Source: Sacculina carcini
Taxonomy: Eukaryota > Arthropoda > Thecostraca > Sacculinidae
DNA length: 64,000 nucleotides
Assembly: GCA_916048095.2 (NCBI GenBank)
Contig: OU696577.1
Coordinates: 1,356,001-1,420,000 of the forward strand
Reading direction: 5' to 3'
Part shown: positions 1 through 64,000 of the stretch, piece by piece
Layout of the letters: each line of letters begins with the position of its first letter
Numbering within the stretch: position 1 is the first letter of the stretch
The notes under the pieces: model-generated
What the model was told of the DNA's origin: nothing
Database searches by the model: none
The model's input: the letters and a program-made list of their open reading frames with translations, nothing else
Translations under genes and position numbers: made by a program

Positions 1-352
1 ACATTGTACTGAACCCGCCCCCCCGAATCACGGGATATCAAACTTACTCATTTGGTAGACCTCCTTAACTGTGGAGAGGAAATTGTACGATGAACGATAC
101 GTTGATAAGTTTCTCGATATGAATACACACGCATGGAAATACACTTGAGTAATATGTGTGCTGTACACGCGATTGTGTATCAGCGCTGTTATAAGGGGTA
201 CATGTGTGTAAGTGTATGTATGTAAATGTAATGTCAAATCGAGATGCTACAAGAAAAATATTCATGATATTGCAGTGTTGGTATGATCTGAAGCAGAATA
301 TTTGAACGTTTTTGAACGGAACATTTTTCCTATAAGATTATATTGGCGCAAC
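1..352. other. no gene recognised
   Basis: AT-rich sequence ahead of the first repeat. The open frames here are short, overlap each other and resemble nothing I know. I see no RNA gene or repeat structure. Confidence 0.5.
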
Positions 353-740
353 TACCGTGAAACCTCTATTTTAACGGCATGTCGTTCTATCTTTCAAACC
401 TTCCGTCGTAGTGCCGTTCAACTAGAGGTGTCGTTCAATTAGAGGGTGCCTCTCTATTGTTTGACTAGCTGGTCAGGATTTTGAGAAAATACGGTGTATT
501 TTTGGATGAAAAGACAGGTAACCGATGTATATATATTTAACAAAATAGGCGTAAAATGATAATAAAAAATTAACTAATGAATATCAGTGAGTCAAAGCTA
601 TTGCGAAAAGAGAAGAATTCGCCAAAGTGACGTTTAATTCGAGGTGCCATTCTATTAGAGGGTGCCGTTCTTTTTTAAAATTGCTCTCCCAAAGTGCCGT
701 TGTATTGGAGGTGTCGATCAAATAGAGGCTTTACGGTATA
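353..740. mobile_element. MITE with TACCGT termini
   Basis: The left end reads TACCGTGAAACCTCTATTT and the right end reads AAATAGAGGCTTTACGGTA, an imperfect terminal inverted repeat bounded by TA. The inside is made of degenerate 'gccgttcTATTAGAGGTG' modules, with no coding capacity. TA-bounded short elements are typical of Tc1/mariner-type MITEs; that class is an inference. Confidence 0.6.
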
Positions 741-778
741 TACTGTTCTCAATAATTGAAGAGGATTCGTTGTGAATA

Positions 779-1420
779 TACCGTAAACCTTCTATTTGAG
801 TGTCATGCCGTTCTATTTTTATAACGTCCACCCGTAGTGCCGTTTAATTGGAGGTGTTGTTAAATTAGAGATTGCCGCTCTATTTTTCGACTAGCTGCTC
901 AGAATATTGAGAAATAAGGTATATTTTATTGATGAAAAGAGACCAAGGTAACTAATGCAAATATATTTAACCAAATACACACAAACACGGGGTGACTACC
1001 GATATGTTATCACAAAATAACTCATCAAAATCAAATTACACGTCCAGTGGCGGATCCAGGGTGCAATTTGGGGGGGGGGGAGCTGAATGATTGGGGGGGG
1101 GGGGGGGTCGAAAATGTTTTCAATGGTATATACACACATTTACAAACGCATTATGCGCGAATATGCTTTGCACTAATGCTTATATCAACAAACTACAAAT
1201 ATATAATTTTCCTTGACTACTTTTAGCGAACCTCTTAGTTATGAGGAGTTTATGGAAGCAATTTGGGGGGACGGCTTCAGCCCCCGAGCCCCCCTCTCGA
1301 TCGGCCAGTGGCCCATTTAATTAGATTCGACGTTCAATTAATGTTGCTGTCCTATTTTTGAATTATTCCCTCATTTTACCGTTCAGATAGAGGTGTCGTT
1401 CACACAGAGGTTTTACGGTA
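779..1420. mobile_element. second TACCGT MITE, interrupted
   Basis: Same family as the element at 353-740. It starts TACCGTAAACCTTCTATTT and ends with an AGAGGTTTTACGGTA end. Its middle (about 960-1320) is replaced by sequence that begins RU1 and contains a nested 'cagtggcgg' MITE. The right half is repeated in every RU1 copy (ends at 9548, 46860 and 54767). Confidence 0.55.
1045..1310. mobile_element. 'cagtggcgg' MITE with G-runs (RU1-A)
   Basis: It begins CAGTGGCGGATCCAGGG and ends in a degenerate complement (CTCTCGATCGGCCAGTG). Long G-runs follow the left end (1069-1080 and 1093-1107) and a C-rich stretch precedes the right end. The ends resemble the hAT MITE at 21261-21539, but I could not find an 8-bp target duplication here. 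Copies sit at about 9179-9440 and 54394-54652. Confidence 0.5.
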
Positions 1421-1595
1421 AATGAACTAGCATGAGTAACAATGATATAAGGGTGAACCGAGAATGTATAGAATACATGAATGGTGTTATCAAAATTGGT
1501 GTATAGGTTTGTGTTTTGTTTGTTTGCAAGTTTGCCAGACTGTTTGGTTTGTTTAAAACTAGCTGTATTGTTACTGTATCAGCGACAACAAGCAA

Positions 1596-1633
1596 TCATT
1601 CAGAATCTTGGATTTGACCAAGTAGACTGTCAC
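1596..1633 (-). CDS. candidate terminal exon e5, RU1-A
   Basis: On the minus strand a strong acceptor (pyrimidine-rich, ending ctctttcccag) precedes 38 nt. Read in phase 1 after a G these give GDSLLGQIQDSE and a TGA stop. Phase 1 is the phase of all the other candidate exons. The sequence is the same in all four RU1 copies. An alternative reading in phase 0 stays open to a TAA at 1571. No product is recognised. Confidence 0.35.
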
Positions 1634-2122
1634 CTGGGAAAGAGCTAGGTAAAATCGATAGTCCACGCACACAATAAACGTGAAACTCAACATAGCAAAA
1701 AACTGTGAGTGCAGCCAATGAGTGGGAAATTCATCTAGTGGAGGTTGAGCTAAAATCCTCGTGGCACACATCCGGCGTTGATGGGACGACGACAAAAACA
1801 CTAAACCGCCACTTACAACTTATAATTCTACATAATTCTAAAAAAGCAACTAATAGAGGGGCTGTTGGACAACACAACTGATTTGTCATGGTACTGGTTG
1901 TAAGCTGTAGGCGATGTAGTCGTGTTGGTTTCAAGCTGTGTATGTGGGTGTAGTGCATTTAGGGTGGCGTGCGGTGCGCTGGTGACAATGGTGTGAGTAG
2001 TTCTGTAGAAAATTACAAAAGTTGCAATTCAAGTGAGGCTTATCTTGGTTCAGGTAATTTTCGTGTTGATCGATAGGTAATGTGAAGATTTCACACAAAT
2101 TTACATAGTTAGGCATAGTTAC

Positions 2123-2143
2123 CAGCTTTTAATGCCTGTATGT
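2123..2143 (-). CDS. candidate 21-nt micro-exon e4, RU1-A
   Basis: Minus-strand acceptor ttctttccattcag and donor CTG|gtaact enclose 21 nt, phase 1-1, encoding D-I-Q-A-L-K-A. The equivalents encode GKQGIEA (copies B and C) and VEQAAEA (copy D). The flanking intron is nearly identical between copies, so the exon varies much more than its introns. Function unknown. Confidence 0.5.
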
Positions 2144-2472
2144 CTGAATGGAAAGAAATCAACCGGCAATTTGAAACATCGGTCAAAGGTTTTCATCACT
2201 ATGAAACACTGTTTACGGACTTATATCGTGAATTTCGTTTTTTCTCCCCCGTTTGTTACATATTGTTGTATTGTTGTATGTGCTAAATTTCACTTGTCTA
2301 TAAGTTTTCCGACGACATGCATTGACAAGAATTCCTGCTGTATTTTGGTGACTGCGGATCAATACTCTGGTCTCCCGCTCAACTCGTGCATGGTGCATGG
2401 TGAGACCATGTGTCTTCCAGGTCAGTTTTTTGCAGTTTTTTTGTTTGAACCTCGTCGGTACCCGCCACGGGG

Positions 2473-2960
2473 ATGGCTCGCCAAGTGACAAGAGCCATGT
2501 CGCGTCTTCGACCTGTGCCAAATTCATGGCACCAACGATACGACCGAGACAGGACGTTCGTATCTCCGTCGATGTATTCTGCGACACATGTTTTTGTCCG
2601 AGTAGACGCGCACACACCACTCTTGACACCGCCATATCAAGGGCCGTACGCAGTGGTGAGTCGAGGAGACAAGGCGTACGTCATCGACCGCGGTGGTCGT
2701 AGGGACACAGTGGTGGTTGATCGCTGAAGCCAGCCTTTCTGGAGAGCGGTGATTCCACGCCCTCGCTACCATCCGACCCAGCAGCACCTCGTTCAGCTCG
2801 GCCGAGTCCGGCGACTTAACAGCCTGCTCCGTCCCGCAGTACATCGCCCACACCGTCAGCTCATCGTCCGCGGGTCTGGTCGCGCCGGAGCCGACCAGTG
2901 AGACTGACGGTGTGCTTTCACTAATCGGTGCTCCGAACCTGGAGGGGAGCTGTGGGCAAA
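2473..2960 (+). pseudogene. Gypsy integrase C-terminus fragment (RU1-A)
   Basis: The translation carries THVFVRVDA, then a GPY/F-type module (PPYQGPYAVVSRGDKAY) and TVVVDR. This is the C-terminal part of a Ty3/Gypsy integrase. A lost base after VVVDR puts a stop at about 2727; copy C keeps the frame. Further on, a purine-rich 'ggaggggagc' before TGTGGGC could be a polypurine tract and LTR start, but no matching 5' LTR is seen. A dead fossil shared by all RU1 copies. Confidence 0.75.
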
Positions 2961-3007
2961 GCCTACATCTTCATCTATGCTATAAAATTTACATACAGAA
3001 CACTCAC

Positions 3008-3055
3008 CCATCGTGGCGTACTTCATACATTCACACAAATGTTTTAGCAATCTCA
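3008..3055 (-). CDS. candidate 48-nt exon e3, RU1-A
   Basis: Minus-strand acceptor gcatttagccag and strong donor ATGG|gtgagtg enclose 48 nt. In phase 1 the reading is open: (V)RLLKHLCECMKYATM, with two cysteines. The same interval is open in B, C (VILLKH...) and D. The acceptor tract is mediocre, so this is less certain than e4. Confidence 0.35.
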
Positions 3056-4104
3056 CTGGCTAAATGCACCAGTTGTGACTTGTCTTTGTTTTGCAAGTTT
3101 CCTACAGTCGTTTGAAGCAAGGCTCGGCAAGTTAGAATCCAGACACAATCTCAAACCAAAGCAGTGTCACCTGGCAGCTAAAGTATAAGCCAGCGTTTTG
3201 GCACAACGTCTATGTTCGGTACTCTCTTACATATGATCAGTCGTTATTTCGTCGAATCCCTTCAATCCTTTCCATGCTGAAACCCTGGTTCGTCAATAAT
3301 ACCGATTACATTTGCGTTTTTTCTCCATCTTCTTTTGTGTGTCCATATCTATAGGCATGTTAGGCAGTTATTAATGATTATAAATTGATGGATGGTTTAG
3401 TTTAGGGGAAGACGATATAAATATCCAACAACAATAGGATCAAGCGACGAGCCGGTGGTCAAACTTCAAAGTTGGCATCTGGGTTCGTAGTCCCTGTAGA
3501 TTTATATCGATATTCATTTTCCATAATCCCGTCAATCCCGTTCACATCAACTTCAACCCACCTAGGCTCGGTCATTCAATTTTTACCTGTCTCTTGCAAG
3601 ACAAATACCTGATTCAAACGTTGCCTTCAATCTGTCACATTCCGTTACATAAAATTTCTCACACGAATTTCAATTTGCTTTATCCGACGTCGATGTCTCT
3701 CTAGGCACTTTATCTTTAAATAGCTCTTCGACTCATAGGATAAGCTGAAATCTATTTTCCAGCTCGTTTCATTATGATTTCTTTACCTCCCACCTTCCAC
3801 TAGAAGCCATCTGCAAGCTTTAGACCACCACTAAACTTTAGACCACATCTGCAAACTTTAGACTGCCTGTCTGTGAGTCAAATGTGACGAGCCACTGGTC
3901 TGGAGCAAATACCGAGTTTCAATGCACGAAAATCAATGATATCGTTTTGTTGTCGTTTAATATTGAAGCACTCATCGTTTTTCCAATATTGAGGAAAAAG
4001 ATCTGAATAATGTATAGATATAAATAAAGGTATACGTATTCAAGATTTTTTCTACATGATACAAACATGTACTTATGCGATGCACCTATACGAAGTCCAC
4101 TCAC

Positions 4105-4116
4105 CTCCTTGAACAT
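4105..4116 (-). CDS. candidate 12-nt micro-exon e2, RU1-A
   Basis: Minus-strand acceptor tttctctactatag and donor GGAG|gtgagtgg flank 12 nt encoding DVQG in phase 1-1. Copy B is identical, copy D gives DFQG, and in copy C the interval is deleted. So short an exon is weak alone; the support is its phase agreement with its neighbours. Confidence 0.3.
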
Positions 4117-4565
4117 CTATAGTAGAGAAACAACACAAATATAACGTATAATACTGGAATGTGTTCGAGACACATCGTACCTTGAACAAATAACGAGATA
4201 GATTCTCGTCACATCAGAATATACATAATTTAGCTACAGACTGAGGTTATTCACTGTTCTACAGAATAAATCATTAGATTGTGCATATTAGCATACTTGT
4301 ATATAATATTTGCAAATTACATAAAATCTGTGTGAAATATGTCATAATAACGTGCGCATATAAAATGTAGCACGCTTTGTTGACAAAGAATGTTGATTGT
4401 TCTTGGAGCACCTCTGAATGCTCATAAATACCGACAAAAAGGACATGCAAGCAATGATCATTTATAATAATCACGTAGGTAACATATCTAGCTGGTAGAA
4501 AAAATAAGAAGCAATTAGTAAGAGAGCAAATAATATATTATTATAGAAAAGTAGTATATACTCAC

Positions 4566-4577
4566 CAGCCTTAATGA
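4566..4577 (-). CDS. candidate 12-nt micro-exon e1, RU1-A
   Basis: Minus-strand acceptor tttctataatattccatag and strong donor GCTG|gtgagtat enclose 12 nt encoding VIKA in phase 1-1. Copies B and D are identical; copy C gives GINA with the splice sites unchanged. Confidence 0.35.
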
Positions 4578-4798
4578 CTATGGAATATTATAGAAACACA
4601 CAATATTTGAAATTGTAGTTCAAGCTGATTCTCTCAATATTGGAAAATAAATACAAACTGAAATCACTAGTAATATAAATCAACGGAATAAATCATGTTA
4701 AATGTCGACCCGAGAAGTAGTTTAGTACAAAAATGACAATGGGTAAGAGAAGAAATCGTTGAACACTTGGATCCCGTAGAGAATAGACCATCAAAATG

Positions 4799-5212
4799 AG
4801 CATGCATTGCATAAGTGGGGATTATCATTGTGTATTGCTACGAAAAACTGAATACATTTCAAAATATGATTGTGTTCATCGATCATTTTTAGTACTAAAA
4901 GTGTCAAATTGCAATACAAAGGACAATTCATACCTTTTCCCGCAGTTTTCAAGTCTGTGTTTTAAAAGAGGATAAAATAAATAAAACTGTTCTTAAATAT
5001 CATTAATCTATTACACCATGGGGAAAATTGGAAAATTTCACTCAAAAACCAAAAGTTAGACCATGTCGATGCCCTGTCGGCCATTTGGGTATTATGACAA
5101 CATAAGTATAACTATATACCTCGAAATTCTAATAAATATTTATGTACTAATATATACGTTATATATTTACAAATTATTGAATAATTTTGATATTTCAGAG
5201 TAATATCGTAGT
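4799..5212. repeat. 0.4 kb module left of the composite LINE (A)
   Basis: The stretch from 'cattgcataagtggggatt' to 'cagagtaatatcgta' recurs in diverged form on the other side of the LINE composite (from about 8846 in A; 17805-18226 in B). It contains a conserved open stretch reading LLRKTEYIS...HRSF, which looks incidental. These are direct repeats flanking the LINE, not recognisable LTRs. Confidence 0.6.
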
Positions 5213-5430
5213 CAGGGCCGGATTTAGAGGAGGGGGGCAAAGAGGGCACCTGTCCAGAGGCCTCCAAATTCTAAGGAGCCTCAAAATAGTACCCAGGCTG
5301 AACTTATTTCAGTAAATATATATGGAATAGAAGTTTTTCACTCAGAAATAAAACAAAATTATGGATATTTATGATTTATCTTTCTTCATCACGGAAAACT
5401 ACAGTAAAACCAAATAGTGCCTTTGACATA
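5213..5430. mobile_element. hAT-like 5' end (truncated)
   Basis: The sequence beginning CAGGGCCGGATTTAGAGG resembles the terminal inverted repeat of a hAT-type element. It starts exactly where the flanking 0.4 kb module stops. No matching right end is found before the LINE. Copies begin at about 14301 and 49535, and an extra one sits at about 13322. Confidence 0.35.
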
Positions 5431-5496
5431 TTGATCACCAAATTGACCCATGCTTTCCATGCGACCCATGCTGGTTTGCTTCTTGCAGTCTCCATA

Positions 5497-6190
5497 TTAA
5501 CACTTCCAAATTCGAATTCTTCATTCTCCATCCTCCTCGCTTAACAGATCCGTTGCTTCCCCTGCCTCTATCTAAAAGTGTACGTGATCTCGGAGTCATT
5601 CTGGATTCGTCACTTTCTTTTTCTGCAAATATTTCTACTGTTGCTCGCACTTGTCATCTCATTCTACGTTCGCTATATCTTATTCGCCCTTTTCTCGACC
5701 GTCCCTCAGCTATTATACTGTTTCATTGTTTCATCTTTTTCAAGAATCAACTACTGCAATTCTTTATATTTCCATGTACCTCGCTCCTCTCTGAAAATCC
5801 TACAACATGTCATTAATAAATCTTGTCGTTTCGTGTTTTCTCCTTCCCAATTTCGTCATACGTCACCCTATCTCTACAAACTTCGATGGCTTCCGATCAT
5901 CCCTCGCATCCACTTTTATATATGCTGTCGTTTGTAAAAGCTTTTGCATGACCCCCGACAAGCTACGTACCTCTCGAAGTTTCTTACACTCTCTAATAAC
6001 TTTCTTTCCCGTCATCCACTTCCTTTATCCAGTCCATGAGCCCTCAATGAATCTACCTGGTCTAGTAAATCCTTCCCTTTCTATGCTATTTTCCTAGTTC
6101 ATTGCTGTGCAAAATTCTCTCCGCCAGCGCACTATTGTGTCTTCCTCACACTGTTCTGAATTGTCTCCTGTCACCGCTTCTTCCTGACAA
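5497..6190 (+). pseudogene. LINE X: reverse-transcriptase C-terminus (A)
   Basis: Across two frames it reads NTSKFEFFILHPPR, then VRDLGVILDSSLSF, then SRINYCNSLYFHVP, then LRWLPIIPRIHFYI. This order is diagnostic of the C-terminal part of CR1/L2-type reverse transcriptases. The catalytic domain is absent and frameshifts break the frame. It differs strongly from the equivalent part of LINE Y just downstream, so it comes from another family. Confidence 0.8.
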
Positions 6191-6217
6191 CCCAAGTCTG
6201 ACTCTTCTCTTCCTAAA

Positions 6218-8790
6218 ATGCGTGTTACTGACTCTACAGCTATTGCTCAATCTTGTCATTCCTCACATCTGGTTTCCCTCGTATCCAACAATTATGCTAT
6301 TCCCAATCTCACCCAATCTGCTCATATATCTCCCTTAGCCATCACTAATTGTATTTCCTCCTTGGTTGGTCTGCTCAATATTCGGTCTGTACGTAATAAA
6401 ACTAATTTTATTTCTAATGTCATTCTCTATCACAATTTCTCACTCTTTTTTCTCACCGAGACCTGGCTTTTTGACAGCGACGTTTCATCGTTTTCCGCCC
6501 AATTTCCACTTTTATTTAACTTCTTGCATGTGTCTCGCGATCTCGCATCTTCTCGAAAATCTTGCGGTGGTGGTGTTGGTGCTGTTTATCACTGTTCTTT
6601 CTATTGTGATTGTGTTGTTATATCGACACGATATAATCGATTGTTATATCACACTGGCACATCCTCAGTATTTCTATCTGAATTTGATACACTGCTATCT
6701 TTCTTCTCTGATACTTTCTCCCATAATTTTATTGTTCTAGGTGATATTTATTTCTGGATTGACTCACCATCTCATGCGCATGTTTTTGAATTTCTAACTC
6801 TGCTCAATTCTTGGGATCTTTCCGTTATGAACCGCGGTGCTACTCACCTATCCGATCATGCGCATGTTTTTGAATTTCTAACTCTGCTCAATTCTTGGGA
6901 TCTTTCCATTATGAACCGCGGTGCTACTCACCTATCCGGTCATACCTTCGACCTTGTGATCTGTACGCACTCCTCCAGACTGTTTCTCCTCGATACATTC
7001 ACTTTCCCCCCTGATTCTCTCATATCTGATCACAGCCTCATCACATTTTGTCTTTCTCTTCCTTGACCTTCTAAACCTTCTTCCGCATCACTGATGCTTC
7101 GTGATTACAAAAAAAAATTACCCTTTATTCTTTTGTCTTTTGGTTACCTCTATTATGAATCCCTCAAGCTATTTGTTCCTCCCACCACTCCTCCTCCACA
7201 AGTTTATAGCCGACTCTTTCTCCCTGATCAATGATCAGATCTTCCATTTGCGCTTACATCACTTTCGCTCTAGATCTCTTCCTCCTCCCTGGTGGTCGTC
7301 CGATCTATCCCGCTTGCGTTCAGAATGCAGAGCCCGTGAGCGTTCTTGGCGGCGCTTTCGCTGTTCTTCATCATGATTCTCTTTCTGTAGTGCCCGCAAA
7401 TCTTTTTTCTCTGTGGTTGCTTTGTCAAAATCTAATTTATATCGTTCACAACTACGCCAACTCCAATCGTCTCGCTCTCGATGGATGACTCTGAAATCTT
7501 TTTCTGGTCGCTCTTTTAAGTCATCTTCCTCAATATCTGCCAGTGAATTCGTCTCATTTTTCTCTTGTAAAATTTCATCCTTGCAAACCAAATTACCCAC
7601 TAGCACTTTTCCTCTCCAATTTCCTCCTTGCCTTAGACCTGTTTCCTCTTTTTCCTCGATATCTCCGTCTACCACAGCACATTTTCTTATCAAACTTCAG
7701 AGGTCTAGATGTCCCACTGACCCCATACAATTTTCTGCTCTCTCTGATGCTCTTATACTCCTTACTCCACTTTTCACATATATGGTTAACTCTTATTTCC
7801 TTCACGGTTCATTCTTAGCTTCCAAACATGCCACTATACTGCCAATTCTCAAAAAATCAAATCTTGATCCCACTCTTCCATGCAACTATCGTCCAATTTC
7901 TATTCTATCTCTGTCCTCCAAGCTTCAAGAATCTGCCATCCTTGTTCAATTACGGCCTATCATCTTGCCTGTTCTCGATCCTTGCCAATCTGGTTTTGTA
8001 TCCCAGCACTCTACCGATACACTTCTTCTCTGCCTCGCCTATGATCTATTCTCTAATTTTTCATTTGGAAATTCCGTGCTTCTGATTTCCTTAGATTTTT
8101 CTGCTGCCTTCGATCTAGTCGACCACGAAATCTTATGCTGCGATCTTGCTCGTCTAGGCATCACATCTACTGCACTTTCTCCCCTCAACTCTTATCTAAA
8201 CGATCGTTCCTATGCTGTTCGCAGTAATGCGGCTTTATCGTGCGACTTCCCTCTCACTTCTTGGGTTCCACAAGGCTCACTTCTTGGTCCTTTACTTTTC
8301 AACTTATACGTATCATCCCTTTGACCTATTCTCTGCAGGTATCCAGTTTCATTTCACGTATACGCTGACGACATCCAAATTTATTTTCCTCTTTCTCCTC
8401 ATTCTTCAAATTTGGTCTCTATGCTGCTCACCCAGATTTCTTCTTGGGCTGCTTCACGTAAACTTGTTCTCAACCCTGACAAAACAGAATATGTAGTCTT
8501 TCACCCTCCTCGAATTTCTCCTCACTCTATCAACCTTCCTCTAGCCAATCAAATGCGCAATTTGGGTGTCTTGTTCGATCCTAACCTTTCTTTCTCGACT
8601 CATTTTTCTCAGCTTACCCGCTCGTGCCGCTATTTACTCCGACAATTTTACCCTATTCGTTCGTCGAGCGATGTCTCATCCGCTAGTCTTCTGGTAAACT
8701 CCTATATCTTTTCTAAGATCGACTATTGCAGCTCGCTCTTCTTCCATCTTCCCTTGAAATCTATCCGCCAACTCCAAGCAGTGATATCAT
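6218..8790 (+). pseudogene. LINE Y: endonuclease plus reverse transcriptase (A)
   Basis: The endonuclease occupies 6218-7066: NIRSVRNKTNF, FLTETWLFDS, SDHSLITF. It carries an internal 81-bp tandem duplication (about 6775-6936). The reverse transcriptase follows in 7413-8324 and on to 8790: NYRPISILSLSSK, LDFSAAFDLVDH (motif A), PQGSLLGPLLFNLYVS (motif B), VYADDIQIYF (catalytic YADD), NPDKTEY. It stops abruptly after RQLQAV, losing the C-terminus. Several frameshifts and stops make it inactive. Family: CR1/L2-like non-LTR retrotransposon. Confidence 0.85.
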
Positions 8791-8872
8791 TGTGGATTAT
8801 CATTGAATCAATGAATATCAATGAATCAATTGATGAATCAATATCAAATGATATCAATGAATATCATTGTGG
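8790..8872. repeat. ATCAATGA-type minisatellite
   Basis: Degenerate short repeats of atcaatga/atcaattga follow the broken end of LINE Y directly. The same array occurs at about 17730-17812 and 52763-52845. Confidence 0.6.
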
Positions 8873-9723
8873 ATTGCTACGAAAAACTGAATACATTTCA
8901 AATTGTTATGATTGTGTTCATCGATCGTTTTTCGTACTAAAAGTGTCAAATTGTTATGCACAGGGCACTTCATACTTTTTCCCACAGTTTTCAAGCCTCT
9001 GTTTGAAAAGAGGATAGAATAAATATAACTGTTCTTATGTAGTTGTTAAAAATATCAAATACTAAAATAAATATCAAAAATATCAAAAATATCAAATAAT
9101 TAACCAAATACACACAAACACGGGGTGACTACCGATATGTTATCACAAATTAACTCATCAAAATCAAATTACACGTCCAGTGGCGGATCCAGGGTGCAAT
9201 TTGGGGGGGAGCTGAATGATTAGGGGGGGGGGGGGGCGAAAATGTTTTCAATGGTATATACACACATTTACAAACGCATTATGCGCGAATATGCTTTGCA
9301 ATAATGCTTATATCAACAAACTACACATATATAATTTTCCTTGACCACTTTTAGCGAACCTCTTAGTTATGAGGAGTTTATGGAAACAATTTGGGGGGAC
9401 GGCTTCAGCCCCCGAGCCCCCCTCTCGATCGGCCAGTGGCCCATTTAATTAGAGTCGACGTTCAATTAATGTTGCTATCCTATTTTTGAATTATTCCCTC
9501 ATTGTACCGTTCAGATAGAGGTGTCGTTCACACAGAGGTTTTACGGTAAATGAACCAGCATGAGTAACAATGATGTCAGGGTGAACCGAGAATGTATAGA
9601 ATACATGAATGGTGTCAGCAAAATTGGTGTATAGGTTTGTGTTTTGTATGTTTGCAAGTTTGCCAGACTGTTTGGTTTGTTTAAAACTAGCTGTATTGTT
9701 ACTGTATCAGCGACAACAAGCAA

Positions 9724-9761
9724 TCATTCAGAATCTTGGATTTGACCAAGTAGACTGTCAC
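9724..9761 (-). CDS. candidate terminal exon e5, RU1-B
   Basis: Same as e5 of copy A: acceptor ctctttcccag, phase-1 reading GDSLLGQIQDSE then TGA. Confidence 0.35.
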
Positions 9762-10250
9762 CTGGGAAAGAGCTAGGTAAAATCGATAGTCCACGCACAC
9801 AATAAACGTGAAACTCAACATAGCACAAAAGTGTGAGTGCAACCAAAGAGTGGGGAATTCATCTAGTGGAGGTTGAGCTAAAATCCTCGTGGCACACATC
9901 CGGCGTTGATGGGACGACGACCAAAACACTATACCGCCACTTACAACTTATAATTCTACATAATTCTACAAAAGCAACTAATAGAGGGGCAATTGGACAA
10001 CACAACTGATTTGTCATGGTCCTGGTTGTAAGCTGTAGGCGATGTAGTCGTGTTGGTTTCAAGTTGTGTATGTGGGTGTAGTGCATTTAGGGTGGCGTAC
10101 GGTGCACTGGTGACAATGGTGTGAGTAGTTCTGTGGAAAATTGCAAAAGTTGCAATTCAAGTGAGGTTTATCTTGGTTCACGTAATTCACGTGTTGATCG
10201 ATAGGTAATGTGAAGATTTCACACAAATTTACATAGTTAGGCATAGTTAC

Positions 10251-10271
10251 CAGCTTCAATTCCCTGTTTGC
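10251..10271 (-). CDS. candidate 21-nt micro-exon e4, RU1-B
   Basis: Minus strand, acceptor ttcttttcattcag, donor CTG|gtaact. Phase 1-1, encoding GKQGIEA. It differs from copy A at 6 of 21 positions. Confidence 0.5.
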
Positions 10272-10590
10272 CTGAATGAAAAGAAATCAACCGGCGGTTT
10301 GAAATATCAGTCAAAGCTTTTCATCACTTTGACTGTTTACGGACCTATATCGTAAATTTCGTTCTTTCTCCCTCGTTTGTTCCATATTGTTTTATGTGCT
10401 AAATTCCCCTTGTATAAAAGTTTTCCGACGACATGCATTGACAAGAATTCCTGCTGTATTTTGGTGACTGCGGATCAATACTCTGGTCACCCGCTCAACT
10501 CGTGCATGGTGCATGGTGAGACCATGTGTCTTCCAGGTCAGTTTTTTGCAGTTTTTTTTTGTTTGAACCTCGTCGGTACCCGCCACGGGG

Positions 10591-11078
10591 ATGGCTCGCC
10601 AAGTGACAAGAGCCATGTCGCGTCTTCGACCTGTGCCAAATTCATGGCACCAACGATACGACCGAGACAGGACGTTCGTATCTCCGTCGATGTATTCTGC
10701 GACACATGTTTTTGTCCGAGTCGACGCGCACGGACCACCGTTGACACCGCCATATCAAGGGCCGTACGCAGTGGTGAGTCGAGGAGACAAGGCGTACGTC
10801 ATCGACCGCGGTGGTCGTAGGGACACAGTGGTGGTTGATCGCTGAAGCCAGCCTTTCTGGAGAGCGGTGATTCCACGCCCTCGCTACCATCCGACCCAGC
10901 AGCACCTCGTTCAGCTCGGCCGAGTCCGGCGACTTAACAGCCTGCTCCGTCCCGCAGTACATCGCCCGCACCGTCAGCTCATGGTCCGCGGGTCTGGTCG
11001 CGCCGGAGCCGACCAGTGAGACTGACGGTGTGCTTTCACTAATCGGTGCTCCGAACCTGGAGGGGAGCTGTGGGCAAA
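10591..11078 (+). pseudogene. Gypsy integrase C-terminus fragment (RU1-B)
   Basis: Same fossil as at 2473-2960, with the same frame loss after VVVDR. The GPY/F module (PPYQGPYAVVSRGDK) is intact. Confidence 0.7.
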
Positions 11079-11125
11079 GCCTACATCTTCATCTATGCTA
11101 TAAAATTTACATACAGAACACTCAC

Positions 11126-11173
11126 CCATCGTGGCGTACTTCATACATTCACACAAATGTTTTAGCAATCTCA
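11126..11173 (-). CDS. candidate 48-nt exon e3, RU1-B
   Basis: Equivalent of 3008-3055 with the same splice sites and the same open phase-1 reading. Confidence 0.35.
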
Positions 11174-12222
11174 CTGGCTAAATGCACCAGTTGTGACTTG
11201 TCTTTGTTTTGCAAGTTTCCTACAGTCGTTTGAAGCAAGGCTCGGCAAGTTAGAATCCAGACACAATCTCAAACCAAAGCAGTGTCACCTGGCAGCTAAA
11301 GTATAAGCCAGCGTTTTGGCACAACGTCTATGTTCGGTACTCTCTTACACATGATCAGTCGTTATTTCGTCGAATCCCTTCAATCCTTTCCATGCTGAAA
11401 CCCTGGTTCGTCAATAATACCGATTACATTTGCGTTTTTTCTCCATCTTCTTTTGTGTGTCCATATCTATAGGCATGTTAGGCAGTTATTAATGATTATA
11501 AATTGATGGATGGTTTAGTTTAGGGGAAGACGATATAAATATCCAACAACAATAGGATCAAGCGACGAGCCGGTGGTCAAACTTCAAAGCTGGCATCTGG
11601 GTTCGTAGTCCCTGTAGATTTATATCGATATTCATTTTCCATAATCCCGTCAATCCCGTTCACATCAACTTCAACCCACCTAGGCTCGGTCATTCAATTT
11701 TTACCTGTCTCTTGCAAGACAAATACCTGATTCAAACGTTGCCTTCAATCTGTCACATTCCGTTACATAAAATTTCTCACACGAATTTCAATTTGCTTTA
11801 TCCGACGTCGATGTCTCTCTAGGCACTTTATCTTTAAATAGCTCTTCGACTCATAGGATAAGCTGAAATCTATTTTCCAGCTCGTTTCATTATGATTTCT
11901 TCACCTCCCACCTTCCACTAGAAGCCATCTGCAAGCTTTAGACCACCACTAAACTTTAGACCACATCTGCAAACTTTAGACTGCCTGTCTGTGAGTCAAA
12001 GGTGACGAGCCACTGGTCTGGAGCAAATACCGAGTTTCAATGCACGAAAATCAATGATATCGTTTTGTTGTCGTTTAATATTGAAGCACTCATCGTTTTT
12101 CCAATATTGAGGAAAAAGATCTGAATAATGTATAGATATAAATAAAGGTATACGTATTCAAGATTTTTTCTACATGATACAAACATGTACTTATGCGATG
12201 CACCTATACGAAGTCCACTCAC

Positions 12223-12234
12223 CTCCTTGAACAT
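12223..12234 (-). CDS. candidate 12-nt micro-exon e2, RU1-B
   Basis: Equivalent of 4105-4116; encodes DVQG. Confidence 0.3.
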
Positions 12235-12683
12235 CTATAGTAGAGAAACAACACAAATATAACGTATAATACTGGAATGTGTTCGAGACACATCGTACCT
12301 TGAACAAATAACGAGATAGATTCTCGTCACATCAGAATATACATAATTTAGCTACAGACTGAGGTTATTCACTGTTCTACAGAATACATCATTAGATTGT
12401 GCATATTAGCATACTTGTATATAATATTTGCAAATTACATAAAATCTGTGTGAAATATGTCATAATAACGTGCGCATATAAAATGTAGCACGATTTGTTG
12501 ACAAAGAATGTTGATTGTTCTTGGAGCACCTCTGAATGCTCATAAATACCGACAAAAAGGACATGCAAGCAATGATCATTTATAATAATCACGTAGGTAA
12601 CATATCTAGCTGGTAGAAAGAATAAGAAGCAATTAGTAAGAGAGCAAATAATATATTATTATAGAAAAGTAGTATATACTCAC

Positions 12684-12695
12684 CAGCCTTAATGA
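12684..12695 (-). CDS. candidate 12-nt micro-exon e1, RU1-B
   Basis: Equivalent of 4566-4577; encodes VIKA, donor gtgagtat. Confidence 0.35.
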
Positions 12696-13661
12696 CTATG
12701 GAATATTATAGAAACACACAATATTTGAAATTGTAGTTCAAGCTGATTCTCTCAATATTGGAAAATAAATACAAACTGAAATCACTAGTAATATAAATCA
12801 ACGGAATAAATCATGTTAAATGTCGACCCGAGAAGTAGTTTAGTACAAAAATGACAATGGGTAAGAGAAGAAATCGTTGAACACTTGGATCGCGTAGAGA
12901 ATAGACCATCAAAATGAGCATGCATTGCATAAGTGGGGATTATCATTGTGTATTGCTACGAAAAACTGAATACATTTCAAAATATGATTGTGTTCATCGA
13001 TCGTTTTTAGTACTAAAAGTGTCAAATTGCAATACAAAGGACAATTCATACCTTTTCTCGCAGTGTTCCAGCCTGTGTTTTAAAAGAGGATAAAATAAAT
13101 AAAACTGTTCTTAAATATCATTAATCTATTACACCATGGGGAAAATTGGAAAAAACCAAAAGTTAGACCATGTCGATGCCCTGTCGGCCATTTGGGTATT
13201 ATGACAACATAAGTATAACTATATACCTCGAAATTCTAATAAATATTTATGTACTAATATATACGTTATATATTTACAAATTATTGAATAATTTTGATAT
13301 TTCAGAGCAATATCGTAGTCAGGGCCGGATTTAGAGGAGGGGGGCAAAGAGGGCACCTGTCCAGAGGCCTCCAAATTCTAAGGAGCCTCAAAATAGTACC
13401 CAGGCTGAAATTATTTCAGTAAATATATATGGAATGGAAGTTTTTCACTCAGAAATAAAACAAAATTATGGATATTTATGATTTATCTTTCTTCATCACG
13501 GAATACATACATGAAGTATGTATTGTATAACGATGCAGTGGTGATATGATGAAAATAACACACACCCAAGGGAAGAACAACAACGCTAATTCCGTCTCAG
13601 AGAATAACTCGCAAACACGCAAATACAACACACACACAGCGCGCAAATACTGTCGACTCCT

Positions 13662-14480
13662 GCACAATATTTGAAATTGGAATTCAAGCTGATTCTCTCA
13701 ATATTAGAATATAAATACAAGCTGAAATTACTTGTAATATACGATTACATTAGTATCACTCGTAACTCAACGGAATAAACCATGTTAAATGTTGACACGA
13801 GAAGTAGTTTAATACAAAAATGACAATGGGTAAGAGAAGAAATCGTTGAACACTTGGATCGCGTAGAGAATAGACCATCAAAATGAACATGCATTGCATA
13901 AGTGGGGATTATCATTGTGTATTGCTACGAAAAACTGAATACATTTCAAAATATGATTGTGTTCATCGATCATTTTTAGTACTAAAAGTGTCAAATTGCA
14001 ATACACAGGACAATTCATACCTTTTCCCGCAGTTTTCAAGCCTGTGTTTTAAAAGAGGAGAAAATAAAAAAACTGTTCTTAAATATCATTTATCTATTAC
14101 ACCATGGGGAAAATTGGAAAATTTCACTCAAAAACCAAAAGTTATACCATGTCGATGCCCTGTCGGCCATTTGGGTATTATGACAACATAAGTATAACTA
14201 TATACCTCGAAATTCTAATAAATATTTATGTACTAATATATACGTTATATATTTACAAATTATTGAATAATTTTGATATTTCAGAGTAATATCGTAGTCA
14301 GGGCCGGATTTAGAGGAGGGGGGCAAAGAGGGCACCTGTCCAGAGGCCTCCAAATTCTAAGGAGCCTCAAAATAGTACCCAGGCTGAAATTATTTCAGTA
14401 AATATATAAGGAATAGAAGTTTTTCACTCAGAAATAAAACAAAATTATGGATATTTATGATTTATCTTTCTTCATCACGG
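13662..14480. repeat. local duplication inside RU1-B
   Basis: The segment at about 12718-13500 is repeated here after ~160 bp of unrelated sequence (13502-13661). Copies A and C have only one version. The small open frame at 13883-14191 belongs to the 0.4 kb module and is not recognised as a gene. Confidence 0.7.
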
Positions 14481-14582
14481 AAAACTACAGTAAAACCAAA
14501 TAGTGACTTTGACATATTGATCACCAAATTGACCCATGCTTTCCATGCGACCCATGCTGGTTTGCTTCTTGCAGTCTCCATA

Positions 14583-15276
14583 TTAACACTTCCAAATTCG
14601 AATTCTTCATTCTCCATCCTCCTCGCTTAACAGATCCGTTGCTTCCCCTGCCTCTATCTAAAAGTGTACGTGATCTCGGAGTCATTCTGGATTCGTCACT
14701 TTCTTTTTCTGCAAATATTTCTACTGTTGCTCGCACTTGTCATCTCATTCTACGTTCGCTATATCTTATTCGCCCTTTTCTCGACCGTCCCTCAGCTATT
14801 ATACTGTTTCATTGTTTCATCTTTTTCAAGAATCAACTACTGCAATTCTTTATATTTTCATGTACCTCGCTCCTCTCTGAAAATCCTACAACATGTCATT
14901 AATAAATCTTGTCGTTTCGTGTCTTCTCCTTCCCAATTTCGTCATACGTCACCCTATCTCTACAAACTTCGATGGCTTCCGATCATCCCTCGCATCCACT
15001 TTTATATCTGCTGTCGTTTGTAAAAGCTTTTGCATGACCCCCGACAAGCTACGTACCTCTCGAAGCTTCTTACACTCTCTAATAACTTTCTTTCCCGTCA
15101 TCCACTTCCTTTATCCAGTCCATGAGCCCTCAATGAATCTACCTGGTCTAGTAAATCCTTCCCTTTCTATGCTTTTTTCCTCGTTCATTGCTGTGCAAAA
15201 TTCTCTCCGCCAGCGCACTATTGTGTCTTCCTCACACTGTTCTGAATTGTCTCCTGTCACCGCTTCTTCCTGACAA
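14583..15276 (+). pseudogene. LINE X: reverse-transcriptase C-terminus (B)
   Basis: Copy of 5497-6190. Here the last frame runs further (to 15273) and ends ...CSELSPVTASS before the stop, probably the true C-terminus of the original protein. Confidence 0.8.
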
Positions 15277-15303
15277 CCCAAGTCTGACTCTTCTCTTCCT
15301 AAA

Positions 15304-17730
15304 ATGCGTGTTAGTGACTCTACAGCTATTGCTCAATCTTGTCATTCCTCACATCTGGTTTCCCTCGTATCCAACAATTATGCTATTCCCAATCTAACCC
15401 AATCTGCTCATATATCTCCCTTAGCCATCACTAATTGTATTTCCTCCTTGGTTGGTCTGCTCAATGTTCGGTCTGTACGTAATAAAGCTAATTTTATTTC
15501 TAATGTCATTCTCTATCACAACTTCTCACTCTTTTTTCTCACCGAGACCTGGCTTTTTGACAGCGACGTTTCATCGTTTTCCGCCCAACTTCCACTTTCA
15601 TGTAACTTCTTGCATGTGTCTCGCGATCTCACATCTTCTCGAAAATCTTGCGGTGGTGGTGTCGGTGCTGTTTATCACTGTTCTTTCTATTGTTATTCTA
15701 TTGTTATATCGACACGATCACACTGGCACATTCTCAGTATTTCTATCTGAATTTGATACACTGCTATCTTTCTTCTCTGATACTTTCTCCCATAATTTTA
15801 TTGTTCTAGGTGATATTAATTTCTGGATTGACTCACCATCTCATGCGCATGTTTTTGAATTTCTAACTCTGCTCAATTCTTGGGATCTTTCCATTATGAA
15901 CCGCGGTGCTACTCACCTATCCGGTCATACCCTCGACCTTGTGATCTGTACGCACTCCTCTAGACTGTCTCTCCTCGATACATTCACTTACCCCCCTGAT
16001 TCTCTCATATCTGATCATAGCCTCATCACATTTTGTCTTTCTCTTCCTTCACCACAAAAAATTGATCCTTTATTCTTTTGTCTTTTGGTTACCTCTATTA
16101 TGAATCCCTCAAACTATTTGTTCCTCCCACCACTCTTCCTCCCCAAGTTTATATCCGACTCTTTCTCCCTGATCAATGATCAGATCTTCCCTTTGCGCTT
16201 ACATCACTTTCGCTCTAGATCTCTTCCTCCTCCCTGGTGGTCGTCCGATCTATCCCGCTTGCGTTCAGAATGCAGAGCCCGTGAGCGTTCTTGGCGGCGA
16301 TTTCGCTCTTCTTCATAATGGTTCCTCTTTCTGTAGTGCCCGCAAATCCTTTTTCTCTGTGGTTGCTTTGTCAAAATCTAATATATATGGTTCACAACTA
16401 CGCCAACTCCAATCGTCTCGCTCTCGATGGATGACTCTGAAAACTTTTTCTGGTCGCTCTTTTAAGTCATCTTCCTCAATATCTGCCAGTGAATTCGTCT
16501 CATTTTTCTCTTGTAAAATTGCATCCTTGCAAACCAAATTACCCACTAGCACTTTTCCTCTCCAATTTCCTCCTTGCCTTAGCCCTGTTTCCTCTTTTTC
16601 CTCGATATCTCCGTCTACCACAGCACATTTTCTTACCAAACTTCAGAGGTCTAGATGTCCCACTGAACCCATACAATTTTCTGCTCTCTCTGATGCTATT
16701 ATACTCCTTACTCCACTTTTCACATATATGGTTAACTCTTATTTCCTTCACGGTTCATTCTTAGCTTCCAAACATGTCACTATACTGCCGATTCTCAAAA
16801 AATCAAATCTTGATCCCACTCTTCCATGCAACTATCGTCCAATTTCTATTCTATCTCTGTCTTCCAAGCTTCTAGAATCTGCCATCCTTGTTCAATTAAG
16901 GCCTATCATCTTGCCTGTTCTCGATCCTTGCTAATCTGGTTTTGTATCCCAGCACTCTACCGATACACTTCTTCTCTGCCTCGCCTATGATCTATTCTCT
17001 AATTTTTCATTTGGAAATTCCGTGCTTCTGTTTTCCTTAGATTTTTCTGCTGCCTTCGATCTAGTCGACCACGAAATCTTATGCTGCGATCTTGCTCATC
17101 TAGGCCTCACATCTACTGCACTTTCTCTCCTCAACTCTTATCTAAACGATCGTTCCTATGCTGTTCGCAGTAATGCGGCTTTATCGTGCGACTTTCCTCT
17201 CACTTCTGGGGTTCCACAAGGCTCACTTCTTGGTCCTTTACTTTTCAACCTATACGTATCATCCCTTTGTCCTATTCTCCGCAGGTATCTAGTTTCATTT
17301 CACGTATACGCTGACGACATCCAAATTTATTTTCCTCTTTTCCTCATTCTTCAAATTTGGTCTCTATGGTGCTCACCCAGATTTCTTCTTGGGCTGCTTC
17401 ACGTAAACTTGTTCTCAACCCTGACAAAACAGAATATTTAGTCTTTCACCCTCCTGGAATTTCTCCTCACTCTATCAACCTTCCTCTAGCCAATCAAATG
17501 CGCAATTTGGGTTTCTTGTTCGATCCTAACCTTTCTTTCTCGACTCATTTTTCTCAGCTTACCCGCTCGTGCCGCTATTTACTCCGACAATTTTACCCTA
17601 TTCGTTCGTCGAGCGATGTCTCATCCGCTAGTCTTCTGGTAAACTCCTATATCTTTTCTAAGATCGACTATTGCAGCTCGCTCTTCTTCCATCTTCCCTT
17701 GAAATCTATCCGCCAACTCCAAGCAGTGAT
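15304..17730 (+). pseudogene. LINE Y: endonuclease plus reverse transcriptase (B)
   Basis: Copy of 6218-8790 with one version of the 81-bp endonuclease segment. The endonuclease reads FLTETWLFDS, VLGDINFWID, GHTLDLVICT, SDHSLITF. The reverse transcriptase reads NYRPISILSLSSK, a TAA stop near 16931, LDFSAAFDLVDH, GVPQGSLLGPLLFNLYVS and VYADDIQIYF. It ends after RQLQAV like copy A. Frameshifts and stops make it inactive. Confidence 0.85.
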
Positions 17731-18374
17731 ATCATTGTGGATTATCATTGAATCAATGAATATCAATGAATCAATTGATGAATCAATATCAAATGATATC
17801 AATGAATATCACTGTAGATTGCTACGAAAAACTGAATACATTTCAAATTGTTATGATTGTGTTCATCGATCGTTTTTCGTACTAAAAGTGTCAAATTGTT
17901 ATGCACAGGGCACTTCATACCTTTTCCCATATTTTTCAAGCCTATGTTTGAAAAGAGGATAGAATAAATATAACTGTTCTTATGTAGTTGTTAAAAATAT
18001 CATTAATTTATTACACCATGGGCAAAATTGGAAAATTTCACTCAAACAAAAATTTGACCTTGTCGATGCCCTGTCGGCCATTTGGGTATTATGACAACAT
18101 AAGTATAACTATATACCTCGAGTATTTAAGTATTTATTTAAGTATCTAAGTATTTATTTACTAATATATACGTTGTATATTTACAAATTATTGAATGAAT
18201 TTGTTATTTCAGAGTAATATCGTAGCGATGATGATTTGTGTTTAAGAGGGTGCTTAAGGGTGATTTGTCTTAAGGGGCGCACCGGAATGTCAGGCCATAT
18301 GCCTGCCAAATCTTTGTCAGCACTGATGCACACAGCACGGGATGTTGAGACGGATATCAATGAAACGTTTAACG

Positions 18375-18629
18375 TAGTGGTTTGTAACATTCTCCTATGA
18401 TCCCCCACTTCTTAATGAGACATATCTTCATTTTCCTCAACAGCGGTGATAATTTCAATAATTCAGTTGTTATATCAAAGTAAATGTGAAGAGGTCATTA
18501 GAAACAAAAATATACGAATTTGAATTGATAAAAACACAAATTTGTTCTTCTTTTTGACCTTTAGCTTCCCACTTGGCAACTTTTCCATTCCCCACCAGTG
18601 GGGAATTCCCCACAGGTTAAGAACCACTG
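18375..18629. mobile_element. hAT-type MITE
   Basis: The left end is TAGTGGTTTGTAACATT, a mutated form of CAGTGGTTCTCAACCTT seen at 27634. The right end is GGTTAAGAACCACTG. The flanks gtttaacg and attcaacg match at 6 of 8 bases, an aged target duplication. Non-coding, 255 bp. Confidence 0.65.
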
Positions 18630-19507
18630 ATTCAACGTATGCGTACACCACTCACTTATAGATACATATCAGTGAGGTGTACACAAGAATATGTCTCGAG
18701 TTAGGTTTGCCTCCACGGTTATGGCTAGGGACTTGGAGGATTTTAACTGTGTTCAATATGGAACAGCACAGTAAATGGTATGGTCAAAAACTACTGTCAG
18801 AAGTACTGTCAGTCCAAATATGAAAGATGAAAATGGATGATAAATATCCCGACCGCGTGGAATAATTTCAAGCTCTGATTTGTACTGATAGTGACCTCGT
18901 ATTTGATACAACATTATCGACAACAATTCTCAAGGTCTGTGAGTGAGGCAGTGAATAACCCAGCTATTGAACATTGTTCGCAGTATTGTCCACCGCTCTT
19001 TACCTGACATATACCATAACATTGCTTCAGTATGTATGTCATTATTGAAGACGTTCACTTTATGGACACCATTTATATGATCAAAATTAATATCGTTGTA
19101 TTTGTATCAACTGATCTTTGATGGCACTGAGATGCACGGATAATCCAGATGATAATCGGTGACTGTATGGAATTCAAACTAGAAATAACAGAGCCAATTA
19201 TCTTACTGAAAGCTATTTTTCACAAAAAAACGTTTGGCATCATGGAAGCGAGAGATTCACTGAAAAATATGTACCTTCCTGGAGACCCTTCAGAGTTAAT
19301 CCTGTTAACATAGGAAAAATTAATTTTATTTGCATCAAACATGAATATTACACGCTGTAAGTACAGACACTAGTGAATGTAGGTCAACGCATAGAGGCAG
19401 CGCGTGAAGGCAATACGACTGACAAATTGATGATCAGAATGTGCAAAATCATACGCATCGTGTATAATTAACATTGAAAATACTTTCTAAATAAATCTGT
19501 CATGACG
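18630..19507. other. no gene recognised
   Basis: AT-rich sequence without convincing open frames, RNA genes or repeats. Confidence 0.5.
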
Positions 19508-19563
19508 CCCATACACACACACGCACATACACACGCACACATATACACACATATAGATACACA
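19508..19563. repeat. CA-rich microsatellite
   Basis: Imperfect (ac)n with acgc and atac interruptions, directly left of the hAT insertion at 19569. Confidence 0.8.
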
Positions 19564-19568
19564 ATAAG

Positions 19569-20664
19569 TACGGCTATCAAAAGTTAATAAAGTTACTTTT
19601 TCACCTAGAGGTCACTTTTTCATACGAAACCTAAAACAACACAAAATAGTTGTATGCGATAATTATTCATAAAGTATTAATAAATTATTAAGTATTATTT
19701 ATAAAGTATTATTAATTATTTATGAAACATTTTGTTATTTTTATTCTTATTAGGTCAATTTACCACGGAGTTTGGTGACTTTTTGCAGACCAAAGACATG
19801 AAAACGGTATAAATCAGGATAATACAGGAAACGAGATGGAATATCAGGTCTGAAGTTAAAGATATGTCCAAATTTCGGCTGTAAAGATTAAGCAATTGAT
19901 CTTCACCTTAGTCTCTGTGCTACTCGATATTTTTACTTCGTTACACAGGAAAGTGTCATTCCATCTTATGAAATGTCCACGATCCAGAGGATATCACGAG
20001 ATGATTGGAGCGTGTGATGGCACGAGATGTGAGTTCTCTATACCCGGTGCTGCACTATAACACTTGAAAGAACGGATGTATTTCGAAAGCAAGTAGCACG
20101 TGATTTTCAGAACGTGACACAGCGCCACTTTCCAACGTTTAAGCTCAGGCGACCAAACAGTGTCACCTTATCATAAGACTGAGTACAAGTTGATTACATG
20201 AGGACGGGGGCATTCACACAGGCAGTGTTTACTCTCACGCAAATATGCATACTTTAGCACGTGCTAAATTGATAAGGTGTCTCACAAAAATCACACTGAA
20301 GTAATATATAGAACATTGTCGCGATCATTACTAATATAGTCACATTTGTAAGTCATGTATTTCACCTTTGTTTAAACCTTCCACTGTTTACTCACATTTT
20401 GATGGTTACGCCCCTTTGCGATGTTAGCCTAACAATGTTGAGTAACTTTTGTCGGTTTGTTGCAGAAATGGTACCAGAACGGAAAGTGGATGGGAAAAAT
20501 GGCATCAAATCGGAGAAAGGGCGGAAATGAAGCAAGCTTTTTCCCTTCAGAGCCGCAAATAGAAATTGACCTTTTTGAGACTATGTTTAGGTTACTTTCT
20601 AGGTTAAGTTTTCTCGAAAATAAAGTTAGTTTTTCTGATTTTTAGGTTATTTTTCACAGCCCTA
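19569..20664. mobile_element. non-autonomous hAT, TAGGGCTGTC family, copy 1
   Basis: The ends TACGGCTATCAAAAGTTA and (complement) TAGGGCTGTGAAAAATAA correspond to the cleaner ends of the 53101 copy. A perfect 8-bp target duplication, acaataag, lies at 19561-19568 and 20665-20672. Subterminal 'aggttacttttt' repeats occur at both ends. No transposase. Confidence 0.8.
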
Positions 20665-20791
20665 ACAATAAGACACAATAAATAGGAAACAGTTTGAATA
20701 GTATGCACAACCATGACTAATAGATCGTTAAATACCCATAACTCAATCAACCCCTCGTATTTAGATAACGCTATAACCATTTCACCATTTT

Positions 20792-20960
20792 ACAAGTCAA
20801 TTTTACAAAAGTGAAAATTAATTTTACAATTGTGAAAGTAAATTTTTCATTTGTGAATTTTTTTTTAACAATTAAGAAAGTTAATTCAACAATTGTGAAA
20901 GTAAATTCTACAAAAGTGAAAACCAATTTTACAAAAGTGGAAATCAATTTTACAATTGTG
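20792..20960. repeat. 21-bp minisatellite, plus orientation
   Basis: Degenerate 21-bp units of the type 'aattttacaa(aa/tt)gtgaaa' recur about eight times. The period gives an artefactual heptad (KVNFTIV-like) open frame. A smaller inverted array lies at 26636-26725. Confidence 0.75.
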
Positions 20961-21260
20961 ATGGTCTATTATGTGAAGTATAAGTTTCTTGTTAAAGAAC
21001 TGTTTTTAATTCATATTGTGTATTCAATTTAAGCATTCATATATTGTTCAATATCCTAGGAATTTCCTCTTGACGAATGGAATGTTTTCATTGTAATTCT
21101 GGTGATCGTTGGCAGTTTTATTGTTGGCTGAATGAACAATTAATTAGCCAGCAGTTACTAATATTTGTCATGTAATTATTGTCTTGTGCTTGTATGTGAA
21201 TGTGTGTTATAATTTAATATTGTGCGTGTGTTAATTGAATATTTCTTGGTAGCGCAATTG
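20961..21260. other. no gene recognised
   Basis: AT-rich spacer between the 21-bp array and the MITE at 21261. Nothing recognised. Confidence 0.5.
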
Positions 21261-21539
21261 CAGTGGCGGCGACAGGATTTTTCCGATGGCGGGCTGAGGA
21301 AAAAGTTGAGGGGGCTTGGCGAAGCATGAAGAACTACACTCGAACGCTGACTACATAATATTATCATAAGGGACTGGGGCACACTGATTCAGTCCTCGAA
21401 CTTGAACCCAAATTACAGGACTTCATTTACAGTGGTAAGGTGTAATGTCCATGATTATGATTTTTGGGAGGGGCTTAGGGATGGCTTGGTATATTTGGGG
21501 GGCTCCAGCCTCCCAAGCCCCCCCTTGGCGCCGCCACTG
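21261..21539. mobile_element. hAT-type MITE, CAGTGGCGGCG ends
   Basis: The inverted ends CAGTGGCGGCG and CGCCGCCACTG enclose 279 bp with G-rich and C-rich ends. The flanking 8-mers cgcaattg (21253-21260) and cgaaattg (21540-21547) match at 7 of 8. Non-coding. Confidence 0.8.
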
Positions 21540-21820
21540 CGAAATTGTTAATGATATTGCGTTGCCATGACAACGCAATGGCTAACAATGTTGGGTATCG
21601 GAATGAGTTAAGTGGTGGTGAAGTGTGAAGTGTGAAATTGTGGTGTTGAAGTGTGAAGTGAGCTGTGAAGTGTAGTTGTAATTGGTCCTGTTAAACTTTG
21701 TTCATTATTTATTATTGCAATGTTTTTAAAATAAACCTACATTTATTGATCAGCATCAAGCATTATTAATAATTGATCGTTGATATAAAATCGTGTTGTT
21801 ATTTGAATTACTGGCAAAAT

Positions 21821-22106
21821 CGCCGAGTGGCTAACACGCACGCTCTGTGCACGAGAGATCCAGGGTTCGGTTCCCTGGCGAGGTGAAACGTTTGGGCTCG
21901 TTTCTGAAAGGGTAGCCCAATTGTCGCAATGCGGGTTTTGTGTGCGCGCAGCCGTGCAGTTTCTGTGCTGGCGGTGACTGCAAAACCCGTGCGGCCGGAC
22001 CTGCGGTGTGCCAGCCGGGGCCGTGAGGCTTTGCCCATGCATAAATTCACGCGAGCATTAGCCTTTCAATTGCTGTGTTCAAATGCGTAATTTATCATTT
22101 ATCATC
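21821..22106 (+). mobile_element. tRNA-derived SINE, 5'-truncated
   Basis: It begins inside a tRNA-like head (box A around 'gccgagtggctaa', box B GGTTCGGTTCC), followed by a GC-rich body shared with the SINE at 39540 and a (tttatca)-type tail. An 11-bp direct repeat, actggcaaaat, lies at 21810-21820 and 22107-22117. This marks insertion into the Tc1 remnant just downstream. Confidence 0.85.
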
Positions 22107-22115
22107 ACTGGCAAA

Positions 22116-22602
22116 ATGTCTTACAACAAAGTAAGTGCAGCTGACAGAGCTCGCGTCGTTAATAATCGTTAATCGCGTCGTCGTACTTATGAGGCCCACC
22201 CGAAGGCAACACTTGGGGCCCCTCCCGAAGGCAGCACTTGGGCAGGCAGCAGCACAACACATCGCTCGAGTCTGTGATCAGACAAGACGAGGATGCCGTA
22301 GTTCTGCGACTGGCACCGTACTTGCACCTCCTAAATCCTATTGAACTATTGTGGAGTTGCCTCAAGGCATCAGTAAAAGAGCATCTACGTAGCGTGGTGC
22401 CACATTAGCGTCTGCAAGACGTGGACAAGGCTACCTGACCCTAGTGGAGATGAGGCTGAGGACTTTGGAGGAATCGGCTCTGATGGCAATGGAAAAGATC
22501 ACTCCACAGATGCTCATGTCGTTCTGCTCCAGAGTAGAAGTGTATTATCCTGTGACTGCTAGGGAAGAAGACCTACATGAAATTTTACGTTTTGATCAGT
22601 TG
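22116..22602 (+). pseudogene. Tc1/IS630-type transposase remnant
   Basis: The N-terminal piece MSYNKVSAADRARVVNN lies at 22116-22170. The C-terminal piece starts near 22298: VLRLAPYLHLLNPIELLWS, with the NPIE that carries the last catalytic glutamate in this superfamily, followed by MEKITPQMLMSF and VEVYYPV. The middle, with the two catalytic aspartates, is missing. An internally deleted, dead transposase. Confidence 0.7.
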
Positions 22603-22689
22603 ATTCCACATGTGATGTTTAGTGTATTTGTCATGCGCCGTTTACTGACAATAAAGCCCTATGTTTTGTGTTGCATTATGACTAATGAG

Positions 22690-23772
22690 TAGGGTGACCT
22701 TTTGGTGCGCTAAAATATAGAAAAGTTGCGCTAAAAAATCCTAAAAGTTGCGCTAAAAAGTTGCACTTAAAATTTGGTAGAAACTTTACTAAAACCTATA
22801 TAAGACTGGTGAAAATTATATAATTATGAAAAACTTACTTGTGAGAAAAGGTTGTACTTTTTACATTCGATAAATATTACCACAATACGTTTTGATCATT
22901 CGCGGTAGTGCTAGGATTGCATGCTTCATGATCTTCAACTGTCACCTCACTGGCGATAAGGGTTACATTTGGATACGCTAAAACATCAAATAGTTGCGCT
23001 AATAAGTTGAGCTCAATGTTTCGCTAAAATATTACCAATTTTAAATAAGGGTAATAGGGTAATTTTATCACTGAATTCACTCCTTAACATTACACTTTGG
23101 GACTTTTACGTTTTTGTTTCTAATTAATTATACATTTTGAGCACTCGCGGTTGCGTTAAGATTGTGGTTCACATGCTTGTCTAGTCTGTTGAGTCTGTCG
23201 TACTGATGCCTGGTAGTGACATTTAAATATGCAATATAATTTGACAGACTCGATGTTAATTTCCTTGCATGTTTCAAGATCTAAATGCTAACTATAGTTG
23301 CTCTAAGGTTGCTCGAAAAGTATACAAATTGAGATTTAATTTTATTGCACAAATGCACCTGTCTATATCATAGTGTTGTGTCTATATTATATTGTATGTG
23401 TCTATATTGTCTATGGGAACGTACATAAGCAGGATGTCTAGCACCACACACGGACACAATGTTCACACACTTCCAGATACATTTATCGAGTTTAGGTTGA
23501 TATATGCTGCATTGTATAACTTTACAACCGAATTTTTTTTCTGATGATAAGAAACAATTGTTCTAAAAGTTCGATAATTGTCCTAAATCAAAATAATTGA
23601 ATTTAAAAATGAAAAAGTTGCAAAAGTTGGGCTAAAACAAAAAGTTGCAAAAAATTGCATTTATAACTTCTATAATATTTACCTCATATCAATAAAATAT
23701 TCATTTTTGGGCTCCTCAGAATGAACAGAGTATATGATGAAAAAGTTGAATTTGCAACAAAAGGTCACCCTA
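22690..23772. mobile_element. non-autonomous hAT, TAGGGTGACC family
   Basis: The inverted ends TAGGGTGACCTTTT and AAAAGGTCACCCTA enclose 1083 bp. The target duplications ctaatgag and ctaataag match at 7 of 8. Subterminal repeats aaaagttgcgctaaaa are shared with the neighbour at 23788. No transposase remains. Confidence 0.85.
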
Positions 23773-23787
23773 CTAATAAGTTATCAG

Positions 23788-26265
23788 TAGGGTGACCTTT
23801 TGTTGCGCTAAAAATCAAGAAAAGTTGCGCTAAAAAATTCAAAAAGTTGCGCTAAAAATTCAAAAAGTTGCGCTAAAAAGTTGCACTGATTTGATTTCGA
23901 AAACACCACTGAAAATGGTTGTGAATGTTCGAATAACGAATTGTTTGACAAATGTTTTAAGATTTTGAGTATGAACATTTTGGTATAAGTTCATATTAAC
24001 TTTAGCATTTTCAAATATTTTGTCATGAAATTTGTTTTTCTTTGAGCACGGACCCTAAAATATATGTATATTGATCGTGACGAAGTATTATTCCGTTGTT
24101 GAATTTCAATGTCATTGTTTTTTTAAATATCAATACATTTAGCGTCTAGAATCATTGTTTAGGTTAATCAAGCCACTAACGGATATCCCAAATTGATGCA
24201 AGAACCCTATGCTAGCGTTGTTGCTCTAAAGTTGGTATTCTGAATGCAATCTAGTTTGCTCCAGATTAATCAAAACCAGATACAACTGTATAAAGAGTAA
24301 GAATAACTCAAAACACAAAATATATTTGTATGCGAATACATAATCAGTCACAAGAATTGTAATACATCCTCAAATAGGCCTCCATATTTTTTATAAAAGT
24401 TCCGGTCGTCTGCAAGCAACTTGTTCAGCATGCTGAAGCACTTTTCAACTGAAACAGATGTTGCCTGACAATGCTGCAGACTCACATACAGCGCTGGTGA
24501 GATGTCACTGCGCTCGTACTTCAGAATGGCCTTCAGTTCTGTGTTTTTCTCGATCCTTTTGGTGAGATATTGTCTGAGATCAGCATCTTCACCGAATTTC
24601 AACTTGGTCAAATCACTGAACGCTGTCTTTAATGTGTAATAGGGGCTTTCGACTCTGGGAAACGATTGAGCGAGCTCAACGTAATTCCGCTTGATCGCAG
24701 CCAGGTCTTCGATGATTTTTGCATTCCCAATTGCCTCCTTGGCTCGAGACACCAAAAGACCTCATTCGAAGCCAGAAACAATCTCTGGCACATTCAGAAA
24801 CATCTGGCAAATTTTCTGCGTAATAAAACGCCGCGTTCAACCAACTTGCCCATCTTGTGACAACAGGTTGCGGTGGACATCCTATGGCATTGAACGCGTT
24901 TTGGCGACTCCGATTTTTCGTAGTAGCAGCCTTCACTCGTGCGATGAGTGTGTCTACACTGGGAAACTTGGTTCGGAGCTTTTCAGCACAGTTGTGTAAA
25001 AGGTGTGCAACACAGGTGACATGAGAAAGACGCGGGTAAAGCTTCTTCAGTGTGTTGCCTGCACTCACCATGTATCTGGCAGCATCTGAAATGAGCAGGA
25101 CATCCTTGCTTCGTTGAACGTCGACTCTTTTGACAGCGTCATCTATGTGCTAAATGACCACTTGGCTGTTCACACTGGAGACGGGTTTACAGTGAACCAG
25201 ATATGTTTTTGTAGGTTCAGAGACGTTGCCAACCAGGACACTGAAAAACTTGGTTCCGTTTAGTTCTGATTCATCGGCCACGAAAAACAACTCCAAGCTC
25301 GACAGTCTGTCGATCATGTCCTGCAGTTCCTTGTCAGCCATCTCCATCACACGAGAACGACATGCTGATTCAGATGGTAGACAATGTCCCATGAACTCAA
25401 ACAGCTCGCGCACCTTTAGATCGCGGAGTTTTTTCAGTGGTATATCGGCCGAGAGAAAGGCTCGTGTAACTCGATCAATAATATCATATCTGTGCTTCGG
25501 AATGAATAACTGTTCATTCTGCCATGATTTTTTGATCATTTTCGCTTGATGCTTAGATGATCCTCTGTGCTTGTCCACTGAAGATTTCCTCTCTCCGTCT
25601 ACCGAACATACACAGTATTTGCAAAACAAATCTCCTTTGGGTGTAAGCTGGAATTCCTCGGGATACCTTTGCACAATGGCTTGGCATTTAGCTTTCTTGG
25701 ATGAAGCACACTTAGGCATTATGAAAAATCAACAGACACACCCACAAACTATCACCAGCGCACTAACCAACATTCAACTGTTGCCCTATTAACCAATTGT
25801 GAATTTTAGATGGACAAATGCACGTGCCTATGTTAATCAGAGCGCTGCTCTTTGTCGATGTGGACGCACACACTCACGCGCACACATAATGCCTACCAAC
25901 TCACACGGGTACGTCACCCGCCTTTCAAACACATGTATTTAGCTTGCATTGAAAATGCGTCAATTTTATTTGTATTCAGCAGCTTCAAGAACTAAAAACT
26001 GTATTGGAAGTGTAAAAATTGATCATAAAGTTCAAAAACTTGTTCTCAAGCCAAAAAACTAGCCCTCAAAAACGAATAAATTGCAAAAGTTGTGCTAAAA
26101 ACGAAAAGTTGCAAAAGTTGCGCTAAAAACCAAAAGTTGCAAAAAGTTGCATTTATAACTCACTCAATACTTACCTCAGATAAAAAATATACGTATTTTT
26201 GGGCTTTTCAGGATGAGTAGAGTCTATGATAAAAAAGTTGCATTTGCAACAAAGGTCACCCTAGT
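23788..26265. mobile_element. hAT element with transposase, TAGGGTGACC family
   Basis: The inverted ends TAGGGTGACCTTTTGTTG and (complement) TAGGGTGACCTTTGTTGC have a perfect 8-bp target duplication, gttatcag (23780-23787 and 26266-26273). Clusters of 'aaaagttgcgctaaaa' lie under both ends in the same orientation. It carries the minus-strand transposase at 24348-25719 and is the likely source family of the deleted copy next to it. Confidence 0.9.
24348..25719 (-). pseudogene. hAT transposase, nearly intact
   Basis: The N-terminus (about residues 1-60) starts MPKCASSKKAK and holds a BED-like zinc finger: C-x2-C (FCKYC) followed by H-x5-H (HRGSSKH). Next come FFVADESELNGTKFFSVLVG, a likely first catalytic aspartate region, and VTCVAHLLHNCAEK and VVTRWASWLNAAFYYA, typical of hAT transposases. 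The C-terminal dimerisation block reads SVEKCFSMLNKLLADDRNF. One in-frame stop (near 25150, after SQVVI) and one frameshift (near 24750) interrupt it. It resembles CGGBP1-like hAT proteins. Without a source of intact enzyme this copy is immobile. Confidence 0.85.
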
Positions 26266-26273
26266 TATCAGAC

Positions 26274-26635
26274 ACAAGGTTCAATTTAGCACTTGTCCTT
26301 GTAAATTAAACTTTGTTGTTAATTTTTGTCGAGTAACACAAACCAAAGCTTATTTATACTGACAGTAATGATAATAATGATATTTATAGAATTAAATAAA
26401 ATTTATATTTGAAGTGCCAATATAACACAAGCCTCACAAATCGTCGTTTAAAAATACGCTCGTGTGATGAATATATAATTTTTTTCTCCTACCTACCTGC
26501 TCACCTATCTTCACATGTTAACCTCACAGATATGCAAAACATTCATAACAGCGAATATTTTCTAAGAACTACTCGAAATGATTGGGAATTTTTTTCCTTC
26601 AAATTTGATATATATTTCAAACTTTTACAATTTTT
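26274..26635. other. no gene recognised
   Basis: AT-rich. The 79-codon open frame here shows no family features. Confidence 0.5.
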
Positions 26636-26725
26636 AAATGATTTGTAAAATTGATTTTCACATTTGCAAAATTGAGTTAAACGATTATAAAATTGATTTT
26701 CACCTATGTAAATTTGACTTGTAAA
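26636..26725. repeat. 21-bp minisatellite, inverted
   Basis: 'gtaaaattgattttcac' units are the reverse complement of the array at 20792-20960. The outer flanks (gctataaccatttc left; complement of gatatagtgttg right) also resemble each other. The pair may be the ends of one larger element that took in all the insertions between them. Confidence 0.6.
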
Positions 26726-27186
26726 TGATATAGTGTTGCTCAGAACATTCTTGAACCACTCGCAGGTTCATTTCAAATATAGAATCATGGAAACAAACGC
26801 ACAATTATAAATGAGTGAACACTTCTATTCAACATATCAATAAGAAAATAAATAATTCAAAACATAAACATATTAATACATTTATATTTTTAATAAATAT
26901 CAATTTTAAATACACATGTAATATATATTTTCTTTCAATTGCATATAGTTATTGTTATTTTGTTTGCGCATTTCATTACATTATATTTTATTTTAGACAC
27001 ATAAAAATTTGGCTTGTATGTGTGTTTTAAATACAATATAAATGTCAATGTATACATAAATACGCGCAATACGAAAGTGCATAATTAAGTCAGATAATAT
27101 CACACCTCTGATTCAACTAGTGTGAGAGCCGGATATCTTAATACAAGAACATTATGAGTTGGAGATGGAGGCAGTAGTGCACTCAC
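26726..27186. other. no gene recognised
   Basis: AT-rich; nothing recognised. On the minus strand it lies downstream of the exon at 27187-27270. Confidence 0.45.
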
Positions 27187-27270
27187 CTGAGCGTCCTCGG
27201 CCTCGTCGGCCTCCTTGGTGTCCTAGTCTCATGTTACCGTATCCTCCCATTGACAACTGATCAGAATAGC
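27187..27270 (-). CDS. candidate 84-nt exon gamma, RGG-rich
   Basis: Acceptor ctttagtgtacacag and donor CTCAG|gtgagtg are both good. The phase-1 reading is GYSDQLSMGGYGNMR followed by a stretch ending GGRRGRGRS. The local GC content is far above the surrounding introns. Glycine/arginine-rich segments often bind RNA or form disordered, sticky regions; function here is not known. Confidence 0.55.
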
Positions 27271-27633
27271 CTGTGTACACTAAAGAACATTCCAGATGTA
27301 TGTATTGAATATATTAAGGTGACATATAAATACCGAACAAAAGGTCAAGTAATCGAAACAAACGATTAATTGACACTTGCTTCACTTTTCATGATTGCTG
27401 ATAAATATTATGCCCGTTTATGTCATGGTGACGAATTACAAACACAATAAAATACATTACCGAAGGTCGGCCATTCTAGCCACGATTTTGATTTTACCAT
27501 AGATTTGTGGAGTGAACTTCTCCTAAGATTTACGAATACGACTATAACTGGCCAATTGAACCAACACTCATATGAACCACTTGCTTCAACTTGAACACCT
27601 CCTCATATTAAAGACGATCCGCATTGTCTCGGT

Positions 27634-27699
27634 CAGTGGTTCTCAACCTTTTCTCACTGATTCCCCACTTCTTAATGAGCAATCTCTTCATTTTTCAGT
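27634..27699. mobile_element. hAT MITE left-end fragment
   Basis: CAGTGGTTCTCAACCTT followed by sequence matching the MITE at 18375. It is cut off where the RU2 sequence 'tactattaccacc' begins. Confidence 0.55.
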
Positions 27700-28191
27700 A
27701 CTATTACCACCCTACGGTGGTCTCATGTTCTGGAAGTGACCAAAGAATGAAAAAATAAGATTCGAAAGCTACAGAATTCTAGAGAAAAGGACAGTTCGAA
27801 AGAGAATAGTAAAATTAAACAATAAGCGACCCATCCAATAAGTCTCCATAATTTCACTACGCCCACACTCTTCAATGAATAACAAAAACAACAATAAATA
27901 AGAATAAATAATAAAAATAGGTAATCATATAAATGATAATAGTAAAAATAAGTAAATATTAAGTAATTATAATCTTCATTTTGCAGTTTGAAAATGAACA
28001 GATGATAAACATTCATCGTTAATGCACACTTGCTATCTTCTTCGAGAAAACTCAATTGTTCAAAGTAGTCGGCTATAACAACCCTATCAACAAAGAATTA
28101 ATTATAGTGAACTTTTATACGTATTTTATACAGATAACATATAATCATTTAAACTTAGAATACATAATTTGTATCCACATTAATTACTTAC

Positions 28192-28215
28192 CCTGAGGAG
28201 CCAGCCCATCATGAC
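28192..28215 (-). CDS. candidate exon alpha1 (24 nt)
   Basis: Acceptor gattattttcag, donor gtaagtaatt. Phase 1-1; reads (S)HDGLAPQ plus the split codon. It is the short form of the 57-nt alpha exon: it starts like alpha2/alpha3 (HDG) but lacks the PPPY part. Confidence 0.45.
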
Positions 28216-28289
28216 CTGAAAATAATCACATTTCAGTGACTGTGAGAAACATGTATTACCATGATAATGATTACGGTTAAACACCGGAT

Positions 28290-30072
28290 GTTTAGGCAAC
28301 ATGCCATAAATGCTTATATTTGCCTATATCAAGGGGTTTCCCAATAAATGCCTATTTTGCTAATTCGTCTAAAGCTTTGAAAATTTTGTCCCAAAAAATT
28401 ATGAAATGGATTTCAATCAAATAATTGTACAAGCTAAATGTAACCAGTGATGATACTACTAGGCTTTATTTCAAGTTCACTTGACCGATTCTGGACCGAG
28501 CGAAGATAGCGAGTTTATGACTGCACTGTTGCTAAGCTAGATCTTGTAGTTGTATGTCCGTGTGTTGTGCACATACATATTCAGCGCAGTCATTAAGACT
28601 ATAAGGACAGGAAAATTGAAATACCTTAAAGGACCGGAGCCGTTAATTGACGGCTGTCAAATAAGACTTCATTTTTCTTAGCGAATTGTTTCGAAAATGA
28701 TTCGCGATTTACGTTTTCTAGTGAATTAGACAACGATTAATCCAATGGTGATACTAAAATTGAAATCGAAGTTAATGTAAGAGTCGTAAATTAATTTTGA
28801 ATATCCCTACTTTTTTGAAAAATAAAGAATTTTGCACGTTTGTACTGTTAATTTACTAAATATATTAGTTATGTCAATTTAACAACCACTATTTGAAAGA
28901 TCTTTTTATGTTCTATCTAACCATATAATTAAACTAAACATGCTAAGTAATCTCTAACACTATAAGAACCGAAACATTCAACTACGTAAAAGGACAGGTG
29001 TCGTCAATTGACGGCTTAAGGGCTGCTTCATAGGTAAATTTTCCAAAAATTGGTTGTAAATATACTGTTACTTATGGTTTAGATAACGTTAAGTCCAATA
29101 GTGTTAATTAAATTGAGATAAAACATATTTTGGCAGCCGTGATGTCAATTTTAATATTCCATATTGAACAAAAATGATAAAGTTTGCATATTTGGATTAT
29201 TTGGTCGCGTTGAATACTATGGCAATCCAAAAACAATTGTTGGAAAGCTCTTTTGCGTTCTACCAAATAATATAAATATGTTACACTTTACTTGCTACTT
29301 TACAGAAAACAAAACATAATAAATCAGGAAGAACCGCTGTCTTTAATTGGCAGTTTTACCGCTCGAGTATATAACAGTACAGATTTAGTGGATTCGTTTA
29401 GTCAATGAGGGTATATCTCGCAAGTATGTCCATACATAATAGAGGTGTGTATGCACGAAAATCACCTACAACATGGTGCCCTAGACATTTTAGGGTATGT
29501 TCAGGCTGCACTGGGCGTACTTCAGTATCGTATATTGGTTTGTGGGCTTGGTTCTATAGTGAAATTGTACAATTTTGAGGTGCTCTAGTTTTGAGCATTT
29601 TCATTGGTCTTGCACAATACAATATCACTGAATTTGTGCAATAATACGGATAAACAAACAAGTGGATGAGGTAGAAGACGAGTACGCGCTCTTTCGCTTC
29701 CAAGGTGCACGATCTGATGAATCCGATCAGTCAAACTATTGTGATGCCCGAACCCATGCAAACCCCCAATGCCCATCCCGTTTTTCTAAATAATTGTGTA
29801 ATTTAGTTGCCATTATATTTATATTCATGATTCAAAACCATTATTTTCTCATTCTTGTCTGATTCATGTACTCAATTCGTTATTCTTAATAGTGGTTATT
29901 ATGTGTAAAAACATTGGGTAGTATGTTTAATAAAAATAATTGATATCTTGATATTTATGATTGATTGAATAATTTCCATATGTATATCAGTTTTAATAAA
30001 AGCTTATATTTCCCTATTTTGCCAGTTTTATCGTGCCTTTTTGCCTGCCTATTTTGCCAGTTTTAAGTGCCT
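28290..30072. repeat. region bounded by TTAGGCA / TGCCTAA sequences
   Basis: The left side begins TTAGGCAACATGCCATAAATG. The right side ends in repeated TGCCTATTTTGCCAG and TTTTAAGTGCCTAACAAG. Both edges recur in the other RU2 units (left at about 32350, 34310, 35397; right at about 41760-41840). The pattern suggests a non-autonomous DNA transposon, but I found no target duplication. The 63-codon frame at 29585-29776 is not convincing. Confidence 0.35.
28605..29360. repeat. tandem repeat, period about 350 bp
   Basis: 'gccgttaattgacggct' (28651), 'cgtcaattgacggctta' (29001) and 'tctttaattggcag' (29340) head successive diverged blocks that also share 'gaaagatcttttt(at/gc)gttcta' further in. 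Non-coding. Confidence 0.55.
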
Positions 30073-30858
30073 AACAAGAACTGCTAAATACAGGACGTGT
30101 ACGGCCCGATGTCTGCGTCAGCGAGTCACATTTCATTATATTTCAACAACGACAACAACAACATATATTTAATATAGCGCACCTATTTATACACAGGCGC
30201 GAAATAAAACACAGCTGACATAAACATCACAGTAAGCAGGGAGTAGGCACAAATAGGAGAATTGTAGCAAGTTTGCCATTGGCTATCATATTGATATTTG
30301 TAGTCAAGTGTGTTTTGGCCTCGCTGATACATTTAGTGGAATATGTACATCTGTTTGTTTCTCATGTAGTTTCTCATTTGTCTAATTACAGTTTAATTTG
30401 TTTGCATTTAATTAATAGTATTTAATACTTTATTCAGTACTCTGGTAGTACTTGTACTGATTTTTACAAGTCATTTGATTTTCTAATAAGTCATTTGACG
30501 AAAATTATTATATATATCATTTATTATTTCAAATAATAACAAACTACAGTACAAAGTAATTGATTGGGTAATATAATATTTCTATGATTTATTTTAATGA
30601 TTAATAGATTAATATATAAAAGCTGCTCAATAGCCCAATAGACTACATTATATGAGGGTGTAGAATATGTTTAACTTTCACCTATACATAATATTATACA
30701 AAGAAACTTGTATTAAATCAAAATGCAAACAGATTAGATTACAAATAGATGAAGTCAAAATGCGAATGGTATAGATACAAGGGCAACAAAATTCAGGGTC
30801 ATCTGCTTTAGCACGCGTATTAAATATTTATAATATTCCAGCGATATTGCTTGCTTAC

Positions 30859-30894
30859 TGTGAGAAATCGATGGATAATGAAGAGGATAAAAGC
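30859..30894 (-). CDS. candidate exon beta2 (36 nt)
   Basis: Acceptor ttgttaccag, donor gtaagc. Phase 1-1, reading GFYPLHYPSISH. Confidence 0.5.
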
Positions 30895-31704
30895 CTGGTA
30901 ACAACATTTGTAGTGTCAGTGTTAGACATGCAGTACAATAAGAAATGATTCAGCTTTGTCTTTCCTGCCTAACACGATCAGCTTCGTAAAATCTCCCATG
31001 ATAAATACAAAATTATGAAATACTTGATATTAATATTGTTATTGTTATAGCTACCATTACCATTAATGTTGTTATTGTTAATAGTATTATTAATTACAGG
31101 CAAATCCAGTAGCATGGGAAGAGTGCAAGTACTATTACCACCCTACGGTGGTCTCATGTACTGGAAGTGACCAAAGAATGAAAAAATCAGATTCGAAAGC
31201 TACAGAATTCTAGAGAAAAGGACAGTTCGAAAGAGAATAGTAAAATTAAACAATAAGCGACCAATCCAATAAGTCTCCATAATTTCACTCCGCCCACACT
31301 CCTCAATGAATAACAAAAACCAACAATACATAAGAATAAATAATAAAAATAGGTAATCATATAAATGATAATAGTAAAAATAAGTAAATAATAAGTAATT
31401 ATAATCTTCATTTTGCAGTTTGAAAACGAACAGATGATAAACATTCATCGTTAATGCACACTTGCTATCTTCTTCGAGAAAACTCAATTGTTCAAAGTAT
31501 TCGGCTATAACAACCCCATCAACAAAGAATTAATTATAACGAACTCTAATACGTATTTTATACAGACAACATATAATCATTTTGTAGTAACAGTGTGCGT
31601 TGCGATGCCATCATTCGATTGCGATGATGTCACCCTTGTTGAATCACACATAGCTAGAATAGACGGACCTGCAATCGCACGCTGCAGGTTTGCAGAACAA
31701 GCGC

Positions 31705-31935
31705 GCTAGCCTGAGTGTGTATGCGTGCGCGTGTGTGCCTGTGAGTCAGCGCGTATATGCGCGTCTGTGTGCGTGTGTATGCGTGTGTATGCTTGTGCGT
31801 GTGTATGTATGGTCACGTAATCATCTTTGTTGCTAAGCACTATTTGTGCACGCGAACGTATGTGTGTATATGAGTATGTGTATATGCGTGAGTGTGTATG
31901 TGTGCGTGTGTGTGGGTGTGATCGCGTCATCGTCA
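31705..31935. repeat. GT-rich simple sequence
   Basis: Interrupted (gt)n with gcgtgt and tatgtgt variants, lying in an intron of the RU2 array. The open frames full of His/Thr or Cys/Val are artefacts of this composition. The second copy is at 33665-33895. Confidence 0.8.
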
Positions 31936-32215
31936 CTGTTGCCATGCATCTATATGTGGCAATGCATCTGTTGTATATTGGTATGCGTGCATGTGTGTGT
32001 ATGAATCTGCATGTGTCATCGCTGTTGTCACACACATGTTCTTCGAACAAAGCTTGCTATATAATGCGCTATCGGGGAGGAATCGGGGATTGTCTCTTGG
32101 GTTTGCTCGTGTGGAATCGATCTGTGCGTGAAGAAATACATTGTCGTTTTTTTCAACATTTGACGCTACACATTTAAACTTAGAATACATAATTATAAAC
32201 CACATTATTGCTTAC

Positions 32216-32272
32216 CGCTATCCTTTTCTGTGTACGGAGGGGGTGAATCAATGGGAAGCTTCCCATCATGAT
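32216..32272 (-). CDS. candidate exon alpha2 (57 nt)
   Basis: Acceptor gattattttcag, donor gtaagc. Phase 1-1, reading (D/N)HDGKLPIDSPPPYTEKDS. Contains PPPY, a PPxY motif of the kind WW domains bind. Confidence 0.55.
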
Positions 32273-32781
32273 CTGAAAATAATCACATTTCAGTGCCTGT
32301 GAGAAACATGTATTACCATGATAATGATTACGGTTAAACACCGGATGTTTAGGCAAAATGTCATAAATGCCTATATATGCCTATTTCAAGGGGTTTCCTA
32401 ATAAATGCCTATTTTGCTAATTCGTCTGAAGTTTTAACAATTTTGTCCCAAAAAAAAATGAAATGGATTTCAATCAAATAATTGTACAAGGTAAATGTAA
32501 CAGTGATGATACTACTAGGCTTTATTTCAAGTTCACTTGACCGATGTTGGACCGAGCGAAGATAGCGAGTTCATGACTGCATTGTTGCTAAGCTAGATCT
32601 TGTAGTTGTATGTCCGTGTGTTGTGCACATACACATTCAGCGCAGTCATTAAGACTATAAGGACAGGAAAATTGAAATACCTTAAAGGACCGGAACCGTT
32701 AATTTTCTAATATATTCCGTTAATATATAATATATATTTCTATAATATTCCGTTAATATTCTAGCGATATTGCTTGCTTAC

Positions 32782-32849
32782 TGTCAAAAATCGATGAATA
32801 TGAAGGAGGAGGAGCGGTGATGATGTGATGATCACCATTGTGATGAACG
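32782..32849 (-). pseudogene. exon beta3, frame broken (68 nt)
   Basis: Donor gtaagc is intact, but the acceptor reads ttaccaag instead of ttaccag and the exon is 68 nt, not a multiple of three. One frame still contains APPPSYSSI. It probably lost one G next to the acceptor. If used, it would break the reading frame; skipping it keeps the frame. Confidence 0.45.
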
Positions 32850-33664
32850 CTTGGTAACAACATTTGTAGTGTCAGTGTTAGACATGCAGTACAATAAGAA
32901 ATGATTCAGCTTTGTCTTTCCTGCCTAACACGATCAGCTTCGTAAAATCTCCCATGATAAATACAAAATTATGAAATACTTGATATTAATATTGTTATGG
33001 TTATAGCTACCATTACCATTAATATTGTTATTGTTAATAGTATTATTGATTACAGGCAAATCCAGTAGCATGGGAAGCGTGCAAGTACTATTACCACCCT
33101 ACGGTGGTCTCATGTACTGGAAGTGACCAAAGAATGAAAAAATATGATTCGAAAGCTACAGAATTCTAGAGAAAAGGACAGTTCGAAAGAGAATAGTAAA
33201 ATTAAACAATAAGCGACCAATCCAATAAGTCTCCATAATTTCACTCCGCCCACACTCCTCAATGAATAACAAAAACCAACAATAAATAAGAATAAATAAT
33301 AAAAATAGGTAATCATATAAATGATAATAGTAAAAATAAGTAAATAATAAGTAATTATAATCTTCATTTTGCAGTTTGAAAACGAACAGATGATAAACAT
33401 TCATCGTTAATGCACACTTGCTATCTTCTTCGAGAAAACTCAATTGTTCAAAGTAGTCGGCTATAACAACCCCATCAACAAAGAATTAATTATAACGAAC
33501 TCTAATACGTATTTTATACAGACAACATATAATCATTTTGTAGTAACAGTGTGCGTTGCGATGCCATCATTCGATTGCGATGATGTCACCCTTGTTGAAT
33601 CACACATAGCTAGAATAGACGGACCTGCAATCGCACGCTGCAGGTTTGCAGAACAAGCGCGCTA

Positions 33665-33895
33665 GCCTGAGTGTGTATGTGTGCGCGTGTGTGCATGTGA
33701 GTCAACGCGTATATGCGCGTCTGTGTGCGTGTGTATGCGTGTGTATGCTTGTGCGTGTGTATGTATGGTCACGTAATCATCATTGTTGCTAAGCACTATT
33801 TGTGCACGCGAACGTATGTGTGTATATGAGTATGTGTATATGCGTGAGTGTGTATGTGTGCGTGTGTGTGGGTGTGATCGCGTCATCGTCACTGT
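33665..33895. repeat. GT-rich simple sequence, second RU2 copy
   Basis: Near-identical to 31705-31935. Confidence 0.8.
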
Positions 33896-34169
33896 TGCCA
33901 TGCATCTATATGTGGCAATGCATCTGTTGTATATTGGTATGCGTGCATGTGTGTATGAATCTGCATGTGTCATCGCTGTTGTCACACACATGTTCTTCGA
34001 ACAAAGCTTGCTATATAATGCGCTATCGGGGAGGAATCGGGGATTGTCTCTTGGGTTTGCTCGTGTGGAATCGATCTGTGCGTGAAGAAATACATTGTCG
34101 TTTTTTTCAACATTTGACGCTACACATTTAAACTTAGAATACATAATTATAAACCACATTATTGCTTAC

Positions 34170-34226
34170 CGTTATCATGTTCTGTGTACGGAGGAGGTGA
34201 ATCAATGGGAAGCTTCCCATCATGAT
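34170..34226 (-). CDS. candidate exon alpha3 (57 nt)
   Basis: Same splice sites as alpha2. Reads HDGKLPIDSPPPYTEHDN. It differs from alpha2 at four positions, three of them in the last ten bases. Confidence 0.55.
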
Positions 34227-34740
34227 CTGAAAATAATCACATTTCAGTGCCTGTGAGAAACATGTATTACCATGATAATGATTACGGTTAAACACCGGAT
34301 GTTTAGGCAAAATGCCATAAATGCCTATATTTGCCTATTTCAAGGGGTTTCCTAATAAATGCCTATTTTGCTAATTCGTCTGAAGTTTTAACAATTTTGT
34401 CCCCAAAAAAATTATGAAATGGATTTCAATCAAATAATTGTACAAGTGAAATGTAACCAGTGATGATACTACTAGGCTTTATTTCAAGTTCACTTGACCG
34501 ATGTTGGACCGAGCGAAAATAGCGAGTTTATGACTGCACTGTTGCTAAGCTAGATCTTGTAGTTGTATGTCCGTATGTTGTGCACATACATATTCAGCGC
34601 AGTCATTAAGACTAGAAGGACCGGAAAATTGAAATACCTTAAAGGACCGGAGCCGTTAACTGACGGCTGTCAATTAAGACTTATTTTTTTAGCGAGTTTT
34701 TTCTGAAAATTGTAATATTCTAGCGATATTGCTTGCTTAC

Positions 34741-34800
34741 TGTAAGAAATCGATGAATACGAAGGAGGAGGACCGGGGTAGACAACATTGTGATGAAAGC
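34741..34800 (-). CDS. candidate exon beta4 (60 nt)
   Basis: Acceptor gtgttaccag, donor gtaagc. Phase 1-1, reading GFHHNVVYPGPPPSYSSISY. It is 24 nt longer than beta2 and beta5 and carries PPSY (PPxY). Confidence 0.55.
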
Positions 34801-35264
34801 CTGGTAACACAACATTGGTAGTGTCAGTGTTAGACATGCAGTACAATAAGAAATGAATCAGATTTGTCGTTCCTGCCTAACACGATCAGCTTCGTAAAAT
34901 CTCCCATGATAAATACAAAATTATGAAATACTTGATATTAATATTGTTATTGTTATAGCTACCATTACCATTAATGTTGTTATTGTTAATAGTATTATTG
35001 ATTACAGACAAATCCAGTAGCATGAGAAAGGTGTAGAGATTATAATCTTCATTTTGCAGTTTGAAAACGAACAGATGATAAACATTCATCGCTATTGTAC
35101 ACTTGCTATTTTCTTCGAGAAAACTCAATTGTTCAATGTAGTCGGCTATAACAGCCCCATCAACTAAGAATTAATTATAGCGAACTTTAATACGTATTTT
35201 ATACAGACAACATATAATCATTTAAACTTAGAATATATAATTATAATCCACATTACTTGCTTAC

Positions 35265-35321
35265 CGCGAGGATATTGTGTGTACGGAGGAGGTGTACCAG
35301 CGGGAGGCTGCCCAACATCAC
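35265..35321 (-). CDS. candidate exon alpha4 (57 nt)
   Basis: Acceptor gattattttcag, donor gtaagc. Phase 1-1, reading (G/S)DVGQPPAGTPPPYTQYPR. The PPPYT core is kept; most other residues differ from alpha2/alpha3. Confidence 0.55.
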
Positions 35322-35699
35322 CTGAAAATAATCACATTTTAGTGCCTGTGAGAAACATGTATTCCCATGATAATGATTACGGTTAAACACCGGATGTTTA
35401 GGCAGCATGCCATAAATGCTTATATTTGCCTATTTCAAGGGGTTTCCTAATAAATGCCTATTTTGCTAATTCGTCTAAAGTTTTGACAATTTTGTCCCAA
35501 AAAATTATGAAATGGATTTCAATCAAGTAATTGTACAAGCTAAATGTAACCAGTGATGATACTACTAGGTTTAATTTCAAGTTCACTTGACCGATGTTGG
35601 ACCGAGCGAAGATAGCGAGTTTATTTCTGCATTGTTGCTAAGCTAGATCTTGTAGTTGTATGTCCGTGTGTTGTGCACATACACATTCAGCGCAGTCAT

Positions 35700-36073
35700 T
35701 AAGCGTTTGTAGTGGCAGAGCCGCTGGTTTAGCTATAAACGAAGGTTTTGCCTGCCAATCATGTTGCTAAGTTTTCAGCGTGAACTGTGTATTGAATGAG
35801 AGTAGCTACGAGTGTGAACGAACGAGCTAGAATAACGTTCAACATCTGTCAAAATTATCAGCCTATCCGACCAAATCAATGCAACAAGGTCTTATGCTCA
35901 TCAAATCAATCATTTCGAATTTGTCCCACGTGATCCGAACAATAGAAGAACAGACACCATTGGAGACCGCATTGACAGAGTTGAACTCCGCTCTACATAG
36001 CATAAAACAAATTCCTAGTGATAATGGGCGTGCTACACAGGTGAAGCTCAGAAGCGCACTCAAGGAAAATTAA
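35700..36073 (+). pseudogene. possible hAT transposase tail
   Basis: The open frame at 35879-36073 contains SIISNLSHVIRTIEEQ, then LTELNSALHSIKQI and VKLRSALKEN. The spacing resembles a helical region found in some hAT-type transposases. The match is by eye only and weak. The sequence 35707-36300 is unique within RU2. Confidence 0.3.
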
Positions 36074-36330
36074 GATTTTGTGCAACTCCGATAATTATAA
36101 GCTCACTGAAGGCGAAAACTTAGGATCTGAACCTAATATTGGATCAGATATATCAGATCAGACAATTGGATCAGATACAATTTTCTTACATACTTTTAAT
36201 ATGTTCCAATTACGTCCGTGATCGTTGAATGAATTATTCACTTTTCCATTTCTGTTGCCCGATCGTGAGCACAATTTTACTTTCAAAAAATGTTGCTATA
36301 GTGGTTATTATGTGTAAAAACATTGGGTAG

Positions 36331-36512
36331 TGTTGCGGTGTTGAGTAGTTTCATGATCTGGCATCACTGTGTATTTCGCTGCATTTGCGCCGACATGGAT
36401 TGTTTTGGGATTGTGAAGTTGTAGTGTTGTTTTCTGGTATTATTAGAGTTTTCCCTACATGTCTGTCTGTCTGTCTGTCTGTTGTCTGGTGGTTTTGATT
36501 GAAAACACAACA
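36331..36512 (+). repeat. 5' LTR of Gypsy 1
   Basis: Starts TGTTGCGG and ends CACAACA. Contains a (gtct)n run near 36461-36484 that the 3' LTR lacks. Confidence 0.9.
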
Positions 36513-36710
36513 GAAATGGCGACGAGGATATTTTAAATATTTTTGAGTGAAATTCTGTATATTCTATATGGTTTAGTGGATCTGATGTTTTCTCATGGAT
36601 GAAACAGGGAAGTTTTTTGGTGAATGGTTGCGGGTATTTTTGAGTGAATGTTTGCCAACTATTTTTTACATTTTGTTCTATATCTTGCATAGAATAAAAT
36701 TCTTCCAAAA

Positions 36711-37775
36711 ATGGCAGAAGTTGCAGAATTGCTGAGGTTATTGCAGAAGCAGATGGAAAACCAGCAAAAACATATGCTTGAACACCAAGAACAGATGAGG
36801 TCATTGGTGCAGGCTTTCACTCAGTGCTCAAATGCAAGTACAAACGCAGCCACTCCATCTTTCACTGTCTTTGATTCAACTTCCGAACTTTGGGCAGATT
36901 ATTGGACCAGATTTTGTACTTTTTTGGCTGCTAACTCAGTTCCTGAAGATAGGCAAGCAAAGGTGTTCCTAACAAATCAGTCGCCTATAACATACAAACT
37001 CCTAGCAAATCTTGCTGCTCAGGAAAGTCCTCCAAAAGAGATAAACTCTTTATCCATTAAAGAGATCACTGATTACATGGCAGATCAATTTGATCCCAGG
37101 CGTTTTGTCATCAGGGAGCGCTACAAATTTTGGAGCGACAATAAGCGCAAGCCGGGAGAGACAGAACAGGAGTTGGCAGCCCGCATCCGTCAGGATGGAG
37201 CAACATGCAACTTTTCAGCAATTACAGATCCACAAGATGAAGCAATGCGGACCAGATTTATATGCTCTATCGGAAATGAGGCAGTTCTGAAGTCTTTCTT
37301 CAAGATGAAGGACGAGGGGTTAACGTTTGCTAAGGCAATTCAGGCCGCAGCTGAAGTCGAGGAGGCAGCGCAAGTCGCTAAAGAGACGGTATATGGTAGC
37401 GCTAAGCCAGTCAATGCGGTGAATGAGAAGAAGCCAAGCAAGCAACGTTCAAGATCAGCAGATTCACGTACCAGCACTAGTGTCACTGTGCAGTGCTACA
37501 GGTGCGGCAAGAATGGACATAAGGCTAATGTCTGTCGTCACATCAATGTGCAATGTAATTTTCGTAAAAAGAAGGGACATTTGGAGGTGTTCTGCCGAAA
37601 AAAGGAGAACTCGAGGGCTTCAGTGAAGAAAATCTCCAAAGAAGAGATTGTCAATCGTGTCTCAGTGGATAATGTGAGAGTTCCCAAGCTGGAAGTGGAT
37701 TGTCGAGATAGATGGTACGATGTGCACTATGGAATTGGACACGGGGGCTGGCGGAAATTTTCTAAGCCGAGATAA
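36711..37775 (+). pseudogene. gag of Gypsy 1
   Basis: It starts MAEVAELLRLLQKQMENQQK, a coiled-coil-like start, followed by a capsid-type region (WADYWTRFCTFL). Near residue 262 a zinc knuckle C-x2-C-x4-H-x4-C is intact (CYRCGKNGHKANVC). The second knuckle has lost one cysteine (CNFRKKKGHLEVFC). Around 37715 the frame shifts: the protease that should follow reads in another frame. Confidence 0.9.
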
Positions 37776-38526
37776 CTGGATGAAACTCGGAAAACCATCC
37801 TTACAACCAGTTCAGGCTCGTTATGAGTCGGCTTCAAAATATGAGATGTCAATTCTGGGCCGTTTTGTTAGCCAAGTGAGGACGGAAGCTGGTATTGTAT
37901 GTCAAATTTTATTGTGTCGGATGTCAGTGGACTGAACCTGTTGGGCAGAGATGCTATCGCAGCAATGAAGATCTCGGTGGATGAAGTGGTGCACCATCTC
38001 AGTCAGAGACCTGACACCGATCTTTCTGTCTACAAAGTGGATGAAAACGCGGCACTGAAATCCATTCAGAAAGCCTGTCATGACTCATGTGCTGAATACA
38101 AGGAACTGTTCAGTAACGAACTTGGTTGCCTGAAGGATGTAGAATTGGAGATACAATTCAAAACCGATTCCGAACCAATCTTTCGCAAGCCCAGAACGGT
38201 TCCATTTGCCATGCAAGACGATTTGTTCCATGCTTACGAAGCTGGTATCAAGAAGGGCATATGGAAACCCATTCAGTTCAATGACTATGGTACCCCAGTA
38301 GTACCCATCAGAAAGCAGGGAAATGCCGAGTCATCAATCAGGGTATTTGACGACTATTCCGCCACGGTATATCCGCAGTTGGAACCCCACAGGCATCCAT
38401 TACCAACTGCAGAAGAGCTGATGAGTAAGCTTCACGGAAGTTTCGGCTTTTCAAAGATCGACTTGGCGGACGCGTATCACCAGATACGATTGGGACCGGT
38501 TAGCCAGAGGCGATTAGCGCTAAGTA

Positions 38527-38867
38527 GCGCTTCTGTGGACTCCGTGGTGTAGTTGTTAGCACACCCGCCTCACAAGCGGGAGGTCCGTGGTTCAAATCCC
38601 GGCGGAGCAGAATTTCATTGGGCGAATTCTACAATCCCATAGCCCCTGTCCACCCAGCAGAAAATGATGGTACCAAATATCAGTCATGAGTTGTGCCATG
38701 CATTCTGGGGAGGTGGCCTCTCTAATACGTCTTACGTCCTTGTGGCGCCATAGCGTGGAGAGGGTCGGTTCTGCGGTGGCAGCGAGCTGCACGGGGCACA
38801 CCTGTGTGTTCATAAGCTTCGGCTTCTTCCCGTGTAGCAGCTGCCACTTAGGCATTTAACCTTTATT
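38527..38867 (+). mobile_element. SINE with tRNA-Val head, inside Gypsy 1 pol
   Basis: 341 bp flanked by a 6-bp duplication, taagta (38521-38526 and 38868-38873). Removing the insert and one repeat restores the RT reading ...RLALSTHKGVLLQKR in frame, which proves insertion. The head is tRNA-Val-like; the body is unrelated to the SINE at 39540. Confidence 0.8.
38539..38609 (+). tRNA. tRNA-Val(CAC)-like sequence (SINE head)
   Basis: Anticodon arm CCCGC-ctCACaa-GCGGG with anticodon CAC; A box TGGTGTAGTTG and B box GGTTCAAATCC. The acceptor stem pairs at six of seven positions. The T stem has two mismatches. Its position as the head of an inserted SINE argues for a tRNA-derived promoter rather than a working tRNA gene. 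Confidence 0.5.
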
Positions 38868-39539
38868 TAAGTACACACAAGGGAGTACTGCTTCAGAAGC
38901 GACTACCTTTCAGTATCACATCCGCGCCCGGGTATTTTCAGCGCATTATGGAACAAATTACTTCAGACCTGCCTGGGGTAGTTGTCTTTCTCGACGACCT
39001 TCTGGTGAGTGGTGCAGACGAAGTCAGCCATTTGAGGAATCTGCGAGGTCTGCTACAGCGACTCCACGAGAGCGGTTTGAGATGTCGTCTGAGTAAATGT
39101 CGATTCGCGGAATCCAGCGTGGAATACTTGGGCCACGTGTTGTCGATGAATGGCGTATCGAAAAGCTCAAAGGTGGATGATTTGATCAAACTACCGTGTC
39201 CGACAGACGTACCAAGTCTGAAGTCTTTTCTTGGCTCCGTGACATTTTACGGGAAGTTTCTGAAAAATGTGTCGACTGTTGCCGAACCGCTATACAGCCT
39301 TTACAAAGCCGGAGTTTCCTGGTCTTGGAGTCAAAGCCAAGAGAAAGCGTTCGACCAACTGAAGAAAATGATAGCCGAAGATGATTTACTGGCACGTTTC
39401 GATTCAAAGATACCCATCGGGATAGCATGTGACGCTTCGAGTGTTTGAATTGGCGCAGTGCTTTTCCACCGATTTCATGACGGCAGTGAGCGTCCAATAG
39501 CCAACGCGTCGAAGACCCTTACGGATTGCCAGAAGAGGT

Positions 39540-39844
39540 CCGCCTCGTAGCCGAGTGGCTAAGACGCACGCTATGTGCACGAGAGGTCCAGGGTTCGATT
39601 CCCTGGCGAGGTGAAACGGATGGGTTCGTTTCTTAAAGTGATAGCCCAATTGCCGCAAGGCGGGTTTCGTGTGCGCGCAGCCGTACAGTTTTCTGTGCTG
39701 GCCGCGACTGCGATAACCTGTGTGGCGGCCGGACCTGCGGTGTGCCAGCCGGGGCCGTGAGGCTTTGCCCCCGCAAAAGTACACGCGAACACAGCCTTCT
39801 CTACTGCTGTGTTCAAATGCGTAATTATATATTAATATATTATA
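39540..39844 (+). mobile_element. tRNA-derived SINE, full-length head
   Basis: Same family as 21821-22106 but with a complete head: stem GCCTCGT pairing with GCGAGGT, A box TAGCCGAGTGG, B box GGTTCGATTCC. It has an AT-rich tail. It interrupts the RNase H region between QKR and YSQVHREALA. No clear target duplication is seen. Confidence 0.85.
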
Positions 39845-41496
39845 TACAGCCAAGTACATCGGGAAGCTTTGGCAATTATTTTTGGTATTCGCAAGTCTTC
39901 ACAGTACTTGTATGGTCGGGAGTTCGTGTTAGTAACGGACCACAAGCCGTTGCTGGCACTGTTTTCACCGACGAAAGGTACTCCAGTTATGGCAGCAAAT
40001 CGTTTGGCACGCTGGGCTCTGGAACTAGGCCAGCACCGGTACGATTGAATACCGGAGGACTGCAGATCACGGGAATGCTGACGTTTTGAGCCGACTACCC
40101 AGTGATCAAGACACCGTTTTCGATAAAGAAGAAGACGGGAAGGATGTTGATACGGTCTATGCGGTGAATCTGATCAATGGTCAGGTAAGGGAAGCCAACG
40201 CATTGTCCATTCAAGCGGAATCTGCCAAGGACAAGGTGATAGCGACTGTCATGCGTTTCAGTCGCGAAGGATGGCCAAGGGATAAGACCGAAGATAGCGA
40301 CATCGAAGTTTTCCGAGGGTCAGCTACTTCGTTGTCGACATCATCCGGATGTTTACTTTATGGCTCCCGGGTAGTAATACCTGCTGTCTTACGTCCACAT
40401 GTTCTATACTTCATGTACAATACTTCATTCGGGACATATGGGCATGGTGCGGATGAAACAACTCGCCCGAACAGCAGTATACTGGCCTCATATTCATTCC
40501 GATATTGAGAGCACATGTCGGAAATGTTAATCTTGTGCGGAACAGCAGAATCGTCCGTCGAAGGCGGCGATCCAACCGCGGATGATGCCGGAAAAGGTCT
40601 GGAGTCGAGTACACGTGGACCATGCGATAAATGTTTTGGGCACAAATTGGTTGGTTATGACAGATGCGCTGTCGAAACATCCTTGTATACATGCTACACC
40701 AACGATTACAACGAAGGATACCATTGACCTTCTGGAAGAAGAGTTTTCCCATTTCGGACATCCGCACGCGATAGTTACCGACAACGGACCTTCATTCACC
40801 AGCGGAGAGTTCAAGGCATGGTGCGCGGAGAGAGGGATAGTACACCTCACTGGTGCACCGTACCATCCCGCCACTAATGGAGCGGCAGAAAGGCTTATAC
40901 AGACTTTTAAGCAGTCTATGAAGATGTCACAGCTGCCAGTGAAGAAGGCTCAGTCTACATTTCTCATGCATTATCGTACAACTCCAACATCTTGCGGGTT
41001 TTCACCAAGTGAACTCCTAAACGGTCGTCAATTGCGTACCAAGCTGGATACTTTCCTGCCATCACCTGTTCATGTGACTCAGAGCAAGCAGGCGAAGGAG
41101 GCAACAAAGGCGCAGTCTCGTGAGGACGTTGCGAAGGTGGCTCACTCGTATGATGAAGGTGATGTTGTCTATGCTTTGTACTGCGGACCTCAGCGTGAGC
41201 GCGACCCCCGTTGGGTCCCAGCCGTCGTACTGAAGCGTTTGGGTACTCGGAGTCTGAATGTGAGAGTGGTGCCACGGGGTCCAGTATGGCGCCGCCATGT
41301 AGAGCAGCTGCGCCCGAGGTACGGAGCGGAGTTGGATGACGACCCGGGAGAGGCACCCTGTCAATCTCAAAAAGATGTGCAGGAACCAAAAATGACGAGG
41401 AAGAGAGTTCGATTTGCGCCGACATCTGAGTTCGGACCAGGAAATCCTCGGCGTTCTAAACGGACTCCCAAGCGTAAGCACTGTGCGTACTGTTGA
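39845..41496 (+). pseudogene. RNase H end and integrase of Gypsy 1
   Basis: RNase H continues with REALAIIFGI, VTDHKPLLALF and HGNADVLS. The integrase zinc region (QLARTAVYWPHIHSD then CRKC) is in a shifted frame with a TAA. The core (40582-41496) has all three catalytic acids in context: VHVDHA, VTDNGPSF and NGAAERLIQTF. The C-terminal DVVYALYCGP...RWVPAVVLKR part is open to the stop at 41496. This is the best-preserved part of the element. Confidence 0.9.
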
Positions 41497-41541
41497 TGTT
41501 TTGTTGAGCTTCACCTAATGTTTTCATATTTCGCGGGGAGG

Positions 41542-41703
41542 TGTTGCGGTGTTGAGTAGTCTTATGATCTGGCATCACTGTGTATTTCGCGACATTTGCG
41601 CCGACATGGATTGTTTTGGGATTGTGAAGTTGTAGTGTTGTTTTCTGGTATTAATAGAGTTTTCAATACATGTTGTCTGGTGGTTTTGATTAAAAACACA
41701 ACA
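41542..41703 (+). repeat. 3' LTR of Gypsy 1
   Basis: TGTTGCGG to CACAACA, preceded by the purine tract gcggggagg. Confidence 0.9.
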
Positions 41704-41708
41704 GGTAG

Positions 41709-42600
41709 TATGTTTTATCAAAATAATTGATTAATTTCCATATCTATACCAGTTTAAATAAATGCCTATATTTGCCTATTTTGCCAGTTTTATAGCGCCT
41801 TTTTGCCTGCCTATTTTGCCAGTTTTAAGTGCCTGACAAGGACTGCTAAATACAGGACGTGTACGGCCCGATGTCTAACAGATGTACATATTCCACTAAA
41901 TGGTCTGTCTTTGGTGATGTAAATGGTGTAATAGGTCTGTCGGTAATGTCAGCGAGTCACATTTCATTTTATTTCAACAACCACAACAACAACATATATA
42001 TTAATATATAGCCCACCTATTTATACACAGACGCGAAATAAAACACAAGTGACATAAACATCACAGTAAGCAGGAAGTAGGCCCAAATAGGAGATTTGTA
42101 ACAAGTTTGCTATCATATTGCTATTTGTAGTCAAGTGTGTTTTGGCCTCGCTGATACATTTAGTGGAATGTGTACATCTGTTCGTTTCTCATGTAGTTTC
42201 TCATTTGTCTAATTACAATTTATTTTGTTTGCATTTAATTAATAGTATTTAATACTTTATTCAGTACTCTGATAGTATTTGTACTGATTTTTACAACATA
42301 AGGATTTTCCATTTATTTCATTATAAATCATTTGACGATTTTTTTTTATATAAAACATGTATGATTTCAAATAATAACAAACTAGAGCACAAAGTAATTG
42401 AATGGGTAATATAATATGTGTATGATATATTTTAATGATTAATAGATTAGTATATAAAAGCTGCTCAATAGCCCAATAGACTAAATTATATAAGGGTGTA
42501 GAATACGTTGAACGTTCACCTATACATAAAATTATTCAGGGTCAAAAGCAACAAAATTCAGGGTCATTTGTTTTAGCACGCGTATTAAATATTTTTAATA
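41709..42600. other. RU2 sequence without a gene
   Basis: Continues the RU2 sequence seen at 29925-30850, including the TGCCTATTTTGCC repeats (41760-41840). No exon candidate found until 42624. Confidence 0.6.
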
Positions 42601-42623
42601 TTCTAGCGATATTGCTTGCTTAC

Positions 42624-42659
42624 TGTGATGGTTCGGTGCATACGGAGGAGGATAAACGC
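42624..42659 (-). CDS. candidate exon beta5 (36 nt)
   Basis: Acceptor ttgttaccag, donor gtaagc. Phase 1-1, reading GVYPPPYAPNHH with a PPPY motif. Confidence 0.55.
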
Positions 42660-43160
42660 CTGGTAACAACATTTGTAGTGTCAGTGTTAGACATGCAGTA
42701 CAATAAGAAATGATTCAGCTTTGTCTTTCCTGCCTAACACGATCAGCTTCGTAAGATCTCCCATGATAAATACAAAATTATGAAATACTTGATATTAATA
42801 TTGTTATTGTTATAGCTACCATTACCATTAATGTTGTTATTGTTAATAGTATTATTGATTACAGGCAAATCCAGTAGCATGGGAAGAGTGCAAGTACTAT
42901 TACCACCCTACGGTGGTCTCATGTACTGGAAGTGACCAAAGAATGAAAAAATAAGATTCGAAAGCTACAGAATTCTAGAGAAAAGGACAGTTCGAAAGAG
43001 AATAGTAAAATTAAACAATAAGCGACCAATCCAATAAGTCTCCATAATTTCACTCCGCCCACACTCCTCAATGAATAACAAAAACCAACAATAAATAAGA
43101 ATAAATAATAAAAATAGGTAATCATATAAATGATAATAGTAAAAATAAGTAAATAATAAG

Positions 43161-43409
43161 TGTGCGAGTGCTAAGCTGTAGTAGCCAATCCTGCCAAGAG
43201 ATGGCGCCCGCAGTCTATTCCATGCGTTGGCGTCGCCATGGGAACGGATGATGAATCAGTGTGCGCACAGCAGTGGCCTTGAGTGCAGTGACGTTATTAC
43301 GGTTCGAGTGAGAGGTGTGTGTATTGTGTCGCAGGTGTTCATGTGTTATCGTGTTAATGTATTTTTGTATAGTCAAGTGTTCTCGTCAATAAAGATCCAG
43401 ACCAAAACA
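43161..43409 (+). repeat. 5' LTR of Gypsy 2
   Basis: TGTGCGAG to CAAAACA. An AATAAAG polyadenylation-like signal lies near its end (43389). Its last base is the A of the gag ATG. Confidence 0.9.
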
Positions 43410-46161
43410 TGGCGCAGCCTACATCAGCCGAAACCAGTGCGCAGCCTACATCAGAGCTGAACGAAGCGGTCAATCGATTCGCGTGGAGTGGGAAAATTGT
43501 TCCTCCAACAAAACTGGACTTATCTGTCGATCGAAGGGAGTCATTCAGCATATGGCGAGAACGCTGGAACGATTACGTTCTGCTTTCAGGACTCAGAAGC
43601 CAAAGTCGTGCAATTCAAATGGCGGTCTTACGGTCGTGTCTAAGCGACGAATCTCTGCGAATTGTCAAAAGTCTCGACATTCCAGAGGCCGACCGGGACA
43701 AAATCGACACAATTCTGCAACACCTGGACATCTACGCCAAAGGGCAAGTAAATGAGGTGATCGAGAGGAAAAATTTTAACTCTCGAAAACAAAACGCCGG
43801 TGAAACTTTTGATGATTTTCTCATTAGCCTGCGAGAACTGAGTACCTCGTGCAACTTCTGTGACACCTGCAAGGACAGCCTCGTTCGAGATAGAATCGTC
43901 ATGGGCATACAAGACTCGTGCACGATCAAGAAGCTGTGCAGCGTCAATAATTTGAAGCTGTCTATGGCTGTGGACATCTGTCGCGCAGAAGAAGCTGCCT
44001 GTCGTGACACCGAACGTATAGAGACCGACAGAGTCAACCGCGTATACGGCGTCGGAGGACACCGACCCAGACATCAAAGGTCTGGAACCACCTCAGAGCA
44101 ACGTGAGTGCAGCCGCTGTGGGAGGCAACACACGCCTGAAAACAAATGTCCGGCACGTGATCAAGAATGCAGACGATGTGGGAAACTTGGACACTTCGCC
44201 AAGAAATGTCGCACTGCGATGGGGAAAAACAGTGACAATAGACGGAGAAACAAGTCGCCAGACGACAAACCCGTGCCAGCTGCGATAGTGTCGAGCGTCA
44301 CGTCGCTCAGAGCACCACGTGTGGACGTCGTAGTTGACGGGTGTATCACCGTTTCGGCTCTTCCAGACACTGGAGCAGACATAACTGTCGCCGGTCTGGA
44401 CGTGCTCAACAAATTCGAGGACGAGAACAATCTGCGGCCAAGCACCGATCAGCCAGTGTCAGCTGACGGATTCCGCATGGAGCCAGTTGGAGTCTGCCCG
44501 ACTACAATCGCCATCGGCGGGACAGAAGTGAGTGTGGACATCCACGTCATCAAAGGAGTGACTGGGTTGCTGCTCTCTTGGCACGTTTGTCGGGCTTTGA
44601 AACTGATTCCGAGCGATTGTCCTTCGCAAATGCAGACGCCGGTCGTAAGAAGCGTCACCGAGCGCAAATCCCAACGGGAATCGCCATCGTCAGTGGACAA
44701 CCTATTCGACGAAATTCCAGACGTCTTCAGTGAGAATCTTCTGTCACGTTTCCCGACATCATCACTACAAGAGTCTGAAGACACCGAGGAAGAGACGACC
44801 ATCGTGGCATGTGTAGCCGCTGAACCTGACATGTCAGACACCAACTTGCAGCAGGTTGGGAGTGCAAGTTCTTCCGACTCGGAAATGCAGATACATCGAA
44901 AAGTCATCTTGGATGGTTTTCCGGATCGCAAAGGCGATATGGACCCCATGATCCAGCCATATTGGACTGTGCGTGAACGCCTATCAGTGGAGGATGATCT
45001 TGTCTTCTACGGTCGACGACTTGTGATTCCGAAGGCGTTACGACGGGGAATCCTGAACGAGCTACACGCAAGTCATGCGGGTAAAGAGAAGACGAAACAG
45101 AGAGCTAGCCAGGTTGTGTATTGGCCAGGAGTGGACAATGACATCGACAACATGACGAAGCAATGCACGACATGCCAAAAGTACTTACCATCGCAAGCCG
45201 CCGAGACTATCAGACATCACAAACAAGCCTCTCGACCTTTTGAGTTCGTTTCCATCGACTTCTGCGAGTATGGAGGGCACAAATTCGTTGTGTTGGTCGA
45301 CCACCTCTCTGGATGGCAGTTTGTTAATGACCTGGGCTCATCTTCAGTGACGGGGAAGCTGCTCGACACATTACGGACCGTGTTCTGCATGGTGGGTGTG
45401 CCGGTAACCATATACTCCGATGGAGGCCCCAGTTCACGTCAGGAGAGTTCGTCCGATTCGCTGAACGTTGGAAATTCGAACACGTGCGTTCCTCACCACA
45501 CTATCCGCAATCCAATGGGAGGGCGGAGGCAGCGATCAAGACGGCGAAAGCACTCATCAAAAAGTGCTGGAAGGCGGAAAGAGGAGGATTTGATCCTGAT
45601 GAATGGTCAAAGGGAATTCTCCAACAAAGAAACACTCCAGGACCGGACGGAAGATCTCCAGCCGAGATACTCTATGGACGACCAGTGCGGGACATGATTC
45701 CTGCACATAGACGCCAGTTCTCTGCGGAATGGCAGAAATCGAGCGAGGAAGCTGAGTATACAAGGCGCGAACAACAGACAAACGTGGACGAGAGGTACGA
45801 CGGACTTGCCAAAGACCTGCCAGACCTGAGCCCGGGAAATCATGTGACGGTGCAGTGTCATATCACAAAGGAATGGAGCAGGTACGGTGTGGTCGTCGAA
45901 AGCCTGGCGCACAGGCGCTACCTCATCAAGTTGTCGAGCGGACGTGTGGTCTCTCGAAACCGACGACACATTCGTCGCCGGTACGGTCATGTGCTGAGAC
46001 GAGATCCGGAGCATCCGACGCTCCAGTCGACCGACGAGGCGCCGAGTCCAGAACCGTGTTCAACGCATCCACAACTGCGGAGGTCTACCAGAGAACGAAG
46101 ACGTCCTCAAAGACTCATCGAAGTGATGCGGACGTCTAGGGGGGCGTGTGCGAGTGCTTAG
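43409..46161 (+). pseudogene. gag-protease-integrase of Gypsy 2, RT/RNase H deleted
   Basis: Frame one runs from ATG 43409 to 45697. It starts MAQPTSAETSAQ; a gag domain is followed by zinc knuckles near residues 232-265 (CSRCGRQHTPENKC; CRRCGKLGHFAKKC). The protease site LPDTGAD is near residue 316. After FDEIPDVFSENL, where RT should begin, the sequence jumps to LSRFPTSS, the end of the usual RNase H-integrase linker. Integrase follows: HASHAGKEKTKQRASQVVYWPG with CTTCQK, SIDFCEYGG and YSDGG. One missing C in the run at 45427-45430 shifts the frame. The rest (NGRAEAAIKTAKALI with the glutamate, and the C-terminus) continues in frame to 46161. Otherwise well preserved. Confidence 0.9.
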
Positions 46162-46395
46162 CTTTAGTAGCCAATCCTGCCAAGAGATGGCGCCCGCAGT
46201 CTATTCCATGCGATGGCGTCGCCATGGGAACGGATGATGGAGCAGTATGCGCACAGCAGTGGCCTTGAGTGCAGTGACGTTATTACGGTTCGAGTGAGAG
46301 GTGTGTGTATTGTGTCGCAGGTGTTCATGTGTTATCGTGTTAATGTATTTTTGTATAGTCAAGTGTTCTCGTCAATAAAGATCCAGACCAAAACA
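46147..46395 (+). repeat. 3' LTR of Gypsy 2
   Basis: Matches the 5' LTR except at six sites (about 97.6% by eye count). Confidence 0.9.
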
Positions 46396-46626
46396 ATAAG
46401 TAATTATAATCTTCATTTTGCAGTTTGAAAACGAACAGATGATAAACATTCATCGTTAATGCACACTTGCTATCTTCTACGAGAAAACTCAATTGCTCAA
46501 AGTAGTCGGCTACAACAACCCCATCAACAAATAATTAATTATAACGAACTTTTATACGTTTTATATACCAATAACACAATCATTTAAACTGAAAATACGT
46601 AATTATAATCCACATTAATTGCTTAC

Positions 46627-46683
46627 CGCGATCACGTTCTGTGTTCAGAGGAGTTGAACCATTATGAAGCTGCCCAACATCAA
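46627..46683 (-). CDS. candidate exon alpha5 (57 nt)
   Basis: Donor gtaagc; acceptor gattattttaag, with AG kept but the usual C before it replaced by A. Phase 1-1, reading (V)DVGQLHNGSTPLNTERDR. The PPPY core has become TPLN. It could be a weak or dead exon. Confidence 0.4.
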
Positions 46684-47035
46684 CTTAAAATAATCACATT
46701 TTAGTGCCTGTGAGAAACATGTATTACCATGATAATGATTACGCTTAAACACCGTTCACCGTTCAAACGACGTTCAATTAATGTTGCTGTCCTATTTTTG
46801 AATTATTCCCTCATTGTACCGTTCAGATAGAGGTGTCGTTCAAACCGAGGTTTTACGGTAAATGAACCAGCATGAGTAACAATGATGTCAGGGTGAACCG
46901 AGAATGTATAGAATACATGAATGGTGTCAGCAAAATTGGTGTATAGGTTTGTGTTTTGTATGTTTGCAAGTTTGCCAGACTGTTTGGTTTGTTTAAAACT
47001 AGCTGTATTGTTACTGTATCAGCGACAACAAGCAA

Positions 47036-47073
47036 TCATTCAGAATCTTGGATTTGACCAAGTAGACTGTCAC
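47036..47073 (-). CDS. candidate terminal exon e5, RU1-C
   Basis: Same as 1596-1633: GDSLLGQIQDSE and TGA in phase 1. Confidence 0.35.
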
Positions 47074-47562
47074 CTGGGAAAGAGCTAGGTAAAATCGATA
47101 GTCCACGCACACAATAAACTTTAAACTCAACATAGCACAAAAGTGTGAGTGCAACCAAAGAGTGGGGAATTCATCTAGTGGAGGTTGAGCTAAAATCCTC
47201 GTGGCACACATCCGGCGTTGATGGGACGACGACCAAAACACTATACCGCCACTTACAACTTATAATTCTACTTAATTCTACAAAAGCAACTAATAGAGGG
47301 GCAATTGGACAACACAACTGATTTGTCATGGTCCTGGTTGTAAGCTGTAGGCGATGTAGTCGTGTTGGTTTCACGTTGTGTATGTGGGTGTAGTGCATTT
47401 AGGGTGGCGTGCGGTGCACTGGTGACAATGGTGTGAGTAGTTCTGTGGAAAATTGCAAAAGTTGCAACTCAAGTGAGGTTTATCCTGGTTCACGTAATTC
47501 ACGTGTTGATCGATAGGTAATGTGAAGATTTCACACAAATTTACATAGTTAGGCATAGTTAC

Positions 47563-47583
47563 CAGCTTCAATTCCCTGTTTGC
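47563..47583 (-). CDS. candidate 21-nt micro-exon e4, RU1-C
   Basis: Identical to copy B: GKQGIEA, acceptor ttcttttcattcag, donor gtaact. Confidence 0.5.
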
Positions 47584-47900
47584 CTGAATGAAAAGAAATC
47601 AACCGGCGGTTTGAAATATCAGTCAAAGCTTTTCATCACTTTGACTGTTTACGGACCTATATCGTAAATTTCGTTCTTTCTCCCTCGTTTGTTCCATATT
47701 GTTTTATGTGCTAAATTCCCCTTGTATAAAAGTTTTCCGACGACATACATTGACAAGAATTCCTGCTGTATTGTGGTGACTGCGGATCAATACTCTGGTC
47801 ACCCGCTCAACTCGTGCATGGTGCATGGTGAGACCATGTGTCTTCCAGGTCAGTTTTTTGCAGTTTTTTTGTTTGAACCTCGTCGGTACCCGCCACGGGG

Positions 47901-48353
47901 ATGGCTCGCCAAGTGACAAGAGCCATGTCGCGTCTTCGAACTTGGCCAAATTCATGGCACCAACGATACGACCGAGACAGGACGTTCGTATCTCCGTCGC
48001 TGTCATCTGCGACACATGTTTTTGTCCGAGTAGACGCGCACACACCACTCTTGACACCGCCATATCAAGGGCCGTACGCAGTGGTGAGTCGAGGAGACAA
48101 GGCGTATTTCATCGACCGCGGTGGTCGTAGGGACACAGTGGTGGTTGATCGGCTGACAACAGCCTTTCTGGAGAGCGGTGATTCCACACCCTCGCTACCA
48201 TCCGACCCATCAGTACCGCGTCCAGCTCGGCCGAGTCCGGCGACTGAACAGCCTGCTCCGTCCCGCAGTACATCGCCCGCACCGTCAGCTCATCATCCGC
48301 GGGTCTGGTCGCGCCGGAGCCGACCAGTGAGACTGACGGTGTGCTTTCACTAA
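47901..48353 (+). pseudogene. Gypsy integrase C-terminus fragment, best copy (RU1-C)
   Basis: The frame is open for 150 codons: THVFVRVDA, PPYQGPYAVVSRGDKAYF, TVVVDRLTTAFLES, then a Pro/Ser-rich tail and RRSRPVRLTVCF, which looks like the C-terminus of a Gypsy Pol. Copies A, B and D lost a G after VVVDR. The upstream part of pol is absent, so it is still a fragment. Confidence 0.8.
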
Positions 48354-48436
48354 TCGGTGCTCCGAACCTGGAGGGGAGCTGTGGGCAAAGCCTAAATATT
48401 CATCTATGCTATTTAATTTACATACAGAACACTCAC

Positions 48437-48484
48437 CCATCGTGGCGTACTTCATACATTCACACAAATGTTTTAGCAATATCA
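48437..48484 (-). CDS. candidate 48-nt exon e3, RU1-C
   Basis: Open in phase 1: (V)ILLKHLCECMKYATM. One residue change from copy A, with the same splice sites. Confidence 0.35.
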
Positions 48485-48864
48485 CTGGCTAAATGCAACA
48501 GTTGTGACTTGTGTTTGTTTTGCAAGTTTCCTACAGTCGTTTGAAGCAAGGCTCGGCAAGTTAGAATCCAGACACAATCTCAAACCAAAGCAGTGTCACC
48601 TGGCAGCTAAAGTATAAGCCAGCGTTTCGGCACTGTTCAAGTTGTAGTCAATGGTTAACCGAGACACGTCATAGCACACTTTGTTGACAAAGATTGTTGA
48701 TTGTTCTTGGAGCAGCTCTGAATGCTCATAAATACCGACAAAATGGTCATGCAAGCAATGATCATTTATAATAATCACGTAGGTAACTTATCTAGCTGGT
48801 GGAAAAAAAACAATTAGTAAGAGAGCAAATAATATATTATTATAGAAAAGTAGTATATACTCAC

Positions 48865-48876
48865 CAGCATTGATGC
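48865..48876 (-). CDS. candidate 12-nt micro-exon e1, RU1-C
   Basis: Encodes GINA instead of VIKA; acceptor and donor unchanged. Three of 12 bases differ while the flanks are nearly identical. Confidence 0.35.
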
Positions 48877-49815
48877 CTATGGAATATTATAGAAACACAC
48901 AATATTTGAAATCGGAATTCAAGCTGATTCTCTCAATATTAGAATATTAATACAAGCTGAAATAACTTGTAATATACGAGTATATTAGTATCACTCGTAA
49001 CTCAACGGAATAAATCATGTTAAATGTTGACACGAGAAGCAGTTTAGTACAAAAATGACAATGGGTAAGAGAAGAAATCGTTGAACACTTGGATCGCGTA
49101 GAGAATAGACCATCAAAATGAACATGCATTGCATAAGTGGGGATTATCATTGTGTATTGCTACGAAAAACTGAATACATTTCAAAATATGATTGTGTTCA
49201 TCGATCGTTTTTCGTACTAAAAGTGTCAAATTGCAATACACAGGACAATTCATACCTTTTACCGCAGTTTTCAAGCCTGTGTTTTAAAAGAGGATAAAAT
49301 AAATAAAACTGTTCTTAAATATCATTAATCTATTACACCATGGGGAAAATTGGAAAATTTCACTCAACCAAAAGTTAGACCATGTCGATGCCCTGTCGGC
49401 CATTTGGGTATTATGACAACATAAGTATAACTATATACCTCGAAATTCTAATAAATATTTATGTACTAATATATACGTTATATATTTACAAATTATTGAA
49501 TAATTTTGATATTTCAGAGTAATATCGTAGTCAGGGCCGGATTTAGAGGAGGGGGGCAAAGAGGGCACCTGTCCAGAGGCCTCCACATTCTAAGGAGCCT
49601 CAAAATAGTACCCAGGCTGAAATAATTTCAGTAAATATATAAGGAATATAAGTTTTTCACTCAGAAATAAAACAAAATTATGGATATTTATGATTTATCT
49701 TTCTTCATCACGGAAAACTACAGTAAAACCAAATAGTGCCTTTGACATATTGATCACCAAATTGACCCATGCTTTCCATGCGACCCATGCTGGTTTGCTT
49801 CTTGCAGTCTCCATA

Positions 49816-50509
49816 TTAACACTTCCAAATTCGAATTCTTCATTCTCCATCCTCCTCGCTTAACAGATCCGTTGCTTCCCCTGCCTCTATCTAAAAGTGT
49901 ACGTGATCTCGGAGTCATTCTGGATTCGTCACTTTCTTTTTCTGCAAATATTTCTACTGTTGCTCGCACTTGTCATCTCATTCTACGTTCGCTATATCTT
50001 ATTCGCCCTTTTCTCGACCGTCCCTCAGCTATTATACTGTTTCATTGTTTCATCTTTTTCAAGAATCAACTACTGCAATTCTTTATATTTCCATGTACCT
50101 CGCTCCTCTCTGAAAATCCTACAACATGTCATTAATAAATCTTGTCGTTTCGTGTTTTCTCCTTCCCAATTTCGTCATACGTCACCCTATCTCTACAAAC
50201 TTCGATGGCTTCCGATCATCCCTCGCATCCACTTTTATATATGCTGTCGTTTGTAAAAGCTTTTGCATGACCCCCGACAAGCTACGTACCTCTCGAAGCT
50301 TCTTACACTCTCTAATAACTTTCTTTCCCGTCATCCACTTCCTTTATCCAGTCCATGAGCCCTCAATGAATCTACCTGGTCTAGTAAATCCTTCCCTTTC
50401 TATGCTATTTTCCTAGTTCATTGCTGTGCAAAATTCTCTCCGCCAGCGCACTATTGTGTCTTCCTCACACTGTTCTGAATTGTCTCCTGTCACCGCTTCT
50501 TCCTGACAA
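49816..50509 (+). pseudogene. LINE X: reverse-transcriptase C-terminus (C)
   Basis: Near-identical to copy A (5497-6190), including its premature stop. Confidence 0.8.
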
Positions 50510-50536
50510 CCCAAGTATGACTCTTCTCTTCCTAAA

Positions 50537-52750
50537 ATGCGTGTTACTGACTCTACAGCTATTGCTCAATCTTGTCATTCCTCACATCTGGTTTCCCTCG
50601 TATCCAACAATTATTCTATTCCCAATCTCACCCAATCTGCTCATATATCTCCCTTAGCCATCACTAATTGTATTTCCTCCTTGGTTGGTCTGCTCAATAT
50701 TCGGTCTGTACGTAATAAAACTAATTTTATTTCTAATGTCATTCTCTATCACAATTTCTCACTCTTTTTTCTCACCGAGACCTGGCTTTTTGACAGCGAC
50801 GTTTCATCGTTTTCCGCCCAATTTCCACTTTTATTTAACTTCTTGCATGTGTCTCGCGATCTCGCATCTTCTCGAAAATCTTGCGGTGGTGGTGTTGGTG
50901 CTGTTTATCACTGTTCTTTCTATTGTGATTGTGTTGTTATATCGACACGATATAATCGATTGTTATATCACACTGGCACATCCTCAGTATTTCTATCTGA
51001 ATTTGATACACTGCTATCTTTCTTCTCTGATACTTTCTCCCATAATTTTATTGTTCTAGGTGATATTTATTTCTGGATTGACTCACCATCTCATGCGCAT
51101 GTTTTTGAATTTCTAACTCTGCTCAATTCTTGGGATCTTTCCGTTATGAACCGCGGTGCTACTCACCTATCCGATCATGCGCATGTTTTTGAATTTCTAA
51201 CTCTGCTCAATTCTTGGGATCTTTCCATTATGAACCGCGGTGCTACTCACCTATCCGGTCATACCTTCGACCTTGTGATCTGTACGCACTCCTCCAGACT
51301 GTTTCTCCTCGATACATTCACTTTCCCCCCTGATTCTCTCATATCTGATCACAGCCTCATCACATTTTGTCTTTCTCTTCCTTGACCTTCTAAACCTTCT
51401 TCCGCATCACTGATGCTTCGTGATTACAAAAAAAAATTACCCTTTATTCTTTTGTCTTTTGGTTACCTCTATTATGAATCCCTCAAGCTATTTGTTCCTC
51501 CCACCACTCCTCCTCCCCAAGTTTATAGCCGACTCTTTCTCCCTGATCAATGATCAGATCTTCCATTTGCGCTTACATCACTTTCGCTCTAGATCTCTTC
51601 CTCCTCCCTGGTGGTCGTCCGATCTATCCCGCTTGCGTTCAGAATGCAGAGCCCGTGAGCGTTCTTGGCGGCGCTTTCGCTGTTCTTCATCATGATTCTC
51701 TTTCTGTAGTGCCCGCAAATCTTTTTTATCTGTGGTTGCTTTGTCAAAATCTAATTTATATCGTTCACAACTACGCCAACTCCAATCGTCTCGCTCTCGA
51801 TGGATGACTCTGAAATCTTTTTCTGGTCGCTCTTTTAAGTCATCTTCCTCAATATCTGCCAGTGAATTCGTCTCATTTTTCTCTTGTAAAATTTCATCCT
51901 TGCAAACCAAATTACCCACTAGCACTTTTCCTCTCCAATTTCCTCCTTGCCTTAGACCTGTTTCCTCTTTTTCCTCGATATCTCCGTCTACCACAGCACA
52001 TTTTCTTATCAAACTTCAGAGGTCTAGATGTCCCACTGACCCCATACAATTTTCTGCTCTCTCTGATGCTCTTATACTCCTTACTCCACTTTTCACATAT
52101 ATGGTTAACTCTTATTTCCTTCACGGTTCATTCTTAGCTTCCAAACATGCCACTATACTGCCAATTCTCAAAAAATCAAATCTTGATCCCACTCTTCCAT
52201 GCAACTATCGTCCAATTTCTATTCTATCTCTGTCCTCCAAGCTTCAAGAATCTGCCATCCTTGTTCAATTACGGCCTATCATCTTGCCTGTTCTCGATCC
52301 TTGCCAATCTGGTTTTGTATCCCAGCACTCTACCGATACACTTCTTCTCTGCCTCGCCTATGATCTATTCTCTAATTTTTCATTTGGAAATTCCGTGCTT
52401 CTGATTTCCTTAGATTTTTCTGCTGCCTTCGATCTAGTCGACCACGAAATCTTATGCTGCGATCTTGCTCGTCTAGGCATCACATCTACTGCACTTTCTC
52501 CCCTCAACTCTTATCTAAACGATCGTTCCTATGCTGTTCGCAGTAATGCGGCTTTATCGTGCGACTTCCCTCTCACTTCTTGGGTTCCACAAGGCTCACT
52601 TCTTGGTCCTTTACTTTTCAACTTATACGTGTCATCCCTTTGACCTATTCTCTGCAGGTATCCAGTTTCTAAGATCTATCTCTTTTCTAAGATCGACTAT
52701 TGCAGCTCGCTCTTCTTCCATCTTCCCTTGAAATCTATCCGCCAACTCCA
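50537..52750 (+). pseudogene. LINE Y: endonuclease plus reverse transcriptase (C)
   Basis: Near-identical to copy A, including the 81-bp duplication (about 51094-51255). It has a deletion of ~350 bp between 'ggtatccagttt' and 'ttttctaagatcg' (about 52670) that removed the YADD motif. Dead. Confidence 0.85.
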
Positions 52751-53100
52751 AGCAGTGATATCATTGTGGATTATCATTGAATCAATGAATATCAATGAAT
52801 CAATTGATGAATCAATATCAAATGATATCAATGAATATCATTGTGGATTGCTACGAAAAACTGAATACATTTCAAATTGTTATGATTGTGTTCATCGATC
52901 GTTTTTCGTACTAAAAGTGTCAAATTGTTATGCACAGGGCACTTCATACTTTTTCCCACAGTTTTCAAGCCTCTGTTTGAAAAGAGGATAGAATAAATAT
53001 AACTGTTCTTATGTAGTTGTTAAAAATATCAAATACTAAAATAAATATCAAAAATATCAAAAATATCAAATAATTGGGGTGACTACCGATATGTTATCAC

Positions 53101-54353
53101 TAGGGCTGTCAAAAGTTAATAAAGTTACTTTTTCACCTAAAGGTCACTTTTTCATAAGCTACCTAAAACTGCATATAAAAGTTGTGTACGCTAATTATTA
53201 AAAAAGTTATTAGGTTACCAAAAGTTACTTTTGCATCGTTAGGTTACTTTTTTGCTTTTAAGGTTACTTTTTTATCGTCAGGTTAGCTTTTGGTATTTTT
53301 CTAGTTATTAGGCAAGTTAACCACGAAGTTTGGTGACTTTTTGCAGATAAGAGGCACAAAACGGTATATATGAGGATAAAATAGAAAAAGAGATGGACTC
53401 TTAGGTCTGAATATCAAGAAATGTCAAATTTTCTGCTGTTAGGATTTAGCAATTGGTATTCATCTTAATATCTGTGCTACTCGATATTTATACGTTTTTG
53501 GGTACGCAGGATAGTGTAATTCCATTTTAGAAAATGTCCACGAACTGGAGGGTGTCGTGAGATGTTTGGAGCGTGGTATAGTACGATGTGTGAGCTCTCT
53601 ATACCAGATAATGCACTGTAGCACTTGACAGTACGTATTTACTTGAACAGAAATTAGCACGTGATTTTCAGGGCGTGAGAGAGCGCCATTTTCCCACATT
53701 TGACATTTATAAGACTGTGAGCACAGGGTGCTACATATGGAAGGACGGGGGCATTCACACATGCAGTGTTTACGCTCACACTAATATACAAGCTGTAGTA
53801 CGTGCTATTTGATAAAAAGTTCCATTGGAACATTATTGCGACCATTATTAAAAATATTTACATTTGCAATTAGTGTATTTCGCATTTGTATTAGCCTTCC
53901 ACATGAAATTATATTTGGATGGTTATGCTCCTTTTTTCGAAGTTAGCGAAATTATCGAAAGTCACTTATGGTGGTTTGATGTAAAATGGTGCCAGATCGG
54001 AGAGAGGATGGAAAAATAGTACCAACTCGGAAATAGGATAGAAGGACTGGTGTATTTTCTTCCTTCAGAACTTCAAACAGAAATTGACCTTTTTGGAGGA
54101 GGTTATTTTTAGGTTACTTCTTTTATTGGTTATTAGGCTACTTTATATATTCACAAACGAACAACAAACAAACTATTGTGTATTTCATATAGCGCACTAA
54201 TCAGCAAAGGCGTGATAAACATGTGATAAAGCGATACAAAAGTGATAATAACATTGAAACTCAGGTTATTTTTAGGTTACTTTTTTAGGTTACTTTTTCT
54301 CGAAAATAAAGTTACTTTTTTCTGATTTTTAGGTTACTTTTTTGACAGCCCTA
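53101..54353. mobile_element. non-autonomous hAT, TAGGGCTGTC family, copy 2
   Basis: The inverted ends TAGGGCTGTCAAAAGT and (complement) TAGGGCTGTCAAAAAAGT enclose 1253 bp. A perfect 8-bp duplication, gttatcac, lies at 53093-53100 and 54354-54361; copies A and B show the empty site. Subterminal 'aggttactttttt' repeats are abundant. No transposase; the 100-codon minus frame at 53460-53762 is not recognised. Confidence 0.9.
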
Positions 54354-54938
54354 GTTATCACAAATTAACTCATCAAAATCAAATTACACGTCCAGTGGCG
54401 GATCCAGGGTGCAATTTGGGGGGGAGCTGAATGATTAGGGGGGGGGGGGGTCGAAAATGTTTTCAATGGTATATACACACATTTACAAACGCATTATGCG
54501 CGAATATGCTTTGCAATAATGCTTATATCAACAAACTACACATATATAATTTTCCTTGACCACTTTTAGCGAACCTCTTAGTTATGAGGAGTTTATGGAA
54601 ATAATTTGGGGGGACGGCTTCAGCCCCCGAGCCCCCCTCTCGATCGGCCAGTGGCCCATTTAATTAGAGTCGACGTTCAATTAATGTTGCTATCCTATTT
54701 TTGAATTATTCCCTCATTGTACCGTTCAGATAGAGGTGTCGTTCACACAGAGGTTTTACGGTAAATGAACCAGCATGAGTAACAATGATGTCAGGGTGAA
54801 CCGAGAATGTATAGAATACATGAATGGTGTCAGCAAAATTGGTGTATAGGTTTGTGTTTTGTATGTTTGCAAGTTTGCCAGACTGTTTGGTTTGTTTAAA
54901 ACTAGCTGTATTGTTACTGTATCAGCGACAACAAGCAA

Positions 54939-54976
54939 TCATTCAGAATCTTGGATTTGACCAAGTAGACTGTCAC
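54939..54976 (-). CDS. candidate terminal exon e5, RU1-D
   Basis: Same as 1596-1633. Gypsy 3 lies in the intron between this exon and e4 of copy D. Confidence 0.35.
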
Positions 54977-55017
54977 CTGGGAAAGAGCTAGGTAAAATCG
55001 ATAGTCCACGCACACAA

Positions 55018-55193
55018 TGTAGTGTGTGCCTACACCGCCAGAGGGCGCGAGGGTATTAGGCGTGGGTGACGCTAACGGCCGTCAGCCAGTGTGCGTACAG
55101 CAGTGGTGGTGTGTGTGTCGTGGCGTTGTATCATTCTATTGTTGTTGTATTGTTATTGTTATTGTTGTGTTGAGTGCTATAATATATCGTACA
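55018..55193 (+). repeat. 5' LTR of Gypsy 3
   Basis: TGTAGTGTG to ATCGTACA, with a (ttgttattg)-rich middle. Its last base is the A of the gag-pol ATG. Confidence 0.95.
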
Positions 55194-58100
55194 TGGCGCA
55201 GCCGCTGCGAGACGAACAACAGCAGAAGCTGGACCAGCTCACAGAGTTGGTGACTCAGCTCGCTCGCCAGCAGCTTGTAATGGCAGCCCCCGCCAGCTCG
55301 CCTGCAGTCGCCCCACACACCATGGCTCATTGTCAGCCACCAGCCCGTCTGGCCTACGCCGCATCGGCAGCCGACTTCACCTCCTGGAAAGAGCGCGTGC
55401 TGGCGTACACCACACTGTCAGGCAGTGATAGCCTGAGCCCTGCCCAGCAGCAAGCGCTGCTCACGACACTGCTGGACGACGAGTGGTGCCGCGTCATCCG
55501 CCACTCACTGACGCTGCCGGCGACGGCTGATTTGCCCGCCTGTATCCGCCTATTGGAGGAGCATCAGCAGTCGCGGCAGAATGTGCTGGTGGAACGCCGG
55601 CGATTTTTCACCCGCCGTCAGCGGGACGGCGAGAATGTGGGCGAATTTCTGCGCTCTCTGCGAGAAATTGCCGCCAGCTGCGATTTTTGCCCTGCCTGCC
55701 GCGACGAGCGTCTTCGCGATCAGTTAGTGATGGGGACAGCCGACTCTGCTGCCCTGCACCAACTCCTGCAGGTCGCACACAAAGACCTGACGCTGAAAAA
55801 GGCAACGCAGGTATGTCAAACGGCTGAGTCGGCCCGCCAGGACGCTGCAGCCATGCGGAACACCGGACCCGATGTGGCTGATTCTTCTGCTCCCCGCGCA
55901 GAGGTCGCCGCTGTAAGCCATCTGCAACCGCGCATGTGCAACGCGCATGCGCACAGCAATGACTCCGTCCCGTGCGTCCGCTGTGGTGGGCACCACCAGA
56001 CAGTACCGTGCCGCGCTGCGGAGAGCATGTGTCGTCGCTGTGGAAAACGCGGGCATTACTCGCGCGTCTGTCGCTCATCGCAGCTCGGTACCCGCCGTCG
56101 TAGAGATAATTTTCTCCGCGACGTCGCCGATGTTGCCGATGAAGTTGATGATGAGAACACACTAGATATGTGCCCGTATATCGGTGATGTAGTTGATGGC
56201 CAAAAACACACGCGCTTAACCGCCGTTCACATTGCCGTTTCCGCAGAGGGCCGCGCGCCGCGCGAGATCAAGTGGCGATGCGACTCTGGCGCCGATGTGT
56301 CTGTAATTGACGCTGGGGTTGCGAAGCAGCTCGGAGTGGCCGCCAGTAGCCTGCGCCCACCGTCGTCGCGCCTGCGTGTTGCCAACGGTCAGTTGCTGCA
56401 GTGTCTGGGCACGTGCGAGGCAGTCTTGCGACTCGGTGATGCATCCTGCCGCTCCACTCTGTACGTGGTGCCGTCAGTGCGCTGTGCTCTGCTCTGCTGG
56501 CGAGACGCAGTGGAGCTGCGTCTACTGCACAGGGCGTTCCCTCGGCAGATGTCTCGCGAACAGCACCTGCAGCAGGTGGCCGCTGGACCAGCAGCCGTTC
56601 AACAATGCCCGCGCTGGACCAACACAGCTCAGCCAACAGCGGCGGACCGTCGTGCGCACAGCGAGCAGCTTATAGCGGCCTTCCCTCGTGTGTTCTCCAC
56701 GGACGGTCCTCTCCGGGAGATGAAAGGCGGGGCAATGCGGATCGATCTGCGCGATGACGCGGTGCCGTACAACGTGACGGCTCCCCGCTCCGTGCCGTTC
56801 TGTCATCGCGCCCAGGCACAACAGCAGCTGGAGCTGCTTCAGCAGCAGGGCGTAATCGAGCCGGTCTCCCACCCGACAGATTGGTGCTCACCCATCGTCG
56901 TTGTCGGCAAGCGCAAGGCAGACGGCACGCCAAACGGCTGTCGGCTCACGGTGGACTTCACACGCCTCAACCGCTTCGTTCGCCGGCCTACACATCCGGT
57001 TCGCTCGCCTGTGGAGGCTGTCAGCAGTATGGGCCTCGGCAATCGGTGGTTCACCCAGGTGGACGCATTACAAGGGTACTTTCAGGTGCCCTTGCGGCGC
57101 GAGCACCGAGACCTCACCACCTTCATCACCCCGTGGGGCCGATTCAGGTTCTGTCGCGCGCCTATGGGCCTGGTCTCCAGCGGCGACGAGTTCAACCGAC
57201 GCGGCGACGTCGCCTTGTCTGGCCTACCCGACTCCTGCAAGATCGTGGACGACGTGCTGGTGTATACCGCCAGCTACGACGAGCATCTGCAGCGAGTCTG
57301 GCAGCTGCTACAACGCTTCGACGACGCCGGCGTTACGTTGAACCTGCAAAAATTTATGTTCGCCGCCACTTCCGCCAATTTCTGTGGATTCCACATCAAC
57401 GCCTCTGGATTCACCGTCGACCACAAGAAAATTCGAGCCCTCGCAGAATTTCCCGCACCGACGGACCTTACATCCCTGCGGTCCTTTCTCGGTTTGGCGA
57501 ACCAGTTCGGTGACTTCTCGGACTCCATCGCCTCCGCTGCTGAGCCCCTGCGCCAGCTGCTTCGCAAAGGCGTTGAGTGGCAGTGGACAACACAGCACGA
57601 TGCGACTTTCACGGCGGTCAAGCGCGCGTTGGCCAGCCCTCCTGTGCTTGGTCACTTCAACCCAACGCGGCCCACAATGCTGGAGACGGATGCAGCACGT
57701 GAGAAAGGTCTCGGATTCGTTCTTCGCCAGCGGGATGATCAAGGCCGTTGGCAGCTGATCCAGTGTGGGTCGCGATTTGTGTCCGACACCGAAAGCAGGT
57801 ATGCTGTGTGTGAGTTGGAGATGCTGGCAGTTGTGTGGGCATGTCAGAAATGCCATCAGTATCTGGCTGGCCTCCCCACGTTCAGTGTGGTCACCGATCA
57901 CAAGCCTCTCGTTCCGATACTGAACGAGAAGGCACTCGGAGACATCTCCAACCCGCGCCTGCAACGTATGCGACAGCGTCTGCTGCACTTGACTTTTGTC
58001 GCTAGCTGGAGACCGGGTGCAAAGCACAACATCGCCGACGCTCTGTCGCGCGCACCTTCCCAGCCTGCTGACGCTGACGCTGACGTTGACGAGTGCTCGT

Positions 58101-59566
58101 CTGGATTCTTCGTCCAGACGCTGGACGCGTTCACAGACGCAGACGACCTGGGTCATCGCACGTCACCGATTGACACCACCCTGGAGGCGGTGCGAGCTGC
58201 GTCTCTGGCCGACGATGAGTGTCGCCAATTGATGACGTACGTGCTGGGCGGTTTCCCTCAGCACAAACATCTGCTGCCCGCCAGCCTCCACCCATTCTGG
58301 GGCGTGCGCGACCAGCTCACTGCGGACCATGGGCTGATCCTGGTCGGCTGCCGCCTGCTTGTGCCCAGGTGTTTGCGGAAGGACACCCTCCGTCGGCTCC
58401 ACGACGGTCACCAGGGGCAGGCCAGGACTGTGCAACGCGCACGGCAAACTGTCTTCTGGCCGGGCCTGAACAACGAAATCGCCACTGCCGTAGCATCGTG
58501 CCGAAAATGTCTGCAGTACAAAGACAGCCAGCAAAAAGAGCCATACCTGACGGAACCGCACCCGACACGTCCTTTCGAATCGGTGTCCGCGGATTTTTTC
58601 CAACACGCAGGGAAGACCTACCTCGTGTACGCGGACCGGTTCTCCAACTGGCCACTGGTGCTCGACTGTGGCCGTGACACCTCGGCTCATCAGCTGGTGA
58701 AGATGCTACGACATGTGTTCGCCATGACGGGGGTTCCGACCATACTGTCGTCAGACGGCGGTCCACAGTTCACGGCGCGCCACACGGCCGAATTTCTGCG
58801 ACTTTGGCACATACGCCATCGTGTCTCCAGTCCGCACTTCCCGTCTTCTAATGGGCACGCTGAGTCCGCCGTGAAACGGGTGAAGCGGCTCATTCAGAAG
58901 GCGGCGCACGACGGGAACATCGACACAGACGCCTTTGTCGCCGGTCTGTTGGAGCTGTGCAACGCGCCGGGTGCCGATGGTCGCTCCCCCGCGCAGCTTT
59001 TGTACGGCCGCCCCGTGTCGTCCGCCGTTCCCGCGCATCCACGCTCGTTTCTGCCGGAGTGGCAGCCGCCCACCGCTGAGTGCGACCGGCGAGCGGCGAG
59101 CTTACACAACAAGCAGGTCGCCCAATACAACCGGTCGGCTAAGGTGTTGCCGCCGTTGCGGCCCGGCACTACGGTGGCTCTCCAGGACCCGACATCCGGT
59201 CGCTGGGACCGGACTGGCGTGGTCGCCATGACTGGCCGTCGCCGCCAGTACGCTGTGCGCCTGCCTCACGGCGGTCTCTACTGGCGCAACCGTAGACACC
59301 TGCGACCAGCAGCCAACACACCCTCGCCCGTGGTACAGCCGCCGCTCGAAGTGCAGCCGCCGCCATCTGTTGGCACGGCGCCGCTACCGTCGCAGGAGAC
59401 CAGAAGCAGACCCGCATCACCGCCGCCGCCGCCGGGGGAGAATGTGGGCGGTACATCGGAGGCCTCACGAACCCCGCAATTCCGCCGGAGCGCCCGAACA
59501 CGCAGACCACCGTCGCATCTGAGCGATTACGTCTGCAGAGCCGACAGCGCCCCCTCCACCACTTGA
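55193..59566 (+). CDS. Gag-Pol polyprotein of Gypsy 3
   Basis: One frame of 1457 codons. I take the ATG at 55193 (MAQPLRDEQQQKLDQL), not the one at 55091, because 55091 lies inside the LTR and the related Gypsy 2 starts the same way at the LTR/PBS junction. In order: gag; zinc knuckle near residue 285 (CRRCGKRGHYSRVC); protease CDSGADVSVID near 363; reverse transcriptase with VDALQGYFQV near 622 and the catalytic VDDVLVYT near 684; RNase H with METDAAREKG near 830, ELEMLAVVWA and VTDHKPL; integrase zinc region LHDGHQGQARTVQRARQTVF then CRKC; core acids in VSADFF (~1132), SSDGGPQF (~1186) and NGHAESAVK (~1222); Pro-rich tail. No stops or frameshifts. VDD instead of the common Y-x-D-D is unusual. 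Confidence 0.95.
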   Translation: MAQPLRDEQQQKLDQLTELVTQLARQQLVMAAPASSPAVAPHTMAHCQPPARLAYAASAADFTSWKERVLAYTTLSGSDSLSPAQQQALLTTLLDDEWCRVIRHSLTLPATADLPACIRLLEEHQQSRQNVLVERRRFFTRRQRDGENVGEFLRSLREIAASCDFCPACRDERLRDQLVMGTADSAALHQLLQVAHKDLTLKKATQVCQTAESARQDAAAMRNTGPDVADSSAPRAEVAAVSHLQPRMCNAHAHSNDSVPCVRCGGHHQTVPCRAAESMCRRCGKRGHYSRVCRSSQLGTRRRRDNFLRDVADVADEVDDENTLDMCPYIGDVVDGQKHTRLTAVHIAVSAEGRAPREIKWRCDSGADVSVIDAGVAKQLGVAASSLRPPSSRLRVANGQLLQCLGTCEAVLRLGDASCRSTLYVVPSVRCALLCWRDAVELRLLHRAFPRQMSREQHLQQVAAGPAAVQQCPRWTNTAQPTAADRRAHSEQLIAAFPRVFSTDGPLREMKGGAMRIDLRDDAVPYNVTAPRSVPFCHRAQAQQQLELLQQQGVIEPVSHPTDWCSPIVVVGKRKADGTPNGCRLTVDFTRLNRFVRRPTHPVRSPVEAVSSMGLGNRWFTQVDALQGYFQVPLRREHRDLTTFITPWGRFRFCRAPMGLVSSGDEFNRRGDVALSGLPDSCKIVDDVLVYTASYDEHLQRVWQLLQRFDDAGVTLNLQKFMFAATSANFCGFHINASGFTVDHKKIRALAEFPAPTDLTSLRSFLGLANQFGDFSDSIASAAEPLRQLLRKGVEWQWTTQHDATFTAVKRALASPPVLGHFNPTRPTMLETDAAREKGLGFVLRQRDDQGRWQLIQCGSRFVSDTESRYAVCELEMLAVVWACQKCHQYLAGLPTFSVVTDHKPLVPILNEKALGDISNPRLQRMRQRLLHLTFVASWRPGAKHNIADALSRAPSQPADADADVDECSSGFFVQTLDAFTDADDLGHRTSPIDTTLEAVRAASLADDECRQLMTYVLGGFPQHKHLLPASLHPFWGVRDQLTADHGLILVGCRLLVPRCLRKDTLRRLHDGHQGQARTVQRARQTVFWPGLNNEIATAVASCRKCLQYKDSQQKEPYLTEPHPTRPFESVSADFFQHAGKTYLVYADRFSNWPLVLDCGRDTSAHQLVKMLRHVFAMTGVPTILSSDGGPQFTARHTAEFLRLWHIRHRVSSPHFPSSNGHAESAVKRVKRLIQKAAHDGNIDTDAFVAGLLELCNAPGADGRSPAQLLYGRPVSSAVPAHPRSFLPEWQPPTAECDRRAASLHNKQVAQYNRSAKVLPPLRPGTTVALQDPTSGRWDRTGVVAMTGRRRQYAVRLPHGGLYWRNRRHLRPAANTPSPVVQPPLEVQPPPSVGTAPLPSQETRSRPASPPPPPGENVGGTSEASRTPQFRRSARTRRPPSHLSDYVCRADSAPSTT

Positions 59567-59574
59567 AGGGGAGA

Positions 59575-59750
59575 TGTAGTGTGTGCCTACACCGCCAGAG
59601 GGCGCGAGGGTATTAGGCGTGGGTGACGCTAACGGCCGTCAGCCAGTGTGCGTACAGCAGTGGTGGTGTGTGTGTCGTGGCGTGGTATCATTCTATTGTT
59701 GTTGTATTGTTATTGTTATTGTTGTGTTGAGTGCTATAATATATCGTACA
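59575..59750 (+). repeat. 3' LTR of Gypsy 3
   Basis: Identical to the 5' LTR except ggcgtTgtat versus ggcgtGgtat. Confidence 0.95.
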
Positions 59751-60203
59751 CACAATAAACGTGAAACCCAACATAGCACAAAAGTGTGAGTGCAACCAAA
59801 GAGTGGGGAATTCATCTAGTGGAGGTTGAGCTAAAATCCTCGTGGCACACATCCGGCGTTGATGGGACGACGACCAAAACACTATACCGCCACTTACAAC
59901 TTATAATTCTACTTAATTCTACAAAAGCAACTAATAGAGGGGCAATTGGACAACACAACTGATTTGTCATGGTCCTGGTTGTAAGCTGTAGGCGATGTAG
60001 TCGTGTTGGTTTCAAGCTGTGTATGTGGGTGTAGTTCATTTAGGGTGGCGTGCGGTGCACTGGTGACAATGGTGTGAGTAGTTCTGTGGAAAATTGCAAA
60101 AGTTGCAATTCAAGTGAGGTTTATCTTGGTTCACGTAATTCACGTGTTGATCGATAGGTAATGTGAAGATTTCACACAAATTTACATAGTTAGGCATATT
60201 TAC

Positions 60204-60224
60204 CAGCTTCAGCTGCCTGCTCGA
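60204..60224 (-). CDS. candidate 21-nt micro-exon e4, RU1-D
   Basis: Acceptor ttctttccattcag, donor CTG|gtaaat. Phase 1-1, encoding VEQAAEA. It differs from copy A at 8 of 21 positions and from B at 6, while introns on both sides are nearly identical. Confidence 0.5.
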
Positions 60225-60555
60225 CTGAATGGAAAGAAATCAACCGGCGCTTTGAAATATCAGTCAAAGGTTTTCATCACTATGAAACACTGTTTACATA
60301 CTTATATCGTGAATTTTGTTCTTTCTCCCTCGTCTGTTCCATATTGTTGTGTTGTTTCATGTGCTAAATTCCCCTTGTATAAAAGTTTTCCGACGACATG
60401 CATTTACATGAATTCCTGCTGTATTTTGGCGACTGCGGATCAATACTCTGGTCACCCGCTCAACTCGTGCATGGTGCATGGTGAGACCATGTGTCTACCA
60501 GGTCAGTTTTTTGCAGTTTTTTTTTGTTTGAACCTCGTCGGTACCCGCCACGGGG

Positions 60556-61038
60556 ATGGCTCGCCAAGTGACAAGAGCCCTGTCGCGTCTTCGAACTTGG
60601 CCAAATTCATGGCACCAACAATAAGACCGAGACAGGACGTTCGTATCTCCGTCGCTGTCATCTGCGACACATGTTTTTGTCCGAGTAAACGCACACAGAC
60701 CATCGTTGACACCGCCATATCAAGGGCCATACGCAGTGGTGAGTCGAGGAGACAAGGCGTACGTCATCGACCGCGGTGGTCGTAGGGACACAGTGGTGGT
60801 TGATCGCTGAAGCCAGTCTTTCTGGAGAGCGGTGATTCCACGCCCTCGCTACCATACGACCCAGCAGCACCTCGTTCAGCTCGGCCGAGTCCGGCGACTG
60901 AACAGCCTGCTCCGTCCGCAGTACATCGCCCGCACCGTCAGCTCATCATCCGCGGGTCTGGTCGCGCCGGAGCCGACCAGTGAGACTGACGGTGTGCTTT
61001 CACTAATCGGTGCTCCGAACCTGGAGGGGAGCTGTGGA
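60556..61038 (+). pseudogene. Gypsy integrase C-terminus fragment (RU1-D)
   Basis: Same fossil as at 2473-2960 with the same frame loss after VVVDR, plus further small changes. Confidence 0.7.
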
Positions 61039-61089
61039 CAAAGCCTACATCTTCATATATGCTATTAAATTTACATACAGAACACTCAC

Positions 61090-61137
61090 CCATCGTGGCG
61101 TACTTCATACATTCACACAAATGTTTTAGCAATCTCA
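61090..61137 (-). CDS. candidate 48-nt exon e3, RU1-D
   Basis: Same as 3008-3055, open in phase 1. Confidence 0.35.
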
Positions 61138-62185
61138 CTGGCTAAATGCACCAGTTGTGACTTGTCTTTGTTTTGCAAGTTTCCTTCAGTCGTTTGAAGC
61201 AAGGCTCGGCAAGTTAGAATCCAGACACAATCTCAAACCAAAGCAGTGTCACCTGGCAGCTAAAGTATAAGCCAGCGTTTTGGCACAACGTCTATGCTCG
61301 GTACTCTCTTACACATGATCAGTCGTTATTTCGTCGAATCCCTTCAATCCTTTCCATGCTGAAACCCTGGTTCGTCAATAATACCGATTACATTTGCGTT
61401 TTTTCTCCATCTTCTTTTGTGTGTCCATATCTATAGGCATGTTAGGCAGTTATTAATGATTATAAATTGATGGATGGTTTAGTTTAGGGGAAGACGATAT
61501 AAATATCCAACAACAATAGGATCAAGCGACGAGCCGGTGGTCAAACTTCAAAGTTGGCATCTGGGTTCGTAGTCCCTGTAGATTTATATCGATATTCATT
61601 TTCCATAATCCCGTCAATCCCGTTCACATCAACTTCAACCCACCTAGGCTCGGTCATTCAATTTTTACCTGTCTCTTGCAAGACAAATACCTGATTCAAG
61701 CGTTGCCTTCAATCCGTCACATTCCGTTACATAAAATTTCTCACACGAATTTCAATTTGCTTTATCCGACGTCGATGTCTCTCTAGACACTTTATCTTTA
61801 AATAGCTCTTCGACTCATAGGATAAGCTGGAATCTATTTTCCAGCTCGTTTCATTATGATTTCTTTACCTCACACCTTCCACTAGAAGCCATCTGCAAGC
61901 TTTAGACCACCACTAAACTTTAGACCACATCTGCAAACTTTAGAATGCCTGTCTGTGAGTCAAATGTGACGAGCCACTGGTCTGGAGCAAATATCGAGTT
62001 TCAATGCACGAAAATCAATGATATCGTTTTGTTTTCGTCAATATTGAAGCACTCATCGTTTTTCCAATATTGAGGAAAAAGATCTGAATAATATATATAT
62101 ATAAATAAAGGTATACGTATTCAAGATTTTTTCTACATGATACAAACATGTACTTATGCGATGCACCTATACGAAGTCCACTCAC

Positions 62186-62197
62186 CTCCTTGAAAAT
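62186..62197 (-). CDS. candidate 12-nt micro-exon e2, RU1-D
   Basis: Encodes DFQG (one base different from copies A and B); splice sites conserved. Confidence 0.3.
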
Positions 62198-62646
62198 CTA
62201 TAGTAGAGAAATAACACAAATATAACGTATAATACTGGAATGTGTTCGAGACACATCGTACCTTGAACAAATAACGAGATAGATTCTCGTCACATCAGAA
62301 TATACATAATTTAGCTACAGACTGAGGTTATTCACTGTTCTACAGAATAAATCATTAGATTGTGCATATTAGCATACTTGTATATAATATTTGCAAATTA
62401 CATAAAATCTGTGTGAAATATGTCATAATAGCGTGCGCATATAAAATGTAGCACGCTTTGTTGACAAAGAATGTTGATTGTTCTTGGAGCACCTCTGAAT
62501 GCTCATAAATACCGACAAAAAGGACATGCAAGCAATGATCATTTATAATAATCACGTAGGTAACATATCTAGCTGGTAGAAAGAATAAGAAGCAATTAGT
62601 AAGAGAGCAAATAGTATATTATTATAGAAAAGTAGTATATACTCAC

Positions 62647-62658
62647 CAGCCTTAATGA
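62647..62658 (-). CDS. candidate 12-nt micro-exon e1, RU1-D
   Basis: Encodes VIKA, same as copy A. Confidence 0.35.
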
Positions 62659-62730
62659 CTATGGAATATTATAGAAACACACAATATTTGAAATTGTAGT
62701 TCAAGCTGATTCTCTCAATATTAATATAAT

Positions 62731-64000
62731 ATTCCGAAATTACACACATGATTAACTTATGTATCACACAATCATGCTTTCCGAGTTCTTTCAAAATTGC
62801 GCGTGTTATTCCAATTTTCAAACAAGGTAACAAGCAAAACTTTATTAACTACAGACCTATATCAATTTTAACGCCTATGTCTAAAGTACTAGAGAGAATT
62901 TTATATAATCAACTCATGGATTTTTTTACTCCACATGATCTTCTATTTGACTTTCAATTTGGTTTTAGAAAACAACGATCTACATACATGCCAATCGGTC
63001 TTTTAACTCAACTAATTAATAAAGCACGTAGCTCTAACTCAATCGCGCTTACAATTTTCCTTGACATAAAAAGCTTTTGATTGTGTAGATCACGCTATCC
63101 TGCTGGACAAACTCCGCTTCTACAACTTGGCCGATTCAACAATAAAGCTTCTCAAGGCATTCCTGTCAAATCGCCTGCAATTTCTTGATTTTAATGGTTG
63201 TTGTTCAAGTACAAAAGAAGTCAAAATGGGAGTACCTCAGGGTTCAATTTTGGGACCATTACTGTTTTTAATCTATGTTAATGACCTTTTTAAATGTAGC
63301 ACTTCATCGCAATTTTTAATGTTTGCTGACGACACTGCTGTTTTTATCTCAGCCTCTACACAAGATGAATTGACGAGTAAAGCCAACAATCTTTTAAGTA
63401 ACATATCAGATTGGTTCAAAGCAAATAGACTACGGTTAAACACTTCTAAGACGAAATATCAAATATATAATTTCACCAAAAATGAGCTGAGTGATTTAAG
63501 CATATCAATTGACAATGCTCAAATTGATCACTCGCCAGTGGTGAAATATCTGGGGGTGATGTTGGATAATGACCTCAAATTCCGTGCTCATATCAAGTAT
63601 ACAACTTCAATAATTAACAGGCACATTGGAATTATTTCGAAGGCTCGTAAGTTTTTAACCTCTGAACACGCGCTTTTATTATACAATGCCTTAATTCAAC
63701 CTTTCTTATCGTATTATAATTTAAATTGGGCATTGGGGTATCCTACCCATTACAATCCCTTAATTGTTGCGCAAAAGAGAATCATGAGGATTATCGACAT
63801 GGCTCCATATGGTTCACATACAAGCCCAATTTTTAAAAAATATAAGGTACAAAAATTTCGTGATCTCGTCAAATCAAACTGTATGGTTTTAATGCATAGT
63901 TTTTTAACCAATTCACTTCCCCCATGTATTTCTCACAATTTTATTTTGAAACTCAATACAAGAAGCCTAAGAGAAAAACATCATTTTGAGGAGCTAAGAG
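62731..64000 (+). pseudogene. CR1/Jockey-like LINE, 5'-truncated, runs off the window
   Basis: The first frame (to 63080) reads FKIARVIPIFKQGN, NYRPISILTPMSKVLERI and FQFGFRKQRST. A frameshift in the A-run near 63067-63072 separates LDIK from AFDCVDHAIL. The next frame is open to the window end: GVPQGSILGPLLFLIYVNDL (motif B), MFADDTAVF (catalytic FADD), WFKANRLRLNTSKTKY, VKYLGVMLDNDLKF and a long C-terminal region. No endonuclease is present, since the element begins within RT, as expected for a 5'-truncated LINE copy. It differs from LINE X and Y. Confidence 0.88.

What the first reader, a model, noticed from the sequence alone, without database searches (positions are those of the whole stretch)
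27187..46683. Hidden minus-strand array of in-frame micro-exons in the RU2 repeats
Ten short intervals have an acceptor and donor, and nine are multiples of three (24, 36, 36, 57, 57, 57, 57, 60 and 84 nt). All share phase 1-1 and have no stop in that phase. Two types alternate (alpha, beta) along the repeats and end with an RGG-like exon. The open-frame view misses them because each is only 8-28 codons. The arrangement fits a gene built from interchangeable micro-exons, as in schistosome micro-exon genes. That it is transcribed is inference.
Basis: partly seen in the sequence, partly recalled or inferred. Interest (0 to 1): 0.88.

Follow-up and report, generated by a model that had tools for sequence, protein, structure and literature searches.

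The report
Fast-evolving micro-exon gene array
A stretch of repeats in an unnamed, probably arthropod genome hides about twenty tiny exon-like pieces that look like parts of one or a few unknown genes whose protein is changing unusually fast, in the style of known parasite and aphid micro-exon genes.

Summary
In detail: all ten minus-strand intervals exist, nine are multiples of three, all are open in phase 1-1. The array continues upstream: 22 copies (12 alpha, 7 beta, 3 RGG) in C9:1383187-1483708. Substitutions support coding: pN/pS is 3.08 in the proposed frame, 0.68 and 0.83 in the others; 1 of 400 column shuffles reaches the observed value. In two of four recent duplicate pairs exons hold a strong excess of differences; in one the excess is weak, in one there is none. 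Most likely these are translated, rapidly diversifying, individually skippable PPPY-type modules ending in an RGG module. Architecture resembles schistosome MEGs and aphid bicycle genes; homology to neither is shown. Two protein searches found no homologue; genome searches found no exon-bearing copy elsewhere apart from one weak protein match. First exon, true 3' end, transcription and species remain unknown.

The parts
46627..46683 (-). alpha micro-exon, 57 nt, DVGQLHNGSTPLNTERDR; weak AAG acceptor
42624..42659 (-). beta micro-exon, 36 nt, VYPPPYAPNHH
35265..35321 (-). alpha micro-exon, 57 nt, DVGQPPAGTPPPYTQYPR
   Evidence: its 3' end differs from the c2 duplicate at 6 sites
34741..34800 (-). 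beta micro-exon, 60 nt, FHHNVVYPGPPPSYSSISY
34170..34226 (-). alpha micro-exon, 57 nt, HDGKLPIDSPPPYTEHDN
32782..32850 (-). beta micro-exon with shifted acceptor (CAAG): 69 nt in register, 68 from the present AG; probably skipped or dying
32216..32272 (-). alpha micro-exon, 57 nt, HDGKLPIDSPPPYTEKDS
30859..30894 (-). beta micro-exon, 36 nt, FYPLHYPSISH
28192..28215 (-). short alpha micro-exon, 24 nt, HDGLAPQ
27187..27270 (-). RGG exon, 84 nt, YSDQLSMGGYGNMRLGHQGGRRGRGRS; strongest donor of the array; reading through the donor gives 11 codons and a stop, with AATAAA 195 nt past the donor, so it may also serve as terminal exon
   Evidence: three copies in the genome
27697..36300 (-). main block of the repeats, with units of about 1.95 kb, that carry the micro-exons
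36693..41496 (+). retroelement remains inside the array (interrupted frames), opposite strand; Ty3-like by eye
   Evidence: only a weak zinc-knuckle match in the two frames scanned
43373..46161 (+). second retroelement remains inside the array (zinc knuckle, protease-like and integrase zinc-binding matches); Ty3-like by eye

Best explanation
The intervals are real coding micro-exons of one orphan gene, or of up to three tandem copies of it, on the minus strand of C9:1383187-1483708. Every micro-exon begins at codon position 2 and ends at codon position 1 (one copy excepted, whose acceptor has moved), so any can be joined to any other, skipped or duplicated without breaking the frame. The product would be a cysteine-free, probably disordered chain of modules of 7-22 residues, many with PPPY or PPPSY (by recalled motif knowledge, WW-domain ligands), ending in a 27-residue Gly/Arg-rich RGG module. 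The array grows by segmental duplication, and its exons gain amino-acid replacing substitutions and in-frame length changes at a high rate. Shown: positions, phase, openness, copy number, frame-specific excess of replacing changes. Inferred: transcription, splicing, alternative inclusion, disorder, and an arms-race role (host-parasite effector, immune or mating protein).
For: Ten of ten intervals present. Candidates far above shuffles and controls. 22 copies, 16 distinct sequences: 0 of 16 have a stop in phase 1, against 5 of 16 in phase 0 and 12 of 16 in phase 2. Pairwise gap runs in exons 25 of 25 multiples of three, in flanks 57 of 325; at least three independent exon length changes. pN/pS 3.08 in phase 1 against 0.68 and 0.83; column shuffles mean 0.95, 1 of 400 reach the observed value. 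Duplicates c1 vs c2: 14 differences in 141 exon nt, 37 in 9256 elsewhere; c2 vs c3: 6 in 150 exon nt, 10 in about 11570 elsewhere, or 51 in 13445 if the transposon-block end is kept. Beta: upstream intron 0-5% different in 10 of 11 bins (13% in the bin next to the exon), exon bins 13-42%.
Against: No RNA evidence of any kind. No convincing first exon or signal peptide in the 66 kb upstream. No homologue in two protein searches, though that database holds arthropod proteins. One of 22 copies has a shifted acceptor, and three have weak acceptors (two identical AAG copies and the c1 RGG copy). Copies are related, so counts are not independent, and site counts are small. Of four duplicate pairs, one shows no difference in its two complete exons (13 outside them) and one only a weak excess in the RGG exon (6 of 84 vs 79 of about 2030, odds ratio 1.9, P 0.15). 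For alpha only the 60-80 nt before the exon are conserved (1-7%); farther out the intron differs by 17-22% and the 45 nt downstream by 12-23%, near the exon's 23-29%, so alpha replacing sites exceed distant intron only about 1.6-fold.
Confidence: 0.8

Rival explanations
1. The exons are coding, but their clustered differences come from short gene-conversion tracts or exon-focused mutation, not from many selected point changes.
For: In c1 vs c2 the RGG cluster covers 55 nt and runs 9 nt into the intron (3 of its 12 differences lie in the acceptor region), and the alpha changes sit in the last 13 nt of the exon. The c2 alpha end resembles, with 2 mismatches in 16, that of the 34170 copy. The excess is uneven among duplicate pairs, as single tract events would give.
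Against: Among the copies listed none matches the c2 tracts exactly, and only three RGG copies are found in the genome. A tract mechanism alone does not explain a pN/pS of 3 in one frame only.
Confidence: 0.2
2. The array is a relic: exons of a once active gene, copied by duplication and no longer expressed.
For: Heavy transposon load, one shifted acceptor and three weak ones, no promoter-side exon found.
Against: Young duplicates (0.1-0.4% difference outside exons in c1-c2 and c2-c3) carry replacing changes, so the process was active recently; 0 of 16 distinct exons has a stop in phase.
Confidence: 0.1
3. A non-coding tandem repeat whose unit by accident holds splice-like GT-AG pairs; open frames follow because all copies descend from one unit.
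For: All copies are duplicates of three types; a 57-nt interval is stop-free in a given frame by chance about 40% of the time (own arithmetic, equal base use).
Against: Frame-specific pN/pS, exon gaps all multiples of three, excess of candidates over shuffles, exon differences above flanking intron in beta and in two young duplicate pairs.
Confidence: 0.05

Closest known systems
Schistosome micro-exon genes (MEGs)
   Same: Many small exons, mostly multiples of three (6-81 bp), with long introns, and products in which Pro is well represented (passages of PMC10526429); transposon-rich genes and raised dN/dS, slightly above 1 in the mature part of three MEGs (passages of PMC4350168).
   Different: MEG products share an N-terminal signal peptide, not found here; MEG exons are mostly 15 bp, here 24-84 nt; the genome looks like an arthropod's, not a flatworm's; no sequence homologue found. 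Here the exons recur as two alternating types plus a Gly/Arg exon.
Aphid bicycle and megacycle genes
   Same: Many micro-exons, almost all starting at codon position 2, the same phase as here; extremely strong positive selection reported; a megacycle gene has 118 exons in about 100 kb and a repeating protein (passages of PMC9168663).
   Different: No CYC motif: the modules here hold no cysteine. Reported from aphids, phylloxerans and scale insects; a telomere-to-telomere chromosome of 10.7 Mb (C9) does not suggest an aphid (recalled). No homologue found.
Accelerated segment switch in exons (ASSET) of snake venom genes
   Same: Short stretches of exon changed radically between gene copies, beside accelerated point change in coding regions (abstract of PMC2711939).
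   Different: That is a mode of evolution of venom protein genes, not a gene family related to this one; the exons here are micro-exons without cysteine.

Membership tests
Schistosome MEG | Most of the coding region made of small exons with lengths that are multiples of three | tested here: inconclusive
   9 of 10 window exons and 21 of 22 copies are multiples of three, but the rest of the gene is unknown, so 'most of the coding region' cannot be judged
Schistosome MEG | N-terminal signal peptide exon | tested here: inconclusive
   None convincing in minus-strand scans of C9:1382000-1550000 and 1483800-1549500; first exon not found
Schistosome MEG | Flatworm genome and sequence relation to MEG families | tested here: not met
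   TTAGG at both ends of C9, the four named hits of a neighbouring gene are arthropods, no protein homologue
Schistosome MEG | Alternative splicing of micro-exons | not testable with these tools
   no RNA data
Bicycle genes | Many micro-exons, internal exons starting at codon position 2 | tested here: met
   all 22 copies read open in that phase (one with a shifted acceptor); frame supported
Bicycle genes | CYC motifs | tested here: not met
   no cysteine in any alpha, beta or RGG translation; some bicycle homologues also lack clear CYC motifs (PMC9168663)
Bicycle genes | Strong positive selection | tested here: met
   pN/pS 3.08, small sample of related copies
Bicycle genes | Salivary-gland expression, secreted product | not testable with these tools
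   no RNA data; no signal peptide exon found

The most novel reading that the evidence does not exclude
An independent arthropod invention of a micro-exon gene: an orphan locus of about 100 kb in which phase 1-1, cysteine-free PPPY modules and alternative RGG terminal exons are diversified exon by exon, by selection and exon-confined tract replacement, while near-exon introns stay alike, giving a germ-line diversified and splice-combinable protein repertoire.
Probability: 0.3. Interest if true: 0.85.

Novelty: new variant of a known kind. Interest (0 to 1): 0.66.

Why it matters
Genes made of tiny exons are easily missed by gene finders, and the known examples (schistosome MEGs, aphid bicycle genes) sit at host-parasite interfaces. 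A third, apparently unrelated case with the same exon phase as bicycle genes and the same kind of rapid change would suggest that phase-uniform micro-exons are a recurrent way to build fast-changing proteins, and the young duplicates here let one ask directly whether exon change comes from selection or from tract replacement.

Tried and rejected
Signal-peptide first exon: a strict scan (12 candidates, 8 of them from repeat blocks or GT-repeats) and a relaxed scan (17 rows) gave nothing I find convincing; the one with the best donor, C9:1493784-1493730 (MYYVFMCACVCSHVYTCN), comes from a GT-rich stretch and is not excluded. Other upstream exons: splice-site scans to 1550k gave only isolated candidates. 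Downstream, a 39-nt phase 1-1 candidate at C9:1354277-1354239 (EHDGKGNRRRRG) is suggestive but single and unsupported. The long open frames just upstream look like transposons by eye. Rfam at gathering thresholds found one tRNA-like stretch, inside a retroelement (whole window), and nothing in L015-L017. I rejected near-exon intron as neutral reference for alpha, because only the 60-80 nt before the exon are conserved. I also rejected the claim that exons outrun introns in every duplicate: it holds strongly in two of four pairs.

Papers: passages only of PMC9168663, PMC10526429, PMC4350168 and PMC9582164; outline and abstract of PMC2711939; all others seen only in search listings. Recalled, from no call: the splice matrices, the PPPY/WW-ligand and RGG labels, TTAGG as arthropod telomere, aphid chromosome sizes, the hAT and Ty3 labels given by eye, and the Pax6 label.
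Full report
WHERE IT IS. The window is C9:1356001-1420000 of a 264-Mb, 43-contig genome. C9 has TTAGG repeats at both ends, and the genome holds 19,781 matches to a 30-base TTAGG pattern, many of them overlapping. A single-exon cytochrome b5-related desaturase frame 65 kb below the array has 21 hits, of which the four that bear an organism's name are arthropods, at 33-43% identity. I take it as an arthropod or close relative, species unknown.

THE OBSERVATION. The ten intervals are real and have the lengths and phase stated. The tenth, non-triplet one is 32850-32782, whose acceptor has moved by one base (CAGG to CAAG). A scan of the non-transposon part of the array gives 10 open phase 1-1 intervals of 20-90 nt; 200 dinucleotide shuffles give a mean of 0.7 and a maximum of 4, the plus strand 0, and two control stretches 0.5-1.6 per equal length on their two strands. 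The thresholds were chosen after I had seen the exons and are the same in all controls. A stricter scan gives 3 against a mean of 0.29 in 100 shuffles, whose maximum was also 3.

THE WHOLE ARRAY. It continues to C9:1483708. I count 12 alpha, 7 beta and 3 RGG copies, 16 distinct sequences. DNA searches with alpha, beta and RGG stretches find exon-bearing copies only at this locus: matches elsewhere, where there are any, cover only flanking repeat sequence (in one search, 40 of 42 candidates were scored, only 40 of 2616). A protein search at E up to 10 finds eleven matches here and one weak match elsewhere, at E 0.85. The locus is built of recent segmental duplications: 1391039-1404633 and 1435149-1448740 are 99.57% identical over 13.6 kb, and 1429278-1438669 and 1466616-1476015 are 99.35% identical over 9.4 kb. 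Two retroelements on the plus strand sit inside the array, and the first of these duplications includes both.

THE CODING TEST. In phase 1, 0 of 16 distinct exons has a stop; in phase 0, 5 of 16; in phase 2, 12 of 16. Exon length differences are all multiples of three (25 of 25 pairwise gap runs; flanks 57 of 325; pairwise counts are not independent, and the exon changes go back to at least three events). pN/pS over alpha (8 sequences), beta (2, of 36 nt) and RGG (3) is 0.283/0.092 = 3.08 in phase 1, 0.68 in phase 0 and 0.83 in phase 2. RGG alone gives 1.59 in phase 0, so it contributes less to the contrast. Shuffling alignment columns gives a mean of 0.95, and 1 of 400 shuffles reaches the observed value. 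The short alpha, the longer betas and identical copies were left out of this count. A repeat that is not translated has no evident reason to prefer one frame in this way.

EXONS AGAINST INTRONS. I compared four duplicate pairs. c1 against c2: 51 differences in 9401 columns, 14 of them in 141 exon nt (odds ratio 27, P 1e-14); three more lie in the acceptor region next to the RGG exon and are counted as outside. c2 against c3: 57 differences; up to 1402760 there are 6 in 150 exon nt and 10 in about 11,570 elsewhere (odds ratio 48, P 3e-8); I cut there because the remaining 41 differences lie in a transposon block, and with them kept the odds ratio is 11 (P 4e-5). c3 against c1 on the RGG side: 85 differences, 6 of 84 nt in the RGG exon, odds ratio 1.9 (P 0.15), or 2.6 (P 0.04) without the divergent first 200 nt. 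1388842-1391028 against 1479139-1481326: 13 differences, none in the two exons wholly inside, one in the 9 nt of the 32850 beta exon that the segment includes. So the excess is strong in two pairs, weak in one, absent in one. In beta, upstream intron differs by 0-5% in 10 of 11 bins and by 13% in the bin next to the exon; exon bins differ by 13-42%. In alpha the 60-80 nt before the exon differ by 1-7%, but farther out the intron differs by 17-22% and the 45 nt downstream by 12-23%, close to exon values of 23-29%; so for alpha the claim that exons outrun introns holds only near the exon and for replacing sites (30%, against 10% at silent sites).

HOW IT LIKELY WORKS. Uniform phase makes every module skippable. 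The protein would be a string of short PPPY-type modules ending in an RGG module. Reading through the RGG donor gives 11 more codons, a stop, and AATAAA 195-196 nt past the donor in all three copies, so RGG exons may be terminal exons, either of three tandem genes or as alternative ends of one gene. I cannot separate these, because no first exon was found for any of them. Rapid replacing change points to an arms-race role; which one depends on the biology of an unnamed species.

WHAT IS KNOWN. Schistosome MEGs and aphid bicycle genes share the architecture, and bicycle genes also the exact phase (PMC9168663, passages). Membership is not claimed: CYC motif not met, flatworm origin not met, signal peptide not found, no sequence homologue in two protein searches. 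I saw no paper describing a gene of this kind in the listings of my searches, which cover open-licence papers only.

Noticed in passing
window about 23800-26100: About 2.3-kb insertion present in copy c3 but absent at the matching places of c1 and c2, flanked by CTGATAAC on both sides (8-bp duplication, hAT-like by recall); holds minus-strand frames within 24348-25728, two of which were scanned without a Pfam hit.
   Followed up: partly
window 38538-38609: tRNA-like sequence (Rfam tRNA, 50.6 bits) in a gap between the frames of a retroelement; perhaps a tRNA-derived short element inserted there.
   Followed up: no
window 1-18200 and 46768-62700: Repeated composite blocks spaced about 8.1-8.9 kb, long matches mostly 93-99% identical, one frame with a weak reverse-transcriptase match; copies also to the right of the window.
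   Followed up: partly
window 55076-59566: Uninterrupted 1,496-residue retroelement frame (reverse transcriptase, RNase H, integrase matches) in a G+C-rich stretch (about 60%).
   Followed up: no
C9:1306134-1321453: Two tandem single-exon cytochrome b5-related desaturase frames (the first confirmed by Pfam; the second by eye), next to frames that look by eye like parts of Pax6 (no Pfam hit in the two scanned).
   Followed up: partly
whole genome: Very many internal TTAGG arrays, both strands, besides the ends of C9.
   Followed up: no
C9:1354239-1354277: 39-nt phase 1-1 candidate exon EHDGKGNRRRRG with a strong acceptor, 29 kb downstream of the last RGG exon; might be a further exon.
   Followed up: partly
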